Part shown: in pieces, positions 1 to 64,000 of the stretch
Position numbering within the stretch: position 1 is the stretch's first letter
How the letters are laid out: the number at the start of each line of letters is the position of its first letter
DNA from: Candidatus Sphingomonas phytovorans
GTDB lineage: Bacteria; Pseudomonadota; Alphaproteobacteria; Sphingomonadales; Sphingomonadaceae
NCBI GenBank assembly: GCA_029202385.1
Contig: CP119314.1
Span: 3,722,501-3,786,500 of the forward strand
Length of the DNA stretch: 64,000 nt
Reading direction: 5' to 3'
Made by a program: the position numbers and the translations under genes
The notes under the pieces: model-generated
What the model saw: the letters and a program-made list of their open reading frames with translations, nothing else
Told to the model about the DNA's origin: nothing
The model's database searches: none

Positions 1-1035
1 GTCCACGATCACCAGTCCGATTTCTTCCAATGGTTCTATTTCCGCGTCGCCGGGGCGACGGGACGCAAGATCACCTATCGCATCCTAAATGCGGGTTCCT
101 CGGCCTATCCCTTCGGCTGGCCGGGCTACAAAACGCGCGTGTCGACGGACCGGATCGACTGGCGGATGATCGAGACGCGCTATGCCGACGGCGTGCTTGA
201 GTTCGACTGGGAGGGTGACAGCGAGCTGGTCTGGTTCGCCTATTTCGCGCCCTATACGATGGAGCGCCACGACGCGCTGGTCGCCGCGACCGCGCTTCAG
301 CCGGGCGTCACCCATCGCCAGCTCGGCCTGTCGCTCGACGGCCGCGCGATCGACTGTTTCAGCATCGGCGACGGCCCGAAGCAGGTATGGCTCTACGCCC
401 GCCAGCATCCCGGCGAATCCATGGCCGAATGGTGGATGGAGGGCGCGCTCGAGCGCCTGACCGACAGCGAGGATCCCGTCACCGCCGCCCTGCTCGCCAA
501 GGCAACCTTCCATGTCGTGCCGAACATGAACCCGGACGGGACCTTTCGCGGCCATCTGCGCACCAACGCAGCCGGCGTGAACCTCAACCGCGAATGGCAT
601 ACGCCGACGGCGGAGCAGAGCCCCGAAGTACTGTGCGTGCGCAATGCGATGGACGAGACCGGCGTCGCCTTCGCGATGGACGTTCATGGCGACGAGGCGA
701 TCCCCGCCAATTTCCTCGCCGGCTTCGAAGGTATTCCGAGCTGGACCGACGAGCTTGGCGAGAAATATTACGACTTCGCCCGCCGCCTCGCCGCCCACAC
801 GCCCGATTTCCAGATCGAGAAGGGCTATGAGAAGTCGAGCCCGGGCAAGGCCAACCTCAGCATGTCGACCAACCAGGTCGCCGAACGCTTCGGCGCGGTG
901 GCGATGACCCTCGAGATGCCGTTCAAGGACCATGATGCGAACGCCGACCCGGAATTCGGCTGGTCGCCTGAGCGCAGCAAGCAGCTCGGCCACTCCTGCC
1001 TGGAAGTGCTGGCCGAGGTGATCGACACGATCTGA
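1..1035 (+). CDS. M14-family zinc carboxypeptidase, cytosolic-carboxypeptidase-like (5' partial)
   Basis: The frame is open from base 1, so the true start lies upstream of the window. The visible N-terminal part (FFQWFYFRV, then a beta-rich stretch ending near APYTMERH) looks like the beta-sandwich domain that precedes the catalytic domain in cytosolic carboxypeptidase-like M14 proteins. The catalytic domain follows. ARQHPGESMAEWW carries the zinc-binding His and Glu, VPNMNPDGTFRGHLR and GVNLNREW are typical substrate-pocket segments, MDVHGDE supplies the third zinc ligand, and TLEMPFKD holds the probable catalytic Glu. No signal peptide can be judged because the start is missing. The family removes C-terminal residues from peptides or proteins, but the substrate cannot be read from the sequence. 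Confidence 0.9.
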   Translation, partial: VHDHQSDFFQWFYFRVAGATGRKITYRILNAGSSAYPFGWPGYKTRVSTDRIDWRMIETRYADGVLEFDWEGDSELVWFAYFAPYTMERHDALVAATALQPGVTHRQLGLSLDGRAIDCFSIGDGPKQVWLYARQHPGESMAEWWMEGALERLTDSEDPVTAALLAKATFHVVPNMNPDGTFRGHLRTNAAGVNLNREWHTPTAEQSPEVLCVRNAMDETGVAFAMDVHGDEAIPANFLAGFEGIPSWTDELGEKYYDFARRLAAHTPDFQIEKGYEKSSPGKANLSMSTNQVAERFGAVAMTLEMPFKDHDANADPEFGWSPERSKQLGHSCLEVLAEVIDTI

Positions 1036-1128
1036 CCGAAGACAATCACCGTTCGTCCTGGGCAGGGGCTGAGACAAGCCGAAAGGGCTGCTCGGGACGA
1101 ACGGCGTAGCTGGACCGGCCGGACCGCT

Positions 1129-1851
1129 TCAGAACAGTTCAGCCAGGAAATCCTTCATCGCTTCCCAGCTCCGCCGGTCGGCGCGTTCTTCATAGGCGAC
1201 GCCCGGCCGGGTCGACGCCTTCGCCGCCAGGTCGGTAAAGGCATGGCCCGCATTGCCATAAGCGTGGATCTGCCAGTCGGCCTTGCCCTCGGCCAGTTCC
1301 CGGCCCAGCGCGACCATCGCGTCGGGCGGCGCCAGCGGGTCCTCCCAGCCATGGCAGACAAGCAGCTTCGGCCCGATCGGCGTGGTGCTGGCGTAGTCCG
1401 GCCGGTCGTACACGCCGTGGAAGCTAACCCCGCCCAGGAAATCCAGCCCGGCGCGCGCCATGTCGAGCACGCACTTGCCGCCAAAGCAGAAACCGACCGC
1501 CGCGGTATTCGCCGGATCGACCCGGTCGAAGCCCTTCAGCGCGTCGAGCGACGCCTGCAGCCGATCGCGCAGTTGCGCGCGATCCGCATTCATCTCGTTC
1601 ATATAGACGCCGATGTCCGGGGATTCGGGCGTCGTGCGCTTGCCCTGGCCGAACACGTCGCAGGCGAAGCCGACATAGCCGAGCCTCGCCAGCGCCTCCG
1701 CCTTGAGCGTGTCGGCTTCCTTCTGCCCGCGCACGTTCGGCACCACGAGCACGCCGGGCCTGAGCGTTCTCACCTCGTCCTCATAGGCGATCACGCCCTC
1801 GAAGGGCCCGCCCGGACCATTGTACACAAGTGTCTGCCGAACGATCGCCAT
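1129..1851 (-). CDS. Dienelactone hydrolase family protein
   Basis: A 240-aa alpha/beta hydrolase of the dienelactone hydrolase family. The start at [12 protein letters not shown] is chosen because AAGGAG lies at good spacing upstream; longer frames would run into the divergent gpmA region. The nucleophile motif is GFCFGG with Cys in place of Ser, as is usual in this family. [11 protein letters not shown] provides the acid and GNAGHAFTD the His of the triad. No signal peptide, so cytoplasmic. These enzymes cleave cyclic esters such as dienelactone, but many bacterial copies are general carboxyl-ester hydrolases and no aromatic-degradation genes lie nearby. It is divergent from gpmA with about 110 bp between the two starts. 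Confidence 0.9.
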
Positions 1852-1960
1852 GGCGTTTCTCCTTGCGGCCCGAATGCCATGCGCGATGCGTGCGCCGCAA
1901 GTTGCCTCTCCGCCGCCAATCGCTAGAGACGGGCGCGTCATCGATCGCTTCGGAGAAACC

Positions 1961-2647
1961 ATGCCGACCCTCGTCCTGATCCGCCACGGCCAGTCCGCCT
2001 GGAACCTCGAAAACCGCTTCACCGGCTGGTGGGACGTCGACGTGACCGAAAAGGGCGCGGAGGAAGCGCGCGCCGCCGGCCGGCTGATGAAGGAGAAGGG
2101 CCTGGATTTCGACCAGACCTTCACCAGCCTGCAGACCCGGGCGATCAAGACGCTCGACCTCGCGCTTGAGGAGATGGGCCGGCTGTGGCTGTCGGTCGAG
2201 AAGGACTGGCATCTGAACGAGCGACACTATGGCGGGCTGACAGGGCTCGACAAGGCCGAGACCGCGGCCAAGCATGGCGACGAACAGGTCCATGTCTGGC
2301 GCCGCAGCTTCGACATCCCGCCCCCGCCGCTCGAGCCGGGCAGCGCCTTCGACCTGTCCACCGACCGCCGCTATGCCGGTATCGCGATCCCCTCGACCGA
2401 AAGCCTGAAGGACACGATCGCGCGAGTGCTGCCTTATTGGGAGGGCCGCATCGCCCCAGCGCTCAAGGCCGGGCAGCGCGTGCTGATCTCGGCGCACGGC
2501 AACTCGCTCCGCGCATTGGTCAAGCATCTGTCGAACATCCCGGACGATGCGATCACCAGCCTGGAGATTCCGACCGGCCAGCCGATCGTCTACGAACTGG
2601 ACGAAGCACTGAACGCAACCGACCGCTATTATCTGAGCGAGCGCTGA
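1961..2647 (+). CDS. gpmA: 2,3-bisphosphoglycerate-dependent phosphoglycerate mutase
   Basis: A 228-aa cytoplasmic enzyme that interconverts 3- and 2-phosphoglycerate in glycolysis. [20 protein letters not shown] contains the phospho-accepting His (RHG), [10 protein letters not shown] follows, [14 protein letters not shown] is the dPGM signature, and [15 protein letters not shown] carries the second active-site His. Length fits the dPGM family. The ATG at 1961 is preceded by CGGAGAAACC, a good ribosome site; an upstream in-frame extension lacks one. Downstream sits a hairpin that probably separates it from purE. Confidence 0.96.
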
Positions 2648-2655
2648 GGTCTTCC

Positions 2656-2683
2656 AAAGCTCCTCCTTCAGGGGAGGGGCTTT
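2656..2683 (+). terminator. Hairpin after gpmA
   Basis: AAAGCTCCTCC and GGAGGGGCTTT form an 11-bp stem with one G-T pair around a six-base loop, 8 bases after the gpmA stop codon. The stem ends in TTT but there is no long U-run, so it is a weak terminator or a small extragenic palindrome. Confidence 0.45.
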
Positions 2684-2746
2684 AAGTAAGTTGCCCTCTT
2701 TCCTCACCATGGTTAGGAAGCCGCTCCTTCTACCGGGGCACCTCTC

Positions 2747-3228
<482 letters not shown>

Positions 3229-3232
<4 letters not shown>

Positions 3233-4311
3233 CCGGCCCCAGGACACCGCTGCCCCCCGGCTCGACCATCGGCATCCTCGGCGGCGGCCAGCTCGGACGA
3301 ATGCTCGCGGTGGCGGCGGCGCAGCTCGGCTATCGTACCCAGGTTCTCGCCCCCGACGCCGAAAGCGTCGCCGCGCAGACCGCCTCGAGCTTCACCCGCG
3401 CCGATTATCACAGCCGCATCGTCCTGGACGAGCTTGCCGCATCGGCTGATGTCGTCACCTACGAGTTCGAGAATATCGCGATCGAGCCGATCCGCTATCT
3501 CGCGACCCGGCTGCCCGTGCACCCTGCACCCGCCGCGCTCGAGGTCGCGCAGGATCGCGCCACCGAGAAGAGCTTCGTCGACGGTCTCGGCGGCCGCACC
3601 GCCCCGTGGCGCAAGGTCACGACCCTTGGCGAGCTGAAGCAGGCGCTGGCGGCGATCGGCGCCCCCGCGATCCTGAAGACGCTTCGGCTCGGCTATGACG
3701 GCAAGGGCCAGGTCCGTATCCGCACCGCCGACGAGGCGGAGGCGGCCTGGGCCGAGATCGGGGAGCGTCCGGCGATCCTCGAAGGCTTCGTCACCTTCAG
3801 CCATGAATTCTCGATCATCCTCGCCCGAGGCGCCGATGGGGAGATGGTCAGCTATCCGCCGCCCTGGAACGAGCATGTCGACGGCATCCTCGCCCGCTCC
3901 TCGCTCCCCGCGCCCGCCGAGATCGCACGGCACTGGGCAGAGGCGGCGGCGCTCGCCGGCCGTGTCGCCGACACGCTCGGCTATGTCGGCGTGCTCACGC
4001 TCGAATTCTTCGCGACCGACCAGGGGCCGGTGTTCAACGAGATGGCGCCCCGCGTGCACAATTCCGGGCACTGGACGATCGAGGGCGCCGTCACCTCCCA
4101 GTTCGAGAACCATATCCGCGCGATCTGCGGCCTGCCGCTCGGCGACACGGGCCTGATGGCACCGCGCGTCGAGATGGAGAATCTGATCGGCGAGGACGCC
4201 AATCGCTGGGCGGAGATCCTGGAGGAACCGGGCGCGCGCCTGCACCTCTATGGCAAGACAGTGCGGCCGGGCCGCAAGATGGGCCATGTGACCCGGCTGG
4301 CGCGGGAATGA
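3229..4311 (+). CDS. purK: N5-carboxyaminoimidazole ribonucleotide synthase
   Basis: A 360-aa ATP-grasp enzyme that carboxylates AIR with bicarbonate and ATP. The N-terminal nucleotide fold begins [43 protein letters not shown] (ATP-binding) and [19 protein letters not shown] (metal and substrate site) are family signatures. The start at 3229 ([10 protein letters not shown]) is chosen because ATGA overlaps the purE stop; an upstream in-frame start would lie inside purE. A strong bidirectional terminator follows directly. Confidence 0.97.
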
Positions 4312-4314
4312 AAA

Positions 4315-4344
4315 CGGCCCGCCTTCCGGGTGGAAGGCGGGCCG
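4315..4344. terminator. Bidirectional intrinsic terminator between purK and the 99-aa gene
   Basis: CGGCCCGCCTTCC and GGAAGGCGGGCCG pair perfectly over 13 bp around the tetraloop GGGT, starting 3 bases after the purK stop. On the minus strand the stem is followed by TTTT, on the plus strand by CTTCGTT. It can serve both converging genes. Confidence 0.8.
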
Positions 4345-4368
4345 CTTCGTTACACGAGCCGGACGCGA

Positions 4369-4668
4369 TCAGCCGGCGCGCGTGCCCGACATCGGGAAGC
4401 TGCCGAATGCGCCGGCGCCGACCGTGCCGGTCAGCGTGTCGCCCTCGACCGTCGCATTGCAGTCAAGCGTCATCGGCATCGGAACGGTGATGTTCATCGT
4501 CCAGTGGAGCGCATTGCCGTCCACGGTGCCGGTCACCTCGACCGATCCCATCGCGCCGGTGTTGGTGCCGGTGAAGCTGCCGCCGTCGCTCTTCACGACG
4601 AAGGTTGCCTTCTGGTCACCGAGCGGCGACTTCACGACCGTATCCCAGGTGCCGTCGACTTCAGCCAT
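4369..4668 (-). CDS. Conserved hypothetical protein, small beta-strand-rich
   Basis: A 99-aa protein beginning MAEVDGTWDTVVKSPLGDQ, with no signal peptide or membrane segment. The residue pattern alternates Gly/Thr/Val (for example TGTVDGNALHW, GDTLTGTVGAG), suggesting a small beta-barrel such as a lipocalin-like fold in which each strand ends in a Gly turn. I do not recognise a named family with certainty. The start has TCAGGAGAGAAGAC just upstream, a good ribosome site. It is converging with purK across a shared terminator and lies just downstream of the M16 peptidase gene on the same strand, with a gap of about 25 bases. Confidence 0.75.
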   Translation of the reverse strand: MAEVDGTWDTVVKSPLGDQKATFVVKSDGGSFTGTNTGAMGSVEVTGTVDGNALHWTMNITVPMPMTLDCNATVEGDTLTGTVGAGAFGSFPMSGTRAG

Positions 4669-4692
4669 GTCTTCTCTCCTGATCCTGAATCC

Positions 4693-7527
4693 CTAGCGCA
4701 CGTCCGCGACGGACGCCGCCGGCACCACCTCAACCGGCAACCCGAGGCTGTCAAGCTGGGGTCGAACGGTCTTCGCGTCGCCGACGACGACCCAGATCAG
4801 CTTCGACGGATCGATTACCGCGCGTGCCGCAGCGTCAAGCTGGCCGATCTTCAGCCCGCGATAAGCCTGAGGAAGTTTTGCATAATAATCGTCGGGCCGC
4901 TTGTAGAGGCTGTTGGACTGCATGCCGCCCAGCACGGCACCCGCCGTTTCGAAATTGCCAGGCAGCGAGCGAATCATGCCGGCGATCGTTCGGTCGAACT
5001 CGAGCGGGGTGATGCCCTTGGTCGTCAGGAAATCCCCCACATCGGCGCGCAGCGCGGCGATCGAGGCGCCGGTCTTGTCGACCTGCACCGGTGCCTGGAT
5101 GACATAGGGGGCGGCGAACTCGGCGCGCTGGAAACTGCCGCTCGCGCCATAGGACCAATGCTTGTCCTCACGCAGATCCATGTTGATGCGCGACAGGAAG
5201 CCGCCGCCGAGCGTGTCGTTGGCGGCGAGCAGGGGCACGAAATCGTCAGTGCCCTTCAGCGTCGTGGGGGTCGCCGCATAGATCAGCGACTGGGGCGAAT
5301 CCGGCCGGTCGACCAGCACGATCTTCGGCGTGGACGGCGTCGACGGCGCCGAGAAATCCTTCACGCCGGCCGGACCGGTCGGGCTCCAGTCGCCGAATTC
5401 GGCGTCGAGCGCCGCCTTCACCTCGGCCAGCGGCCGATCGCTGACGACGAAGATGCGCGCCTTGTCGGGCCGGAGCCACGCGTGCTGGAAGGCGATCAGA
5501 TCGTCGCGGGTCAGTGTCGCGACCGCCTTGGGATCGCCACTGCCGAACGACTTGGCATAGGGCGAGGCCGGACCATGGACGAGCCGCGGCATGACGCGCG
5601 AGGCGAGGCCGCCCGGGCTGGTCAGCTCGGCCGAGATCTGCGCAAGCTGCTGGTTCTTGACTCGATCGACCTCGGCCGGCGCAAAGGCCGGGTTGCGTAC
5701 GATATCGGCGAACAGGTCGATCGCCGGCACCAGATTGGGGCTGGGTACCGACAGAGTCAGGCTGGTGCGATCGGCGCTCGCACCCGCACCGATGGCGGCG
5801 CCGAGCCTTTCCTTGGCCTCGGCGATCCCGATCGAATCGAGCGAGGTGGTGCCCTCGTCCATCATGTTGAGCGTCAGCTGCTGCGTGCCGAGCCTGGCCG
5901 CCGGATCGGCGGCAACGCCAGCGTCGAAGCTGATCACCGCCTGGGTGATCGGCACAGCGCCGCGCTGCGCATAGATCAGCTCGATGCCGTTCTTCAGGCT
6001 GGTGTGCACCGCCGGCGGAAAATCGATGTCGGAGATGGCGGCGACGGCCGGCATCGCGCCGCGCGTGCCCTTGACCGGCACGTCGGTCGACGGCTTCGGC
6101 TCGACCGCCGCCGCCTCGGTATAGGCCTCGCGGGGACCGGGCACGACGGTCAGCGCATAGACCGGCCGGCTCAGCCACTTCGCCGTCGCCGCCTTGACGA
6201 TCGCCGGCGTCGCGCCCGCCATGATCGCAAGCTGTTTCTTGTACGCAGCGGGATCGTTCGAATAGAGCGCGCCCTCGGCCAGGGTCGCCGCCTTGCCGCC
6301 GCCGCCGCCGACCGATTCAAGGCCCTGGATCGTGCGGGTCACGGTGCCCGTCGCCACGCGCTGCACCTCGTCGGCGGTCGGGCCCTTGGCGATCAGATCA
6401 GCCACGATCTCGTCCAGGCGCTTCGCGACGATCGCCGGATCGACGCCCGGCTTCACATCGGCATAGACCTCGAACAGGCCGACCTGCGCGAAGGTCTGGT
6501 TGCTCGCGGAGACGCGTACCGCGATCTTTTCCTTGCGCACCAGTGCATTGTCCAGCCGCGAGCTGGAAAGCCCGCCGAGCACGCCCGCAGTCACGTCGAG
6601 AAGGGTCGAATCCTTGTCGTTGACGCCCGGCACCGTCCACATGCGGTAGATGCGCGTGGTCGAAACCCTGTCTTTCATCACCTCGGCCTTGGCGGCGGCG
6701 AGGGTCGGGACGTTGACCTCAGGCACCACGCTGACCGGGCCGCGCGGGATCGCGCCGAAATATTTCTCGACCAGCAGCTTCGCCGTGGCAAGGTCGACAT
6801 CGCCGGCAAGCGACAGGATCGCATTGTTCGGCGCATAATGATCGTGGAACCAGTCCTTCACCGTGACGAGGCTGGCGGCGTCGAGATCGGCCATCGAGCC
6901 GATCGTCGAGTGGCGATAGGGGTGGCCGTTCGGGAACAGCGCGGCAAGCTGGCTGTATTCGACCAGGCCGAAGGGCTGGTTGTCGCCCTGGCGCTTCTCG
7001 TTCTGGACGACGCCGCGCTGCTCGTCGAGCACACCCTGAGTCACCGCGCCGGTGAGATAGCCCATCCGGTCGCTTTCGAGGAACAGCGCGCGCGCAAGTG
7101 CTGGCGTCGGCACCGTCTCGTAATAATTGGTGCGGTCGAACCAGGTCGTGCCGTTCAGGTCGGTCGCGCCGACTTCCTTCATCGGCGCGAAATAATCGCC
7201 CGGCGCGTTCTCGCTGCCGTTGAACATCAGATGCTCGAACAGATGGGCGAAGCCGGTCTTGCCGGCGGGCTCGAACTTCGACCCGACATTGTACCAGACC
7301 GACAGCGCGACGATCGGCGCCTTCCGGTCGGTATGGACGATCACGCGCAGGCCGTTGGCGAGGGTGAATTCCTGATAGGGAATATCGACGCTCTTCACGA
7401 GGACTGAAACTGGGGCCGGCTTGATCGGAGCGGCCTTAGCGGTAGCGGCCGGGGACGGCGCCGCGACGACCGGCGTCGCGAGCGCGCCCAGCGCCACGCC
7501 CGCGAGCGCGAACAGCTTGATGTTCAT
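4693..7527 (-). CDS. Secreted M16 family zinc metallopeptidase (pitrilysin/insulinase type), two tandem halves
   Basis: A 944-aa protein with an N-terminal signal peptide (MNIKLFALAGVALGALATPVVAA), so periplasmic or secreted. The N-terminal half has the inverted zinc motif HxxEH in FAHLFEHLMFNGSENAPGDY, with the downstream ligand Glu expected about 75 residues on, near EQRGVVQNEKR. The C-terminal half (from about residue 500) repeats the fold without a zinc site, as usual in this family. These enzymes degrade peptides enclosed in the chamber formed by the two halves. Ribosome site GAGGAC lies upstream. The penicillin-acylase gene lies just upstream on the same strand, 75 bp away. Confidence 0.93.
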   Translation of the reverse strand: MNIKLFALAGVALGALATPVVAAPSPAATAKAAPIKPAPVSVLVKSVDIPYQEFTLANGLRVIVHTDRKAPIVALSVWYNVGSKFEPAGKTGFAHLFEHLMFNGSENAPGDYFAPMKEVGATDLNGTTWFDRTNYYETVPTPALARALFLESDRMGYLTGAVTQGVLDEQRGVVQNEKRQGDNQPFGLVEYSQLAALFPNGHPYRHSTIGSMADLDAASLVTVKDWFHDHYAPNNAILSLAGDVDLATAKLLVEKYFGAIPRGPVSVVPEVNVPTLAAAKAEVMKDRVSTTRIYRMWTVPGVNDKDSTLLDVTAGVLGGLSSSRLDNALVRKEKIAVRVSASNQTFAQVGLFEVYADVKPGVDPAIVAKRLDEIVADLIAKGPTADEVQRVATGTVTRTIQGLESVGGGGGKAATLAEGALYSNDPAAYKKQLAIMAGATPAIVKAATAKWLSRPVYALTVVPGPREAYTEAAAVEPKPSTDVPVKGTRGAMPAVAAISDIDFPPAVHTSLKNGIELIYAQRGAVPITQAVISFDAGVAADPAARLGTQQLTLNMMDEGTTSLDSIGIAEAKERLGAAIGAGASADRTSLTLSVPSPNLVPAIDLFADIVRNPAFAPAEVDRVKNQQLAQISAELTSPGGLASRVMPRLVHGPASPYAKSFGSGDPKAVATLTRDDLIAFQHAWLRPDKARIFVVSDRPLAEVKAALDAEFGDWSPTGPAGVKDFSAPSTPSTPKIVLVDRPDSPQSLIYAATPTTLKGTDDFVPLLAANDTLGGGFLSRINMDLREDKHWSYGASGSFQRAEFAAPYVIQAPVQVDKTGASIAALRADVGDFLTTKGITPLEFDRTIAGMIRSLPGNFETAGAVLGGMQSNSLYKRPDDYYAKLPQAYRGLKIGQLDAAARAVIDPSKLIWVVVGDAKTVRPQLDSLGLPVEVVPAASVADVR

Positions 7528-7602
7528 GGAAGATATGTCCTCGAATAAGCACGTATATTACGCAGGTATAACGCGGCCGATGCGCCGCGCAATCGGGGCC
7601 GC

Positions 7603-9744
7603 TCAGGGACGATAGACCCGCTCGACATGGTCCTTGAGCTGCGCCGGATCGAACCACACCGGCTTTAGCTCATGCCGGACGAACAAGGGGGCCTGATCGG
7701 CATAATGCGGCGATTCGGGCCGCGTCGTCGCGGCGCCGAAGGGCTGGATCGATTGCGAGCTGACCCTGCCCGCCTTGTCCCACGCGACGAACATGATGAA
7801 GCTGTCGCCATGCTTCACCACAAGCCGGCCGTCAGGCGCCTCGTCCCACAGGGCGGCGGCACGGAGCACGTCGGGGCCGCCGTCCATCGGCAGGTCGACC
7901 TTGCCCTGGCGGACACGCAGGACGGTACCGAGTGGCGGATCGAGCCGTCCGAAATATTTCTTCAGATAAGCGGCCGCCTTGCCGAGTTCCTCGCGCGGAT
8001 CGGCTTCGGGCCGCCGCTGATAATGCCATTTGTTGCCGGCGCGCAGCAGCAGCGCAGCGATCGCATCGGCCGGCCCCTTGCCGTCGTAATTCCAGTCCCA
8101 TTTCGCCAGCAGCGCCTGTGCCTCGATCAGCGTCCGGTCGTCCTTGGGGTCGACGGCTGCCAGATCGGCGAACCATTTCGCCGCCCAGCTCACCCGGCTG
8201 ACGCCGGTGTCGAACTTGATCCGGTGGAGATCAGCGTCGCTGATCGAGGGGGTCGCCCCCATCAGTTCCAGCGCGCGGGTCGCCCGGTTGGTGGTGTCGG
8301 TCTCGATCCCGAGCAGCGGGGAATAGTCCGCCGGCTTCATTTCCGAACCCGTCCCCGCCGCCTGGAAGGGAGTGTTATTGGCGTTGATCAGGAAGCCCGA
8401 GGCGGGGTTCACGTTGCGCGGCACCTGCGCCCAGGGCACCGTCCCAGCCGCGAGGTCGCGCGACGTGTCGCCCGGCAGCACCTTGGCATAATCATAGCCC
8501 GGCTTCCGGTTGGGGAAGCTCGCATTGTAGAAATAGGCGATGTTGCCCGCCGCATCGCCATAGAGGAAGTTGGTCGCCGGCACCCCCTGGATGGCCAGCG
8601 CTTTCTGCCATTCGGCGAAATCGCGCGCCCGGTTGAGCCGGTAATATTCCTCGACCATCCTCAACTGGTCGGCCCCGCCGTAACGAAGCGCGAACGCGCC
8701 CCTGGCGTTCTCGACCACCGGCCCCTGCACCGCGCGCAGCACCGTCTTCGGCACCGGCAGCACGAATGGGCCCCACAGCTTCACATGCAGCCAGACCCGC
8801 GTCTTTTCGAGCGGGCGCCATGCACCGTCGAAGCGATACGCATCGCCCGCCGGATTGAGCGTGAGCTTGTAGATATCGATCAGGTCGGGCCGGTTGACCG
8901 TGTTGGTCCAGCCGAGCGTCCGGTTGTGCCCGAGCAGCGGATAGGGCGCGCCGGGAAAAGTCGCCCCGGCGAAGTTCCAGCCGGCCTGCGAATGCACCAC
9001 CAGTTCATACCAGGCGACGCCGCCGCGCCAGGGCTGGTGCGAGTTGGAGACGAGCCGGGTGAATCCGTCGGCCGAGCGCTTCGGCGCGACGACGAAGGCG
9101 TTTGAGCCGTTCTCATTCCCGTTCGGGCCGATCGGCGTGATGTCAGGCGCGTCGGGCACCGGTCCGGCGTTCTCCCTGGGCAACGGCGTGTCACCGGCCA
9201 GTGCGCCAAGCACTGAATCCAGCCCGAAGAAGAAGGGCGACCGAAGCACGAAACCCACCGCGACATCCCGGCCATTGACCGGGAAGAGCTTCGCCAGCCG
9301 CACCTCGCCCGGATGCTTCTCGGCATAGCGGTTCAACCCGGAGGCATAGCCATCGAGCAATGCCCGCACATCGGCCGGTTGCTTCAGGTAATCGCGATCG
9401 ACCGTCTCGCGCGCGCCGAGCAGGTGAAGCACATAGTCGGTCTTCGCCCCATCGCCGCCGGTCATCGCACCGAGCCGCCCGCGCGTCATCGCGAGCACTT
9501 CCTGCAGGGTCGAGAAATCATCCTCGGCATGCGCATAGGCGATGCCGTAGGCGACATCGGGATCGGTCTTGCCGAAGATATGCGGCACGCCGAAAGTGTC
9601 GCGCGCGATCTTCACGTCATAAGAGTGGGCGGGCGGGGCCACGGGCGCGCTCGCGGTGAGCGGCTCCCAGATGGCGAGGCCGATCGCGGCCAGGATCAAC
9701 AAGGCGACCAGTCCGGTCGCGCCTCTTACGAAAATCCGCCGCAT
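7603..9744 (-). CDS. Penicillin acylase family protein (Ntn hydrolase)
   Basis: A 713-aa precursor with an N-terminal membrane/signal segment (about residues 8-28), hence periplasmic. IARDTFGVPHIFGKTDPDV and YGIAYAHAEDDF are the alpha-subunit signatures of the penicillin/cephalosporin/AHL acylase family. NGNENGSNAFVV gives the autoprocessing site, with Ser becoming the N-terminal nucleophile of the beta chain; the conserved Asn that stabilises the oxyanion is expected in INANNTPF. The family cleaves amide bonds of acylated amines (beta-lactams, N-acyl homoserine lactones and others) and the substrate cannot be fixed here. GAGGGTGG upstream of ATG supports the start. Confidence 0.9.
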   Translation of the reverse strand: MRRIFVRGATGLVALLILAAIGLAIWEPLTASAPVAPPAHSYDVKIARDTFGVPHIFGKTDPDVAYGIAYAHAEDDFSTLQEVLAMTRGRLGAMTGGDGAKTDYVLHLLGARETVDRDYLKQPADVRALLDGYASGLNRYAEKHPGEVRLAKLFPVNGRDVAVGFVLRSPFFFGLDSVLGALAGDTPLPRENAGPVPDAPDITPIGPNGNENGSNAFVVAPKRSADGFTRLVSNSHQPWRGGVAWYELVVHSQAGWNFAGATFPGAPYPLLGHNRTLGWTNTVNRPDLIDIYKLTLNPAGDAYRFDGAWRPLEKTRVWLHVKLWGPFVLPVPKTVLRAVQGPVVENARGAFALRYGGADQLRMVEEYYRLNRARDFAEWQKALAIQGVPATNFLYGDAAGNIAYFYNASFPNRKPGYDYAKVLPGDTSRDLAAGTVPWAQVPRNVNPASGFLINANNTPFQAAGTGSEMKPADYSPLLGIETDTTNRATRALELMGATPSISDADLHRIKFDTGVSRVSWAAKWFADLAAVDPKDDRTLIEAQALLAKWDWNYDGKGPADAIAALLLRAGNKWHYQRRPEADPREELGKAAAYLKKYFGRLDPPLGTVLRVRQGKVDLPMDGGPDVLRAAALWDEAPDGRLVVKHGDSFIMFVAWDKAGRVSSQSIQPFGAATTRPESPHYADQAPLFVRHELKPVWFDPAQLKDHVERVYRP

Positions 9745-9858
9745 CCACCCTCACCCGCTCTTTATGTCATGCGGGTGGTGTAGCGGTACGCGGCGGCCGG
9801 AGCGAGCGCGATTGCCGCCGCCTCCGCGCGGAGCGTGGAAGCGGCGGCGGCGCGACGA

Positions 9859-12177
9859 TCAGAAGCCGGTCTTCACCGTGACGAAGAACTGCTGCGGCGC
9901 GCCCGCGAGCAGCGTCTGGTTGTCACCGCTGTTGCCGAAGCCGTTCGACCCGATGGTCGAGATATATTTCCTGTCGAACAGGTTGGTCGCGTTGAGCTGT
10001 AGTTCGACCTTGCGCTCGCCCGGCAGGGTGACGCGGGCGCCAAGGGTCGCATCGAAGATCACCTGTTCAGGCACCGACTGGTCGTTGGTGTAGGTGAAGT
10101 AACGCTTGCTCATGTAGTTCGCGCCGATGCGGCCGAAGAACATGCCCTTGTCATAGGTGATCTCGCCCTTGGCCAGATGCTTCGGGCTGTCGACGGTCGT
10201 CTTGCCCTTGGTCAGGACGGTGGCGCTGACATTGTCGCGATAGGTCGAGTCATTGTAGCTGTACGATGCGAACACGCCGAAGCCATGGCCGAGCTTCGCC
10301 TCGCCCGCCGCCTCGAAGCCATAGGAGCGGACCGCGCCGACATTCTGCAGGATCACCGGGTTGCCGACGATCCCCGCGCCGGTCGTCACGCCGAGCAGGC
10401 GATTGCGGAAGTCGACATAATAAGCCGCGATCAGGCCGTTGAACCAGCGGTTCTTGAAGCGGCCGCCCAGTTCATAGGTGTTCGATTCCTCGGGCTTCAG
10501 CTTGCTGGTGGTGAGCAGCGCGTTGAAACCGGGCTGGGTGGTCGCGAACGGGCCGGTCGTCGCCGACGAGACGAAGGCGCGCTTCACCTGGGTGAAATCG
10601 CCGAACAGCTCGGCGCTCTCGCTGAGCTTGTAGTTGAAGCCACCATGCGGCTGGAACCAGTCGGTGACCTTGATCTTGCCCGCCGCGAGGCCGCCCGAGA
10701 CGATCGGGGTGGCGGAATTGCGGACGTCGAAGCCCTTCCAGCCGAAATCGATCGTCAGATTGCCCAGCGCGATCTTGTCCTGGACGTAATATTGGATGGT
10801 CTCGGTGCCGTATTTGAAATCCCACTGGGTGAAGAAGGGATTGGACTGGAATTCGAGCGAGTCCCGCGTCGGGGCCATGCGGCTGGTGAGGCCGTAGAAG
10901 CGCCGGGCCTGGCGGAAATCATTCTTCTCGTACCAGCCGCCGACGGTGATGTCGTTGAAGCCGAGCTTGCCGCCGATCGAGCCGAACACGCCCTTGCGGC
11001 GGATGTCGTACTCGGTCGTGCGCACCGAGAGCGGCGCGCCGCCCGGCGTCGCGGTGTACGGCGTGAACCAGATGCCCTGGCCATGGTTCGAATGATAATA
11101 GGCCTTGAGTTCACCATGGATCGGCGCGTCCTTCGCCGTCTCGATGCCGAGCGAGGCGAGATAGTCGACCCGCAGACCCGCCGCATTGTAATAGACGTCG
11201 TCGGCGGTGGCGTAGGGCGCCGGATAAGGCAGCGGTGCCGTCGGGTGCGCGCCGTTATAGGCAAGCACATCGGCGATCGCGACCGCGAGCGGATAATTGT
11301 TCGAGATATTGTCGTTGTTCAGCCCGAGACGGCGGATCATGTCGAGCGACAGATCCTGATAGTCGTTCTCGCGGCGATCCGAGAAATCGAACGTGCCGAC
11401 GAGGCGGACATCGGCGATCGGTGCGACGAACTTCGCATTGACCTGGTGCTGGCGCTGCGAGCCGAAGCCCTTCCACTTCTCGGTATCGAGATAGCCGTAG
11501 GAGACATAGGCGCTCGGCCCGTTTTCACCGAGCACGCCGGTGTCCAGGCGGCCGAAGGCGCGCACCGTGTTCTGGCTGCCATAGGTGCCGTTCAGCGTCA
11601 TGCCGAAAGTGGGTTTGGGATCGCTCGAGAAGAACTCGATGGTACCGCCGAGATTGTTGGTCGCCTGGGTACCGATCGATCCTGCGCCCTGCGACACGAT
11701 CGTCTGGCCGATATTCTCCGACGAGATCGCGCGGCTGACGTGCAGGCCGTTGGTGTTGCCATAGCTGCCGTCGCCGAGCGGGATGCCGTCGAGCGTGAAG
11801 CCGATCTGGTTCTGGTTGAAGCTGCGGATCGAAACGCGCTCCGACCATTCATAGGCGCCAAAGGCGTCGGCCGACTGGAAATTCACGCTGGGCAGCTTCT
11901 CGATCGCCTTGAGCGGGCTGGTGCCCGCGGCCAGCCGCTCGATATCGACCTGGCTGATGCGCTGGACCTGGCGCGTCTCGCCACGGCCGATCACGATGAT
12001 ATCGGCGGAGGGGGCATCTGCAGCGGGCGCTTCGTCCGGCGCGGCTGAATCGGGCGTGGTATCGGCGGCAGCCGCATCGCCTGCGGCGGCTGGCTTGTCG
12101 GTGGTGACGGCAGCGTTCGCAGCGAATGGCGAGCACAAGGCAGTGCCAGCCAGCAGCCAGGCGTGAAGATGACGCAT
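9859..12177 (-). CDS. TonB-dependent receptor
   Basis: A 772-aa outer-membrane receptor. Signal peptide MRHLHAWLLAGTALCSPFAANA, then an Asp/Pro/Ala-rich linker, then the plug domain (about residues 55-190) with DIIVIGRGETRQVQRI, SIRSFNQNQIGFTLDGIPL and a Gly-rich end (GTQATNNLGGTIEFFSSDP). The rest is the barrel, ending in the typical outer-membrane C-terminal Phe (QFFVTVKTGF). AAGGGGAAATCGAC precedes the ATG. The ligand is not evident. No inner-membrane transporter, anti-sigma factor or sigma factor lies next to it. Confidence 0.94.
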   Translation of the reverse strand: MRHLHAWLLAGTALCSPFAANAAVTTDKPAAAGDAAAADTTPDSAAPDEAPAADAPSADIIVIGRGETRQVQRISQVDIERLAAGTSPLKAIEKLPSVNFQSADAFGAYEWSERVSIRSFNQNQIGFTLDGIPLGDGSYGNTNGLHVSRAISSENIGQTIVSQGAGSIGTQATNNLGGTIEFFSSDPKPTFGMTLNGTYGSQNTVRAFGRLDTGVLGENGPSAYVSYGYLDTEKWKGFGSQRQHQVNAKFVAPIADVRLVGTFDFSDRRENDYQDLSLDMIRRLGLNNDNISNNYPLAVAIADVLAYNGAHPTAPLPYPAPYATADDVYYNAAGLRVDYLASLGIETAKDAPIHGELKAYYHSNHGQGIWFTPYTATPGGAPLSVRTTEYDIRRKGVFGSIGGKLGFNDITVGGWYEKNDFRQARRFYGLTSRMAPTRDSLEFQSNPFFTQWDFKYGTETIQYYVQDKIALGNLTIDFGWKGFDVRNSATPIVSGGLAAGKIKVTDWFQPHGGFNYKLSESAELFGDFTQVKRAFVSSATTGPFATTQPGFNALLTTSKLKPEESNTYELGGRFKNRWFNGLIAAYYVDFRNRLLGVTTGAGIVGNPVILQNVGAVRSYGFEAAGEAKLGHGFGVFASYSYNDSTYRDNVSATVLTKGKTTVDSPKHLAKGEITYDKGMFFGRIGANYMSKRYFTYTNDQSVPEQVIFDATLGARVTLPGERKVELQLNATNLFDRKYISTIGSNGFGNSGDNQTLLAGAPQQFFVTVKTGF

Positions 12178-12360
12178 GTCGATTTCCCCTTTTGGGCGTT
12201 AAGTCCGGGGCGCCCCACTCCCTGGCGCCCTCGTCGCGCCTAGGCGTTGTGCGTTGCACAATTATGGGAGGAACATGTCGTTCGTGCGTGACTGGCAAGA
12301 CAGGAATGTGACACCTTCCGGCCCCTCTGAAACGAGGGCGAAAAAGTCCTGCTGGAGAGG

Positions 12361-12390
12361 CTTGTGTTGCATATATACAACACCATATTC
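12361..12390 (+). promoter_or_regulatory. Sigma-32 (heat-shock) promoter of clpB
   Basis: CTTGTGT, a 13-base spacer, then CACCATAT. This matches the sigma-32 pattern CTTGaaa - N13-17 - CCCCATnT with one mismatch in the -10 box. Transcription would start near 12395, about 20 bases before the clpB ATG. ClpB is a classical member of the sigma-32 regulon, which fits. Confidence 0.72.
12364..12383. promoter_or_regulatory. Palindrome between -35 and -10 of the clpB promoter, possible operator
   Basis: GTGTTG and CAACAC form a perfect 6-bp inverted repeat around CATATATA, placed exactly between the two sigma-32 boxes. The position is that of a repressor operator. It does not match the CIRCE element (TTAGCACTC-N9-GAGTGCTAA), so any regulator is unknown. 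Confidence 0.45.
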
Positions 12391-12413
12391 GGGCGAGACC
12401 TGGAGGGACGACA

Positions 12414-14993
12414 ATGAACCTGGAAAAATTCACCGATCGCGCGAAGGGCTTCCTGCAATCGGCGCAGACGGTGGCGATCAGGATGAGCCATCAGCGCATC
12501 TCGCCCGACCATATCCTGAAGGCGCTGCTCGAGGACGAGCAGGGCATGGCCGCGGGACTGATCACGGCCGCGGGCGGCGACGCGAAACGCGCCGTGGCCG
12601 AAACCGACGCGGCGCTGGCAAGGATTCCCGCCGTCTCGGGCGGCGGCGCCCAGCAGACGCCGGGGCTGGACAATGACGCGGTACGCGTGCTCGACCAGGC
12701 CGAGCAGGTCGCGGCCAAGGGCGGCGACAGCTTCGTCACGGTCGAACGGCTGCTGCTCGCGCTGGCGCTTTCCACGACCACCGCCGCCGGCAAGGCGCTG
12801 GCTGCCGCGGGGGTGAAGGCCGATGCGCTCAACGCGGCGATCAACCAGATCCGCGCTGGCCGCACCGCCGACAGTGCCGGGGCCGAGAGCCGGTTCGATG
12901 CGCTCAAGAAATTCGCCCGCGACCTGACCCAGGCGGCGCGCGACGGCAAGCTCGATCCGGTGATCGGCCGCGACGAGGAGATCCGCCGCACCATCCAGAT
13001 CCTCGCCCGTCGCACCAAGAACAACCCGGTGCTGATCGGCGAGCCCGGCGTCGGCAAGACCGCCATCGCCGAAGGGCTCGCGCTGCGCATCGCCAATGGC
13101 GACGTGCCCGATACGCTGAAGGACCGGAAGCTGATGTCGCTCGACATCGGCAGCATGATCGCCGGTGCCAAATATCGCGGCGAATTCGAGGAGCGGCTCA
13201 AGGGCGTGCTCGACGAAGTGCGCGCCGGCGAGGGCGACATCATCCTGTTCATCGACGAGATGCACACGCTGATCGGCGCCGGAAAGACCGACGGCGCGAT
13301 GGACGCCTCCAACATGATCAAGCCGGCGCTGGCGCGCGGCGAACTCCACTGCGTCGGCGCGACCACGCTCGACGAATATCGCAAATATGTCGAGAAGGAC
13401 GCGGCGCTCCAGCGGCGCTTCCAGCCTGTCTTCGTCGGCGAGCCGACGGTCGAGGATACCATCTCGATCCTGCGCGGGCTGAAGGAGAAGTACGAGCTGC
13501 ATCACGGCGTGCGCATCACCGATGCGGCGATCGTCGCCGCGTCGACCCTGTCGAACCGCTACATCACCGACCGTTTCCTGCCCGACAAGGCGATCGACCT
13601 GATGGACGAGGCAGCCAGCCGGATCCGCATGGAGGTGGAGTCCAAGCCGGAGGAGATCGAGACGCTCGACCGGCGGATCATCCAGCTCAAGATCGAGCGC
13701 GAGGCGCTGAAGAAGGAGAGCGACGCAGCCTCCCGCGACCGGCTGACGACCCTTGAGGGCGAGCTCGCCAATCTCGAACAGCAATCGGCCGAGCTGACCA
13801 CCCGCTGGCAGGGCGAGAAGGACAAGATCAACGCCGAGGCGAAGCTGAAGGAACAGCTCGACGCAGCGCGGCTCGAACTCGACCAGGCGCAACGCGCTGG
13901 CGATCTCGCCAGGGCGGGCGAGCTATCCTACGGCACGATCCCGCAGCTTACGCGGCAGCTCGACGACGCGCAGGCGACCACCAAGGGCGCGATGCTGCGC
14001 GAGGAAGTGACCGCCGACGACATCGCCGCCGTGGTCAGCCGCTGGACCGGCATTCCAGTCGACCGGATGCTTGAAGGCGAGCGCGCCAAGCTGCTGGGCA
14101 TGGAAGAAGCGCTGGGCAAGAGGGTGATCGGGCAGAGCCAGGCGGTCCGCGCCGTCTCGACCGCGGTGCGCCGCGCGCGTGCCGGCCTGCAGGAACCCAA
14201 CCGCCCGCTCGGCTCCTTCCTGTTCCTCGGGCCGACGGGCGTCGGCAAGACCGAGCTGACCAAGGCGCTCGCCGAATTCCTGTTCGACGATCCGTCGGCG
14301 ATGGTCCGCATCGACATGAGCGAGTTCATGGAGAAGCATGCGGTCGCCCGGCTGATCGGCGCCCCTCCCGGCTATGTCGGCTATGAGGAAGGCGGCGTGC
14401 TGACCGAGGCGGTGCGGCGCCGGCCCTATCAGGTCGTGCTGTTCGACGAGGTCGAGAAGGCGCATGGTGATGTGTTCAACGTGCTGCTCCAGGTGCTTGA
14501 CGACGGCCGGCTGACCGACGGCCAGGGCCGCACGGTCGATTTCTCCAACACGCTGATCATCCTGACCTCGAACCTGGGCAGCCAGTATCTGTCGAGCCTG
14601 CCCGATGGCGAGGACGTATCCTCGGTCGAGCCCCAGGTGATGGAGATTGTGCGCGGTCATTTCCGCCCCGAATTTCTCAACCGGCTTGACGAGGTCATCC
14701 TGTTCCACCGGCTCGGCCAGAGCGAGATGGCGCCGATCGTCGATATCCAGGTGGCGCGCGTCCAGAAGCTGCTGGCCGACCGCAAGGTGACGCTCGACCT
14801 TACCAGCGGCGCCCGCGCGTGGCTCGGCCGGGTCGGCTATGACCCGGTCTATGGCGCACGGCCGCTGAAGCGCGCGGTGCAGCGCTACCTGCAGGATCCG
14901 CTTGCCGACCTGATCCTGCGGGGCGACGTGAAAGACGGATCGACCGTGAGAGTCGATGAAGGCGACGGGAAGCTGGAGTTGCAGGTCGGCTAG
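12414..14993 (+). CDS. clpB: ATP-dependent disaggregase ClpB (Hsp100)
   Basis: An 859-aa AAA+ chaperone that extracts polypeptides from aggregates together with DnaK. Domain order is the Clp N-domain repeats (residues 1-145), NBD1 with Walker [14 protein letters not shown] and Walker [11 protein letters not shown], the long coiled-coil M domain (about 410-530; [20 protein letters not shown]), and NBD2 with [13 protein letters not shown] and [11 protein letters not shown]. There is no ClpP-docking IGF/L loop expected, in keeping with ClpB rather than ClpA. TGGAGGGACGACA precedes the ATG. Expression is probably from the sigma-32 promoter described separately. Confidence 0.98.
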
Positions 14994-15030
14994 GGGCGGT
15001 CTTGGCCCATCGCGACCATCAGAAGAAAAT

Positions 15031-15067
15031 CAGGGGCATGATCCGTTCCAGTCGAATCATGCCCCTG
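15031..15067. terminator. 12-bp hairpin downstream of clpB
   Basis: CAGGGGCATGAT and ATCATGCCCCTG are perfect inverted repeats around a 13-base loop. No T-run follows on the plus strand; on the minus strand the stem is followed by TTTTC. It lies between the converging clpB and the 90-aa gene and could end either transcript. Confidence 0.5.
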
Positions 15068-15122
15068 CACGCCTATCAGGTATCCTTTATCGTGCTTCGC
15101 CCCCCGGAAGCCGATGGTCGGA

Positions 15123-15395
15123 TCAGCAACCAACCTTCCTCCCGCAGCCGCTGACCTGCGACTGTTGGACTGTCTCCCGATCGACGCGGCGCTGCTCCGC
15201 CCATTGGCTTCGCGTCATGCAGATCTTCTTGACCGCCAACCGGCTGCCCAGAACCTCCTGGTTCTCGCAGACCATCTGGTTCGGATCGCGCTTCTTCGAC
15301 GCCGCGCCTGCATCGTTCTTCTGTTCTGCAGCCAGCGGTGCCGGCATGAGGCTGGCGACCGCCGCCAGCAAGGCAACTCGGAAGACGGGATTCAT
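15123..15395 (-). CDS. Small exported hypothetical protein with four cysteines
   Basis: A 90-aa protein starting MNPVFRVALLAAVASLMPAP, a clear signal peptide cleaved near LAA|EQK. The mature part is short and charged (DAGAASKKRDPNQ) and then has Cys in QMVCENQ, KKICMT, SGCGRK and VGC, so two disulfides are possible. SRQW-type sequence (TRSQWAEQRRVDRE) precedes the last pair. This pattern occurs in small unnamed periplasmic proteins of sphingomonads; I do not know a function. A longer in-frame start exists but would put 21 residues before the signal peptide. No close neighbour shares its strand in an obvious operon. Confidence 0.7.
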   Translation of the reverse strand: MNPVFRVALLAAVASLMPAPLAAEQKNDAGAASKKRDPNQMVCENQEVLGSRLAVKKICMTRSQWAEQRRVDRETVQQSQVSGCGRKVGC

Positions 15396-15485
15396 AAGCG
15401 ATTCTCTCGGGACGTTGATCAGGCCTGAAATCTGCCTCAGACCGTCCGGAATGGCCATATATTTCTGCGCGACAATCGAAAGGTT

Positions 15486-16997
15486 TCAGCGCGGCGGCGC
15501 GACATCGAACGCGACCGTCAGCCTCTCCCCCTCGGCAAAGGGCCGCGTCCCGTGCCACATCCATGAGGGGAACAGCACCAGCCTGCCCGCCTTCGGCTCG
15601 ATCAGCAGACTCGGCGCCAGATCAAGCTTCAACGCTGCCTGAGGTTCGCCCAATGCCAGCCAGCCGGCGTGCACATGCTCATCCGGCCCGCGCGAGGGAA
15701 GCGCGATATACAGTGCCGAGCTGATCCAGCCTTGGGGATGAACGTGGTTGGCATGGAATCCGCCGTCGTGAAGCCGAACCGACCAGCTGCCGGTGAAACG
15801 GATTCGACGGTCGCGCCGTGCACCAAGGAGCGGATGCCCGGCATCCGGCCGCGGGAGCTGGGCGACATAGCGCGCGACGGCTTGCTCGATCGCCGCGCGC
15901 ATGGCCCGGATCTCCGGGTCGATGCGACTGAGAAGCGGACCGTCGGTTTGAGTCCCGCCACGGACCGACTGATCCAGATATTGTCCTTTCGCCACGTGGA
16001 GCGAGCGCAGACGATCGGCCAGCCTCTCCAGCGCCGGCAACGCCGGGCCGAGATCCACCACCGCGACGAGGTCCGGCGAATCCTCCAGCCATGCGCTGCG
16101 GGGATCGTCCGTCAGCCGCCAGGCGGCGGCGGCATAGGGCCACATGGCCACGGCACGATCCGTCGCCAGTTCGCGATCGATGAGCGTGACAGCATCCGCT
16201 GCCCTGCCGCTTCTCAGCAGATGGCGGACCCGCCAGAGCGCAAGGCGCGGCCGGGCGGAGGCGGGAACGCTGTCGAACAGGACGGTGGCGGTATCGTCTT
16301 CCCCTAGTTCCACGGCCGCGATCGCCTCATATTCGGCGCGGGCGTCCTGCCCATGCCCTGCTTTCCCGGCTCGCTGCAGCGCCTCTCGCAGGCCGGTATA
16401 ATTCTCGCTGCGTACAAGAAGATCGAACAGGCCCTGCCACAACGCTCCTTCGCCCGGGAGGCGTTTGAGTGCCTGATCGAGAGAATGAGTCGCCCTTTCG
16501 GGTCGCCCGAGCATCGATTGAATCTGGCCCAATTGCAGGTGACCGTGAATCCATCTCGGCTCTCGATCCAGAATCGCCTGGAGCTCGGCCGCCGCCTGTT
16601 CCCCACGACCCGCCGCCAGGCGCGCGGCGGCCAGCCCGAGCAGAATCTCCCCGTTCGCCGGCGCGAGCCGACGCGCCTGCTCGAACAGTGCGACTGAATC
16701 CAGACCAGCTTCAAGGGCCACATGGGCTCGGCCATGGGCGATGCTCGCAACGGCCGGCGCGAGGCGTGCGGCCTGCGCGAAGGATCGTGATGCGGCCACA
16801 TGCTCGTCCAGCGCCCGCTGGAGCAATCCGGTCCATTGCCACAATTGCGCATTGGCCCCTTGCGCCGCCGCGCGAGTCAGCAGGGGAAGCGCCTGTTCTT
16901 CCTCACCCTCATCGAGCGCGAGTTCCGCCAGTTCGGCGAGGCTGCCCGCGTCCGCCTGTCCCAGCCGAGCCGCAGCGAGCCGGGACGAAAAGGTCAC
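15486..16997 (-). CDS. TPR-repeat 2OG-Fe(II) oxygenase (PF13759-like)
   Basis: 503 aa, no signal peptide. Residues 1-270 are TPR-like helical repeats (for example ALFEQARRLAPANGEILLGL). The C-terminal 200 residues form a 2-oxoglutarate/Fe(II) dioxygenase of the putative 2OG-Fe(II) oxygenase group: GSWSVRLHDGGFHANHVHPQ and GWISSALYIALP hold the first metal ligands, AGRLVLFPSWMWHGTRPF the distal His with the Arg expected to bind 2-oxoglutarate nearby. The GTG start overlaps the stop of the upstream hydroxylase gene (GTGA), so it is the last gene of a coupled three-gene run. Likely role is hydroxylation of a peptide or protein bound by the TPR part, but no substrate is known. Confidence 0.85.
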   Translation of the reverse strand: MTFSSRLAAARLGQADAGSLAELAELALDEGEEEQALPLLTRAAAQGANAQLWQWTGLLQRALDEHVAASRSFAQAARLAPAVASIAHGRAHVALEAGLDSVALFEQARRLAPANGEILLGLAAARLAAGRGEQAAAELQAILDREPRWIHGHLQLGQIQSMLGRPERATHSLDQALKRLPGEGALWQGLFDLLVRSENYTGLREALQRAGKAGHGQDARAEYEAIAAVELGEDDTATVLFDSVPASARPRLALWRVRHLLRSGRAADAVTLIDRELATDRAVAMWPYAAAAWRLTDDPRSAWLEDSPDLVAVVDLGPALPALERLADRLRSLHVAKGQYLDQSVRGGTQTDGPLLSRIDPEIRAMRAAIEQAVARYVAQLPRPDAGHPLLGARRDRRIRFTGSWSVRLHDGGFHANHVHPQGWISSALYIALPSRGPDEHVHAGWLALGEPQAALKLDLAPSLLIEPKAGRLVLFPSWMWHGTRPFAEGERLTVAFDVAPPR

Positions 16998-18151
16998 AGG
17001 CCGCTTGCCGCGGTACCGTCTGCTGCGATGAGCGCCGCGACCGCCTCGCGCTCGATCGCGGTCAGATCCGGATGCCAGATATCGAAGATAAGGACGACGC
17101 GGAGCTGGTCGCTCGGATTCGCTGCCTCATGCTCGATCGTATCGTCGAACACAAAGGCTTCTCCCCGGCGCCAGAAACGCGTTTCAGCGCCGACCCGGAA
17201 CCAGCAGCCCTCCGGAACCACCAGCGGGAGATGGCATACGAGCCGGCCGTTGCTGACGCCGACATGCGGGGGAATGACGGTGTCGGGCGCAAGCAGGGAA
17301 AACATCGCGTTGGGAGAAGCCCCGGGGATCGCCGGCTGCGGCAGCCGGGAGAGGAGATCGAGCGTGCGGGGGCAATAGCGGGCGTTGGCCTCGATTTGCC
17401 GTCCGTTCTGCCACAGATGAATCGCCGTCCAGTCGGCATTATGGTTGAGCGGCTGCCACTGGCGAAGCGGGAGATGGTCGGCATATTGGATATAGGGAAC
17501 GAGCTCGGCCCGCTCGGCCCCCATCACCGTCTCGAATTCCTCCTGAATTATGTCGGTCGCCGCCTCAAGCGCATCGAGCCAGTCGAAATGGCGCCGCGGA
17601 TGGAATTCCCGCTCCACCAGGCCCGGAAAGTGAAAATGGGTGGGCTCGCTGTGATAAGGGCGCGTCCGGCGCAATGCATTGTTCCGGAAGCGCGCAATAC
17701 GCGCACGCTCTTCTTCATCGGCGCGCTGCTCCACCAGCGCCATGCCAGCCTTCAGCCTGGCTTCCCGCCGATCGAGCCATTCGGCATATCGGCGCTCGCC
17801 CTGTTCGAGCACCACCGCGATCTGCGGCGGCGGCGCGGCCTGCGGTCTCTGGGCAAGCGCGTGACCCCACGCCTCTCCCGCCGTCTCGTCACCCAGGCGG
17901 TCCAGCAGCGTTGCCCGCATCAGCAGCGCGGTGAAGTCCAGCGGGGAGACGGCGAGCGCGCGGTGCACGGCGTCGAGCGCCACGCGCGGCTGGCCCGCAG
18001 CCCGGCTCACCCCTGCGAGTTTCAGGAGGATGGAAAGATCCTGCGGTTCAATCCCCGCCGCATCCCGGAGCAGCGCCTGTGCTCGCGTAAAATCCTGCGA
18101 CGCCGAAGCGCGATCCGCTTCGGCGAGCAGTGATCCCACATCCGCCGTCAA
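16994..18151 (-). CDS. TPR-repeat aspartyl/asparaginyl beta-hydroxylase (PF05118)
   Basis: 385 aa. Residues 1-130 are TPR-like (AQALLRDAAGIEPQDLSILL), and residues about 190-370 form the Asp/Asn beta-hydroxylase jelly roll: IPPHVGVSNGRLVCHLP carries the first Fe ligand, FRVGAETRFWRRGEAFVFDD the middle strands, and DTIEHEAANPSDQLRVVLIF the second His and the 2OG-binding Arg. The start codon appears to be TTG overlapping the upstream TGA. In animals this fold hydroxylates Asp/Asn in EGF-like domains; bacterial relatives act on peptides or are unassigned. It sits between a TPR-sulfotransferase and another TPR-oxygenase, all on the minus strand and overlapping, which suggests one common substrate. 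Confidence 0.85.
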   Translation of the reverse strand: MTADVGSLLAEADRASASQDFTRAQALLRDAAGIEPQDLSILLKLAGVSRAAGQPRVALDAVHRALAVSPLDFTALLMRATLLDRLGDETAGEAWGHALAQRPQAAPPPQIAVVLEQGERRYAEWLDRREARLKAGMALVEQRADEEERARIARFRNNALRRTRPYHSEPTHFHFPGLVEREFHPRRHFDWLDALEAATDIIQEEFETVMGAERAELVPYIQYADHLPLRQWQPLNHNADWTAIHLWQNGRQIEANARYCPRTLDLLSRLPQPAIPGASPNAMFSLLAPDTVIPPHVGVSNGRLVCHLPLVVPEGCWFRVGAETRFWRRGEAFVFDDTIEHEAANPSDQLRVVLIFDIWHPDLTAIEREAVAALIAADGTAASGL

Positions 18152-20163
18152 AGCGAATAGCCGAATTTCGCGACCCAGGGTTCGAGCGTCGGCAGGATCG
18201 GCTCCAGATGTCGCCGGTACCGCTCCCAGCGACCCGATGCGCGCTTGTAGATCGGCTCGATGACCTGCGAGTAGCTCGCGGTGGTGATCAGGCCCCGGGA
18301 CAGCGCCGTGCGGCGGTGGTCCAGCGCATCCTCATGCCAGTCGAGCCCCAGGAAATCGAACAGAGGACGAACTTCCGCTTCGACATTGTCGACCAGCCGT
18401 TCGTAGACGATCGTATGCATCTGTACCGGGAACAGTTCCCGCGACCGTTCCCAATGCCTGAATACCAGATCGTAGAAATCGGCCGCATCCTCCAGGCGCA
18501 GGAAATTGGCCATCGCGTTGTTGAGCTGGAAACTGCTCATGAAGCAGCTGAGCAGCACATCGCAGGGATGGCGCAGGGCCAGGATGAAACGCGCCTTGGG
18601 GAACAGGCGCTGGATCAACGGTACCTTGTAGAGGAACAGCGGCGATTTATCGATGAGCAGCCGACCATTCGGGACCGTGCCGACCTTCGCCATCTCCTCA
18701 TAATAATGCGCCCGCGCGCGCACGATCGCCGCCTCGTCGAGCGTGGGGATCGCAGCAAGACCGCCGATCGCCTTGTCGACCAGATTCAAGGGCGGCTGTT
18801 CCTCAGTCACCACCGTTCCGGGGTGGCCCATCAGGATCGTATCGAGCAGCGTGGTCCCCGATCGGGGGAACCCCACCAGGAACACCGGATCGGGGCCATC
18901 GGCAACCGGCCGCGCCGTCGACCAGGTAGCGGGCCAGCCCGGCGCGAGCAATTCAAGCTCCCCGCGCAATTCGTCGCGCAGCGCGGCCCCGCGGCGTACG
19001 GGATCGGTCGGCCCCTCCTGGAGCAGCTGGGTGAATTGCCGGAAGGCATCGAAGGCCTCGTCGATCCGGCCGAGGCGATCGAGAAGCATCGCGCGAAGAT
19101 GCACCGTACGCTCGGGCTCGATATCCGGCGGAACCAGCGCGAGACAGGCAAGCGCTTCCTCGAACCGTTGCGCCCGGCGATGCTCAAGCGCGCGCAGGAA
19201 CGCCAGCGGCCCCTCGCCAATCCCATTCTCCGTCGCCAGCGCGATCAGCGGCGCAAACCCCTCCTCGCGGTTGGTGTGCTCATACTGGATCGCGAGCCCC
19301 AGATAGGCGTCCACCAGCGTCGGATCGAGCGCGATGGCCTTGCTGAAGGCACGCAATGCATCCTCGGTCCGGCGCGCCAGCCCGCATTCGACGCCGAGCT
19401 TGAGCTGCAGGTCGCCATTCTCCGGATTGCGCGAGACCGCCTCTTCGATGACCGGGAGCGCATCGTCATATCGTCCATCCAGTCGCAGCTGGAGGTAGAG
19501 TTCGTTCAGCGCGCGATCATCCTGCGGGAAATCCCCGGCAGCCCTGCGCAGGACAGCTTCCGCCTCCGCCGCCTCTCCGGCCGAGCGGAGTGCAAGGGCA
19601 AGGTTGAGCCGGGTCGGTGCCGCACGCGGATCAAGCTCGACGGCGCGTTTCAACGCCGCGACGGCGCCGGGATAGTCCTCAAGCCCCGACCGGGCATTGC
19701 CGAGATTGTTCCAGCTCTCGAAATCGTTCGGCGCGCGTGCCACGACATGATCATAGGCCTCGACCGACCCCTCGAATTGCTCGAGCGACTGGGCGAGGAA
19801 ACCCCGGTAGCGAGCGACCCGCAGCGACGGATCAGCGAAAGCAAGATCGCGGCCGGCAATGTCGAGGGCACCTGCCTGGTCACCCGTTTCGATCAATGCC
19901 GCGATGAGATTGCACGCGATGGTGGCGTCGCCCGGCCGATGGCGATGAGCCGCCCGCAGATACGTGATCGCCCCCGCCGCGTCGCCCGCGCGGCTCCGCA
20001 ACATGCCGAGAAAGGCATTGAGGGCAACCAGATCGCCCCCACGCAACAAGGCCGCCTCGGCAAGCGACCGCGCGCGCGGGACATCGCCCGTCCGGGCGGC
20101 GTCGATTGCCTGCCGGAGGGTCTCGGCCGTGTCGGAATCTAGCATGGGAACGCTTGCCACCAT
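18148..20163 (-). CDS. TPR-repeat sulfotransferase family protein
   Basis: About 671 aa. The N-terminal 380 residues are a long array of TPRs (for example WNNLGNARSGLEDYPGAVAA). The C-terminal domain begins PDPVFLVGFPRSGTTLLDTI near residue 430, where FPRSGTT is the 5'-phosphosulfate loop that binds PAPS. RFILALRHPCDVLLSCFMSS is the 3'-phosphate motif, and the family is PF13469. The architecture resembles bacterial protein-tyrosine sulfotransferase-like proteins. Candidate starts are ATG at 20163 (MVASVP) and 20145 (MLDSD); neither has a strong ribosome site. It is the first gene of the coupled three-gene run and lies just after the terminator of the large TonB receptor gene. Confidence 0.87.
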   Translation of the reverse strand: MVASVPMLDSDTAETLRQAIDAARTGDVPRARSLAEAALLRGGDLVALNAFLGMLRSRAGDAAGAITYLRAAHRHRPGDATIACNLIAALIETGDQAGALDIAGRDLAFADPSLRVARYRGFLAQSLEQFEGSVEAYDHVVARAPNDFESWNNLGNARSGLEDYPGAVAALKRAVELDPRAAPTRLNLALALRSAGEAAEAEAVLRRAAGDFPQDDRALNELYLQLRLDGRYDDALPVIEEAVSRNPENGDLQLKLGVECGLARRTEDALRAFSKAIALDPTLVDAYLGLAIQYEHTNREEGFAPLIALATENGIGEGPLAFLRALEHRRAQRFEEALACLALVPPDIEPERTVHLRAMLLDRLGRIDEAFDAFRQFTQLLQEGPTDPVRRGAALRDELRGELELLAPGWPATWSTARPVADGPDPVFLVGFPRSGTTLLDTILMGHPGTVVTEEQPPLNLVDKAIGGLAAIPTLDEAAIVRARAHYYEEMAKVGTVPNGRLLIDKSPLFLYKVPLIQRLFPKARFILALRHPCDVLLSCFMSSFQLNNAMANFLRLEDAADFYDLVFRHWERSRELFPVQMHTIVYERLVDNVEAEVRPLFDFLGLDWHEDALDHRRTALSRGLITTASYSQVIEPIYKRASGRWERYRRHLEPILPTLEPWVAKFGYSL

Positions 20164-20216
20164 ATCAGTCTGGACCGCCCCGCCCCGCCAATGCAATCCC
20201 GAAGCAACGCCGGGAT

Positions 20217-20252
20217 AAAAAAAGGGGCGGCCGACCCGAAGATCGCCGCCCC
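20217..20252 (-). terminator. Intrinsic terminator of the 1057-aa TonB receptor gene
   Basis: On the minus strand GGGGCGGC and GCCGCCCC pair around a 13-base loop and are followed by seven T residues. It lies directly after the receptor stop codon and before the TPR-sulfotransferase gene, so read-through or a separate promoter must feed the downstream genes. Confidence 0.88.
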
Positions 20253-20279
20253 AGAATGAACGATCCTTAAATCGAAGGA

Positions 20280-23200
20280 TCAGAAGGTCAGAGATACCGC
20301 TGCATAGAGGTAGCGGCCCAGCGCATCATAGGTGCCGGGATAGGTGTTGCCGCTGCAGGGTCCCGACGGGCACAGGTTCGAACCATCGCGACCGCCATTG
20401 CCCGACGTGACGTAGGGCGGCTGCTTGTCGAAGACGTTGTTCATGCCCAGGCGGAAGTTGTAATTGTCACCAACGCTGAACGACGCCGCCAGGTCGAAAT
20501 AATTGTACGCCTTGATGTGAAGCCCCGGATCATAGTTGTACGCGCCGTTGAGCGACTGGTTGTTCTTCTGGAGCGTCTCGGCCTGGACCGGACCGATGTA
20601 GCGCCACTGCAGCGAGAAACCGATTCCCATCGGAGTCTGCAAGGTTGCACGCGCCTTGTGACGCCATTTCGGAAGCGGGGCGCCGCTGTTCGTCGTGCCG
20701 CCCGCGCTGCAGGTCGGACCATAATAGCCGGCGCAGTCATAGGGCTGCGTGATGCCATTGTCGGTCCGATAGCTGTCGAGATAGGTGCCCGTCATGCTCA
20801 GGTTGAGGTTACCGATGCTGCCGAGACTCTGCGCGAAGGCAGAGCTGACCTCGATACCCTTGGTCTGGGTGCTCCCGATATTGCTCGGGATGTCGTTGAC
20901 GTAACCATTGGGCGTCAACCACAGCGACCGCGCCGCGTCGCGATGGACGAGTCCGCACGAAATCGGCGTGAAGGTCGCCGTCGCATTGGCGACGCAATCC
21001 TTGAGAACCGCATCCTGGCTGGTCGCGCTGATGGTGTCCTTGATCTTGATGTCGAAGTAATCGACCGTCAGCGAGAAGCGCTTCAGGAAGCTCGGCTGGA
21101 TCACGACACCGATCGTCTTGGTGGTCGCGATTTCCGGCCTCAGGTTGGGATTGCCGCCGATCAGGCCGTTATACTGGCCTGCCGGGTTGCTGGCCGTGCC
21201 GGTGCCGACGGTGAAGCCCTGTGCGATACAGCCATAGTCGGTGGCCGTGATCGACTTGGCGCAGGGATCGCTGCTGCCGACGAGACCGACGGTCGGCGTC
21301 GCGAACAGTTCCTGGATGTTGGGCGCGCGCGCCGCGCGGTTATAGGTGCCGCGGAAGCGGATATCGCGGATCGGCGCGAATTCGAGCCCGACCTTCCAGG
21401 TGTCGGTATCATAGCTCTTGTTTGCGCTCGTCTTGTAGGACGAACGGCGGTAGCCGGCGTTCAGCGACAGATCCTTGATGAAACCGTCATGGACGATCGG
21501 AACCTGGGTCTCACCGAAGAACTCCAGCACCCTGAAATTGCCCGACAGCGGCAGCGTCTTGCCACCCTGGCCCGTCAGGTCGCCCGTCTGGAAGGCATTG
21601 TCGGTCTGCAGCTCGAGCGATTCCTTGCGCCATTCGACACCGAGGTTGATCGCCACGCCGTCATCGGCCCAGGGGCTCTTGACGCCATACTGGCCCAGTG
21701 CGCCGGTAAGCGAAGCGCTGGCGATCTGCTCCGAGGTCTGCCCCTTCTGGAAGCCGGTTGCCGAGAGATAGGCAACCGATGCCGGGCTCGCCGCGCCGGC
21801 GCCGCCGAAGACGTTGTAGGGCACGCAGTTGGGATCGCTGCCATCGATGACCGAGCGGCAGACCGGCTGGCCGAAGGTCGAGCTGCCCGCGCGGTTGTCG
21901 GTGACGACGTTCAGCGCCCGGTTGAGCCGCGCGACGGAGAACTCGTTCGAATAGACCTGCGAATAGTTCGAGCGGCCATATTGATAATAGGTGTCATAGG
22001 ACCAGGCGCTGCCCAGGGAGCCCTTGGTACCGATCACCGCGCGGAAGTTGGTGTGCTGCAGATCGGACTGGCGCGGACCGCCCTCGACGTTGCGGCGCAG
22101 CAGCTGGAAGAAGCCCTGATTGTAGACCCGGCCCTGCGAGTCGACGAAGTTGATCGGGGGCGCGTTCGGATTGGGATTATACGGCGCTCCCTGGGCGGTC
22201 GGGAAGTTGCCGAGATAGCCGTTGATGAGGTTCTCCGGGGAGCAAACCACGGCGCGCTGCGTCGCGGACATCAGCGGGTTGTCGCAGTTCATGGTCAGCG
22301 TGTTGCCGAAATCGCCCGACGGCGCGATCTGTGCCACGGTGCGATCGTCCATGAACATGAACTCGAGATACGGCTTGATCGAATCGTTGATCTCGTAGTT
22401 CGCGAACAGGCCGGCAGTGTAACGCTCGTCAGGGCGCTGATAATAGTTGGTCGGCGCGAAGTTGTAGAGCGACGTGCCGTTGACGAAGCCGCCGCCCGGC
22501 CGGAAGGTAAAGGCAGTCGAGGTGCCGACGGTGACTGCGTTGTTGAACAGGAAGACGTTGCCGTTGTCCGAGGTCGCGGAGCCGCCGCACTGCGGAACGC
22601 CTGCACGTGTGTTCTGAAGCACGCAGGCGCTGTAGTCGCGATTGGCCTGCAAAATCGCGTTGACCTTGCGATAGCCGAAATAGGCGACGGCATGGCCGCG
22701 ATTGTCATCGAAGCCCGAGCCGATCGTCAGCGTCGCGTCAACGGCGCCGCCGTCGGCGACGCTGCCCTTGGGATAGCCGTAGCCCGGGAGCCCCGCGCCC
22801 GCGCGCGCATCAAGCAGCGGCGTCAGGAACTTGTCGCGATTGTCGTGCTGGAAAAGGCTGTACTGGCCATCCAGCTTGATGCCGGTGAAGTCGGTGTCGA
22901 TGATGAAGTTGACGACGCCGGCGACGGCGTCAGCGCCATAGGTCGACGATGCACCGCCGGTCAGCACTTCGACGCGCTTCAGGACCGAGGCAGGAATGAT
23001 GTTGATGTCGGCGGCCGAACCGCTGGTCGGGCTCGGATCGCCCGGCAGCAGACGACGACCGTTGACGAGAGAGAGCGTACGCGTGGTGCCGAGACCGCGA
23101 AGATCGACCGTCGCGGTACCGTCGGCGCCATTGGCCCGGGTCGAATTCTGGCTGGCGAACACCGACGGGAGCGAGTTCATCAGGTCCTCGACTCGCGTCG

Positions 23201-23453
23201 TCCCCTGAAGCTTGATGTCCTGCGCTGTCACGACAGTGATCGGGCTAACCGATTCAAGATTGATCTGCGGGATGCGAGATCCGGTGACGACGATGTCGCC
23301 GCCTGGAGCCGCGGCGGGCTGATCGGCAGGCAGCGTGCTCGCTTGCGCCGCATCGGCGGTCTGAGCGTTGGCCTGGGCCGACAGCAGCGCGAGCCCAAGA
23401 ACGATTGGCGCTGTGCCAGCCTTGAGCATCGATATCTTTGCTAGTTTGCTCAC
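20280..23453 (-). CDS. Large TonB-dependent receptor (module one)
   Basis: 1057 aa. Signal peptide ends near LALLSAQANAQ. The linker is followed by the plug (about residues 50-190): GGDIVVTGSRIPQINLES, TRVEDLMNSLPSVFASQNST, VDLRGLGTTRTLSLVNGRRL and STYGADAVAGVVNFI, all typical of the long TonB receptors abundant in sphingomonads and caulobacters. The barrel ends LGRYLYAAVSLTF. The start is GTG (MSKLAKISMLKAG) with AAGGAAACGGGGAAGT upstream; an ATG at MLKAG is the alternative. The genes downstream encode PAPS- and 2OG-dependent modifying enzymes. The imported ligand is unknown. Confidence 0.94.
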   Translation of the reverse strand: MSKLAKISMLKAGTAPIVLGLALLSAQANAQTADAAQASTLPADQPAAAPGGDIVVTGSRIPQINLESVSPITVVTAQDIKLQGTTRVEDLMNSLPSVFASQNSTRANGADGTATVDLRGLGTTRTLSLVNGRRLLPGDPSPTSGSAADINIIPASVLKRVEVLTGGASSTYGADAVAGVVNFIIDTDFTGIKLDGQYSLFQHDNRDKFLTPLLDARAGAGLPGYGYPKGSVADGGAVDATLTIGSGFDDNRGHAVAYFGYRKVNAILQANRDYSACVLQNTRAGVPQCGGSATSDNGNVFLFNNAVTVGTSTAFTFRPGGGFVNGTSLYNFAPTNYYQRPDERYTAGLFANYEINDSIKPYLEFMFMDDRTVAQIAPSGDFGNTLTMNCDNPLMSATQRAVVCSPENLINGYLGNFPTAQGAPYNPNPNAPPINFVDSQGRVYNQGFFQLLRRNVEGGPRQSDLQHTNFRAVIGTKGSLGSAWSYDTYYQYGRSNYSQVYSNEFSVARLNRALNVVTDNRAGSSTFGQPVCRSVIDGSDPNCVPYNVFGGAGAASPASVAYLSATGFQKGQTSEQIASASLTGALGQYGVKSPWADDGVAINLGVEWRKESLELQTDNAFQTGDLTGQGGKTLPLSGNFRVLEFFGETQVPIVHDGFIKDLSLNAGYRRSSYKTSANKSYDTDTWKVGLEFAPIRDIRFRGTYNRAARAPNIQELFATPTVGLVGSSDPCAKSITATDYGCIAQGFTVGTGTASNPAGQYNGLIGGNPNLRPEIATTKTIGVVIQPSFLKRFSLTVDYFDIKIKDTISATSQDAVLKDCVANATATFTPISCGLVHRDAARSLWLTPNGYVNDIPSNIGSTQTKGIEVSSAFAQSLGSIGNLNLSMTGTYLDSYRTDNGITQPYDCAGYYGPTCSAGGTTNSGAPLPKWRHKARATLQTPMGIGFSLQWRYIGPVQAETLQKNNQSLNGAYNYDPGLHIKAYNYFDLAASFSVGDNYNFRLGMNNVFDKQPPYVTSGNGGRDGSNLCPSGPCSGNTYPGTYDALGRYLYAAVSLTF

Positions 23454-23640
23454 TTCCCCGTTTCCTTTCTTGCCGCGCGGTGACCGCGCGGATTGATGTC
23501 GTGGAGAGGCCCGGAGCCCACTCCCGACGATGTATTAGTCAGTGCCTGTGGGGACTTGCGCTGTAAACGGCTTGTGCGGCAGTTGTGAAAATTGCCTTTT
23601 ACTGTTGCGCCATTGCAACAATGATGAAATTGTAACCATT

Positions 23641-24165
23641 ATGAAAAGCATCAAGTTCGCAACCGCTTTCCTGACCGCTTTATTGGCGGCGTATCCGGCC
23701 ATCGCGCGGGACGAGCCGGCGCCTGCGCGCGCACCGGTATTTCAGCATCTGATCGATTGTCGTGCGATAACCGATACCGGCGCCCGTCTCGCATGTTATG
23801 ATCGCGAAGTGGCAGCTCTCGCCGACGCGGAAGCTGCGAAGAACGTCGTAATCATCGACAAGGAACAGATACGTGGCGCGAAACGCTCCTTGTTCGGCCT
23901 GACATTACCGAGCTTCAAGCTATTTGCCGGCAACGACAATGAAGATGTTGGGCAGATCGAATCCAGAATCACTTCCGCACGGGACGGAACCGACGGATGG
24001 ATCGTCGGACTGGCTGACGGATCGATGTGGCGACAGATCGATACCAAACCGTTCATCCGCGAACCGAAGCCTGGGCTGGACGTTGTCGTGCGGCGTGCGA
24101 GCCTGGGCAGCTTCATGATGCGCGTCGGAGGAGCCCCGGGCGTTCGGGTGAAGCGCGTCATGTGA
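23641..24165 (+). CDS. Small secreted protein with CxAI...RLACYD motif
   Basis: 174 aa. The signal peptide is MKSIKFATAFLTALLAAYPA with likely cleavage after AIA. HLIDCRAITDTGARLACYDR contains two Cys spaced as in many short periplasmic proteins of alphaproteobacteria that share a C..I.D...RL.CYD motif; function is unknown. The C-terminal part (IESRITSARDGTDGWIVGLA and WRQIDTKPFIREPKPGLDVV) resembles a small beta-barrel, perhaps an SH3-like fold. It is alone on the plus strand between the two TonB-receptor modules. A longer upstream in-frame start lacks a ribosome site and would displace the signal peptide. Confidence 0.75.
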   Translation: MKSIKFATAFLTALLAAYPAIARDEPAPARAPVFQHLIDCRAITDTGARLACYDREVAALADAEAAKNVVIIDKEQIRGAKRSLFGLTLPSFKLFAGNDNEDVGQIESRITSARDGTDGWIVGLADGSMWRQIDTKPFIREPKPGLDVVVRRASLGSFMMRVGGAPGVRVKRVM

Positions 24166-24245
24166 AGACGGGCAGCGGAGGAACACCCCGCCCGCCGGTA
24201 AAGGCTCCGCTCCCGGATCGACGTATCGCGCCAATCTGACTGGCG

Positions 24246-25223
24246 TCAGGCTTCCGGGCCATCCCAGGGTGAGAAAGCGCGGGCCCGTATCCAGCGGGTT
24301 GCCAGCCATTTGGTGCCGCGGATTACCGGTTCGCCGCTGTGGCGCTTCGAGGGATCGGGCGCCCCGTTCGAGTCGACGTTCCTGAACACGATCGCATCAC
24401 CGGCCCGGGGCGTGATGTCCAGCCGGTACGCCGGAAACGTCGTCCGCCCGCCTTCAAATCCGTCATTGAGATAGACGAGGACCGTCGCGACGCGCTGGTT
24501 CCGGGTATTGGGCAGGATATCCGAATGCAGCCTGAATTGCTGCCCGGGGCGATAGCGCAGGACCGCCAGGGATTCACCCTGGCCGGTCTCGGTGCCGCTC
24601 GCCGCGGCGATGCGCCTGTTCAGCGCCTGCACCACCAGATCCTCACGCGTCGGGCCGACCGCTGCATCCTCCGCCATCCTGACGGGGTGAGCGATCCAGC
24701 GGCCGGTGCGTGAATCGATCACACGGGCTGGTTCAAGCAGATCGGCCGCGACAGTCGCGACATGGGCACATTCCTCCGGTGTGAACAGCCTCGGAAAACG
24801 CATGATGCCGGAATCGACACCGAGCATTTCACGTTCGGGCAAGACCAGGGGATGGCCGTCCGCGCCGATCTTCATAGCGTCGAGCAGCTTCAACTGCCCC
24901 CCGGCCATCGGATCGGCCAGGGCGGCGGCACGCAGAAGTTTCAAGGCGGCAGCCCAGTCCGGCAAGCCCCCGCTGCCATTGGCGGTCAACGCCACCTCCA
25001 TCAGCGCCGCATCGACATGACCGATCGCAACGGCCCTGCGCAGCAACGCACGGGCCGTGACGAGGTCCCGCGAGACCGGCTCTCCCACCAGATGCCATAC
25101 GGCGAGTTGCATCAGGGCATCGACGTCGCCCGCATCGGCGGCCCGGGTCAGCAACGCGATCCCGTCAGCGATCGCGCCCGATGCGACCAGTTTGTTGGCG
25201 AGGGCCACGGGGGGTTCCGACAT
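24246..25223 (-). CDS. Prolyl 4-hydroxylase-like 2OG-Fe(II) oxygenase with Sel1-like repeats
   Basis: 325 aa. Residues 1-120 are Sel1/TPR-like helical repeats (LMQLAVWHLVGEPVSRDLVT). The C-terminal part is a P4Hc domain: RFPRLFTPEECAHVATVAAD starts it, YRPGQQFRLHSDILPNTRNQ holds the HxD iron ligands, VYLNDGFEGGRTTFP follows, RHSGEPVIRGTKWLATRWIR supplies the distal His and the Lys/Arg pair for 2-oxoglutarate. AGGAAGGAACG precedes the ATG. It lies downstream of a large TonB receptor gene and its terminator, repeating the arrangement of the sulfotransferase module next door. Likely hydroxylates prolines or related positions in a bound peptide. Confidence 0.9.
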   Translation of the reverse strand: MSEPPVALANKLVASGAIADGIALLTRAADAGDVDALMQLAVWHLVGEPVSRDLVTARALLRRAVAIGHVDAALMEVALTANGSGGLPDWAAALKLLRAAALADPMAGGQLKLLDAMKIGADGHPLVLPEREMLGVDSGIMRFPRLFTPEECAHVATVAADLLEPARVIDSRTGRWIAHPVRMAEDAAVGPTREDLVVQALNRRIAAASGTETGQGESLAVLRYRPGQQFRLHSDILPNTRNQRVATVLVYLNDGFEGGRTTFPAYRLDITPRAGDAIVFRNVDSNGAPDPSKRHSGEPVIRGTKWLATRWIRARAFSPWDGPEA

Positions 25224-25250
25224 CGTTCCTTCCTACCGGAATTGACCACC

Positions 25251-25285
25251 AAAAAAAAAGGGCCGGAGGATGACTCCTCCGGCCC
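25251..25285 (-). terminator. Intrinsic terminator of the 1080-aa TonB receptor gene
   Basis: On the minus strand GGGCCGGAGGA and TCCTCCGGCCC pair perfectly over 11 bp around a four-base loop and are followed by nine T residues. It lies between the receptor stop and the prolyl-hydroxylase start. Confidence 0.93.
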
Positions 25286-25304
25286 TTCAATGTTCTGGGA
25301 TCGA

Positions 25305-28300
25305 TCAGAACTTGGCGGTTGCGCCCATGTAGAAGAAGCGACCACGGTTGTCGTAGACGCCCGAACCGGCACCGACACCGGTGAGGCCGTACGGCGGGTT
25401 GACGTCGCCGATATTGGTGACGCCGCCGTAGAAGTTGAACTTCTCGGTCACGTCATAGCTCGCGCGGATGTCATTGTAGGTGATCGCAGGATACTTCTTG
25501 ATCGGCGCGTAATCCGGGTTCTGCGGCGGCTGGCCGTTGACCGCGTTATAGTCTTCCCACGTGTTGAGATACATTCCGTCCAGCCAGCGCAGCGTGTGCC
25601 CGATGGTGAACTTGCCGAACTTCAGGTCGGTGCTGATGTTGAAAGAGTCCGAAGGATAGCTCAATTCATCGGTCAGCACATTCTTGAAGGTGGGGCGCGA
25701 CGGATCGGTGAACTCGTCACGCTGGATGACATGGGTCCATACGCCCTTCACGCTTGCCTTCACGAAACCGAAGTCGCGGTTGAAACCGATCTGCGTATCG
25801 ATACCCCGAGCCTTCAGCTTGGCGTAGTTCTGGGGGCTGTCCCTGAAGGTGCCGTTGAGGATCCGGAACGGCGTACCCGAAATGCTGCCGGTCGCATCGT
25901 CACGCTTGAACAGGGCGCAGAACTGATTGGCCAGCGACGGTGCATCATAGCAGGCGTTCAGCGCATTCTGCACCGTTGTCGAGGTGATCACGTCATTGAC
26001 GGTGATGTCGTAATAATCAACCGATACGGTCAGACCGCGAGCAAAGCTCGGCTGATAGACGCCACCCAAGGTCCAGGACGTGGACTTTTCCGCCTTCAGA
26101 TTCGGGTTGCCGCCGCTGACGATCTCCAATGACTGGTTGAAGACAAAGTCATAGCTGGTCGGAATGCCGGCAGCCGCGCAGTTGGCGGCGCGGGTAGAGG
26201 AGCCCGTGCCGATGTTGCGCGCCGAGCAGGGATCATTGGGCGCAGGCGTGAAGTTCTGCCCCGGAAGCGTGTAGAGATCCCCGAGGTACGGCGAGCGCAC
26301 CGACTTGGAATAGGAGCCACGCAGCAGAAGGTCGCTGACCGGCCGCCACGTCACGTCGCCGCTATAGGCGAACACGGTTCCCACGCTTCCCTTATAGTCA
26401 GCCACGCGAGCCGAACCATTGACCGTCAGTTCCTTCAGCAGGAAGACGTCCTTGACCAGCGGGATCGAGACCTCGCCGAAAGCTTCCTTCACCTCGAAGG
26501 AAGGAGCCCTGAAGGACGGGATCGCGTTGTAGAAAGCGTAGCCCGCCTGGGTCATCGGATCCAGATCGTAGCGCATCGTCTCCCGGCGATATTCGCCACC
26601 GACCGAGAAACCGACCGGGCCGCCAGGCAGCTGGAACAATTGCCCCAGGTTACCCGACACGAAGCCGCTGACGACGAGCTGGGTCGCCTTGCCGCTCGCC
26701 GTGGTCGGCATGAGCAGATAGGCCTTGGCGGCATCGCTGACGCTTCCCTCGCCGAACGGATTCAGCGGAACGCAGGCGGCGACGTCCTTGGCCAACTGCG
26801 CCGGGTTTCCGGCACGATCCCTCCCGGCATAGGCGGCATCGACCTGCGAGCGGCAAACGATCTGCCCCGCGCTATTCCGGGTGGTGTCCATCGCCAGCAG
26901 GAACCGCTGACGATTGATGTTTCCGGTGATGACGTTGTCTTCTTTGTGCTCGCCATAGTTGGCCGAGATTTCGTAGTTCCAGTCGGTATTGAAGTCACCC
27001 CGGACACCAACGACCGCGCGGAAGGTCTCACGCTTGATCCGCTCGTCGCGCGTGCCCAGATCGACCCAGTTGCGACGAAGCGAAAAGCGGTAGGTGCCCG
27101 CCTGAACCTGCGCGAGCGCGGCTGCCTGATCGGCTGCGGCGCCCGCAGTCGTATTCAGCGACGTCTTGAAAGCTGCACCGGTGTTGGGATTGACCCCCGA
27201 ATTGATTGCCGCAATCAACTGCTGCCTGATAGTCGCTTGCGCCGCAGACCCCAGATACGGGTTGTCGAGGCGTGTGCCCTCGCGATTCACGCTGCCCCCG
27301 GCGTTCGTGTAGGAACGATCGGTGAAGCCGGCGACCGCGATGCCGTCCTGCAGCGTCTGCCCCTGCGAGAAGAACGGGCCGCTCTGCGAACCGAACGCTT
27401 CCGTGCGGACATATTTCGCTTCGAAGAAGGGCACGAACGCAGGAGATATCTCGAAATGCCCGACGGCATTGAAGACATAGCGCTTCAGATCCGGCGAGAG
27501 CACCACGAGCTTGCCTTCACGACCGGTCATGCCGTTGCCGTTCACGAAGCTGCCGTTCGGGCCAAGGCCAACACGCAGGCCGGTCTGATTGACGAGGCTG
27601 CCATTGGGCTGGAAAAGATAGGCGCAGGTGAACGAGTTCCCGACAGCGTCCGTGCCGCATGGTGCACCGGCGTTGCCATAACGGAAACCAAGCTGACCAC
27701 CGAGCGAGATCGTCGAGCTGCGGATGTCGCGATAGAAGGCCCGGTCGATGACGTCGTCCGACGGCGCGCCGACATCCGTATCGACGATCACGAACGCGTC
27801 GTTCTGGCGGAGGTTCGGACGACCCGAGGCGTAATAATCCTGCTGGTGCGCGAATTCGGCGTTGATCGCGATGTTGCCGCGACCCTCGGCGAAATTCTTG
27901 CCTGCGACCAGCGAGATATACTGGTTGCCGGCATCGCCGTATTTGCTGACGCCGCCCTGGGCGTGCAACTGCAAGCCGTCGTAATTGTCCTTGACGATGA
28001 AGTTCACCACGCCGGCGATCGCATCGGAGCCGTAGATCGACGAGTTGCCGCCGGTCACGATGTCGACCCGTTCGATCAGGTCGGTCGGCAGGGTGTTGAT
28101 GTCAACCGCGTTGCCGTTGTTGATGATGTCGGCAGTCACCTGACGGCGGCCGTTGATCAGCACCAGCGTGCGCGAGCGGCCAAGGCCGCGCAGGTCGAGG
28201 AAGTTGAGGCCGCGCACACCCAGGCCAGACGTCGAATTCTGCGAACCCAGGGAGGAGCGGAGCTGCGGCATCTGGTTCAGCACGTCGCCGACGGAGATAC

Positions 28301-28547
28301 GGCCAGTCTGGAAGATCTGCTCCCCGGTGATGGTCGTGATCGGAACCGGCGAATCGGCGTTGGGCTGGCGGATGCGCGAGCCGGTCACGACGATGGCTTC
28401 GGGCTCTTCCTCGGCGGTCGTCGTGGTCGTGTCGGTGTTCGGCGCGGTCGCCTGCGCGAAGGCGGGCGACGCCACGAGCGCGAGCGACATCGGCGCGACC
28501 GTGGCGAGAAGGCGCAGTTTCTGCGCGAGTAAAGTATTGTGAATCAC
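25305..28547 (-). CDS. Large TonB-dependent receptor (module two)
   Basis: About 1080 aa. The GTG at 28547 (MIHNTLLAQKLRLLATVAP) is preferred because CGAGGGAAAAATTAC lies upstream and it puts the signal peptide (ending ASPAFAQ) at the N-terminus; a longer frame adds about 70 unlikely residues. Plug signatures are PEAIVVTGSRIRQPNADSP, VGDVLNQMPQLRSSLG, LNFLDLRGLGRSRTLVLING and SSIYGSDAIAGVVNFIV. The barrel ends RGRFFYMGATAKF. The plug is closely similar in style to the neighbouring 1057-aa receptor, so the two may be distant duplicates with different barrels. Ligand unknown. Confidence 0.93.
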   Translation of the reverse strand: MIHNTLLAQKLRLLATVAPMSLALVASPAFAQATAPNTDTTTTTAEEEPEAIVVTGSRIRQPNADSPVPITTITGEQIFQTGRISVGDVLNQMPQLRSSLGSQNSTSGLGVRGLNFLDLRGLGRSRTLVLINGRRQVTADIINNGNAVDINTLPTDLIERVDIVTGGNSSIYGSDAIAGVVNFIVKDNYDGLQLHAQGGVSKYGDAGNQYISLVAGKNFAEGRGNIAINAEFAHQQDYYASGRPNLRQNDAFVIVDTDVGAPSDDVIDRAFYRDIRSSTISLGGQLGFRYGNAGAPCGTDAVGNSFTCAYLFQPNGSLVNQTGLRVGLGPNGSFVNGNGMTGREGKLVVLSPDLKRYVFNAVGHFEISPAFVPFFEAKYVRTEAFGSQSGPFFSQGQTLQDGIAVAGFTDRSYTNAGGSVNREGTRLDNPYLGSAAQATIRQQLIAAINSGVNPNTGAAFKTSLNTTAGAAADQAAALAQVQAGTYRFSLRRNWVDLGTRDERIKRETFRAVVGVRGDFNTDWNYEISANYGEHKEDNVITGNINRQRFLLAMDTTRNSAGQIVCRSQVDAAYAGRDRAGNPAQLAKDVAACVPLNPFGEGSVSDAAKAYLLMPTTASGKATQLVVSGFVSGNLGQLFQLPGGPVGFSVGGEYRRETMRYDLDPMTQAGYAFYNAIPSFRAPSFEVKEAFGEVSIPLVKDVFLLKELTVNGSARVADYKGSVGTVFAYSGDVTWRPVSDLLLRGSYSKSVRSPYLGDLYTLPGQNFTPAPNDPCSARNIGTGSSTRAANCAAAGIPTSYDFVFNQSLEIVSGGNPNLKAEKSTSWTLGGVYQPSFARGLTVSVDYYDITVNDVITSTTVQNALNACYDAPSLANQFCALFKRDDATGSISGTPFRILNGTFRDSPQNYAKLKARGIDTQIGFNRDFGFVKASVKGVWTHVIQRDEFTDPSRPTFKNVLTDELSYPSDSFNISTDLKFGKFTIGHTLRWLDGMYLNTWEDYNAVNGQPPQNPDYAPIKKYPAITYNDIRASYDVTEKFNFYGGVTNIGDVNPPYGLTGVGAGSGVYDNRGRFFYMGATAKF

Positions 28548-28812
28548 GTAATTTTTCCCTCGCTTGGCCCCTCCGTTCGCGTTTCGCGATCCGGTAGGGC
28601 GGTTGCCAAGCCCCCATCGACCGCACGCAATACGGCCCCAAGAGACATGCCGTCGTGATGGGACACGGGGTTGGCGACTGTAAAGGTGCCATTCATATTC
28701 GCTGCGCTGCTTTCGCCAGATCTGTATCCGAAAAGACACATAATCGACGCGTTTCGGCAGCAAATGGCCAGTATCCTGTGATACTGTGCTGCGACTGCGA
28801 AGGTCTGGAGCG

Positions 28813-29733
28813 CTATTGCGCGACCGGCATCGGCCCCGCGACGAGCAGCGGGTCGATGCGGGATTCGCGCCACTTCATCCCCCAGTGGAGATGCGGCCCG
28901 GAGGCCCGGCCGGTCATCCCGACCAACCCGACCGGCTGCCCCCGCTTCAACCGTTCGCCAAGGCGAACGGTGATCTTGGACAGGTGGAGGAACGCGGTGT
29001 TCAGCCCCATGCCGTGATCGATCATCAGCAGGTTCCCCTCAAGCGTGAAGGGGTGATCGGCGGCAAGGATGACCACGCCGTCAGCCGGCGCCAGCACGAC
29101 GGTCCCGGTCGGGCGGGCGATGTCGAGCCCCGAATGATAGCTGCCGGCCTCGCCGTTCCGGTAGATTCGCTGCGACCCGAACAGGGTGGAGATCCGCCCG
29201 AGCACCGGCCACATGAACGGCCCGCGCCAGCCGTCCGCGTCAGTCACGATCCGGCGCGCGGCGTTGATCTGGGCGAGCTCGGCCGGGCGCAGCTTCTCGA
29301 ATTCAGGCTGGGGCACCGGATATTTGGGCACCGTGTCGAGCGTCGAGATATCCCAGGCGCGCGGCGCGACCGTCAGCGTGTCGCGCACCTCGCGCCCGTC
29401 GCCAAGCGTCGCGACCAGCGTCGCGGTCGATTTCGCATCGCGATCGAACGCAATCACGAAACGGCCGTCTGGCGCGACGGGGATCGCGGTGCCGTCGAAG
29501 GAGAGCATGCTCGTGCCGACGGGCGCGATGCCGATCACCAGACCGCCCTGGATCATGCTGCCCGAATAGCTGAAACTCGCCCGCACGGGGACACGCTGCG
29601 ACGGGACGGTCGGCGCCACGCGAGGACTGGCCTGGACTGGCCGGATCGTCGGCCGCGATACCGACGGGGTAGTGCAACTTCCGGCGATGATCAGCGCGGT
29701 GCCCCCCGCCATCCAGCGCCGAAATCGCTTCAT
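28813..29733 (-). CDS. M23 family metallopeptidase (LytM domain), probable lipoprotein or exported
   Basis: 306 aa starting [20 protein letters not shown], where AGSC may serve as a lipobox. The N-terminal half (about residues 45-130) is a beta-rich immunoglobulin-like or linker region. The C-terminal LytM domain has YHSGLDIARPTGT (first His and Asp ligands) and SGPHLHWGMKWR (HxH), so the zinc site is intact and the enzyme should cleave peptidoglycan cross-links. The start overlaps the stop of the DUF2093 gene (ATGA), making it the last gene of the xseA - DUF2093 - M23 run. Confidence 0.9.
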   Translation of the reverse strand: MKRFRRWMAGGTALIIAGSCTTPSVSRPTIRPVQASPRVAPTVPSQRVPVRASFSYSGSMIQGGLVIGIAPVGTSMLSFDGTAIPVAPDGRFVIAFDRDAKSTATLVATLGDGREVRDTLTVAPRAWDISTLDTVPKYPVPQPEFEKLRPAELAQINAARRIVTDADGWRGPFMWPVLGRISTLFGSQRIYRNGEAGSYHSGLDIARPTGTVVLAPADGVVILAADHPFTLEGNLLMIDHGMGLNTAFLHLSKITVRLGERLKRGQPVGLVGMTGRASGPHLHWGMKWRESRIDPLLVAGPMPVAQ

Positions 29734-29945
29734 TGCGGCGCCATGGCCTGCATCGCGAGCTGCGGGGATGCATAGGGTTCCTGCCGCGCGACGCTCCAGT
29801 AGCGGAGATCCTCCAGCGCGATCCGTTCGCCCGACAGCGCGCAGACGACATGGTCGCCCGTCGCGAGCACACGGAATCCGTTCGCCATGAAATGGAGGCG
29901 TGCGGGGCGATCGCTGTTCGACATCAACATCGTATTTCTGCTCAC
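29730..29945 (-). CDS. DUF2093 domain-containing protein
   Basis: 71 aa. [20 protein letters not shown] and [10 protein letters not shown] match the DUF2093 family of short alphaproteobacterial proteins. The GTG start overlaps the xseA stop (GTGA) and its own stop overlaps the M23 start (ATGA), so it is tightly coupled to both. No function is known. An internal ATG (MLMSNSD) is a possible alternative start. Confidence 0.85.
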
Positions 29946-31333
29946 AAGAGGCTCGGCTGTTCCGGACCCGGCTTGTCATATGCCTTGCCGCCCGCGCGCT
30001 CAACCCGCGCGTCGACAGGCCCGTCCCTGAAGTGGAGCGTGACGGCGCCGGCGGTGCGCGCCGCCGCGCTGGTCGTGACCACCGCGCCCGAAGGACGCGC
30101 CGACACCCGGACATAACCCCGTTCGAGCAGCCGGTCCGGGTTGAGCGACTCAGCCAGCCGCCAGGTCCGGTCGAGCCGGATCCGCGCATCGTCCAGCCGC
30201 CGCTCAAGTACTGACAGCCGGAGCGCCCCGGCCGAGCGGTCGAGCACGCCCCGCGCCAGGGTCACGCGCCGTTCCAGCCCGCGGTCCAGCCGCGCGCCGA
30301 GATCGTCGGCGCGCTGGCGCTGCGGCCCGAGCAGCGCATCGCGCTTCGGAATCACCCGGACCAGCGCGTCGAGCCGCTCGCGGCCGCGCTCGTGATAGCG
30401 CCGCACGCACCGTTCGGTCCGCTGCCCCATCGCGGCCAGGGTCAAGCGGAGGTCGGCGAGCACCGGCACCGCCATCTCCGCCGCGGCGGTCGGGGTCGGC
30501 GCGCGGAGGTCGGCGGCGAAATCGGCAAGCGTCGTATCGGTCTCATGCCCGACCGCCGAGATGATCGGGATCGAGCAGGCAGCGATGGCGCGCACCACGA
30601 CCTCCTCGTTGAATGCCCACAGATCCTCGATCGAGCCGCCGCCCCGCGCGACGATGACCAGGTCGGGCCGCGGCACCGGCCCGCCGGGCTGGATCGAGTC
30701 GAACCCGCGCAGCGCCGCGGCGACCTCGGCCGCGGCACCGTCGCCCTGCACCTTCACCGGCCAGACCAGGACACGCGTCGGGCAGCGGTCCTCGAGCCGG
30801 TGGAGGATGTCGCGGATCACCGCGCCGGTCGGCGAGGTGACCACCCCGATCACCCCCGGCAGATAGGGCAGCACCTTCTTGCGGGCATTGTCGAACAGCC
30901 CCTCGGCGGCGAGCCCGGCCTTGAGCTTCTCGAGCAGCGCCATCAGCGCGCCTTCGCCCGCCAGTTCCATCCGCTCGATCACGATCTGGTATTTCGACCG
31001 GCCGGGATAGGTGGTGACCTTGCCGGTCGCGATCACCTCGATCCCGTCCTGCGGCTGGAAAGGGATCAACGCGACCTGCCCCTTCCAGATCACCCCGTCG
31101 ATCACCGCGCTGTCATCCTTCAGGCTGAGATAGGCATGGCCCGAGGCGACGCGCTTGTAGCCCGAAATCTCGCCGCGCAGCCGGACATGGCCGAACTCGC
31201 CCTCGACGACACGCTTCAGCTTGAGTGCCAGTTCGCCCACGCCGAGCGGCGCGGCGTTGTCGCCCGGCATCTGCTCGGCTACGAGCCGCCCGGTCTTGTC
31301 GTCTTGAATACCGTCGTAAAAGGGGTCGGTCAT
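29942..31333 (-). CDS. xseA: Exodeoxyribonuclease VII large subunit
   Basis: 463 aa. The N-terminal OB-fold domain ([40 protein letters not shown]) precedes the catalytic domain with [39 protein letters not shown] and [20 protein letters not shown], followed by a long coiled coil. It degrades single-stranded DNA together with XseB, which is not in this window. The start at [13 protein letters not shown] is supported by AGGACATTC upstream. Its start codon shares two bases with the divergent purD start. Confidence 0.96.
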
Positions 31334-32594
31334 GAATGTCCTGCTGATCGGCTCGGGTGGCCGTGAACATGCGCTCGCGTGGCGACTGGCGCAATCGCGG
31401 CGCCTCGGCAAGCTCTATGCGGCGCCCGGGAATCCGGGGATCGCGCAGCATGCCGAACTGGCCGAGCTCGACCCGGCGGACCACCGCGCGGTGATCGATT
31501 TCTGCCATCGCCATTCGATCGGACTGGTGGTGATCGGACCCGAAGCACCGCTGGTCGACGGCCTCGGCGACAATATCCGCGCGATGGGCATTCCGGTCTT
31601 CGGGCCGAACAAGGCCGCGGCACAGCTCGAAGGGTCGAAGGGTTTCACCAAGGATCTGTGCCGGCGCGCCAGCATCCCGACCGCTGGCTATGCGCGCGTC
31701 ACCTCGCGCGACGGCGGCCTCGCCGCGCTCGCCGATTTCGGCCTGCCCGTGGTGGTGAAGGCCGACGGCCTCGCCGCCGGCAAGGGCGTGACGGTCGCGA
31801 CGACGCGGGAGGAAGCGGAAGCTGCCGTCACCGATCTGTTCGCCGTCGCGGGCGCCGAGGCGGTGATCGAGGAATTCCTCGACGGCGAGGAAGCAAGCCT
31901 GTTCGTGCTGACTGACGGCGAGGCGATCCTCCCCTTCGGCTCAGCGCAGGACCACAAGCGCGTCGGCGAGGGCGATACCGGCCCCAATACCGGCGGCATG
32001 GGTGCCTATAGCCCGGCCCCGGTGCTGACGCCCGAACTGGAGCGACAGGCGATCGACGAGATCGTGCTGCCCACGGTCGCGGCGATGAAGGCGGCCGGCA
32101 TGCCCTTTTCGGGCGTGCTCTTCGCCGGACTGATGCTCACCGCCGATGGCCCCAAGCTGATCGAATATAATGCCCGGTTCGGCGATCCCGAATGCCAGGT
32201 GCTGATGACCCGGCTGGAGGACGATCTGCTCGACCTGATGCTCGACATCGCCGAGGGACGGCTGGCCGGGCGCGCGCCGCTCCGCTTCTCGCCCGATACC
32301 GCGCTGACCGTGGTGATGGCTGCGAAGGGCTATCCCGGGACGCCGGAGACGGGCGGCGCCATTGCGGGGATCGACGCTGCAGAGGCGCTCGGCGCCCGCG
32401 TCTTCCAGGCTGGCACGCGCCTCGATCACGGCCGGCTGGTTGCCTCGGGCGGCCGCGTGCTGGCGGTCACCGCGATCGGTTCAGATATCGCCGCGGCCCA
32501 GGCCGACGCCTATCGCGCGGTCGACGCAGTCGACTTCCCCACCGGCTTTTGCCGGCGGGACATCGGCTGGCGCGAGATCGCCCGGACCCGCTGA
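31332..32594 (+). CDS. purD: Phosphoribosylamine-glycine ligase (GARS)
   Basis: 420-aa ATP-grasp enzyme for step two of de novo purine synthesis. [20 protein letters not shown] is the N-terminal phosphoribosylamine site, [20 protein letters not shown] the ATP-binding loop, [17 protein letters not shown] and [15 protein letters not shown] the conserved GARS signatures. AAAAGGGGTCGGTC precedes the ATG. It is the third purine gene in the window but is 27 kb away from purE-purK. Confidence 0.97.
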
Positions 32595-32754
32595 TTCTCC
32601 GATGTCCTGCGACGGCCGGTCGCAACGCAGCGCCGACCCGCTATCCGCCAGCCTCATGGTGAGCGGTGCCGGCGACTGACGGTGCGATCGATGATCCGGT
32701 GGCGTTGCGGGCCCCTCCTGCGATAGAAGGGGACGACACCTTTCGGAGCTGACC

Positions 32755-33330
32755 ATGGAAACGACCGCCCCCCTGATCCTGATCGCGCTCGTCGCCATCG
32801 TCGTGGTTGTCGGCATCCTCTGGGGCATCAAGCTCAGGCGCCGGCGCGACACGACGGAGCGCATCGTCTCCTCGAATAGCGCCGCGGCTGAACCGGCCCT
32901 GCCCGGATCGGCGCCCCAATCGATCCCCGAATCGATCATCGCGCCTCCTGTCGCCCCCCCTGTCGCGCCGAGCCCTCCGCCGCTCGCCGACGAACCGATC
33001 GTGGCGGCGGCACCGCTCGACGCAAGCCCGGCCTCGATCGCCGCCGACGTGCCTGATGCTCCCTCCGCGCCGGAGCCAGCCGCTGCCGCACGGACCGACC
33101 TGACTCAGCTCAAGGGCCTTGGCCCCAAGCTGGTCGCCGCGCTGGCGGAACTCGGCATCACCCGGATCGACCAGATCGCGGCGCTGAGCCCCGATCAGGC
33201 CGCCGATCTCGATGCGCGGCTGGGCAATTTCCGCGGGCGGCTCGCCCGGGACCGGTGGATCGAGCAGGCCCGCCTGCTCGCCGCCGGCGATCGTGCCGCC
33301 TATGAGGCTGAATTCGGCAAGCTCGGCTGA
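32755..33330 (+). CDS. Membrane-anchored protein with C-terminal helix-hairpin-helix domain
   Basis: 191 aa. An N-terminal membrane helix (about residues 6-22, LILIALVAIVVVVGILWGI) is followed by basic residues, then a 70-residue Pro/Ala-rich linker and a C-terminal domain DLTQLKGLGPKLVAALAELG ... LDARLGNFRGRLARDRW. The latter is the helix-hairpin-helix-like domain that databases call 'predicted flap endonuclease-1-like 5' DNA nuclease'; it has no visible catalytic acids, so DNA or protein binding is more likely than nuclease activity. Located alone between purD and the CorC-type gene. Confidence 0.78.
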   Translation: METTAPLILIALVAIVVVVGILWGIKLRRRRDTTERIVSSNSAAAEPALPGSAPQSIPESIIAPPVAPPVAPSPPPLADEPIVAAAPLDASPASIAADVPDAPSAPEPAAAARTDLTQLKGLGPKLVAALAELGITRIDQIAALSPDQAADLDARLGNFRGRLARDRWIEQARLLAAGDRAAYEAEFGKLG

Positions 33331-33389
33331 GGCCCGGGTTGCGCAGGTCGCGACGAACGCCTCTTCCGTTCCCGTCCTGGGGGTTCTTC

Positions 33390-34703
33390 CTAGCGCTTTT
33401 TCCGCGCCTCGCTCACCAGCAGCTTGTCGATCCTCCGCCCGTCGAGATCGACCACCTCGAACTTCCAGCCCTGCTCGATGAAGCTCTCGCCTTCGCCGGG
33501 CAGATGGCGGAACACGGCCAGCGCAAGGCCTGCGACGGTCGCATAGTCGCGGTCTTCGGGCAGATCGATACCGAGCCGTTCGGCCAGCGCGTCGGCCGCC
33601 ATCTGGCCGGCGACCAGCAGCGATCCGTCGTCGCGCTCGACCACCGACGGCGCATCGTCCGGATCGGTATCCGACGCGAATTCGCCGGCGATCGCCGCCA
33701 GCAGGTCGGCGGGCGTCACGATCCCTTCGAAATGCCCATATTCGTCATGGATCAGCGCCATCGGCACCTCGGCCTGGCGCAGCGCGTCGAGCGCGTCCAT
33801 CGCATCGATCTGGTCGAGCACGACCGGCGCCTGGCGCATCAGCACGCGCAGATCGAGCGGCTCGCCCTTGAACAGGGCCACCGCGATATCGCGCGCCTGG
33901 ACGACGCCGATCACCGCATCGACCGATCCGTCGGCGACCGGCATGCGGCTGTGCGACGCGGCCATCAGGGCGGCGCGGATCCCGGCGTCGTCAAGCGTCG
34001 CGTCGATCCATTCGACATCGGTACGCGGCGTCATCACCTCCCGCACCGGCCGGTCGGCCAGCCGGACCACGCCCGAGATGATCGAGCGCTCATGCTCCTC
34101 GATCACGCCGGACTTGGATGCCTCGGCGACGATCAGGTGGAGTTCCTCCGCCGTCACATGATCCTCGGTCTCACGGGTCAGCCCCATCAGGCGGAACAGC
34201 GCGCCGCTCGACGAATCGAGCAGCCAGACGACCGGCGCCGTCGCCCAGGCGAGGGTGCTGAGCGGGCCAGCCATGAGCGCGGCGATCGGCTCCGGCGCAC
34301 GCAGGGCGATCTGCTTGGGCACCAGTTCGCCCACGACCAGCGAGGCATAGGTGGTGATCGCGATGACGATGCCGAAGCCGATCGTCTGCGCGGCGTCCCC
34401 GGACAGGCCGAGAAAGCCAAGCCGCGCGGCGACGGGGCCGCCCAGGCTCGCGCCCGAATAGGCACCGGCCAGGATGCCGATCAGCGTGATGCCGATCTGG
34501 GTGGTCGACAGGAACTTGCCCGGGTCTGACGCCAGCGCCAGCGCGGTACGGGCGCCGCGCTTCTTCGCCCGGGCCATTGCCTCGAGCCGCGGCTTGCGCG
34601 ACGAGACGATCGCGAGCTCCGCCATCGCGAAAACACCGTTCAGCACGATCAGCGCGAGGATGATCGCGACGTCGATCCAGGGGAAGGGGGGAAGCGGTGC
34701 CAT
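33390..34703 (-). CDS. HlyC/CorC-family membrane protein with CBS pair
   Basis: About 437 aa. The DUF21 membrane domain (residues 1-200; PWIDVAIILALIVLNGVFAM, GITLIGILAGAYSGASLGG, LVVGELVPKQIALRAPEP) is followed by two CBS domains (VMTPRTDVEWIDATLDD, MALIHDEYGHFEGIVTPADL) and a C-terminal CorC/HlyC transporter-associated domain (GWKFEVVDLDGRRIDKLLV). Members are linked to magnesium/cobalt efflux or ion homeostasis. ATG at 34703 (MAPLPPF) and 34712 (MRAMAPL) are both possible; neither has a clear ribosome site. Confidence 0.9.
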   Translation of the reverse strand: MAPLPPFPWIDVAIILALIVLNGVFAMAELAIVSSRKPRLEAMARAKKRGARTALALASDPGKFLSTTQIGITLIGILAGAYSGASLGGPVAARLGFLGLSGDAAQTIGFGIVIAITTYASLVVGELVPKQIALRAPEPIAALMAGPLSTLAWATAPVVWLLDSSSGALFRLMGLTRETEDHVTAEELHLIVAEASKSGVIEEHERSIISGVVRLADRPVREVMTPRTDVEWIDATLDDAGIRAALMAASHSRMPVADGSVDAVIGVVQARDIAVALFKGEPLDLRVLMRQAPVVLDQIDAMDALDALRQAEVPMALIHDEYGHFEGIVTPADLLAAIAGEFASDTDPDDAPSVVERDDGSLLVAGQMAADALAERLGIDLPEDRDYATVAGLALAVFRHLPGEGESFIEQGWKFEVVDLDGRRIDKLLVSEARKKR

Positions 34704-34851
34704 GGCGCGCATCCAGTCTTTGGCCGGTTTCTCGCGCCGGCACAACCGCCCGAAGACGCGAAGTTCGAATCGATGGCGGAACAAGCCGAGGGCAAAGTGT
34801 GTTTGACCCCGGTCGGAGGTCGCCATTGCGCGTCCAAGGGGAGAAAAGAAT

Positions 34852-35529
34852 ATGAAGGCTTCGAATCGGGTCCTCGCCGTTGCCGCTCTCGCAGCGCTGG
34901 TGACGACGAGCGCCTGCACCACTGATCCGGTCACCGGCGAGCGCCGCCTTTCCAAGACAGCGATCGGCGGCATCGGCGGCGCGCTGGGCGGCTATCTGAT
35001 CGGCGACATCGTCGGCGGCCGCAACGACCGGACCGCGAAGATCCTCGGTGCCGGCATCGGCGGAATCGCCGGTGCTGGCATCGGCGCGTATATGGACAAG
35101 CAGGAGCATGACCTGCGCACGCGCACCGCGGGAACCGACGTGCAGGTCATCCGCCAGGGCGACGACCTGATCCTCAACATCCCGTCGGGAATCAACTTCG
35201 CCCATAACAGCGCGATGGTGGCGCCCCAGTTCCGGCGGACGCTCGACCAGGTCGGCCAGGTGCTCGGCCAGTATGACCGCACCTATGTCGACATCTACGG
35301 CCATACCGATTCGACCGGCAGCGAATCCTATAATCAGGACCTGTCCGAACGCCGGGCTGAATCGGTGGCCGACTATCTCACGACACGCGGCGTGCGATCA
35401 GCGCGAATCGGCATTCGCGGCTTTGGCGAAATGCAGCCGATCGCCTCGAACGAGACCGAGCAGGGCCGCGCCGCGAATCGCCGGGTCGAGATCAAGATCG
35501 TGCCGATCCCCGAAAGCGACCTGCGCTGA
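34852..35529 (+). CDS. OmpA-family lipoprotein with glycine-zipper segment
   Basis: 225 aa. Signal peptide ends in lipobox TTSAC, so it is a lipoprotein. A glycine-zipper stretch follows (AIGGIGGALGGYLIGDIVGG and ILGAGIGGIAGAGIGAYMDK), as in YiaD-type proteins. Residues about 110-220 are the OmpA peptidoglycan-binding domain: INFAHNSAMVAPQFRRTLDQ, IYGHTDSTGSESYNQDLSERR and the Arg-rich end GRAANRRVEIKI. It probably ties the outer membrane to peptidoglycan. AAGGGGAGAAAAGAAT precedes the ATG. Confidence 0.93.
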   Translation: MKASNRVLAVAALAALVTTSACTTDPVTGERRLSKTAIGGIGGALGGYLIGDIVGGRNDRTAKILGAGIGGIAGAGIGAYMDKQEHDLRTRTAGTDVQVIRQGDDLILNIPSGINFAHNSAMVAPQFRRTLDQVGQVLGQYDRTYVDIYGHTDSTGSESYNQDLSERRAESVADYLTTRGVRSARIGIRGFGEMQPIASNETEQGRAANRRVEIKIVPIPESDLR

Positions 35530-35536
35530 CCGGAAA

Positions 35537-35558
35537 GCCTCTCCCGCCGGGGAGAGGC
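35537..35558. terminator. Hairpin between OmpA-lipoprotein and tadA
   Basis: GCCTCTCC and GGAGAGGC form an 8-bp stem around CGCCGG just after the lipoprotein stop and just before the converging tadA stop. No T-run on either side. A weak terminator or small palindromic repeat. Confidence 0.4.
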
Positions 35559-35562
35559 CGGC

Positions 35563-36012
35563 TCAACGCCGCGCCGCGAAGAAATCCCTGAGCAGCGCGG
35601 CTGATTCGCCCTCCCCGATCCCGGGATATATTTCGGGGCGGTGATGCACGGTCGGCTGGGCGAAGAGCCGCGGACCATGCTCGACCGCGCCGCCCTTCGG
35701 GTCGCTGGCGCCGTAATAGAGCCGCGCGATCCGGGCATGGGCGATAGCACCTGCGCACATCGCGCAGGGCTCGAGCGTCACCCACAGGTCGCAGTCGGAC
35801 AGCCGCTCGCCGCCGATCGCCTCGGCGGCGGCGCGAATCGCCAGCATCTCGGCATGGGCGGTCGGATCGTGCAGGGCGCGCGGCGCGTTCGCCGCGACCG
35901 CCAGGATCCTGCCGTCGAGCACCACGGCCGCGCCGACGGGCACTTCGCCCTCGGCGGCTGCCTTGGCGGCGGCATCGAGCGCCGCACGCATCGGGACTGG
36001 AATGGGGAACAT
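35563..36012 (-). CDS. tadA: tRNA adenosine(34) deaminase
   Basis: 149 aa. Converts A34 to inosine in tRNA-Arg(ACG). The zinc-dependent deaminase site is DPTAHAEMLAIR (His ligand and catalytic Glu) and LEPCAMCAGAI (two Cys ligands). FAQPTVHHRPEIYPGI is the typical C-terminal loop region. The ATG at 36012 (MFPIPVPMRAALD) has AAGAGGGGGG upstream; earlier in-frame starts lack this. Confidence 0.92.
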   Translation of the reverse strand: MFPIPVPMRAALDAAAKAAAEGEVPVGAAVVLDGRILAVAANAPRALHDPTAHAEMLAIRAAAEAIGGERLSDCDLWVTLEPCAMCAGAIAHARIARLYYGASDPKGGAVEHGPRLFAQPTVHHRPEIYPGIGEGESAALLRDFFAARR

Positions 36013-36079
36013 CCCCCCTCTTGCCCCAGCATCGCCGCCCGGACCAGCCCGGGCGGCGGCGCAGGGCTGCGCCATGAAG

Positions 36080-36361
36080 TTATTGGGCGCTGTTGGCCGC
36101 GACGTCGCCGGGCTTGTTCATTTTCACCGTCGGCACGGTGATGGTCTTCTCCGTGGTGGTGACGGTAGGCACTTCGATCGTCTTGTTGGTGGTGCCGACG
36201 CTCACCGTCGCGAGATTCGCGTCGACCGACGGCGCGGCGCCGCCATTGACGCTGACGGTCGGCAATGAGCCGGGAGTTGTCTTGAGCGTCAACAGGCCGA
36301 GCGAGAGCAGGATGGCAACCACGACGGCGGCGATTCCGACCAGGGCTAGCAGTGCGCGCAT
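36080..36361 (-). CDS. Small membrane-anchored hypothetical protein, Thr/Val-rich
   Basis: 93 aa starting [20 protein letters not shown], one N-terminal membrane helix. The rest is a low-complexity Thr/Val/Pro stretch with a repeated pattern ([19 protein letters not shown]) and no Cys. ATG at 36361 is chosen over the one at 36367 because GGAG lies 7 bases upstream. I do not recognise a family. Confidence 0.65.
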
Positions 36362-36447
36362 GGGCATTCTCCAATCGAGGTAATCGAATCGTTAGCGTAA
36401 TAACGCCGCGCCACCGCACTAGGTTGCATGGGGAAAGGCTGAATCGG

Positions 36448-36476
36448 TTGACGCCCTGTCCCGTTACGGCTATCCG
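36448..36476 (+). promoter_or_regulatory. Putative housekeeping promoter of rpmB
   Basis: TTGACG, 17 bases, then TATCCG. Spacing is ideal and the -35 is good; the -10 matches TATAAT at three to four positions. It would give a leader of about 50 bases before the rpmB ATG. Confidence 0.4.
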
Positions 36477-36531
36477 CGCCGCCTTTACGGGACCAGCCAG
36501 CACGGTCTGGCCGAAACTCAGGATACGACAC

Positions 36532-36831
36532 ATGTCGCGCATTTGCGAGCTGACCGGCAAGGGCCGGCTGGTGGGAAACAACGTCTCCCACGCCAACAAC
36601 AAGACCAAGCGTACCTTTCTGCCGAATCTGCAGAACGTCACGCTGATGTCGGAAGCCCTGGGCACCAGCGTCAAGCTGCGCGTCTCCACGCACGGCCTGC
36701 GTTCGGTCGAGCATGTCGGCGGCCTGGACAACTGGCTGGTGAAGACCTCGGACGACAAGCTGTCGCTCCGCGCACGCCGCCTGAAGCGCGACGTCCGCAA
36801 GAAGCTCGGCACCGTCGCGGTGGCCGCCTAA
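36532..36831 (+). CDS. rpmB: 50S ribosomal protein L28
   Basis: 99 aa, with the longer C-terminal extension usual in alphaproteobacteria. [20 protein letters not shown] and [13 protein letters not shown] are the L28 signature, with a basic C-terminal part ([16 protein letters not shown]). It stands alone, without rpmG (L33), and is followed by hairpins. Confidence 0.96.
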
Positions 36832-36833
36832 CC

Positions 36834-36886
36834 TTTTCGATTACAATCGAAAAACGCCGGCCTGCTTCCCTCCGGGGAAGCGGGCC
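36834..36886 (+). terminator. Two hairpins after rpmB
   Basis: TTTTCGAT/ATCGAAAA (36834-36853, 8 bp, 4-base loop) starts 3 bases after the rpmB stop. A second stem GGCCTGCTTCCC/GGGAAGCGGGCC (36859-36886, 12 bp with one G-T pair, loop TCCG) follows, then TGTCGCGTTT. Together they make a plausible terminator for rpmB; the second may also stop the converging gene. Confidence 0.55.
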
Positions 36887-36906
36887 TGTCGCGTTTGCGC
36901 CTTCGC

Positions 36907-37896
36907 TCAGCGCGATTCGGGTTCAAGCCTGAACTTGAGCAGCAGGCTGCGCTGCAGGAACAGCTGATTGTCGTCCGACACGATCCAGACGATCGTCGCC
37001 TTGCCCTCGCGCGTCACCACCAATCCTTCGAAATTGTCGTGGATCAGCGGGCTCGCCAGCGTCGCGATCTCCCGCCCGCGGACCACCGCGCCCGGCCGAA
37101 TCGCCGCTTGATCGATCACCGTCAGCTTTGTCGAAAAGGTGAACGGCAGCGCGAATCGCCGGTTGAGGATCAGCAGCCTGCCATCGGGCAGCACGGCCAT
37201 GTCGCTCGGATCATAGCGATTCGGCGGCACATAGCTGAAGCGGAACCCGGTATCGGGTCGCAAGGTGGGATCGCCCGAAAAACGAATCGCCGCCCTGCCC
37301 TTGTGCCCCGGCCAGGGTTGCCGCTCCCCGATCACGATGAATCCGCCATCGGGCAGGCGCGCCATCGCTTCCGCCCCGGTATTCGCTGGCCAGCCGGCCA
37401 TGGCCCGCGGCGCGGCATGCGCCTCGCTTCGTCGAAGGTCCCGCGAAAATCGCCAGATTTCGTTCGCCCGCTCGAAGCCGACCCAGACCTGGCCGGTCTT
37501 CGGATCCACCGTCATCGATTCGCTGTCGCGGTCCTGCTTCGACCAGCCAGTGCCCGGCCCGGCGGGAAGCTCGGCGAAGCTGCGGTCGCTCAGCCGCCCG
37601 CGCGAATCCATCCGGAAGCGCACGATGCTGCCCCCGTCGCTCAACAGGGTGAAACGGTCGCCCGTGACGGCCATCGCAGAGAATCCACCAAAGGCCGGAT
37701 CAGGGCTGGTGAGTTCCACGCCACCGAGCCAGGTCAGTTGCCCGACCCGTTTCAGGCCGGGATTGGCGTCGTCCAGCCCGACCCGCCTCGCCTCGAACCG
37801 GGGGACTGGCCCGAGTAGCGGCAGCCTCTTCTCCCCCATCCATGGCGGTATCAGGAAGAGTAGTAGCAGGACTGACTGGAGGATGCGCATCCCCAT
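36907..37896 (-). CDS. Esterase-like activity of phytase family protein (PF13449)
   Basis: About 329 aa. The N-terminus (MGMRILQSVLLLLFLIPPW) is a signal or membrane segment. The body is a beta-propeller-type protein with FGGFSAMAVTGDRFTLLSDG, DRDSESMTVDPKTGQVWVGF, MARLPDGGFIVIGERQPWPG and YDPSDMAVLPDGRLLILNRR, typical of PF13449, a family named after an esterase-like domain near phytases but of unclear activity. Start at 37896 preferred (AGGG upstream); 37890 is also possible. Confidence 0.82.
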   Translation of the reverse strand: MGMRILQSVLLLLFLIPPWMGEKRLPLLGPVPRFEARRVGLDDANPGLKRVGQLTWLGGVELTSPDPAFGGFSAMAVTGDRFTLLSDGGSIVRFRMDSRGRLSDRSFAELPAGPGTGWSKQDRDSESMTVDPKTGQVWVGFERANEIWRFSRDLRRSEAHAAPRAMAGWPANTGAEAMARLPDGGFIVIGERQPWPGHKGRAAIRFSGDPTLRPDTGFRFSYVPPNRYDPSDMAVLPDGRLLILNRRFALPFTFSTKLTVIDQAAIRPGAVVRGREIATLASPLIHDNFEGLVVTREGKATIVWIVSDDNQLFLQRSLLLKFRLEPESR

Positions 37897-38031
37897 CGCC
37901 CTGATCGACCTGCACCGCTCGCGCAACCGGCATCCGCTTCATGAACATTGCCTAACGACTCCATTCAGGACGGGCTCAAGCCGGGGCCGACATAAGAGGC
38001 CCAACGACACGGCATCCAGAGGAGACACGCC

Positions 38032-38424
38032 ATGCTCAAGAAGCTTTCTCTCGCCGGTGCGGCGATCGCCATGACCGCCACCGTGCTGATCCCCGCGACG
38101 CCGGCCGCCGCGCAGCGCTACGAGCGCGAGTATCGCGGCGACGGTTATGATCGCGGGTACGACCGCGGTTATCGCGACGACCGTGGTTATGATGATCGCG
38201 GCTATGACGATCGCCGGGGCTATCGCGGCTATGACCGCAACCGTCGCAACCGTTGCAACAATGACGGCGGCACCGTGATCGGCGCGATCGCTGGCGGCCT
38301 GCTCGGCAACACGGTTGCCGGCCGCGGCGATCGCCTGCTGGGCACCGTGCTCGGCGCCGGTGCCGGCGCACTGGCTGGTCGCGCGATCGCCCGGTCGGAC
38401 GATCCGCGTTATTGCCGCCGCTAA
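38032..38424 (+). CDS. Exported glycine-zipper (17-kDa-antigen-like) protein with DRGY repeats
   Basis: 130 aa. Signal peptide MLKKLSLAGAAIAMTATVLIP ending near PAAAQ. A highly polar, Tyr/Arg/Asp repeat (GYDRGYRDDRGYDDRGYDD) follows, then a glycine-zipper 2TM domain (VIGAIAGGLLGNTVAGRG, LGTVLGAGAGALAGRAIARS). Two Cys remain, one before the zipper (NRCNND) and one near the end (PRYCRR). Such proteins are thought to insert in the envelope; function unknown. CAGAGGAGACACGCC precedes the ATG, an excellent ribosome site. Confidence 0.85.
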   Translation: MLKKLSLAGAAIAMTATVLIPATPAAAQRYEREYRGDGYDRGYDRGYRDDRGYDDRGYDDRRGYRGYDRNRRNRCNNDGGTVIGAIAGGLLGNTVAGRGDRLLGTVLGAGAGALAGRAIARSDDPRYCRR

Positions 38425-38453
38425 CGAAATCCCTCGCGTGGTGTAACGAGGGC

Positions 38454-38483
38454 GAGGGCCGGTGCCGCGAGGCGCCGGCCCTC
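38454..38483 (+). terminator. Strong hairpin after the glycine-zipper gene
   Basis: GAGGGCCGGTGCC and GGCGCCGGCCCTC form a 13-bp stem (one G-T pair) around GCGA, about 30 bases after the stop codon, followed by ATCCTTTCT. Confidence 0.65.
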
Positions 38484-38635
38484 ATCCTTTCTGGGGCTCT
38501 CCCCGGTCGGGGACAGGACATTCCAACGGCGCGTCGGCGGCAAAGCCGCCGTCGGTCGGGTGGGCAGGCCCACCCGCCGGCCGTACCGATTGCTGCGCTT
38601 CGCGCATCGGCGGCACGTGGTGCCGCCTGCAATCG

Positions 38636-39358
38636 TCAGTACATATGCTGCCCGCCATTGATCGACAGCGTCGATCCGGTCACGAACCCGCCCTCTTCCG
38701 AACACAGGAACGCGACGCCCCGTGCGATCTCATGCGCCTGGCCGAGGCGACCGACCGGGATCTTCGCCACGATCTTCTCCAGCACGTCGGCCGGCACCGC
38801 AGCGACCATGTCGGTGTCGATATAGCCGGGCGCGATCGCGTTGACCGTCACCCCGGCCCGCGCGCCTTCCTGCGCCAGCGCCTTGGTGAAGCCGTGGATG
38901 CCCGATTTGGCGGCGGCATAATTGACCTGGCCATATTGGCCCGCCTGTCCGTTGATCGACCCGATATTGACGATCCGCCCCCATTTGCGCTCCCGCATGC
39001 CGGGGAACACCGCCTTGGCCATGTTGAAGCAACCGCCGAGATTGGTGTCCATGACCTCCTTCCACATCTGGTAGGTCATCTTCAGGATCGTGCCGTCACG
39101 CGTGATGCCGGCATTATTGACCACCACATCGACCGGGCCGAGTTCGGCAGCGACCCTGGCGCAGCCTTCCTGGCAGGCATCATAGTCGCCCACGTCCCAT
39201 TTGTACGCGGCGATACCGGTACGCTCGGTGAACTCCCGGGCACGCTCGTCATTGCCGGCATAATTGGCGGCGACGGTCATTCCCAGATCCTTGAGCGCAA
39301 GACTGATCGCCTCACCGATTCCGCGGGTGCCGCCAGTGACGATCGCTACGCGTGCCAT
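38636..39358 (-). CDS. phbB: Acetoacetyl-CoA reductase (SDR family)
   Basis: 240 aa. RVAIVTGGTRGIGEAISLAL is the NAD(P) site. The catalytic Ser-Tyr-Lys lies in NIGSINGQAGQYGQVNYAAA and the following AKSG. The whole matches the NADPH-dependent acetoacetyl-CoA reductases of polyhydroxybutyrate synthesis (for example NAGITRDGTILKM, YIDTDMVAAVPADVL, GSTLSINGGQHMY). GGGAGAGAAGTAT precedes the ATG. phaA and phaC are not in the window, so PHB synthesis is inferred only from family. Confidence 0.9.
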   Translation of the reverse strand: MARVAIVTGGTRGIGEAISLALKDLGMTVAANYAGNDERAREFTERTGIAAYKWDVGDYDACQEGCARVAAELGPVDVVVNNAGITRDGTILKMTYQMWKEVMDTNLGGCFNMAKAVFPGMRERKWGRIVNIGSINGQAGQYGQVNYAAAKSGIHGFTKALAQEGARAGVTVNAIAPGYIDTDMVAAVPADVLEKIVAKIPVGRLGQAHEIARGVAFLCSEEGGFVTGSTLSINGGQHMY

Positions 39359-39389
39359 ATACTTCTCTCCCGTTAGCCGTTGGGCAAGG

Positions 39390-40397
39390 CTAGGCGGGCA
39401 GGTTCCAGCCTTCAAGCTCCCGTTGCAGCAGAATGCGCAACATTTTCACCCCGACGTCGCTGTCGTTGAGGCAGGGTAGATAGGCGAAGTCGGTCCCGCC
39501 GGCCGCCACGAAGCTTTCGCGCCCGCGAATATCGAGCTCCTCGAGTGTCTCCAGGCAATCGGCGGAGAAGCCGGGCGAGACGATCGCCACCTTCTTCACG
39601 CCCTTGCCCGGCAATGCCTCCAGCGTCCTGTCGGTCGCCGGCTCAAGCCATTTCGCCCGGCCGAAGCGCGACTGGAAGGCGACGATCAGTTCCCGGCCCA
39701 GCGCCTCGCCGAGCAGCCTGGCCGTCTTGCGGCACTGGCAATGATAGGGATCGCCCAGTTCCAATGTACGCTGCGGCATACCGTGGAAGCTCGCGACGAT
39801 CGCCTCCGGCGCGAAATCCAGCGCGGCGAGCGATGCCTCGACCGAGTCCTTCAGCGCGGCGATATAGGCCGGATCGTCATGATACGGCGGCAGGGTCCGG
39901 ATCGCTGGCTGCCAGCGCATGTCCGCCAGCGCCGCAAAGGCCCTGTCGTTGGCGGTCGCCGTCGTCGCCGCGCAATATTGCGGATAGAGCGGCGCGATCA
40001 GGATTCGATCGCACCCGGCCTCCTTCAGCGCCGCGAGCCGGCCGGCGATCGCCGGATTGCCGTATCGCATCGCCCAGTCGACCATCACGCCCGGCCCGAA
40101 CGCGCCCCGCAGCGCCGTGGCCTGGGCCCGGGTGATCGCCGCCAGCGGTGAACCGTCCTCGCGCCAGACCTGCGCATAGGCATGCGCCGATTTTTTCGGC
40201 CGCGTGTTCAGGATGATACCGCGCAATATCGGTTGCCACAGGATCGGTGGTATCTCCACCACGCGCCGGTCGGACAGGAATTCGGCGAGATAGCGTTTGA
40301 CCGCCCCGGCATCGGCCGCGTCGGGCGTACCGAGGTTGACCAGCAGCACGCCGATCCTGCGTGGCGGGATGGCCGGATGGCCGGCGGGCGAAGTCAT
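39390..40397 (-). CDS. hemH: Ferrochelatase
   Basis: 335 aa. Inserts Fe2+ into protoporphyrin IX, the last step of heme synthesis. RIGVLLVNLGTPDAADAGAV opens the enzyme, SFHGMPQRTLELGDPYHCQC carries the active-site His, FQSRFGRAKWLEPATD and SPGFSADCLETLEELDIRGR the second signature with the catalytic Glu. The start overlaps the stop of the upstream molybdenum-hydroxylase gene (ATGA). Confidence 0.95.
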   Translation of the reverse strand: MTSPAGHPAIPPRRIGVLLVNLGTPDAADAGAVKRYLAEFLSDRRVVEIPPILWQPILRGIILNTRPKKSAHAYAQVWREDGSPLAAITRAQATALRGAFGPGVMVDWAMRYGNPAIAGRLAALKEAGCDRILIAPLYPQYCAATTATANDRAFAALADMRWQPAIRTLPPYHDDPAYIAALKDSVEASLAALDFAPEAIVASFHGMPQRTLELGDPYHCQCRKTARLLGEALGRELIVAFQSRFGRAKWLEPATDRTLEALPGKGVKKVAIVSPGFSADCLETLEELDIRGRESFVAAGGTDFAYLPCLNDSDVGVKMLRILLQRELEGWNLPA

Positions 40398-42637
40398 GCC
40401 TCGCCGGGGGTCAGCGGAAGGGAACGCATGCGGAAGCCCGTAGAGGCCTGGAGCGCATTGGCAATGGCCGGCGCGATCGGGGGCACGCCCAGTTCGCCGA
40501 CGCCGCCGGGATCGGCCTCGCTGCGGATCATCTCGACCGTGATGTCGGGCGTATCGGCCAGGCGCGGCAGGGCGATGTCGCCGAAAGTGCGCGCATCGGC
40601 GACATTCTCGGTGAAGGTCGTCGCGCCGCCCAGCGCCGCCGCCATGCCGAAGATCAGCCCGCCCTCGATCTGCTGGCGCACCACGTCCGGATTGATCTGC
40701 CGCCCGCAATCGACCGCGGCGACGATCCGGTCGACCACCGGCACCTGACCCTCGTCGATATGCGCCTCGGCCAGCACCGCGATATGGCTGCCGCGAAAGC
40801 TGTGGCAGGCAATGCCCTGGCCGCTGCCCGGGATACCGCCTTCCCAGCCGCCCAGTGACGCGGCGGTCGACAGGCAGCGTGCCAGCCTTGCATCGCCGCC
40901 CAGCATGCCGATGCGGAACGACAGGGGTTCAGTGCCGGCGACATGCGCCAGTTCGTCGAGAAAGCATTCAGTGAAGAAGGAAGTGTAGCTGTGTGCGCCC
41001 GACCGCCAATGACCGGTCGGCACGCCGATCTCGGCCGGATGATGGTCGATCGCATAGGCCGGGATACGGTAGATCGGCTTGGCGCCAGCGACCGCATAGG
41101 CATCGCCCACCGCCGGGAGGGCAAGCGCCGCGCGCGCCGCCTTGTCGCCCCCCATCAGCCGCCCGGCAAGCTCGCGCCCCGTGGTCGGCGCGGCGATCTT
41201 GGCGAGCCAGCCGAGGATCTGCCCGTTGGGCCCGAGCCGCGCCGACATCCGCGCCGCGGCGGGCGGGCGGTAGCGGTCGTGCATCATGTCCTCGCTGCGC
41301 GACCAGACGAGCTGGACCGGGCGCTTCAGCTTCTCCGCGAGGATCGCTGCCTGCTCAGCGGCGAGATGTTCGAGATTGGCGCCGAACGATCCGCCGATCA
41401 GCATCGGATAGACCACGACATTGTCCTCCGACAGGCCGAGCACCGCCGCCGCCGCCGCACGGGCGAGGCCCGGCGCCTGGGTCGGCAGCCAGAGCTGAAG
41501 CCTGCCGTCGGCATAGTGCGCGGTCGCCGTCATCGTCTCGACCGCCGCGTGAACCGCGAGACCGGCGCTATATTCGGCGGTGACCAGCCGGGCCCCCTTG
41601 AACGCTGCCGAGAGATCGCCCTCGGCCGCCATGCGCTCGCCCGGCCCGTCGAGCGCGGCGGTCAGCGCGTCGTCGATGCTGCTCGAGCTGATGATCGCGC
41701 CGCGCGTCTGAAAGCGTGGCCGCATCGCCGCGAGCGCCTGGTTGGCCGCCCACCAGTTGCTGCCGATCGCGGCAACCCAATTGTCGTTGGTCGCGACCGA
41801 CAGCACGCCGCGGATTCGCCCGGCGGCGGCGCGATCGACGCTGATCAGCTTCGTGTCGCCGACCGGCCCCTGGCGGATCGCGGCGAAGACCATGTCGGGC
41901 AGGCGGACATCCCCCGCGAAATTGGCCGAACCATCGACCTTGGACGGCACGTCGAGCCGGGGCAGCGACTGGCCGAGCAGGCGATTTGCCTCGCCGCTGC
42001 GCAACGGCAACGGATTGGGCAGCGTTCCGCCTGCCGCCTCGGCCGCGATCTCCCCGAAGCGTATCCGGTCTGTACCATGGATGACGAAACCGCCGGTCGT
42101 GCCGCAGGCCTGCCAGTCGACCTTCCAGCGCTTCGCCGCCGCCTTGCACAACAGCACCCGCGCGGCCGCGCCCGCGTCGCGCAGATCGTCCTCGAACGCG
42201 CGCACCGAGGTCGATCCGCCGGTCAGCACCAGCGCGGTGCGCGACGCATGGCCCGAACGAAGCGGCGCCGGCAAGGCATCGAACACGCCTTCGAACAGCA
42301 CGTCAGCCGCCATCGGATTGGCGTAGAGCGGGTTGAGCGGCGCCGGCTGAACCGCGACGGTGCGCCAGTCGGCGCCGAGTTCGTCGGCGAGGATCTGCGG
42401 CAGGGTGGTATAGACGCCCTGGCCATGCTCGGCCTGCGCCACCGCCACCGTGACATGCCCGTCCAGGCCGATCTTGAGCCACGCGCCGAAGACCGTCTCG
42501 CCCTTCGCCGCCGTCAGGTTGGGTGCATAGCTGCGCGGCCAGACGCCCCAGGCGACGAACAGGCCGACCCCCACGCCACCGCCGATCAGCAGCGACCGCC
42601 GGTTGATGTTCGGAAGTGCGTCACTGACCGCCATCAT
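40394..42637 (-). CDS. Xanthine dehydrogenase-family molybdopterin-binding subunit, IorB-like
   Basis: 747 aa. NRRSLLIGGGVGVGLFVAWG is a Tat-like signal, so the protein is probably exported in folded form. VAVAQAEHGQGVYTTLPQIL, ADELGADWRTVAVQPAPLNP, YPMLIGGSFGANLEHLAAEQ and IVAAVDCGRQINPDVVRQQI are typical of the large subunit of isoquinoline 1-oxidoreductase and related aldehyde dehydrogenases that bind the molybdenum cofactor. The expected [2Fe-2S] small subunit (IorA) and a cytochrome c are not adjacent; neighbours are hemH and an acyl-CoA synthetase. Substrate unknown. Start could also be 42634. Confidence 0.88.
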   Translation of the reverse strand: MMAVSDALPNINRRSLLIGGGVGVGLFVAWGVWPRSYAPNLTAAKGETVFGAWLKIGLDGHVTVAVAQAEHGQGVYTTLPQILADELGADWRTVAVQPAPLNPLYANPMAADVLFEGVFDALPAPLRSGHASRTALVLTGGSTSVRAFEDDLRDAGAAARVLLCKAAAKRWKVDWQACGTTGGFVIHGTDRIRFGEIAAEAAGGTLPNPLPLRSGEANRLLGQSLPRLDVPSKVDGSANFAGDVRLPDMVFAAIRQGPVGDTKLISVDRAAAGRIRGVLSVATNDNWVAAIGSNWWAANQALAAMRPRFQTRGAIISSSSIDDALTAALDGPGERMAAEGDLSAAFKGARLVTAEYSAGLAVHAAVETMTATAHYADGRLQLWLPTQAPGLARAAAAAVLGLSEDNVVVYPMLIGGSFGANLEHLAAEQAAILAEKLKRPVQLVWSRSEDMMHDRYRPPAAARMSARLGPNGQILGWLAKIAAPTTGRELAGRLMGGDKAARAALALPAVGDAYAVAGAKPIYRIPAYAIDHHPAEIGVPTGHWRSGAHSYTSFFTECFLDELAHVAGTEPLSFRIGMLGGDARLARCLSTAASLGGWEGGIPGSGQGIACHSFRGSHIAVLAEAHIDEGQVPVVDRIVAAVDCGRQINPDVVRQQIEGGLIFGMAAALGGATTFTENVADARTFGDIALPRLADTPDITVEMIRSEADPGGVGELGVPPIAPAIANALQASTGFRMRSLPLTPGEA

Positions 42638-42714
42638 GCTGCTCTATCGTGGTGGAGAAGGCGGTGGAAGGGTGACGCCAAATACTTCCCGTTCGTGTCA
42701 ACAGCGCTGGCTGA

Positions 42715-44418
42715 TCAGCCGGCAGCCACCGCCTCGGCCGCGGCGATCGCCTGGTATTTCGCGCGCAGCCCGACCTTGTCGATCTTCTCGGTCCCGAGCC
42801 GGGGCAACGGCTCCTCCGACGTCCAGATCCGCTGCGGCACCTTGAACGCGGCGATATGCGCATAGAGATAGGCGCAGAGCTGCTCCGGCGTCAGTTCCTC
42901 GCCGTCGCGATACTTCACCACCGCACCCGGCACCTCGCCGAAACGCTCGTCCGGCAGGCCGAACACCGCCGCCTCGGCGACGGCGGGATTCTGGTAGATC
43001 GCCGCCTCGACTTCCTGGCACGAGATATTCTCGCCGCCGCGGATGATGATGTCCTTCTTGCGGTCGACGATGAACAGATAGCCGTCCTCGTCGAGATAGC
43101 CGATATCGCCGGTCAGGAAATAGCGGTCGGCGGTGAAGGCAGCGGCGGTCGCCTCGGGCCGGTTCCAATATTCCTTGAAGTTCGCGACCGACCGGATCCC
43201 CACTTCGCCCCGCGCACCGGCGGCTACCGGCCGCCCCATCGCATCGAGGATGGCGAGGTCGACCAGCGGCGCAGAGGCGCGGCCGGTCGAATTGGGCTTG
43301 GCGAGATAATTGTCGCGCCAGTTGCCGCAACCGATGCCGTTGGTCTCGGTCAGGCCGTAGCCGAGCAGCGGCGCGCCGCCCATTTCCTCCTTGATCCGCC
43401 TGACATGCTCGACCGGGCGCGGCGCGCCCCCGGCGGCGAAATCGGTGACGGTGGAGAGATTGTAGTTCGACCGGTTGGGGTGAGTCAGGATCTCGAAGCT
43501 CATCAGCGGCACGCCGACGAAATAGGTGATCCCCTCCGCCTCGATCAGCCGCATCGCCTCCTCGGCGTCCCATTTCGGCATCAGCACCAGCTTGCGGCCC
43601 ATGGCGAAGCTCTGGAGGAATACCGGCACCTCCGCCGTCACATGGAACAGCGGCACGTTGAGCAGCGTCGCCGGCTGGCCCTCTGGCGGATTGCCGTCCT
43701 TCATCGCGATGCCGAGCATCACCAGCGCCTGGGCCAGATAGTTGAACACCCCCTGCAGCACGGCGCGGTGATCGCTGAGCGCGCCCTTCGACTGGCCCGT
43801 CGATCCGGAGGTGAACAGGATCGTCGCAGGATCGTCACCCGTCAGCGGGGGCAGCGCGACCTTGGGCCAGCTATGCGTGACGGTCGACATCGCCTGAGCG
43901 AGCGGCTGGCCGTCGTCGATCTCGACGACCGGCACCGTGGCGCCCTCGATCGCCGCGAGCCGCTTCGCGCGCGGCGGATCGGCGAACACCAGCGTGCAAT
44001 CGACATCGGCGATCGCCTCGGACAGCTCGGCCGACTGCCACCAGCCGTTGAGCAGGGTCGCGATCCCGCCCGCCATGGTGATGCCCATATAGAGCGTGAT
44101 CCATGACGGCGAGTTGCGCATCGCGATCCCGACCCGGTCGCCCTTCTGCAACCCGTCGCCGACCAGCGTTCGCGCGACCTTCTCCGCCTCGGCATACACC
44201 TCGGCGAAGGTCAGCCGCTCCTCGCCCGCGACCAGGAATATCTTGTCCTTATGCTCGGCCGAATAATGCGCGAAATAATAGGGCAGGGCCGGCGGGACGG
44301 TCGCGATCAGCGGCAAATCGACCCCGTTCAGGGCGATCGACCCGAGCGCCAGCGGGGCGCCCTCCCCCGTCAGAGCGGCCAGCCCTTCGTCCATTCGCCG
44401 GTCAAGCTCAGTGCGCAT
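42715..44418 (-). CDS. Class I adenylate-forming acyl-CoA synthetase
   Basis: About 567 aa. [20 protein letters not shown] is the ATP-binding P-loop (A3), [17 protein letters not shown]5, [20 protein letters not shown] and [20 protein letters not shown] the A7-A8 hinge, and [17 protein letters not shown] ends with the catalytic Lys. Activates a carboxylic (probably fatty) acid as acyl-AMP and then acyl-CoA. The ATG at 44418 is used because GGAGAGAGCG lies upstream; a GTG 12 bases earlier does not have one. Confidence 0.92.
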
Positions 44419-44483
44419 CGCTCTCTCCACTTGGTCTTGTCGTTCCCCGCCTTTATGGAGACGCGAACCCTTGGGGAAAAGCC

Positions 44484-45362
44484 TTGATCCTGACCACGCT
44501 CGCCAGCGCGCAGAACCACCTCCATTTCGACAGCCTCGGGCTCAAGCCCGTGGCGCTGTCGCTCGGCTTCTTCGACATCAAATGGTATTCGCTCGCCTAT
44601 ATCTCGGGCATCCTGCTCGGCTGGTGGTACCTGCTCAGGCTGATCGCGCAGCCCGGCAGCCCGATGGCGCGCCGACATGCCGACGATCTCGTCTTCTACG
44701 CGACGCTCGGCATCATCCTGGGCGGGCGGCTCGGCTATGCGCTCTTCTACGCGCCCGGCATGTTCCTCAACCCGCTTCAGATCCTCAAGCTGTGGGACGG
44801 CGGCATGTCCTTCCATGGCGGGATGATCGGCACCTCGCTCGGCATCATCCTGTTCGCCCGGCGCCACAAGCTCGACTGGCTGCGAATCCACGATTATCTC
44901 GCCTGCTGCGTTCCCTTCGGCCTGTTCTTCGGCCGGCTCGCCAATTTCGTGAACGGCGAGCTGTGGGGCAAGCCGAGCGACGTCGCCTGGGCGATCGTCT
45001 TCCCGCGCACCGTGATCGGCGGCATGGATCCTGCGCGGCACCCGAGCCAGCTCTACGAGGCCGGGCTCGAGGGAATCGTTCTGTTCGCGATCCTGTGGTT
45101 CGCCTTCTGGCGCACCAAGGCGCGCTACGATCCGGGCAAGCTCGTCGGCCTGTTCCTGCTGTTCTACGGCCTCGCGCGCTTCACGGTGGAGTTCTTCCGC
45201 GAGCCCGATTCGCAGTTCGCCGGCACCTTCTTCGCGACGACCATCCATATGGGCCAGCTACTGACCCTGCCGATGATCGCCGGCGGCCTCTATCTGATCG
45301 CGACATCGAAGAAGCGCCGCCAGCGCGTCGAACCGATCGCCGGGAGCGAGAGCGTCGCCTGA
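44484..45362 (+). CDS. lgt: Phosphatidylglycerol-prolipoprotein diacylglyceryl transferase
   Basis: About 292 aa, polytopic inner-membrane enzyme that adds diacylglycerol to the lipobox Cys. [54 protein letters not shown] and [20 protein letters not shown] (the conserved Lgt signature) are present, with [13 protein letters not shown] near the end. The start is read as TTG ([13 protein letters not shown]) with GGGGAAAAGCC upstream; no in-frame ATG fits. Divergent from the acyl-CoA synthetase gene. Confidence 0.93.
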
Positions 45363-45367
45363 TCTTC

Positions 45368-45470
45368 CTCCCCTCCCGCTTGCGGGTGGGGGCGGGGGAG
45401 GGCATGCCCGCCACGCATTATGAGTCCTCCAAGCCCTCCCCTAACCCCTCCCGCAAGCGGGGGGGGATCT
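45368..45470. repeat. Pair of inverted extragenic palindromic (REP-like) elements
   Basis: CCCTCCCGCTTGCGGGTGGG (within 45370-45400) and CCCTCCCGCAAGCGGGG (within 45440-45470, reverse orientation) are two copies, about 35 bp each, of one GC-rich palindromic element with a CCCGC(TT/AA)GCGGG core, facing each other across about 30 bases. The second copy contains the start region of the methyltransferase gene. Confidence 0.7.
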
Positions 45471-46505
45471 GAACCCAGCCTCGCCGATCGTCTCGCCCGC
45501 GCGGTAACGCTGGCGGGGCCGATCTCGATCGCCCAGTTCATGGCGGCCGCCAACGCGCATTATTACGCGACGCGCGATCCGCTCGGGGCAGCGGGGGATT
45601 TCACCACCGCGCCCGAGATCAGCCAGATGTTCGGCGAGCTGATCGGCCTGTGGTGCGCCGACCTGTGGGATCGCGCCGGACGTCCCGACATCGCCTGGGT
45701 CGAGCTCGGCCCCGGGCGCGGCACGCTCGCCGGCGATGCCCTTCGCGCGATGGCCATGACGGGGCTGACCCCGCCCGTCCATTTCGTCGAGACCAGCCCG
45801 ACGCTCCGCGCCGCCCAGGCGGAGCGCGTGCCGGGAGCCGCCTGGCATGACGATGTCTCCACCCTGCCCGCCGACCGGCCGCTCATCGTGATCGCCAATG
45901 AGTTCTTCGACGCGCTGCCGATCCGCCAGCTCGTCCGCGCGCTCGACGTCTGGCACGAGCGTTTCGTCGCCTGCCAGGACCTGCTGTTCCTGCCGATCGC
46001 GGGCAGGCAGGTGCCTGACGAGATCATCCCCGAAACGCTGCGCGACGCTGCGCCGGGATCGGTCATCGAGACATCCCCGGCCAGCGTCGCGGTGATGCGC
46101 GCCCTGGCCGGTGCCGTCGCGCGACAGGGCGGCGCTGTACTCGCGATCGACTATGGCTATGAGGGGCCGGCGATCGGCGACACGCTCCAGGCGGTGCGCG
46201 GCCACCGTTTCGCCAATCCCTTCGACTTGCCGGGAGAGCAGGATCTGACCGCCCATGTAGATTTTGCGACGCTTGCCAGCGCCGCCCAGGCGGAGGGCGT
46301 GCATGCCTTCGGCCCCATTGGCCAGGGCACGCTGCTGAGCGCGCTCGGCATCGACGCGCGCGCCGCCGCGCTCGCCCGGACGGCACCCGACCGCGCCGAA
46401 TCGATCGCCGCCGATCGCGAGCGGCTGACGGTCGCGATGGGGACGCTGTTCAAGGCGCTGGCGCTCACCGCGCCCGGCTGGCCGGCACCGGCGGCCTTTT
46501 CATGA
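45420..46505 (+). CDS. MidA/NDUFAF7-type SAM-dependent methyltransferase
   Basis: 361 aa as annotated. From about residue 22 it matches class I SAM-dependent methyltransferases related to mitochondrial complex I assembly factor NDUFAF7: ISIAQFMAAANAHYYATRDP, GDFTTAPEISQMFGELIGLW, VELGPGRGTLAGDALRAMAM (SAM site) and IVIANEFFDALPIRQLVR. The only start codon in frame before the conserved part is ATG 45420, so the first 20 residues (MSPPSPPLTPPASGGG) come from the REP-like repeat; a non-standard start may be used instead. Its stop overlaps the next start (ATGA). Confidence 0.88.
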   Translation: MSPPSPPLTPPASGGGSEPSLADRLARAVTLAGPISIAQFMAAANAHYYATRDPLGAAGDFTTAPEISQMFGELIGLWCADLWDRAGRPDIAWVELGPGRGTLAGDALRAMAMTGLTPPVHFVETSPTLRAAQAERVPGAAWHDDVSTLPADRPLIVIANEFFDALPIRQLVRALDVWHERFVACQDLLFLPIAGRQVPDEIIPETLRDAAPGSVIETSPASVAVMRALAGAVARQGGAVLAIDYGYEGPAIGDTLQAVRGHRFANPFDLPGEQDLTAHVDFATLASAAQAEGVHAFGPIGQGTLLSALGIDARAAALARTAPDRAESIAADRERLTVAMGTLFKALALTAPGWPAPAAFS

Positions 46506-47011
46506 TCAGCTATCGCGATGCCCGCACGATCGACGGCCCGGCGCTGGCCGCCATGGCCCGCCGGTCCTTCACCGAGACGTTCGGCAACCTTTATCGCCAG
46601 TCGGATCTCGCCGCGTTCCTCGACGAGGCATTCGGCGCGAACGGCCTGCCCTCACAACTGTCGGACCCCGATTTCACCGTCCGGCTTGCCCTCGACGACG
46701 GCGAGGTCATCGGCTTCGTGAAGATGGGCCCCGTCACCTTCCCCGGCGAATGGCGGCCCGACGCAATCGAGCTCTACCAATTCTATGTGCTCGGGCCCTG
46801 GCAAGGCCAGGGCGTCGCGCCGGTGATGATGGACTGGGCGCTCGAGCATTCGCGGGAGCATGGCGCGAAGGAGGTGATCCTCAGCGTCTATGTCGACAAC
46901 CATCGTGCCCGGCGCTTCTACGAGCGCTACGGGTTCGAGGAGATCGGCCGCTACGCCTTCCGGGTGGGCGAGACGATCGACGACGACCGAATCATGCGGC
47001 TGGTGCTGTGA
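46502..47011 (+). CDS. GNAT family N-acetyltransferase (first of tandem pair)
   Basis: 169 aa. GDGEVIGFVKMGPVTFPGEW, LYQFYVLGPWQGQGVAPVMM (acetyl-CoA pyrophosphate loop Q/RxxGxG/A) and VYVDNHRARRFYERYGFEEI are GNAT features. Coupled to the methyltransferase upstream (ATGA) and to the next GNAT (GTGA). The acceptor is unknown. Confidence 0.88.
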   Translation: MISYRDARTIDGPALAAMARRSFTETFGNLYRQSDLAAFLDEAFGANGLPSQLSDPDFTVRLALDDGEVIGFVKMGPVTFPGEWRPDAIELYQFYVLGPWQGQGVAPVMMDWALEHSREHGAKEVILSVYVDNHRARRFYERYGFEEIGRYAFRVGETIDDDRIMRLVL

Positions 47012-47526
47012 TCGTCACCTATCGCGCGCCGGGGCCAGCCGACGCCCCCGCCCTGTCGGCGATGGCGCGGCAGGCATTTATCGACAGCTTCACCGGGGTG
47101 ATCGACCCGGCACCGCTCGCCATCTATCTGGAGCAGGCTTACGGCCCCGCCGGCCAGATGCAGCGCGATCTGGGCGACCCCGCGATCGACTGGCGCGCCG
47201 CCTGGCTCGACGGAGCGCCGGCCGGTTATATCAAGCTCTCGGCGATGACCCTCCCCTTCGACGCCGCGCATCCGGACGCGATGGAGCTGCGGCAGCTCTA
47301 TGTCGTCGAGGCGTGCAAGGGCCGGGGCGTGGCCGATGCGCTGACCGAATGGCTGATCGATACGGCCCGGTCGCGTGGAGCGCCCGAACTCTACCTCGCG
47401 GTGTTCGACCACAACCAGCGCGCCAAGCGATTCTATGCGCGGCATGGCTTTGGCGAGGTCGGGCGCTGCGATTTCGTTACCGGTCCGCAGGTCCATGACG
47501 ACCGTATCTGGCGGCGCACGCTGTGA
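47008..47526 (+). CDS. GNAT family N-acetyltransferase (second of tandem pair)
   Basis: 172 aa from GTG at 47008 (MIVTYRAPGPADAPALSAMA), overlapping the previous stop. It is a diverged paralogue of the first GNAT: LRQLYVVEACKGRGVADALT and AVFDHNQRAKRFYARHGFGE line up with the corresponding segments. Its own stop overlaps the pgeF start (GTGA). Confidence 0.87.
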   Translation: MIVTYRAPGPADAPALSAMARQAFIDSFTGVIDPAPLAIYLEQAYGPAGQMQRDLGDPAIDWRAAWLDGAPAGYIKLSAMTLPFDAAHPDAMELRQLYVVEACKGRGVADALTEWLIDTARSRGAPELYLAVFDHNQRAKRFYARHGFGEVGRCDFVTGPQVHDDRIWRRTL

Positions 47527-48284
47527 GCGGGATCGAGCTTATCCGGGCCAGGGCACTTGATGGCGTGCCGCACGGCTTTCTCGGCCGGCGCGGCGGGGTG
47601 TCGACCGGCATCCATGCCGGGCTCAATGTCGGAATCGGCTCCGACGACGATCCCGATGCCGTGACGGAGAACCGGCGGCTCGCGACCGAGGCGGTGCTGC
47701 CAGGCGCGCGGCTTCTCACGCTCTACCAGACTCATTCGGCCGATGTCGTCAGGGCGCTCACCGCGTTCGATGACCGACCGCCCGGCGACGCGCTGGTCAC
47801 CGACCGGCCCGGCCTCGCCCTTGGCATCCTCACCGCCGACTGCGCGCCCGTGCTCTTCGCCGACCGCGAGGCCGGGGTGGTCGGCGCGGCGCATGCCGGA
47901 TGGAAGGGAGCGATCGGCGGCGTGACCGATTCGGCGATCGCTGCGATGGAGAAGCTGGGCGCCCGGCGCGATCGAATCGCCGCCGCGATCGGCCCCTGCA
48001 TCGCCCGGTCGAGCTATGAGGTCGACGACGGCTTCGCCCGGCGCTTCGACGCCGACGACCCCGCCAACGAACGCTTCTTCGCGCCTGGCAAGCCCGGCCA
48101 TCACCAGTTCGACCTTGAGGCCTATGTCGCCCACCGCCTCGCCAAAGCGGGGCTCGCGCGGATCGAGATGCTCGGCCTCGACACCTATGCCGACGAGGAC
48201 CGCTTCTTCAGCTTCCGCCGCGCCACCCATCGCGGCGAGCCGGGATACGGGCGGCAGATCTCGATCATCGGAATCGCCGGCTAA
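47523..48284 (+). CDS. pgeF: Laccase-domain purine nucleoside phosphorylase / YfiH-type protein
   Basis: 253 aa. LLTLYQTHSADVVRAL, LGILTADCAPVLFAD and VVGAAHAGWKGAIGG provide the conserved His, Cys and His of the YfiH/PgeF fold; RDRIAAAIGPCIARSSYEVD follows. The family was first called 'polyphenol oxidase, laccase domain', then linked to peptidoglycan precursor editing and to purine nucleoside phosphorolysis. GTG start overlaps the upstream GNAT stop, so it ends a four-gene coupled run. Confidence 0.9.
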   Translation: MSGIELIRARALDGVPHGFLGRRGGVSTGIHAGLNVGIGSDDDPDAVTENRRLATEAVLPGARLLTLYQTHSADVVRALTAFDDRPPGDALVTDRPGLALGILTADCAPVLFADREAGVVGAAHAGWKGAIGGVTDSAIAAMEKLGARRDRIAAAIGPCIARSSYEVDDGFARRFDADDPANERFFAPGKPGHHQFDLEAYVAHRLAKAGLARIEMLGLDTYADEDRFFSFRRATHRGEPGYGRQISIIGIAG

Positions 48285-48713
48285 CGGCGACATTTGTTCA
48301 ACATAGCCGCTGTTTTCCAACAGTCGTTTTTTCTTCCGCTGCTATGTTTGATTCTGGGGGCGGATTTCCCATTCGACGCCAGCAACTGCCGGCCGTTACG
48401 CTGTTACGGACAACAGCGGAAGAATCGGCCAAATCTGCCCTGTGACAGCCACGATTTCTCCTGACGACAGCTAAAAATCGTCCGCTATTTCTTGCCACGA
48501 TGAGAAGGAACCGGAGGGCGCGGGAACGCTCCCTCCGGCGCCATGATGGAGTGATCACCGGACGCGTTGAATCGACGAAAATCGCCGTGCTGACGATGGC
48601 CGCTCTTGCAGTTCTGCCGCAGAGAGCGGCCATTTCCTCAGACCGGGCGATATTCCCGGGTGCCCGCTCGCCCTCGGGTGACCTCGAACGGGGGCACTTT
48701 CTTTCGCGACGGC
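48285..48713. other. Gene-free interval, 429 bp
   Basis: Between pgeF and the beta-helix gene, which converge here. No frame has convincing coding character. It is more AT-rich than the flanks, contains repeat copy A (listed separately) and an extra motif CCGCTGTTTTCCAACAG at 48308-48324, and near 48500-48540 a GGAGGG...CCCTCC hairpin (48514-48537 approximately). The functional content is unknown. Confidence 0.6.
48334..48421 (+). repeat. Repeat copy A (about 88 bp, inverted ends TTCCGCTG...CAGCGGAA)
   Basis: Begins TTCCGCTGCTAT and ends ACAACAGCGGAA, so its ends are inverted repeats of each other. It is preceded by a run of six T. The first 30 bases closely match the reverse complement of copy B near 61.6 kb, and so do the last 20. 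No open frame inside. It may be a miniature mobile element or a pair of protein-binding boxes. Confidence 0.65.
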
Positions 48714-49862
48714 CTAGAAGCCGAGACAGTTGCGAAACAGAACACCGGAACCACTGCCATTAAAGGCACCGGCCGTGCGGTTTCCACGCAGATCAGTGCC
48801 GCAAACGAGCGCGTCTCCGGTGAATGTACCCCCGAAAACAATCCCGTATTTCTGATTGTTGACATCGCCGCCATAGCCGCCGCTTCTGCCGCCGGTGAAC
48901 ACGACGCCGGTTCCGCCTATGATGTTCGCGCCGTAGGTCTCGGCCGCTCCAAGCGCTGCATTGCCCAGGAAGGAAGCATTGACAAACTGGACGTCACGCA
49001 CGTTCCCGATCACCATCCCATGACCGAGATTCTTCTCGGAGCGCAGGTTCGAGAATTGCAAATTCTGCGTCTGGCTACCGTCGATGATCAGGCCCCGCAT
49101 ATTTCCGAAGCCGATGCGGCTACCGTTCCAATTGACGGTAGTGATGCGGCCGCTCGTCCCACTGTCAAAGACTACACCATCAGATACCGAGCTGTCGAAG
49201 TCACAAGAGTCGATCCACAGATCGGTAACATATTGGCTCGCGGCGGGAGTTACACGAAGACCATAGGACGCCCGCTGCGAAACACATTTACCCAGCCATG
49301 TTGCGTCGGTCTGAGTGATGAGGAATGCGATCGTGCCGCCCCCCGCATCATTCTTATAGGTGGTGCAGGTATCGAGATACTGATTGCCTCCACCGTTGAT
49401 GGCAAAGGCGGTGCTGCGGTGATCACTGATATCGATATTACGCAACCGGCAGGCGCGATTGTCACCCTGGAGGACGACTCCTTGGAAAGGGCTGTATATC
49501 CACAGATTCTCGAGCAGAATTGCGCTTTGCCCATCGATACGGATCGCTGCGCCGGCCGTCACCGTACCACTGAAATCGAGCGCCATGTCCCTCACGCCGC
49601 CACTCGTGAAAGGGGTTGCGGCAAAGAATTTGATCATGTCGTCGGTGGTGTTCGTGGAGAGGATCCGGGTCGCCCCAGTGCCTTCCCCGACCAACGTCAC
49701 GTTGGCCGACGAGATCGTCAGCGTTCCCGTAATTTTATAGGTCCCCGCCGGAAAGGAGATCATACCCCCGGTCGGGGTGCTCGCAGCAATCGCATTTCTG
49801 ATCGCGACCGTGTCGTCCGCAATGCCATTGCCTACCGCCCCGTAGCTAAGCACCGAAATCAT
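48714..49862 (-). CDS. Right-handed beta-helix protein, Pectate_lyase_3 (tailspike-like)
   Basis: 382 aa. MISVLSYGAVGNGIADDTVA followed by IRNAIAASTPTGGMISFPAG is the hallmark start of Pectate_lyase_3 proteins (phage tailspikes, EPS depolymerases, glucan-modifying enzymes), and the rest is a regular beta-helix with repeated Asn/Gly turns (NIDISDHRSTAF, NLRSEKNLGHGMVI). No signal peptide, transmembrane segment or assembly domain. Base composition is visibly lower in GC than neighbouring genes (many ATA, TTA, AAT codons), suggesting recent transfer. Ribosome site CGAGGAGATAACGA precedes the ATG. No phage structural genes nearby. Confidence 0.82.
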   Translation of the reverse strand: MISVLSYGAVGNGIADDTVAIRNAIAASTPTGGMISFPAGTYKITGTLTISSANVTLVGEGTGATRILSTNTTDDMIKFFAATPFTSGGVRDMALDFSGTVTAGAAIRIDGQSAILLENLWIYSPFQGVVLQGDNRACRLRNIDISDHRSTAFAINGGGNQYLDTCTTYKNDAGGGTIAFLITQTDATWLGKCVSQRASYGLRVTPAASQYVTDLWIDSCDFDSSVSDGVVFDSGTSGRITTVNWNGSRIGFGNMRGLIIDGSQTQNLQFSNLRSEKNLGHGMVIGNVRDVQFVNASFLGNAALGAAETYGANIIGGTGVVFTGGRSGGYGGDVNNQKYGIVFGGTFTGDALVCGTDLRGNRTAGAFNGSGSGVLFRNCLGF

Positions 49863-49882
49863 TCGTTATCTCCTCGCAGGAA

Positions 49883-49902
49883 GTTGGAGGCTCCCCTCCA
49901 AC
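49883..49902 (-). other. Small hairpin in the leader of the beta-helix gene
   Basis: GTTGGAG and CTCCAAC (7 bp, 6-base loop) about 20 bases upstream of the ATG on the minus strand. It could be a regulatory hairpin or a terminator for transcripts coming from metZ's side; no T-run. Confidence 0.3.
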
Positions 49903-50093
49903 GAACAAAAGGAGAACAAATAAAATCCTACATTGCAACCCTCCCTCTCGAGCTCAGGAGGCAGAGCTGCTTTTACGGGTTGCCCGAATGATGGTTCGTT
50001 ATCCGCGAACGGCTCTTGCCGTCGCGCAACAAGGTTTCAAGTGTGACTATCTCGCGCTAGGACGGCGCACCCCCTCTCTCCCAGGACGTATCC

Positions 50094-51422
50094 ATGGCGA
50101 TCAAGAACGAAGACGAAGCCGATCTGACCGGCGTCGCGCCGCGCACCAAGCCCAAGCCGCCGATCGAGAAGATCGGCGACCGCAAGCTGAAGCCATCGAC
50201 GCTGATGATGGGCCATGGCTATGATCCGATGCTGTCGGAAGGGTCGCTGAAGCCGCCGATCTTCCTGACGTCGACCTTCGTCTTCCCCAATGCCGCGGCG
50301 GGCAAGCGCCATTTCGAGGGCGTGACCGGCAAGCGCCCGGGCGGCGCCGAGGGCCTGGTCTATTCCCGCTTCAACGGGCCGAACCAGGAGATCCTCGAGG
50401 ACCGTCTCGGCATCTGGGAAGATGCCGAGGATGCCCTCGCCTTTTCCTCGGGCATGTCGGCGATCGCCACCCTGTTCCTGTCGATGGTCAAGCCGGGCGA
50501 CACGATCGTCCATTCGGGCCCGCTCTATGCCGCGACCGAGACGCTGATCGCGCGTATCCTCGGCCGGTTCGGCGTTCACTGGCTCGACTTCCCGGCGGGC
50601 GCGACCCGCGAGGAGATCGACGCGGTGCTGGGCAAGGCGGCGAGCGGCCGGGTCGCGCTGATCTATCTCGAAAGCCCGGCCAACCCGACCAACGCGCTGG
50701 TCGACATCCAGGCGGTCGCCGCCAGCCGCGACGCGATCTTCAAGAACGCAGCGGAAAAGCCGCCGATCGCGATCGACAACACGTTCCTCGGCCCGCTCTG
50801 GCTCAAGCCGCTCGAGCATGGCGCCGACATCGTCGTCTATTCGCTGACCAAATATGCCGGCGGCCACAGCGATCTCGTCGCGGGCGGCGTGCTGGGATCG
50901 AAGGAGCACATCAACACCATCCGGCTGATGCGCAACACGATCGGCACGATCTGCGACCCGCATACCGCGTGGATGCTGATGCGCAGCCTCGAGACGCTCG
51001 AACTGCGCATGAGCCGCGCTGGCGAGAATGCGGTGAAGGTGTGCGAGTTCCTGCGCAGCCATCCCAAGGTGGAGCGGGTCGGCTATCTCGGCTTCCTCGA
51101 GGACACGCCGGGCATGGAGCGCCAGGCCGATATCTATCGCCGCCACTGCACCGGCGCGGGATCGACCTTCTCGCTGATCGTGAAGGGCGGCGAGAAGGAA
51201 GCGTTCGCCTTCCTCGATGCGCTGAAGATCGCCAAGCTCGCGGTCAGCCTGGGCGGCACCGAGACGCTGGCCAGCCACCCGGCGGCGATGACTCATCTTT
51301 CGGTGCCCGATGCGCGCAAGCAGGCGCTGGGCATCACCGACAATCTGGTGCGTATCTCGATCGGCGTGGAGGATGCCGACGATCTGATCGCTGACTTCAA
51401 GCAGGCGCTGGACGCGATCTGA
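50094..51422 (+). CDS. Cystathionine gamma-synthase family PLP enzyme (metZ-like)
   Basis: 442 aa. Cys/Met-metabolism PLP-dependent enzyme: FSSGMSAIATLFLSMVKPGD, SGPLYAATETLIARILGRFG, PPIAIDNTFLGPLWLKPLEH and VYSLTKYAGGHSDLVAGGVL with the PLP-binding Lys. The N-terminal 45 residues are an acidic/basic extension seen in alphaproteobacterial relatives. It could be cystathionine gamma-synthase, O-succinylhomoserine sulfhydrylase or a methionine gamma-lyase; sequence alone does not decide. CAGGACGTATCC precedes the ATG. A rearranged fragment of the same gene is found at about 58.1 kb. Confidence 0.88.
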   Translation: MAIKNEDEADLTGVAPRTKPKPPIEKIGDRKLKPSTLMMGHGYDPMLSEGSLKPPIFLTSTFVFPNAAAGKRHFEGVTGKRPGGAEGLVYSRFNGPNQEILEDRLGIWEDAEDALAFSSGMSAIATLFLSMVKPGDTIVHSGPLYAATETLIARILGRFGVHWLDFPAGATREEIDAVLGKAASGRVALIYLESPANPTNALVDIQAVAASRDAIFKNAAEKPPIAIDNTFLGPLWLKPLEHGADIVVYSLTKYAGGHSDLVAGGVLGSKEHINTIRLMRNTIGTICDPHTAWMLMRSLETLELRMSRAGENAVKVCEFLRSHPKVERVGYLGFLEDTPGMERQADIYRRHCTGAGSTFSLIVKGGEKEAFAFLDALKIAKLAVSLGGTETLASHPAAMTHLSVPDARKQALGITDNLVRISIGVEDADDLIADFKQALDAI

Positions 51423-51480
51423 CCCCCTCTTCCGTGATACCGGAACTCTCGACGAGTTCGGGACAGGCTTGTTCGGGTGT

Positions 51481-51506
51481 CCACTGCTCCGCCTGCGGAG
51501 CGGTGG
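51481..51506 (+). terminator. GC-rich hairpin downstream of metZ-like gene
   Basis: CCACTGCTCCGC and GCGGAGCGGTGG form a 12-bp stem with one T-G pair and a two-base loop, about 60 bases after the stop. No T-run follows, so termination is uncertain. Confidence 0.4.
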
Positions 51507-51626
51507 GCGCCGGAGCAAATCCGGGCTATGGTGATACCGGACGGCAATTGCTGCCAAGACCATAGTTGGGCGATTTCAGCCATGCAGCCACCTGATGCGC
51601 TGCATGGGAAAGCCGTCATTGTCAAA

Positions 51627-51686
51627 AGCCTGTCGTTGATAAGGCTGAGGTCGTGAGTTCAGTCCTCGCCGACAGCACCCTTTTTT
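51627..51686 (+). other. tRNA 3'-half-like fragment followed by T-run
   Basis: AGCCT/AGGCT (51627-51631, 51642-51646) resembles an anticodon stem but with a 10-base loop. GTGAG-TTCAGTC-CTCGC (51653-51669) is a perfect-looking T-arm with a TTCAGTC loop. CGACAGC-A-CC (51670-51679) looks like an acceptor strand plus discriminator, then TTTTTT. No matching 5' acceptor or D-arm lies at the right distance, so this is at most a remnant, as left when an element integrates in a tRNA gene. Confidence 0.35.
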
Positions 51687-51728
51687 AAGCCGACTGGCCA
51701 CATGATGCGAATCGCCCCGCGCGTTATA

Positions 51729-51759
51729 ACTTGCATACAAGTATGATTCGTACAATCAT
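51729..51759. promoter_or_regulatory. Two adjacent inverted repeats upstream of the RiPP precursor
   Basis: ACTTG-CATA-CAAGT (51729-51742) and ATGATT-CGTAC-AATCAT (51743-51759) abut each other in AT-rich DNA about 170-195 bases before the precursor ATG. They look like operators for a dimeric regulator. No regulator gene lies in the locus. Confidence 0.35.
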
Positions 51760-51924
51760 CAAGGGCAATATATGAAAAAAGGGCTTCCAGCGGGCCTACC
51801 TATATCCTATAGCGCCAACCGCATATAGTATATCAACCCCGCAAAGTTAATAGCACACTTGGCCGTGACTGACTTTTATATTCAAACGACCCACGGCTTT
51901 TCTTAAACAATAGATGGATGCGAT

Positions 51925-52092
51925 ATGTCCGATACCAAGATTCCGACCGGGACCGTCTCTGACAAATTCGATATCAACCTCGTGCGCAAGGCCTGGATCG
52001 AGCCGGCATATCATACGCTCGATATTCGGGAGACCGCGAATACCGCGAACATCTGCGTTCGCAACGACGGGTTCTCTTTCAGCGATTGCTGA
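51925..52092 (+). CDS. Lasso-peptide-like RiPP precursor with two core cysteines
   Basis: 55 aa. The leader contains KAWIEPAYHTLDIRET, which fits the pattern [YW]xxPx..xLD[VI]xxT of leaders recognised by PqqD-type (B1) proteins; the known paeninodin leader has a very similar LDVxxT ending. The C-terminal part is ANTANICVRNDGFSFSDC. If cleavage leaves Thr40, Ala41 or Asn42 first, Asp48 closes a ring of 9, 8 or 7 residues, all seen in lasso peptides. Cys44 would be in the ring and Cys55 at the end of the tail, so a ring-to-tail disulfide is possible. GGA lies 7 bases before the ATG. The gene is on the strand opposite to the modifying genes and converges with the cyclase gene. Confidence 0.72.
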   Translation: MSDTKIPTGTVSDKFDINLVRKAWIEPAYHTLDIRETANTANICVRNDGFSFSDC

Positions 52093-52222
52093 ATTTTCTG
52101 GTTCGTTGACTCGGACCTAGAGTTGTTTCCAGCTCCGCTGGACCGGTACCAGCCCACTCCTCCACCCCGCCACCCATAGAGTGCTGCCGCCGGGTGGCCG
52201 GGAGCGGGCCGGCACCGCCACC

Positions 52223-52241
52223 GTTTCAGCTTTGCTGAAAC
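52223..52241. terminator. Hairpin between precursor and cyclase genes
   Basis: GTTTCAG and CTGAAAC (7 bp, 5-base loop) lie about 130 bases after the precursor stop and 20 bases after the converging cyclase stop. No long T-run. Next to it, TCATTCGCGC is present twice (52251-52260 and 52267-52276). Confidence 0.4.
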
Positions 52242-52263
52242 AGGCACCGATCATTCGCGCGCC

Positions 52264-54198
52264 CTAATCATTCGCGCCATCGAAACGCCGCATGAAGCGG
52301 CCCATGGCCAGCGTCTGCAGCGTGAGCCCCTGACGTTCCGCCAGCAGCCGATCGGTCACGATCGTGTCCACTGGCCATTCTTCCCGGCTTGCGCCGGCGC
52401 GGAGCCGGTCAAGATCGATAAATGGCGCCGCATCGGGATGATCGACCAGCCTGTCGAGCTCGTCGGCGATATCGCTCCGTGCGGCATTGGCTGCGTGGCA
52501 CCAGTTCGCCGCCTGGCGCCCACGTCGACGCTCGGCCAGCAGTTCGGGCGGCAGGATGCCCTGCATGGCGCGACGCAGCAGCCAGCGCTTGCGGCCGCGG
52601 TTGAGAAATTGCTCCTCGGGGATCGCAAAGCAGAATTCCATCAGCCGACGGTCGGCGGTAGGATCGCGCAAATCGATGTCGTGCGCGGCCAGCATGCCGC
52701 CCGTGACCCAGGACGCATCGTAGCGCGCCATGCGCAGGCACAGGTCACGCCGGCTTGCGGATTGAGTGGCGAAGGTCCGCACCGCCGGGCTCCTGAGCAC
52801 TTGTTCCAGCTTGTACTCGGCAACCGCGGACGGCTTGATCGGCCAGAGACGCGCCAATGCCATGTCGCTGCGCCCGAATCTACGCAGCACATATTGGCGC
52901 ATTTCCAAATTCACATAGGGGTCTAGGATCAGGCGCAGCAGCGCCAGTCGCGTCATGCCGCCCGCACGCAGGCCCGGCACGTGCCGCGCAAAGCCGACCC
53001 AGTCGAAGCGGCGGAGGAGCGCCGGCAACAGCATCATCCCGTCATAGCTGATGGTCTGGTTGCCCATGCCCCCCGCCAGCATCACGCGGATGCCACGCTG
53101 CCGGGCCTGGTCGTGCAGTTCCTCCCACCAGCCGGCATTGTTCACATCGCCGCGCGGTTGTTCATAATCGCGCGCATACCGGTCGAGCGCGTTCAGATCC
53201 CAGCGCTCGGGCCAGTTCACGAGCACATGCTCGACATTTGGGAAGCGGCTGGCGACCAGCGTGGCGAGCGGGCCTTCATCGCCCAGCTCGCGGTCGACCG
53301 AGGGCCCGGTCCAGCCCGGCGGCGGCACGGCCGTGAAGGCGGTCAGGCGCTCGCCCCGCGCCGCCAGCAGACGCGCCGCGGTGGCCGTGACGGTCGAACT
53401 GTCCCAGCCCGCGCTCAAGTGACTGCCGACCGGGTGGATACCGCGCATGCACGCCGTCACGGCCTGGTCGAAGACCTCGCGGAACGCCTCGACATAGTCC
53501 TCGTCGCGCGGGAAGGTTCGCGCCGGCAGGTTCTCCGGCTGCCAATAACGCTCTGCGCGCCACGCATCCGCCGTGACCGTCACCGATCCGCCGGCGGGCA
53601 CGCGGTGAACACCCTGGAAAGCGCTGCTGGTCGGCTGGCGCGGCAGCGAGGCGGTGATCGCGATCAGATGGTGATGGTCGAGCGCGCGGGGAATGTCGGG
53701 CAGCGCATAGAGGGCGGAGGCCATTGTCGCGAACAGGCAACGGCCCTGGCCATGCCAGAAAAAGAGCGGGCGAGTACCGAGATGGTCGCGGGCGAGAAAC
53801 AACCGGCGCTCGGTGCGATCCCATACCGCAAAGGCGAAGGCGCCGGTCAGATGGTCGAGGCAGCGGGCCTGCCAGCGCTCCCATGCGGCCAGCAGGAACC
53901 AGCTGTCAGAGCAGCCCGAGGCACCGGCATCGAGCGCGAGCGCGCGCTGCAGCTCGGCGCGATTGTCGAGACGGACATCGGCCACCAGCACATAGCGGCC
54001 ATCGGCACTGATACGCGGCTGGCGATCGGAATCGTCCTCAGCGAACAGCAAGGTCGCGCGGCGGCCGAACGAGACCGATCCGCCATCCCACAGTTCCTCG
54101 CCATCGCGCCCATGCCGCGCGAGCATCGCGGTGGCGCGCGCGACAATCTCGCCCGTCGGGGCGCCGCGCCAATCGGCCATTCCCGCGATCGCCGTCAT
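52264..54198 (-). CDS. Asparagine-synthetase-like cyclase (lasso C protein)
   Basis: 644 aa. N-terminal glutamine-amidotransferase-like domain starts MTAIAGMADWRG; the catalytic Cys2 is absent, as in lasso cyclases, so ammonia release is not expected. RDHLGTRPLFFWHGQG follows. The C-terminal synthetase domain has the PP-loop GSHLSAGWDSSTVTATA (SxGxDS type) and GIRVMLAGGMGNQTISYDG. In lasso pathways this enzyme adenylates the ring Asp/Glu and joins it to the N-terminus of the core. It is the last gene of the minus-strand operon, about 40 bases after the PqqD gene. Confidence 0.86.
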   Translation of the reverse strand: MTAIAGMADWRGAPTGEIVARATAMLARHGRDGEELWDGGSVSFGRRATLLFAEDDSDRQPRISADGRYVLVADVRLDNRAELQRALALDAGASGCSDSWFLLAAWERWQARCLDHLTGAFAFAVWDRTERRLFLARDHLGTRPLFFWHGQGRCLFATMASALYALPDIPRALDHHHLIAITASLPRQPTSSAFQGVHRVPAGGSVTVTADAWRAERYWQPENLPARTFPRDEDYVEAFREVFDQAVTACMRGIHPVGSHLSAGWDSSTVTATAARLLAARGERLTAFTAVPPPGWTGPSVDRELGDEGPLATLVASRFPNVEHVLVNWPERWDLNALDRYARDYEQPRGDVNNAGWWEELHDQARQRGIRVMLAGGMGNQTISYDGMMLLPALLRRFDWVGFARHVPGLRAGGMTRLALLRLILDPYVNLEMRQYVLRRFGRSDMALARLWPIKPSAVAEYKLEQVLRSPAVRTFATQSASRRDLCLRMARYDASWVTGGMLAAHDIDLRDPTADRRLMEFCFAIPEEQFLNRGRKRWLLRRAMQGILPPELLAERRRGRQAANWCHAANAARSDIADELDRLVDHPDAAPFIDLDRLRAGASREEWPVDTIVTDRLLAERQGLTLQTLAMGRFMRRFDGAND

Positions 54199-54240
54199 GC
54201 GTGGTAGGGTGCCGCTCCGTCCGATCCGCGGCCTGCCCGG

Positions 54241-54531
54241 CTAGTCATTCTCGATGTCGATCAGGTCGTCCTTCAGCCAATTCTGAAAAAGGCTGGTCAC
54301 CTGCTCGCGGCAAATCGCCTCGTCCACCTCGAATTCGGCGCGCAACGCCGTCACCATCTCGTCGACGGTGCGGGGTTCATCGAGCAACTCCCACGCGACC
54401 GCCGCCGACTCGTTTAACGACAGGTAGCGGTCACCCGGCACATCGAGGATCGCGATCCCGCTGCCCAGCGTGGCGGTAAGCATGCCGTGACGGCGGGATA
54501 CACGGTCGCCGGGTGAAATGGTGTGCGTCAT
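54241..54531 (-). CDS. PqqD-family leader-binding protein (lasso B1/RRE)
   Basis: 96 aa. MTHTISPGDRVSRRHGMLTA, AILDVPGDRYLSLNESAAVA and WELLDEPRTVDEMVTALRAE are typical of PqqD-like RiPP recognition elements, which bind the YxxP-type leader and present the peptide to the other enzymes. The start overlaps the kinase stop (ATGA). Confidence 0.88.
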   Translation of the reverse strand: MTHTISPGDRVSRRHGMLTATLGSGIAILDVPGDRYLSLNESAAVAWELLDEPRTVDEMVTALRAEFEVDEAICREQVTSLFQNWLKDDLIDIEND

Positions 54532-55472
54532 GGAGTCTCGATCGGCGCGGGAATAAGGGTTGCCAGATGCCCTTCGAGCAAGTCGAGCGCGGCGTCAAAC
54601 TTGTCCAGCGTCCAGGGCCGGTCGAACCAGTAGAGCTCAACACGGTTGGCCAGCTCCACCATTATCCGGAAGCTGCGATCGGCGAGCCCGGCGGTGAGCA
54701 TCGACGCGGTCAGGCGCACGGCATCAACCAGCGGGGCGAGCGCGTCGACTGGCGCAATCCGCTGGATCCGCGGCTCCGCACCGGACGCGAGCCGGCGCGG
54801 CAGATAGAGCCGGCGCAGCGGGAGGTCGGTTCCCGCATCGGCGGGCACGGGGCGGAAGCTGCTCTTGCCATCGGCTTGCCGCGTGCCGGCGCGGAGGTGA
54901 TAGGCGGACCCCAGATGTGCGGCTGCATCGTCGCGCAAACGGAGATAATCGGGGCCGCGGCCGACGCGCATGCCCGTTGGGCCCTCGATACGGGCGAGGC
55001 AGAGATCGTCGCCGTGCCAGGCATAGTCGCGCAGCGCCAGCGCCGCCGCCAGGGTCGATTTGCCCGCGCCGGAGGCACCCGCGAACCCGACGGCATTGCC
55101 ACCCACCGCGATGGTCGCTGCGTGCAGTGGCAGATAGCCGCGCTGAAACCCGATCATCGACAGGCCGAGATTGGTGATGATGTTGACCAGTGCGCCGCGA
55201 TCATGGTCGGGATCGGGCCGCACCACGATTCGGCGGCCATCGGTAATCCACAGCCGGGCGATGCCGGGAATCTCGCGCAGATAGGCATTGGCGGCGAACT
55301 GGCGCATCGGCTCGTCGATATCGGGCGCGGCGATCCGCTCCGGCACCTCGCCAAGCTCGACGATCACCGGGTCGGGAACGGGGCCGGAATCGCGCTCGAC
55401 CACGCCGTCGAAGCGGAACGACGATCGCACCGCCAGCCCATGGATCATATAATGATGATGCTGTCCGGTCAT
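54528..55472 (-). CDS. HPr kinase-like protein (RiPP tailoring kinase type)
   Basis: About 314 aa from MTGQHHHYMIHGLAVRSSFR. IAVGGNAVGFAGASGAGKST is the Walker A loop of HprK-type kinases and YAWHGDDLCLARIEG the following acidic region. In paeninodin-type lasso clusters, a homologue phosphorylates the C-terminal Ser of the peptide. Here the precursor ends in Cys but has Ser51 and Ser53 in the tail. Starts four bases after the Dsb-fusion stop and overlaps the PqqD start, so it is co-translated. Confidence 0.83.
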   Translation of the reverse strand: MTGQHHHYMIHGLAVRSSFRFDGVVERDSGPVPDPVIVELGEVPERIAAPDIDEPMRQFAANAYLREIPGIARLWITDGRRIVVRPDPDHDRGALVNIITNLGLSMIGFQRGYLPLHAATIAVGGNAVGFAGASGAGKSTLAAALALRDYAWHGDDLCLARIEGPTGMRVGRGPDYLRLRDDAAAHLGSAYHLRAGTRQADGKSSFRPVPADAGTDLPLRRLYLPRRLASGAEPRIQRIAPVDALAPLVDAVRLTASMLTAGLADRSFRIMVELANRVELYWFDRPWTLDKFDAALDLLEGHLATLIPAPIETP

Positions 55473-55476
55473 GTCG

Positions 55477-56631
55477 TCACCGTTGCGCTTTTTCCTGGCG
55501 CAGTTGCGCATCCAGGATGTCGAATTCGGGGCTGGCGGGAACGCGGCGCCCGTCGATGACCAGCGCGGGGATGCCCGCCACGCCGGCCTGCTCGGCATTC
55601 AGGCGCGAGGTCAGCATCATGGTGCGCAGCGCGGTGTCGGCCAGGCAATGCCGCGCTTGCTGTGGATCGAGCCCGGCGAGCGCGGCCAGGCGCGGCACGG
55701 GATCCTTGGCGCCGACCCAACTGGTCTGCGCCGCGAGCATCGCCCTGATTACATCGATATACCGCGACGCGGGCGCGCAGCGCGCCAGCATCCCCGCGGT
55801 GAGCGCCTGTGCGTCGAGCGGATAATCGCGCACGACATAGCGTACCTGGCCGGTCGCCACCCATTTGTCGCGGAACGCGGGGAACACCCTGGCCGACCAT
55901 TGGGCGCAATGCGGACAAGTGAGCGAGATATATTCGACCAGCAGGATCGGCGCCTTGTCAGATCCCAGGGTGCGGTCGTTCGCGGTGATCGGGGGGAGCG
56001 ACACCGTGGTGACAGGACGGGACCGCGCGATCAGCGCGACCGGCAGGATCGCCACCAGCAAGGCCGCGCAGGCCAGCAGGCGCGTGCCGCGCGGAAACGC
56101 CGGTGGCGTGGTTGCCGCCCGTCCCTGCCAGGGCCAGCCGATGCTCAGTGCGAGCAGGCCGAGCGCCATCAAGGCTGACCAGCCAGCGATCGACACGCCG
56201 AACAGAGTGAAGCCCGCAACGTCGCACCGCGCGCGATGCTTACCCAAGGCGGCGCTGATCTCGGCATTGTCCGTCGCGACGCCGCACCAGCCGGGCGCGT
56301 CCAGCCAGCGATGCTCGAACGCGACCTGCAATCCGGCGAGCAATACGCCCACGAACAGGAGGAGCAGAACCGCGCCGTGGGCGAAGCGCGACAGGCCGGC
56401 ACCAGGGCGAAGGGCGACGATTGCCGCGATCATCGCCACCAACGCGAACGGCACCATTCCGGCCTTGCCCAGGATCGTCGTGCCGGGCCCCAGATGGCGC
56501 TGCATCCACCACTGAACGAACAGGGCAAACAGCGCGCCGGCGGCGATCGCCAGGGGCCGCGCGCGCGCAACGCCGCAGATGTCGGTCAAGGTTCGATTCA
56601 CTGCTGGCAAGGGAGCGTCGCGGTAGAACAA
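55477..56631 (-). CDS. DsbB-like/DsbA-like fusion: membrane disulfide-bond protein
   Basis: About 384 aa. The N-terminal half has four membrane helices and, between helices three and four, RWLDAPGWCGVATDNAEISA...RARCDVAGFTLFGVSIAGWS, matching the second periplasmic loop (Cys pair) and the LGxSxAGW helix of DsbB. The first DsbB Cys pair (CxxC between helices one and two) is absent. A fifth helix (near residue 190-212, TRLLACAALLVAILPVALIA) leads to a DsbA-like thioredoxin domain: PILLVEYISLTCPHCAQWSA with CPHC, LARCAPASRY, and cis-Pro in GIPALVIDG. It sits inside the RiPP operon. The start reads TTG (56631) with no good ribosome site; GTG at 56601 (VNRTLTD) is an alternative. Confidence 0.84.
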   Translation of the reverse strand: MFYRDAPLPAVNRTLTDICGVARARPLAIAAGALFALFVQWWMQRHLGPGTTILGKAGMVPFALVAMIAAIVALRPGAGLSRFAHGAVLLLLFVGVLLAGLQVAFEHRWLDAPGWCGVATDNAEISAALGKHRARCDVAGFTLFGVSIAGWSALMALGLLALSIGWPWQGRAATTPPAFPRGTRLLACAALLVAILPVALIARSRPVTTVSLPPITANDRTLGSDKAPILLVEYISLTCPHCAQWSARVFPAFRDKWVATGQVRYVVRDYPLDAQALTAGMLARCAPASRYIDVIRAMLAAQTSWVGAKDPVPRLAALAGLDPQQARHCLADTALRTMMLTSRLNAEQAGVAGIPALVIDGRRVPASPEFDILDAQLRQEKAQR

Positions 56632-56807
56632 CAGGACAGGTTTGCAAATGCGGGAAATGATGAAGGTCGGGCACAGCCACTGTGACCAAACCCGTTATCA
56701 TGGTTACCGCAATGCGCGGCGCGCGGACGGCGATACGCATGGACGGCGTCGCACGACCGCGCGAGCACATGCGGCTGGAAGAAAGCGCGCCATTCATGAC
56801 TGGTCAT
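56598..56807 (-). CDS. Possible small Cys-rich ORF coupled to the nucleotidyltransferase gene
   Basis: 69 codons starting MTSHEWRAFFQPHVLARSCD. Its ATG overlaps the nucleotidyltransferase stop (ATGA) and its end overlaps the Dsb-fusion start. It has six Cys (for example LSCCSTATLPC). No family is recognised. It fills the only gap in the operon, where other lasso clusters usually have the B2 peptidase, but it does not look like one. It may be spurious. Confidence 0.25.
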   Translation of the reverse strand: MTSHEWRAFFQPHVLARSCDAVHAYRRPRAAHCGNHDNGFGHSGCARPSSFPAFANLSCCSTATLPCQQ

Positions 56808-58024
56808 GCTTCGCCTCGTCCGTTCGACGCCCGCGCCGCATTGCCGATCTTGCGGAAGAGATAGGCCACCGGCCGTCGCACGAACAGAAACGGGATCATG
56901 ACGTCCGGCATGTTCCAGTCCCGCCAATCCTTCTCCCGGTAGAAGAGCCGGCCGAGTTCGATCGCGACATAGCGCGGCCGGCGCTTGAGCAGCAGGCGGT
57001 AGAGCGTCGGGCGCAGCGCATTGCCCGCTGCCTGGATGGTCTCCCGGCTCTGCCGCGCAGTGCTGATCGCCAGTGCCATGTCAGCCAGCCGCACGCCATG
57101 GCGATCCTTGCCGGCTTCCTCCACCAGCGCGGCCGGCATGCCGGCCGCAATAGCCTCGATCAGCAGGATCCAGCTATGCACCAAGCTGGTCGTGCCCATG
57201 CGGCGCGCCGTGGCGCGGAGCGCTTCGATCTGCGCGGCGTCGGCCCGGCCCAGCAGCATTGCCAGGTCGGCGGCCCATTTCCAGCGCTCCCAGCCATGCC
57301 GTGCGGCATGCACGCCGAGATAATAAGGCAGATCAGCGCCACCGAGCGTCGAGACGGTGAAATCGCCCATCGCCACCGTGCCGCGGCGCTGCCACAGAGA
57401 CGCGAAATCGGCCTCGACGATTGCGGTATTCGCGGACAATTTGTGATGCCGCTCGATGGTGATCCCGCTCGCTGGATGGACGAATTTCTCCTCATGCGTG
57501 AAGCGCGCACGCACGCTGCGCTGGCGTTCGGTGAGGTGCGCGGGGATAGCGGGCGCCTCGCATCCCAGATCGCGCAGCAGCCGATCGAGCCTGTCCGCCG
57601 ATTGCGGATCGACCAGCAAGTCAAGGTCATGCGCCTCGCGGATCAACGGGTCGCCATATAGCTGGACCGAGAGGCAAACCCCCTTGAGCACGATCAGGTC
57701 GAGGCCTTGCTGCGCGGCACGTCGGGAGATTTCGCGAAGCAGCCTGAGTTGTTCGATAGCGCGGACGATGCAAAGCCGCTCGGCTTCCTCATAAGCCGCG
57801 CGCTGGGAGGCGTCGACGTCCGGCCACCCTGCCGCGCGCAAGGCCATCGCCGTCATCGGGCGGAGTTTATATTGCCATGCCCAGTGATGCAGCGCCTTGT
57901 GATCCAGGTCGACAAACCATTCGGCCGGCCAGTGACGGTTCGCGCCTATCGACCAGTTCGTTCCGGCGATCCTGCCGATGAGTCGTTGTTCGACGCTCAT
58001 ATCGGCAGCGAGACGGTCAATCAC
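56804..58024 (-). CDS. Nucleotidyltransferase family protein (NTP_transf_5 type)
   Basis: About 406 aa. LIVLKGVCLSVQLYGDPLIR and EAHDLDLLVDPQSADRLDRL are the GG/S-type nucleotidyltransferase motif of PF14907; FTHEEKFVHPASGITIERHH follows. Such proteins accompany HprK-like kinases and PqqD-like proteins in many RiPP clusters. The start is GTG 58024 or ATG 58000 (MSVEQRLIGRIAG). It is the first gene of the operon. Confidence 0.82.
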   Translation of the reverse strand: MIDRLAADMSVEQRLIGRIAGTNWSIGANRHWPAEWFVDLDHKALHHWAWQYKLRPMTAMALRAAGWPDVDASQRAAYEEAERLCIVRAIEQLRLLREISRRAAQQGLDLIVLKGVCLSVQLYGDPLIREAHDLDLLVDPQSADRLDRLLRDLGCEAPAIPAHLTERQRSVRARFTHEEKFVHPASGITIERHHKLSANTAIVEADFASLWQRRGTVAMGDFTVSTLGGADLPYYLGVHAARHGWERWKWAADLAMLLGRADAAQIEALRATARRMGTTSLVHSWILLIEAIAAGMPAALVEEAGKDRHGVRLADMALAISTARQSRETIQAAGNALRPTLYRLLLKRRPRYVAIELGRLFYREKDWRDWNMPDVMIPFLFVRRPVAYLFRKIGNAARASNGRGEA

Positions 58025-58071
58025 GAAGCCGCCATAGCCAACCCATTCGCAGAGGCCAACCTGTTCAGGTG

Positions 58072-58200
58072 CCCGGCCAACCCGACAACACCATCCGGCT
58101 GATGCGCAACACGATCGGCGTGGAGGATGCTGACGATCTGATCGCTGCCTTCAGGCGGGTGCTGGATGCGATCCGACTGCGGGATCAGGTTTTGAGCTAA
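58072..58200 (+). pseudogene. Rearranged fragment of the metZ-like gene
   Basis: 58072-58086 is identical to bases 50675-50689 of the intact gene. 58087-58119 is identical to 50913-50945. From 58112 to 58173 it continues as the gene's 3' end (51358-51419), with 6 differences in 59 positions by my count over 51361-51419. The second junction lies in the 8-base sequence CGATCGGC, present at both sites in the intact gene (50938-50945 and 51358-51365), and keeps the frame. The normal stop is changed to CGA and the frame runs to TAA at 58198. Clearly a remnant with internal deletions. Confidence 0.88.
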
Positions 58201-58239
58201 GGAGAAATGAGGGGGAGACGCTATTGCCGGCCCCCGTCA

Positions 58240-58995
58240 TCAGCCCTGGCGCTTCAACACCCAGTTCACCCCATTCTCCACCTGCCTCAGGAACCACGGG
58301 TCCTGATACGCCTCCACCGTGTGTCCCATCGCGGTGTAGAATACGCGTCCGCCCTCGAATTCGTGCACCCAGGACACCGGATTGGGATTGGCGTCGGGCT
58401 CGCCGATCGACGCCGGATCGACCGTCGAGAGCAGGTGCATCCGCGGATCGTAATCGTCGAAATAATACCATTCGTCGGCATGCCGGCTGACCGGTGCCAG
58501 CCCCTTGTTCGCCGGATGCTTCAGGTCGGCCAGCGTCACCACCCCTTCGGGCGTTCCCTTGGGGTGGCGGATGAAGCGGGCACCGAACAGCTTGCCGTAC
58601 CATGGCCAGCTATAGTGCGAATCCGCCGCGGCATGGATGCCGACGACCCCACCCCCGCGATGGACGAAGGCCTGGAACGCGTCGCGCCGCGTGCCGGTCA
58701 GCCATTCCGAGGTCGGATCGTCATGCTTGCTGGTGTTGCTGAGCAGGATGATCGCCGCCACGTCCTTCAGCCCGTCATTGCTGAACACCGCCGGATCGGC
58801 GCTCGCGATCATCGTCACGCCCATCTTCTTGCCCAGCGCCTGCAGCGCGACGACGCCCGGCTCGATCGAGGCGTGGCGATAGCCGGTCGAATAGGAAAAG
58901 ATCAGGACGCGCGGCGCGTCCTTCGCCCAGGCAGCGCCGCCCATCAGGGTCATGGCACCGGCCAGGATCGCCAGCAGGCGAAGCAGATATCTCAT
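58240..58995 (-). CDS. ThuA domain-containing protein
   Basis: 251 aa with signal peptide MRYLLRLLAILAGAMTLMGG ending near AWAK. VLIFSYSTGYRHASIEPGVV, AAIILLSNTSKHDDPTSEW, AFVHRGGGVVGIHAAADSHY and FYTAMGHTVEAYQDPWF match ThuA (trehalose-utilisation type, glutamine-amidotransferase-like fold). GGAGGATCGACG precedes the ATG. Role unknown; such proteins are often near GMC oxidoreductases in sugar-modifying loci, which is the case here. Confidence 0.9.
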   Translation of the reverse strand: MRYLLRLLAILAGAMTLMGGAAWAKDAPRVLIFSYSTGYRHASIEPGVVALQALGKKMGVTMIASADPAVFSNDGLKDVAAIILLSNTSKHDDPTSEWLTGTRRDAFQAFVHRGGGVVGIHAAADSHYSWPWYGKLFGARFIRHPKGTPEGVVTLADLKHPANKGLAPVSRHADEWYYFDDYDPRMHLLSTVDPASIGEPDANPNPVSWVHEFEGGRVFYTAMGHTVEAYQDPWFLRQVENGVNWVLKRQG

Positions 58996-59123
58996 CGTCG
59001 ATCCTCCCCACGGTCCACGCCTGTGCGTGATACCGGTAACGCGAAGGGCTGGACAAGCCCCGCCCCGCCCGGCAGTCTGGCGTGCAAGCGGGAAGCGCAC
59101 AAGCGCTCTGATGCGATGAGAGG

Positions 59124-59693
59124 ATGATGGAGAGGATGATGGAGACGGCCGAAAGCCGAGCGTTCGATCGCCGGGCACTCCTGCGAAGCGCGATCCTGCT
59201 GGTCGGCGGCACCCTTGCCGGCCTGCCCGACCTCGCTGTTGCGATCGCTCCCACCAAAGCCTTTTTCACGCCGGCCGAGCGCGCCCTGCTCGATGCCGTC
59301 TGCGGCGCGCTGATCCCGCGCACCGACACACCCGGCGCGATCGAGGCCGGCGTGCCCGGCTTCATCGACGCGATGATGAGCAACTGGGCCGCGCCGGGCA
59401 CCGCCGCCGGCTTCCGCGCCGTGCTGGCGAAGATCGATGCCGAGGCCCGCGCCGCGACCGGCAAGGGCTTCGCTGCGCTGAGCACCGGTCAGCGCGACAC
59501 AAGGCTCGCCGCCTTCGACGCCGCCGCCTTCGCGGCGAAGGACCAGGCCTGGCGCCGCTTCAGGAATCTCGCCCTGACCGGCTATTATCTGTCGGAGGCC
59601 GGCGCGACGCGGGAGCTTCGGTACGAATTGTCCCCGGGGGTCTGGGAACCGGGCATGAAGATGGGGCCCGACACGCGCGCCTGGGCAGTCTGA
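59124..59693 (+). CDS. Gluconate 2-dehydrogenase subunit 3 family protein
   Basis: Up to 189 aa. FDRRALLRSAILLVGGTLAG is a Tat-like signal. FFTPAERALLDAVCGALIPR and TDTPGAIEAGVPGFIDAMMS are signatures of the small subunit of membrane-bound FAD gluconate or related sugar dehydrogenases. Several ATGs are possible (59124, 59127, 59136, 59139); the last has GGAGAGG at the best spacing. It is followed within about 20 bases by the GMC oxidoreductase, its expected partner. Confidence 0.87.
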   Translation: MMERMMETAESRAFDRRALLRSAILLVGGTLAGLPDLAVAIAPTKAFFTPAERALLDAVCGALIPRTDTPGAIEAGVPGFIDAMMSNWAAPGTAAGFRAVLAKIDAEARAATGKGFAALSTGQRDTRLAAFDAAAFAAKDQAWRRFRNLALTGYYLSEAGATRELRYELSPGVWEPGMKMGPDTRAWAV

Positions 59694-59715
59694 CCAACAT
59701 CATCGGGGAATGAGC

Positions 59716-61404
59716 ATGAGCTTCGACGCGATCGTCATCGGATCGGGGATGAGCGGCGGCTGGGCCGCGAAGGAATTGACCGAACGCGGGCTCAAGACGC
59801 TGGTCATCGAGCGCGGCCGGCATATCGAGCATGGCAGCGACTATACCGACTCGCTCTCGCCCTGGGAGATCGACAATTACGGCCAGGTCTCGGAGGCCGA
59901 GATCGAGGCGGATTATGAGGTGCAGAGCAAATGCTACGCCTTCTCCGCCGCCAACAAGCATTTCTGGGCGAAGGACAGCGACCACCCCTATTCGACGCCG
60001 GAGGACAAGCCCTTCTACTGGATTCGCGGCTATCATCTCGGCGGCCGCTCGCTGATGTGGGCGCGGCAATCCTATCGGCTGAGCGAGATGGATTTCGAAT
60101 CCAACGCGAAGGACGGCTACGGCACCGACTGGCCGATCCGTTATGCCGACATGGCACCGTGGTACGATCATGTGGAAACCTTCGCCGGCATCTCGGGCTC
60201 GGCCGAGGGTCTCCCGCAATTGCCCGACGGCAAATATCTTCCCCCCATGGCGCTGACCCCGGTCGAGGCGGAATTCGGCCGCAAGATGCAGGCTGCCTTC
60301 CCGACCCGCCGGCTGATCACCGGCCGCTGCGCGCATCTGACCGCGCCGACCCCGGAGCATGAGGCGCTTGGCCGCGGCCCCTGCCAGTACCGGTCGCTGT
60401 GCGAGCGCGGCTGCTCCTATGGCGCCTATTTCTCCAGCCTCAGCGCGACGCTGCCCGCCGCGAAGAACACCGGCAACCTCACCATCGTCACCGATGCCAT
60501 CGCCCACAGCATCATCCATGACCCGAAGACCGGCAAGGCGTCGGGCGTGCGCTTGATCGACCAGAACACGAAAGCCGGCACCGTTTACGAAGCAAAGCTG
60601 ATATTCCTCTGTGCCTCCACCATCGGCACCGCGCAGATCCTGCTGACCTCGACCTCGGACGCCTTTCCGACCGGCCTGGCCAACCGCTCCGACATGGTCG
60701 GGCGCAACCTGACCGATCATATCAGCGGCATGGGCGCGAGTGGGACCTATCCCGGCTTCGACGACATCTATCATCATGGCCGCCGCCCCAATGGCTTCTA
60801 CGTGCCGCGCTATCGCAACGTGACCGAGCCGGGCGACGGGTACACGCGCGGCTTCGGCTTCCAGGGCCGGGGGCTGCGAAGCGGCTGGCAGCGCGGCATC
60901 GGAGAACCCGGCACCGGCGCGGCGCTGAAGGCAAGGCTGCGTAAACCAGGGCCCTGGACGCTCAACCTGAACGGCTTCGGCGAAATGATGCCGCGTCCGG
61001 AGAACCGCGTGACCCTCCATCCGACCCGCACAGACAAATGGGGCATCCCGATCCCGCATATCGACGTGGAACTCGGGCCGCAGGACAGGAAGATGATCGA
61101 CCAGGCCAGTGCCGATGCCCGGACGATGCTCGAAATGGCCGGCTGCACCGACATCGTCCAGTACAAGCATTATGGTGGCCTCGGCCTCGGCATCCACGAA
61201 ATGGGCACCGCGCGCATGGGCAAGGACCCGAAGACCTCGGTGCTCAACGGGCACAACCAGGCGCATGACGTGCCGAACCTGTTCATCACCGACGGGTCGT
61301 GCATGGCCTCGTCGGGCTGCCAGAATCCGTCGCTCACCTATATGGCGATGTCGGCGCGCGGCGCGCATCATGCGGTCGAACTCCTGCGCGCCGGCAAGGC
61401 CTGA
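59716..61404 (+). CDS. GMC family FAD oxidoreductase
   Basis: About 562 aa from MSFDAIVIGSGMSGGWAAKE, the FAD-binding Gly-rich loop. IRGYHLGGRSLMWARQSYRL, RSLCERGCSYGAYFSS, FLCASTIGTAQILLTSTSDA and the C-terminal MASSGCQNPSLTYMAMSARG are typical of the GMC group that works with a gluconate 2-dehydrogenase-type subunit 3. Oxidises a sugar or alcohol in the periplasm; no cytochrome subunit is visible nearby. ATG at 59716 has GGGGAATGAGC upstream; an ATG at 59710 is also possible. Confidence 0.93.
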   Translation: MSFDAIVIGSGMSGGWAAKELTERGLKTLVIERGRHIEHGSDYTDSLSPWEIDNYGQVSEAEIEADYEVQSKCYAFSAANKHFWAKDSDHPYSTPEDKPFYWIRGYHLGGRSLMWARQSYRLSEMDFESNAKDGYGTDWPIRYADMAPWYDHVETFAGISGSAEGLPQLPDGKYLPPMALTPVEAEFGRKMQAAFPTRRLITGRCAHLTAPTPEHEALGRGPCQYRSLCERGCSYGAYFSSLSATLPAAKNTGNLTIVTDAIAHSIIHDPKTGKASGVRLIDQNTKAGTVYEAKLIFLCASTIGTAQILLTSTSDAFPTGLANRSDMVGRNLTDHISGMGASGTYPGFDDIYHHGRRPNGFYVPRYRNVTEPGDGYTRGFGFQGRGLRSGWQRGIGEPGTGAALKARLRKPGPWTLNLNGFGEMMPRPENRVTLHPTRTDKWGIPIPHIDVELGPQDRKMIDQASADARTMLEMAGCTDIVQYKHYGGLGLGIHEMGTARMGKDPKTSVLNGHNQAHDVPNLFITDGSCMASSGCQNPSLTYMAMSARGAHHAVELLRAGKA

Positions 61405-61440
61405 GACCGATTCAAATCGCGACGCGACCGTGGCAGCGAG

Positions 61441-61480
61441 GAGCGGCCGGGCGCCAGCCGGTGCCCGGCCGCTCTTTCTT
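61441..61480 (+). terminator. Intrinsic terminator of the GMC oxidoreductase gene
   Basis: GAGCGGCCGGGC and GCCCGGCCGCTC pair perfectly over 12 bp around a 10-base loop, followed by TTTCTT. Confidence 0.85.
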
Positions 61481-61559
61481 ATTGTCGGAATCTGTTGGAG
61501 GGTTTTTCGACGTCCTCAGCGGAAAAAGAATGCGCGTTCGCCCGCATTCGCCCCCCATT

Positions 61560-61650
61560 TTCCGCTGTTATTCGATAACAGGGAAAACAGCAGTCAAGCA
61601 CCTGTAAAACAGACAGGAATCCGGGCCCGAAATCCAACATAACAGCGGAA
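61560..61650 (-). repeat. Repeat copy B (about 91 bp, inverted ends TTCCGCTGTTAT...ATAACAGCGGAA)
   Basis: TTCCGCTGTTAT at 61560-61571 and ATAACAGCGGAA at 61639-61650 are perfect 12-bp inverted repeats. Read on the minus strand, its first 30 bases (TTCCGCTGTTATGTTGGATT...) and preceding T-run match copy A at 48334. The two copies lie in opposite orientation, both in gene-free DNA. Confidence 0.7.
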
Positions 61651-61720
61651 GAAAAAAGAAAGCGCGTTTCCGCCCTTTTGTCGGATCGTCGCGGCTACGC
61701 GATGGGGACGCGGGCCTCGC

Positions 61721-62836
61721 TCACGGCTTGGCTGCCGGCCGGTCGAACCCGGCAACGACATCGCCGAGCGTCTGCATCAGCGCCGCGTTGCGTTTGTCCG
61801 GCGTGTTGCCAAGACGCACCACCACGATCCCGCGACCCGGCCCGCTATCGGGGCTGGCGATCACCAGTTGCCCGAGATGACCGTCAGCCGCGACCGCGCT
61901 CGCCGGGCCCTTGCCGGGGAACAGCGTCGCCTTGCCCTCGGCGCCGCCGGGCCGGTTGAGCCAGGTCTGCGCGCCATATTCGGCGTTGGTCGGCGACGGC
62001 GTCTTCATGAAGGCCAGCCACGCCGGGTCGACTACCTGCCGACCGTCGCCCGCCTTGCCGTCGAGCAGCAGACCGCCGATCCGGCCCCAGTCGTCGAGGC
62101 TCATATGCAGGATCGATCCGCCGATCTGAGTCCCCGTGCCGTCATATTCGAGCACAGCGCTGGTGATGCCGGCCGGCCTGAACAGCCGGGCCTGCGCAAA
62201 GTCGGTATAGAGTGTCGCGCGCGTCTTCGGATCGTGGCTGTCGGTCAGCGTGCGCGCAACGATCTCGGCAAGGATGATCGTGGTCAGCGAGCTGTAGCGG
62301 AATGTGGTGCCGGGCTTCGTCTGGAGCGGATGGTCGATCGCCGCCGCCGCCATCGCGCCGGTATGGCTGACGAACAGGGTCTGGTTCGTATCCGACTTCT
62401 CGACCGGATCGCCCATTTCGATATGCTGGAGGCCGGAGGACATCTGCAGCAGATGCCGCAGCGTGATCGCAGCGCGAGGGTCGCCCGGCTTGTGCCATTC
62501 GGCGATCGGCGCCGGCGCATCGAGCTTCAGCCGGCCGTCTGTCACCAGCGCACCGACGAGCATGGCCGTCACTGTCTTCGCCATCGACCAGCTGATGAAG
62601 CGGTTCCCGTCAGAATAGCCCGGCGCATAGGCCTTGAATGCCGGGCACCCGTCCGCCGTCACCAGCACGGCGCGGGTTTCGGGATGGTCGGAGAACAACA
62701 ACCGGATCGGTGCCATCGACTTTGAAAGGTCGGCGCCCCGGCAGGCGGTGATGCTGAAGGTCGACGCGAGCGGCGGCGCATCGGTGCTCCCCAGGAGGAT
62801 GGGCACCATCGCGAGAAAGGAGGCCTTGCGTAGCAT
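61721..62836 (-). CDS. Serine hydrolase of the beta-lactamase family (class C/esterase-like)
   Basis: About 371 aa from MLRKASFLAMVPILLGSTDA, a signal peptide. ISWSMAKTVTAMLVGAL holds the SxxK motif (Ser nucleophile), YSSLTTIILAEIV stands where the YxN/YxS motif is expected, GHLGQLV near the end replaces the KTG/HxG box. Such proteins act as esterases, D-aminopeptidases or beta-lactamase-like enzymes. Longer in-frame starts (62863, 62878) exist but would overlap the divergent small gene. Confidence 0.87.
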   Translation of the reverse strand: MLRKASFLAMVPILLGSTDAPPLASTFSITACRGADLSKSMAPIRLLFSDHPETRAVLVTADGCPAFKAYAPGYSDGNRFISWSMAKTVTAMLVGALVTDGRLKLDAPAPIAEWHKPGDPRAAITLRHLLQMSSGLQHIEMGDPVEKSDTNQTLFVSHTGAMAAAAIDHPLQTKPGTTFRYSSLTTIILAEIVARTLTDSHDPKTRATLYTDFAQARLFRPAGITSAVLEYDGTGTQIGGSILHMSLDDWGRIGGLLLDGKAGDGRQVVDPAWLAFMKTPSPTNAEYGAQTWLNRPGGAEGKATLFPGKGPASAVAADGHLGQLVIASPDSGPGRGIVVVRLGNTPDKRNAALMQTLGDVVAGFDRPAAKP

Positions 62837-62861
62837 CGCCGCCACGATAGGGTACACGCCC

Positions 62862-63200
62862 ATGAAGGCAAGGCGCATCGCGATCGGTCTTGGGGTGTTG
62901 CTGCTCGCGCTGCTCGTCGCGGCGTTGCTCTATGCCCGGTCGCTCACCCCGCAGCTCCAGCTTGGTACCGGCTATGCCGCCCGCGTCGCCTGCGCCTGCC
63001 GCTATATCGGCAACCGCGACCTGAAGAGCTGCCGCGCCGATTTCGAACCAGGCATGGAGGCGATCCGCCTCTCGGACGATCCCGCGACCAAGACGGTGAC
63101 CGCCTATGTCCCGCTGATCGCCAGCCGTTCGGCAACCTATGACCCCGTCCTCGGCTGCCAGCCCGAGCCGTTCAAAGGTAAAGCGCTCAAAATCCACTAA
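62862..63200 (+). CDS. Small membrane-anchored hypothetical protein
   Basis: 112 aa. MKARRIAIGLGVLLLALLVA is an N-terminal anchor or signal. The exported part has Cys in VACACRYIGNR, LKSCRADFEP and VLGCQPEPFK. I recall similar unnamed proteins next to serine hydrolases in sphingomonads but cannot assign a function. It is divergent from the serine hydrolase gene, with about 25 bases between the preferred starts. Confidence 0.7.
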   Translation: MKARRIAIGLGVLLLALLVAALLYARSLTPQLQLGTGYAARVACACRYIGNRDLKSCRADFEPGMEAIRLSDDPATKTVTAYVPLIASRSATYDPVLGCQPEPFKGKALKIH

Positions 63201-63255
63201 CCCCTCTCCCAGCGGGAGAGGGAGGGCCCCAAGCAAAGCTTGGGAGGGTGAGGGT
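63201..63255. repeat. REP-like palindromic sequence between converging genes
   Basis: CCCTCTCCCAGCGGGAGAGGG (63203-63223) is a near-perfect palindrome and CCAAGCAAAGCTTGG (63229-63243) another, followed by GAGGGTGAGGGTGA. This is a common layout of extragenic palindromes in this group. It separates the converging 112-aa gene and mnmA. Confidence 0.55.
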
Positions 63256-63285
63256 GACGGATCGCCAACAAAGACGAAAAGGACT

Positions 63286-64000
63286 TCAGGCCGCGATCAG
63301 CGCCCGCTCGGTTTCTTCGATCCACCCCCCACCGAGCACGCGCTCCCTGGCATACAGCACCGCCGCCTGCCCCGGCGCGACGCCATATTCGGGCGAATCG
63401 AACACCACCCTGTCGCCGATCAGCCGTGCCGGCACCGGCTTGGCCAGCGAGCGCACCTTGGCGGTCAGCGGCCCGTGATGATCGCCGCCGATCCAGTTGA
63501 TGTCGGACAGCCGCGCAGCTTCCACCGCCAGCGCGCTCTTCGGCCCGACCACCAGCCGGCGACTCTCCGGCTCGAGCCGGACGACATAAAGCGGCTCAGG
63601 CGTCCCGCCGATCTCCAGTCCGCGCCGCTGGCCGACGGTGAAATGGATCAGCCCGCGATGCCGCCCGAGCGTGCGCCCGCCCTCGTCGACGATCTCGCCG
63701 CTGGTGTCGGCCTCCGGCCGCAGCTTCTTGACCAGCGAGGCATAGTCGCCATCGGGCACGAAGCAGATGTCCTGGCTGTCGGGCTTCGCTGCCACGCCAA
63801 GACCGAGTTCGGCCGCGAGCTCGCGCACCCGGGTCTTGGGCAGCCCGCCGAGCGGAAAGCGGAGATAGTCGAGCTGGTCCTGAGTCGTCGCGAACAGGAA
63901 ATAGCTCTGGTCGCGCGCGGGATCGACCGCGCGGTGCAGCTCGGCGCCCGCCGCCGCCTCGACACGGCGCACATAATGGCCGGTCGCCAGGCAATCGGCG
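63286..64000 (-). CDS. mnmA: tRNA-specific 2-thiouridylase (3' part, cut by window end)
   Basis: The last about 238 residues of MnmA, which thiolates U34 of tRNA-Lys, -Glu and -Gln. [40 protein letters not shown] (with the second catalytic Cys) and [15 protein letters not shown] are diagnostic, and the C-terminal beta-barrel domain is intact. The frame is open to base 64000; the N-terminal PP-loop and first catalytic Cys lie outside the window. Confidence 0.95.

Follow-up and report, generated by a model that had tools for sequence, protein, structure and literature searches.

Within the 64,000-nucleotide stretch of Candidatus Sphingomonas phytovorans DNA that was analysed (the window), positions 51423–58200 (no strand assigned) form a 6.8-kb island that is missing from a same-species genome, G619. 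In the alignment with this one genome, G619 matches the window at 50010–51422 (97%) and 58201–62602 (96%), with 356 bp of mostly unmatched sequence between the two matches. Pieces of the gamma-lyase gene at 50094–51422 recur as remnant copies along the island's right edge (58086–58177, plus strand): 58086–58119 is identical (100%) to 50912–50945, and 58099–58177 resembles 51345–51423 (86%). The island carries a precursor gene on the plus strand (51925–52092) and, convergent with it, a minus-strand operon encoding a lasso-type macrolactam cyclase (52264–54198), a PqqD-like RRE protein, B1 (54241–54531), an HprK-like kinase (54528–55472), a DsbB/DsbA-like fusion (55477–56631), and an NTP_transf_5 transferase (56804–58024). 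Every gene named in the initial annotation was recovered in place, and both this gene content and the island edges relative to G619 are established. The fusion gene ends 4 bp from the kinase ATG at 55472, a start codon picked by gene spacing, and the kinase and B1 genes overlap. A profile search of the island proteins found no exporter domain, and promoter/terminator, RNA-family, and tRNA scans gave no informative result.

The precursor comprises 55 amino acids, ends in ANTANICVRNDGFSFSDC, and divides into a predicted leader (residues 1–38; 51925–52038) and a predicted core, NTANICVRNDGFSFSDC (52039–52089). The leader contains the RRE motif W24xxP27 and has Thr37 at −2, from which the core boundary was set. 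W24, P27, L32, D33, R35, E36, and T37 are invariant in an alignment of seven sequences, in agreement with the leader motifs for a PqqD-type protein noted initially. Relatives with diverged N termini keep the RRE motif and the core, which rules out a chance ORF. The two-Cys C-terminal part that had been described is likewise present, with Cys at core 6 and as the last residue (core 17), and an Asp lies at core 10.

We compared 80 related precursors, all with cores cut by the leader motif. Residue −2 is Thr in 77 and Ser in 3, and the acidic residue occupies core 8 in 69 precursors and core 10 in the other 11. The majority have a single tail Cys and a C-terminal Ser. The Ser is present in 76 of the 80, and the four precursors without it are exactly those with two Cys (core 6 and 17), including that of the window, which ends in Cys. 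These four, comprising the window precursor, one near-copy, and two diverged relatives, keep the same Cys spacing while other core residues vary; P0073 and the window have 9 of 17 core residues in common, both Cys among them (counted by eye). No second Cys occurs at the 23 other genomic precursor loci, a set that excludes the weaker precursor candidates L035 (E 0.0076), L041, and L044 here and below. The precursor alignment had no match in genome contigs and viral contigs, and P0073 had none in plasmids and viral contigs.

The cyclase (644 residues) combines Asn_synthase (PF00733) and GATase (PF13537) domains, and its best NCBIfam match is the lasso cyclase NF033535, at 310 bits against a cut-off of 525. 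It begins MTAIAG, with Thr instead of Cys behind Met, as expected of a cyclase that had been said to have no glutaminase Cys. In the cyclase tree it groups with four other cluster cyclases (support 100/97), three of which come from loci that carry a B2 leader peptidase (L037, L038, and L117). Asp10 loci form no separate clade in this tree; the L075 cyclase is nearest to that of L117, which has an Asp8 core. The PqqD-like protein reported in the operon is B1 (96 residues), which matches PF05402 with 61 bits and NF033536 with 47.8 bits, the latter under the cut-off of 80; the RRE tree left its position unplaced. Together, these cyclase and RRE matches bear out lasso-type machinery, and the RRE accompanies a precursor in which a [Y/W]xxP motif is present and leader −2 is Thr. 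The island encodes no B2, and the two PF13471 matches in the whole genome both lie at a distance of >1.2 Mb. At 6 of the 23 related loci, too, a same-contig B2 lies only at >60 kb. For one of these six, G587, the stretch read contains no cyclase.

The kinase gene is present as annotated, but its likeness to HPr kinase is weak, consisting of P-loop matches and sub-threshold matches to TIGR04352 (33.7 bits, cut-off 200) and TIGR04355. The nucleotidyltransferase assignment holds, with a match of 129 bits to NTP_transf_5 (PF14907). B2 aside, the cyclase, RRE, kinase, and PF14907 transferase constitute the set of paeninodin-type clusters, as described in the accessible part of PMC13381572. The locus thus has in common with paeninodin and pseudomycoidin-type systems a discrete RRE, the cyclase, both of these accessory genes (the kinase at its weak, sub-cut-off score), the WxxP motif, and Thr(−2), and differs from them in having a Dsb fusion, two Cys, and Asp at core 10, but neither B2 nor a C-terminal Ser. 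Linear polyphosphorylated peptide (LPP) clusters also combine an RRE, an HprK-like kinase, and a PF14907 transferase without B2. In the accessible text of PMC13381572, however, they have an SpI peptidase and no cyclase; the window shows the reverse, with a cyclase and, in the scan of island proteins, nothing that matches a signal peptidase.

The fusion consists of a DsbB-like half with four transmembrane segments (PF02600, 35.7 bits), a fifth hydrophobic segment, and a DsbA-like thioredoxin-type half (PF13462, Thioredoxin_4, 113.5 bits) with CPHC at residues 239–242. In the thioredoxin half, both the CXXC region and a second pair of Cys residues align with 3f4s. The DsbB half resembles bacterial DsbB in its four segments and second-loop Cys pair; in contrast to bacterial DsbB and DsbA, the two halves are joined through the fifth segment, and the CXXC of the first periplasmic loop is absent when the half is aligned with three DsbB proteins, one of them the housekeeping copy of this genome, all of which have it. 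The annotated DsbB/DsbA fusion therefore stands as a gene with both domains, but not as a canonical self-sufficient disulfide former. The missing CXXC is established, as are the missing local B2, the precursor family, and the conservation of its Cys and Asp.

In a protein search that scored 8000 candidates, the window's near-copy P0003 was the only full-length relative listed for the fusion, so the P0073 and P0002 clusters may lack one. Genome contigs contained no relative. Plasmids gave 52 records, none with 80% coverage at one place, and the 20 of these listed match the thioredoxin half only. Across 201 genomes of the genus, the fusion is full-length in G000 alone among the matches listed, the remainder being the thioredoxin half, entire or partial. 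The additional DsbB copies of G255 and G246 were considered as unfused relatives and rejected, as they keep the CXXC and as the 19 and 10.8 kb read, respectively, place no cyclase, RRE, or kinase beside them. A structure model was discarded for its low confidence (pLDDT 49.8).

No homologous locus was found to keep a Dsb fusion without a two-Cys precursor, which would have spoken against the proposed link between them: the 23 other genomic precursor loci have neither two Cys nor, within the stretch read, a DsbB- or DsbA-like ORF. The only two-Cys cluster among 24 loci is thus the one with the fusion, although this co-occurrence comprises one positive locus. In BI-32169, one Cys lies in the ring and the other in the tail. 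The window precursor resembles this class III lasso and 9401-LP1 in having one Cys in the predicted ring and one in the tail, here C-terminal; both Cys are conserved in four sequences, and the disulfide itself is predicted. Unlike the window, both class III peptides come from Streptomyces in the accessible sources, and the 9401-LP1 cluster is described, in the accessible text of PMC9266682, as having no genes besides A–D. The suggestion that no described lasso cluster has a comparable enzyme is not supported, since the class I clusters of sviceucin, MS-271, and aborycin carry DoxX and DsbA-like genes (PMC9266682 and PMC6409603, accessible parts). As in the window, lasso genes there stand next to genes for a membrane protein and for a DsbA-like thiol oxidoreductase; these clusters differ in that the two are separate proteins, that two disulfides are formed, and that the hosts are Streptomyces, as far as the accessible text extends.

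The island most likely directs synthesis of a ring-shaped peptide locked by a disulfide, and its unusual features (two-Cys precursor, far-out ring residue, missing B2, and built-in Dsb fusion) mark it as a testable lasso variant. We favor, with a probability of roughly 0.45 and on sequence grounds, a paeninodin-like, class III-like lasso RiPP whose product, ring size, and disulfide are predictions. In this model, B1 would bind the WxxP leader, as the motif suggests, and a B2 peptidase from another genomic locus would cut behind ETA. The cyclase would then link the new N-terminal Asn1 to Asp10, and a seven-residue tail would thread the ten-residue ring. Joining of Cys6 in the ring to the C-terminal Cys17 would give a class III-like ring-tail disulfide, which the CPHC domain of the fusion may form or proofread outside the cytoplasm. 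Oxidizing power would probably come from elsewhere, either the housekeeping DsbB or oxygen, because the DsbB half of the fusion would be unable to hand electrons on to quinone in the usual way. With the usual C-terminal Ser missing, the kinase and transferase may target an internal Ser/Thr or be relics. For Asn1, the accessible part of PMC12670498 gives one precedent, metanodin, and fusilassin enzymes are described as accepting rings of 7–10 residues (PMC13352647, accessible part).

Natural lasso rings have 7–9 residues in the accessible texts of PMC8498205 and PMC10368454, and the Asp, at core 10 when counted from Thr(−2), falls within the corresponding core 7–9 only with shifted cleavage. 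If the cut lies two residues further on, behind ETANT, the ring would be an ordinary one of eight residues, with Ala41 joined to Asp48 (A1–D8) and Cys at core 4 and 15, and the subfamily's leader would be longer by two residues. This alternative deserves serious attention, though we rate it below even odds; it fits the family at large, most members of which have their acidic residue at core 8. However, the Asp10 members keep Thr(−2) at an unchanged distance from WxxP, and a shifted cut would leave them with varied residues at −1 (T, F, N, G, S, C) and at −2 (N, F, T, G, S, C, or A).

The bond could also form spontaneously, and the fusion would then serve in export, in quality control, or in keeping the overall redox balance, as has been argued in the case of SviF; we find this explanation credible if somewhat doubtful. 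The accessible text of PMC9266682 reports that sviF, mslE, and mslF knock-outs still made product, so that the class I oxidoreductase genes tested in svi and msl are dispensable for the bonds, that sviF loss affects secretion, and that class I disulfides form without the cluster's own oxidoreductase; the absence of CXXC from the DsbB half points the same way. Against this stand the 4-bp coupling of the fusion gene to the kinase gene and its restriction to the two-Cys cluster among the 24 loci. The mechanism of lasso disulfide formation is described as unknown (PMC13352647, accessible part).

A broader and rather unlikely proposal is that the Asp10 precursors represent a natural ten-residue-ring subfamily, whose two-Cys branch would have swapped C-terminal phosphorylation for a ring-tail disulfide, gained a fusion able to work without the quinone-linked CXXC, and left leader removal to a B2 enzyme encoded at another genomic site. 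The product might instead be a branched but unthreaded macrolactam, or simply a peptide looped by a disulfide, given that a ten-residue ring with a short tail lies outside the natural lassos in the accessible literature and that the cyclase scores under its NCBIfam cut-off, but this is improbable in light of the cyclase's well-supported grouping with four others, three of them from B2-bearing loci. Least probable is a decaying or incomplete, horizontally gained island that makes no product, for which the absence of B2 within 1.2 Mb, a kinase kept despite the missing C-terminal Ser, and the gene fragments at the island edge can be cited, but the six open reading frames of the island contain no internal stop, the precursor core is kept across diverged relatives, and distant B2 recurs among the related loci.

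A ten-residue ring, if true, would be a natural size beyond those reported. With one gene and one predicted bond, the locus offers a simple genetic test of lasso disulfide formation, and it matters because the cluster oxidoreductases tested to date proved dispensable (PMC9266682, accessible part). Since the lack of a nearby B2 is a recurrent feature among related loci, mining rules that need a local B2 could overlook such loci. The peptide length had been given initially as 14–16 residues, whereas the predicted core has 17; after loss of H2O and 2H, the computed masses are 1841.75 Da for the 17-mer and 1626.66 Da for a 15-mer.

The locus is real, well bounded and unusual, and is best read as a variant of the paeninodin-like lasso kind with a class III-like placement of its cysteines. 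The window sequence and Pfam bear out the reading frames as the initial annotation placed them. The minus strand carries, in transcription order, a PF14907 transferase (N, 58024–56804), the DsbB/DsbA-like fusion (DSB, 56631–55477; PF02600 and PF13462), an HprK-like kinase (K, 55472–54528; weak HprK-type matches), a PqqD-like RRE (B1, 54531–54241; PF05402) and, last, the cyclase (C, 54198–52264; PF00733 and PF13537). The precursor gene (A, 51925–52092) lies on the plus strand, convergent to C. K begins 4 bp past the DSB stop and overlaps B1 by ATGA, and B1 and C are spaced by 42 bp. In the same-species genome G619, which has no precursor match, window positions 50010–51422 and 58201–62602 align at 97% and 96%, respectively, with 356 bp between them that are largely matchless to the window. 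The stretch 51423–58200 is therefore a presence/absence island, as seen from this one genome, and its limits bound the cluster as A, C, B1, K, DSB and N. Pieces of the adjacent gamma-lyase gene lie at its right edge, and a Pfam scan of the island proteins found no exporter family above cut-off. A second adjoining stretch, 48367–50009, is mostly unaligned to G619 and contains a pectate-lyase-like frame (48714–49862, minus strand; PF12708).

As a protein query, the window precursor finds two relatives, P0001 (95%) and P0002 (83% over 65%, with a diverged N terminus). The precursor profile matches 20 of the 295 genomes from the genus and five of the 397 from the family, the window's own genome (G000) being counted in both, and 79 proteins of a large protein set, two of which have Sphingomonas in the source name. 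Among these 79 and the window precursor, with cores cut 12 residues past the proline of W..P, leader position −2 is Thr in 77 and Ser in three, and the acidic residue, the predicted ring partner, occupies core 8 in 69 precursors; the other 11 have it at core 10, P0073 with Glu7 besides Asp10. One Cys is found in 72 of the 80, two in four, three in one and none in three. C-terminal Ser is present in 76, and the four precursors that end otherwise are the same four that have two Cys: the window, P0001, P0002 and P0073. The 23 non-window genomic loci, which include two on short contigs (L114, 7.2 kb; L129, 10.5 kb), have one Cys in 19 cases, none in four and two in no case, with Thr at −2 in 22 and Ala in one. 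L075 has its acidic residue at core 10 and the remaining 22 have theirs at core 8, with Glu8 plus Asp9 in L131. A cyclase lies inside the stretch read at 21 of them; L123 and L131, from G587 and G634, are without one. Across both sets, these Cys counts make the tail Cys look ancestral and shared, and the ring Cys recent. The typical family core (L078–L080, L118–L121 and others; 72/80 precursors) has a single Cys in a nearly fixed tail, ...DC[QTS]xS, and an acidic residue mostly at core 8; its lone tail Cys may serve in dimer formation, metal binding or thiol chemistry. P0047 is an Asp10 precursor with three Cys, two at predicted core 1 and 2: CCDSVPGSNDGNVDCS.

Counted from Thr(−2), the Asp10 group (11/80) would form a ten-residue ring. 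Natural lasso rings are described as having 7–9 residues (PMC8498205, PMC10368454), a ten-residue ring was made with fusilassin enzymes (PMC13352647), and metanodin is a precedent for Asn at position 1 (PMC12670498). Leader cleavage displaced by two residues is a possible alternative to the ten-residue ring. The window cyclase groups with those of L037, L038, L117 and L075 at 100/97, apart from a 19-row clade of the core-8/DC family. Within this five-member group the L075 cyclase (Asp10) is nearest that of L117 (acidic residue at core 8), so that Asp10 does not define a separate clade among the cyclases. In the RRE tree the window is unplaced.

The hydrophobic segments of DSB fit five membrane helices, followed by a CPHC domain. 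The DsbB half has the second-loop Cys pair (C116 and C136), in the motif WC...RCD..FTLFG as against AC...RCD..WSLFG in housekeeping DsbB, and is missing the loop-1 CXXC present in all three DsbBs compared. In the established DsbB mechanism the loop-1 pair works with quinone, which makes it unlikely that the fusion is a self-sufficient oxidase. A better fit would be a DsbA-like enzyme, either oxidase or isomerase, that is recharged elsewhere. The thioredoxin half resembles the solved chains 3f4r, 3f4s and 3f4t, of Wolbachia origin. A single-sequence AlphaFold model of the fusion (pLDDT 49.8) was set aside.

Profiles from the two fusion halves, run on reading frames of at least 40 aa, found no DsbB- or DsbA-like frame in the 23 other loci. 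Across 24 whole genomes (22 precursor-positive relatives, G619 and G000), PF02600 is present once in 22, twice in G000 only, and not in G462, which is 82% complete. The single copy is fairly near the precursor on the same contig in G661 (∼15 kb) and G422 (18 kb), where it scores 104 and 107 bits, like housekeeping copies; the window half scores 37.6. Apart from that of the window, no precursor has a PF13462 match on its own contig at a distance of 25 kb or less. A second PF02600 copy occurs in three of 73 K-matching family genomes, G000, G255 and G246; the extra copies of the latter two retain the CXXC and, in the stretches read, have no lasso genes next to them. The Dsb/two-Cys association is a single positive locus, with P0002 (626-bp contig) and P0073 (36.7-kb contig) outside the count. 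Besides P0003, a near-copy of the window's fusion, the matches listed from a protein search with 8,000 of the candidates scored include no full-length fusion relative, a mild argument that the P0073 cluster is without a close homologue. The initial proposal of an enzyme dedicated to the two-Cys peptide remains attractive, and the opposing case, Dsb kept with Cys lost, did not turn up in the 23 other loci, but the proposal concerns one locus and an enzyme without its defining CXXC.

The Pfam scan found no leader peptidase (B2, PF13471) above cut-off among the island proteins. In G000, whose single contig of 5.45 Mb carries the precursor at 3.77 Mb, PF13471 matches twice, at 2.41 and 4.99 Mb, and none of the 24 genomes is without a B2. 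B2 lies within 15 kb at 11 of the 23 loci, on the same contig but >60 kb off at six (G503-C1, G422, G593, G444, G205 and G587), and on other contigs only at six (G447, G661, G584, G634, G478 and G065; some contigs are short). This distribution of B2 makes it plausible that the leader is cut in trans, a feature that would not be confined to the window. Pseudomycoidin, going by the title of work by Zyubko in 2019, reportedly forms without leader and leader peptidase. Lasso-type loci distant from B2 include G503:C1, G422, G593, G444 and G205, as well as L035 and L036 in G000; the presence of B2 elsewhere in each genome suggests shared leader peptidases. L035 encodes a probable lasso precursor (7490–7648, minus strand; core GKYRTVTE..., Glu8, C-terminal Ser) adjoining B1, K and cyclase genes, with B2 absent from the 13 kb read.

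In the passages of open-access papers covered, on lasso-linked Dsb-type enzymes and thiol-disulfide oxidoreductases, class III lasso peptides in proteobacteria, ten-residue rings and trans-acting leader peptidases, no comparable cluster is described. Two or more kinase-like frames, one near B1, are found at each of L080, L118–L121, L124–L130 and L132. Small proteins near lasso loci, L126:1691–2296 and L120:16425–17072, are presumably phage tail-collar-like.
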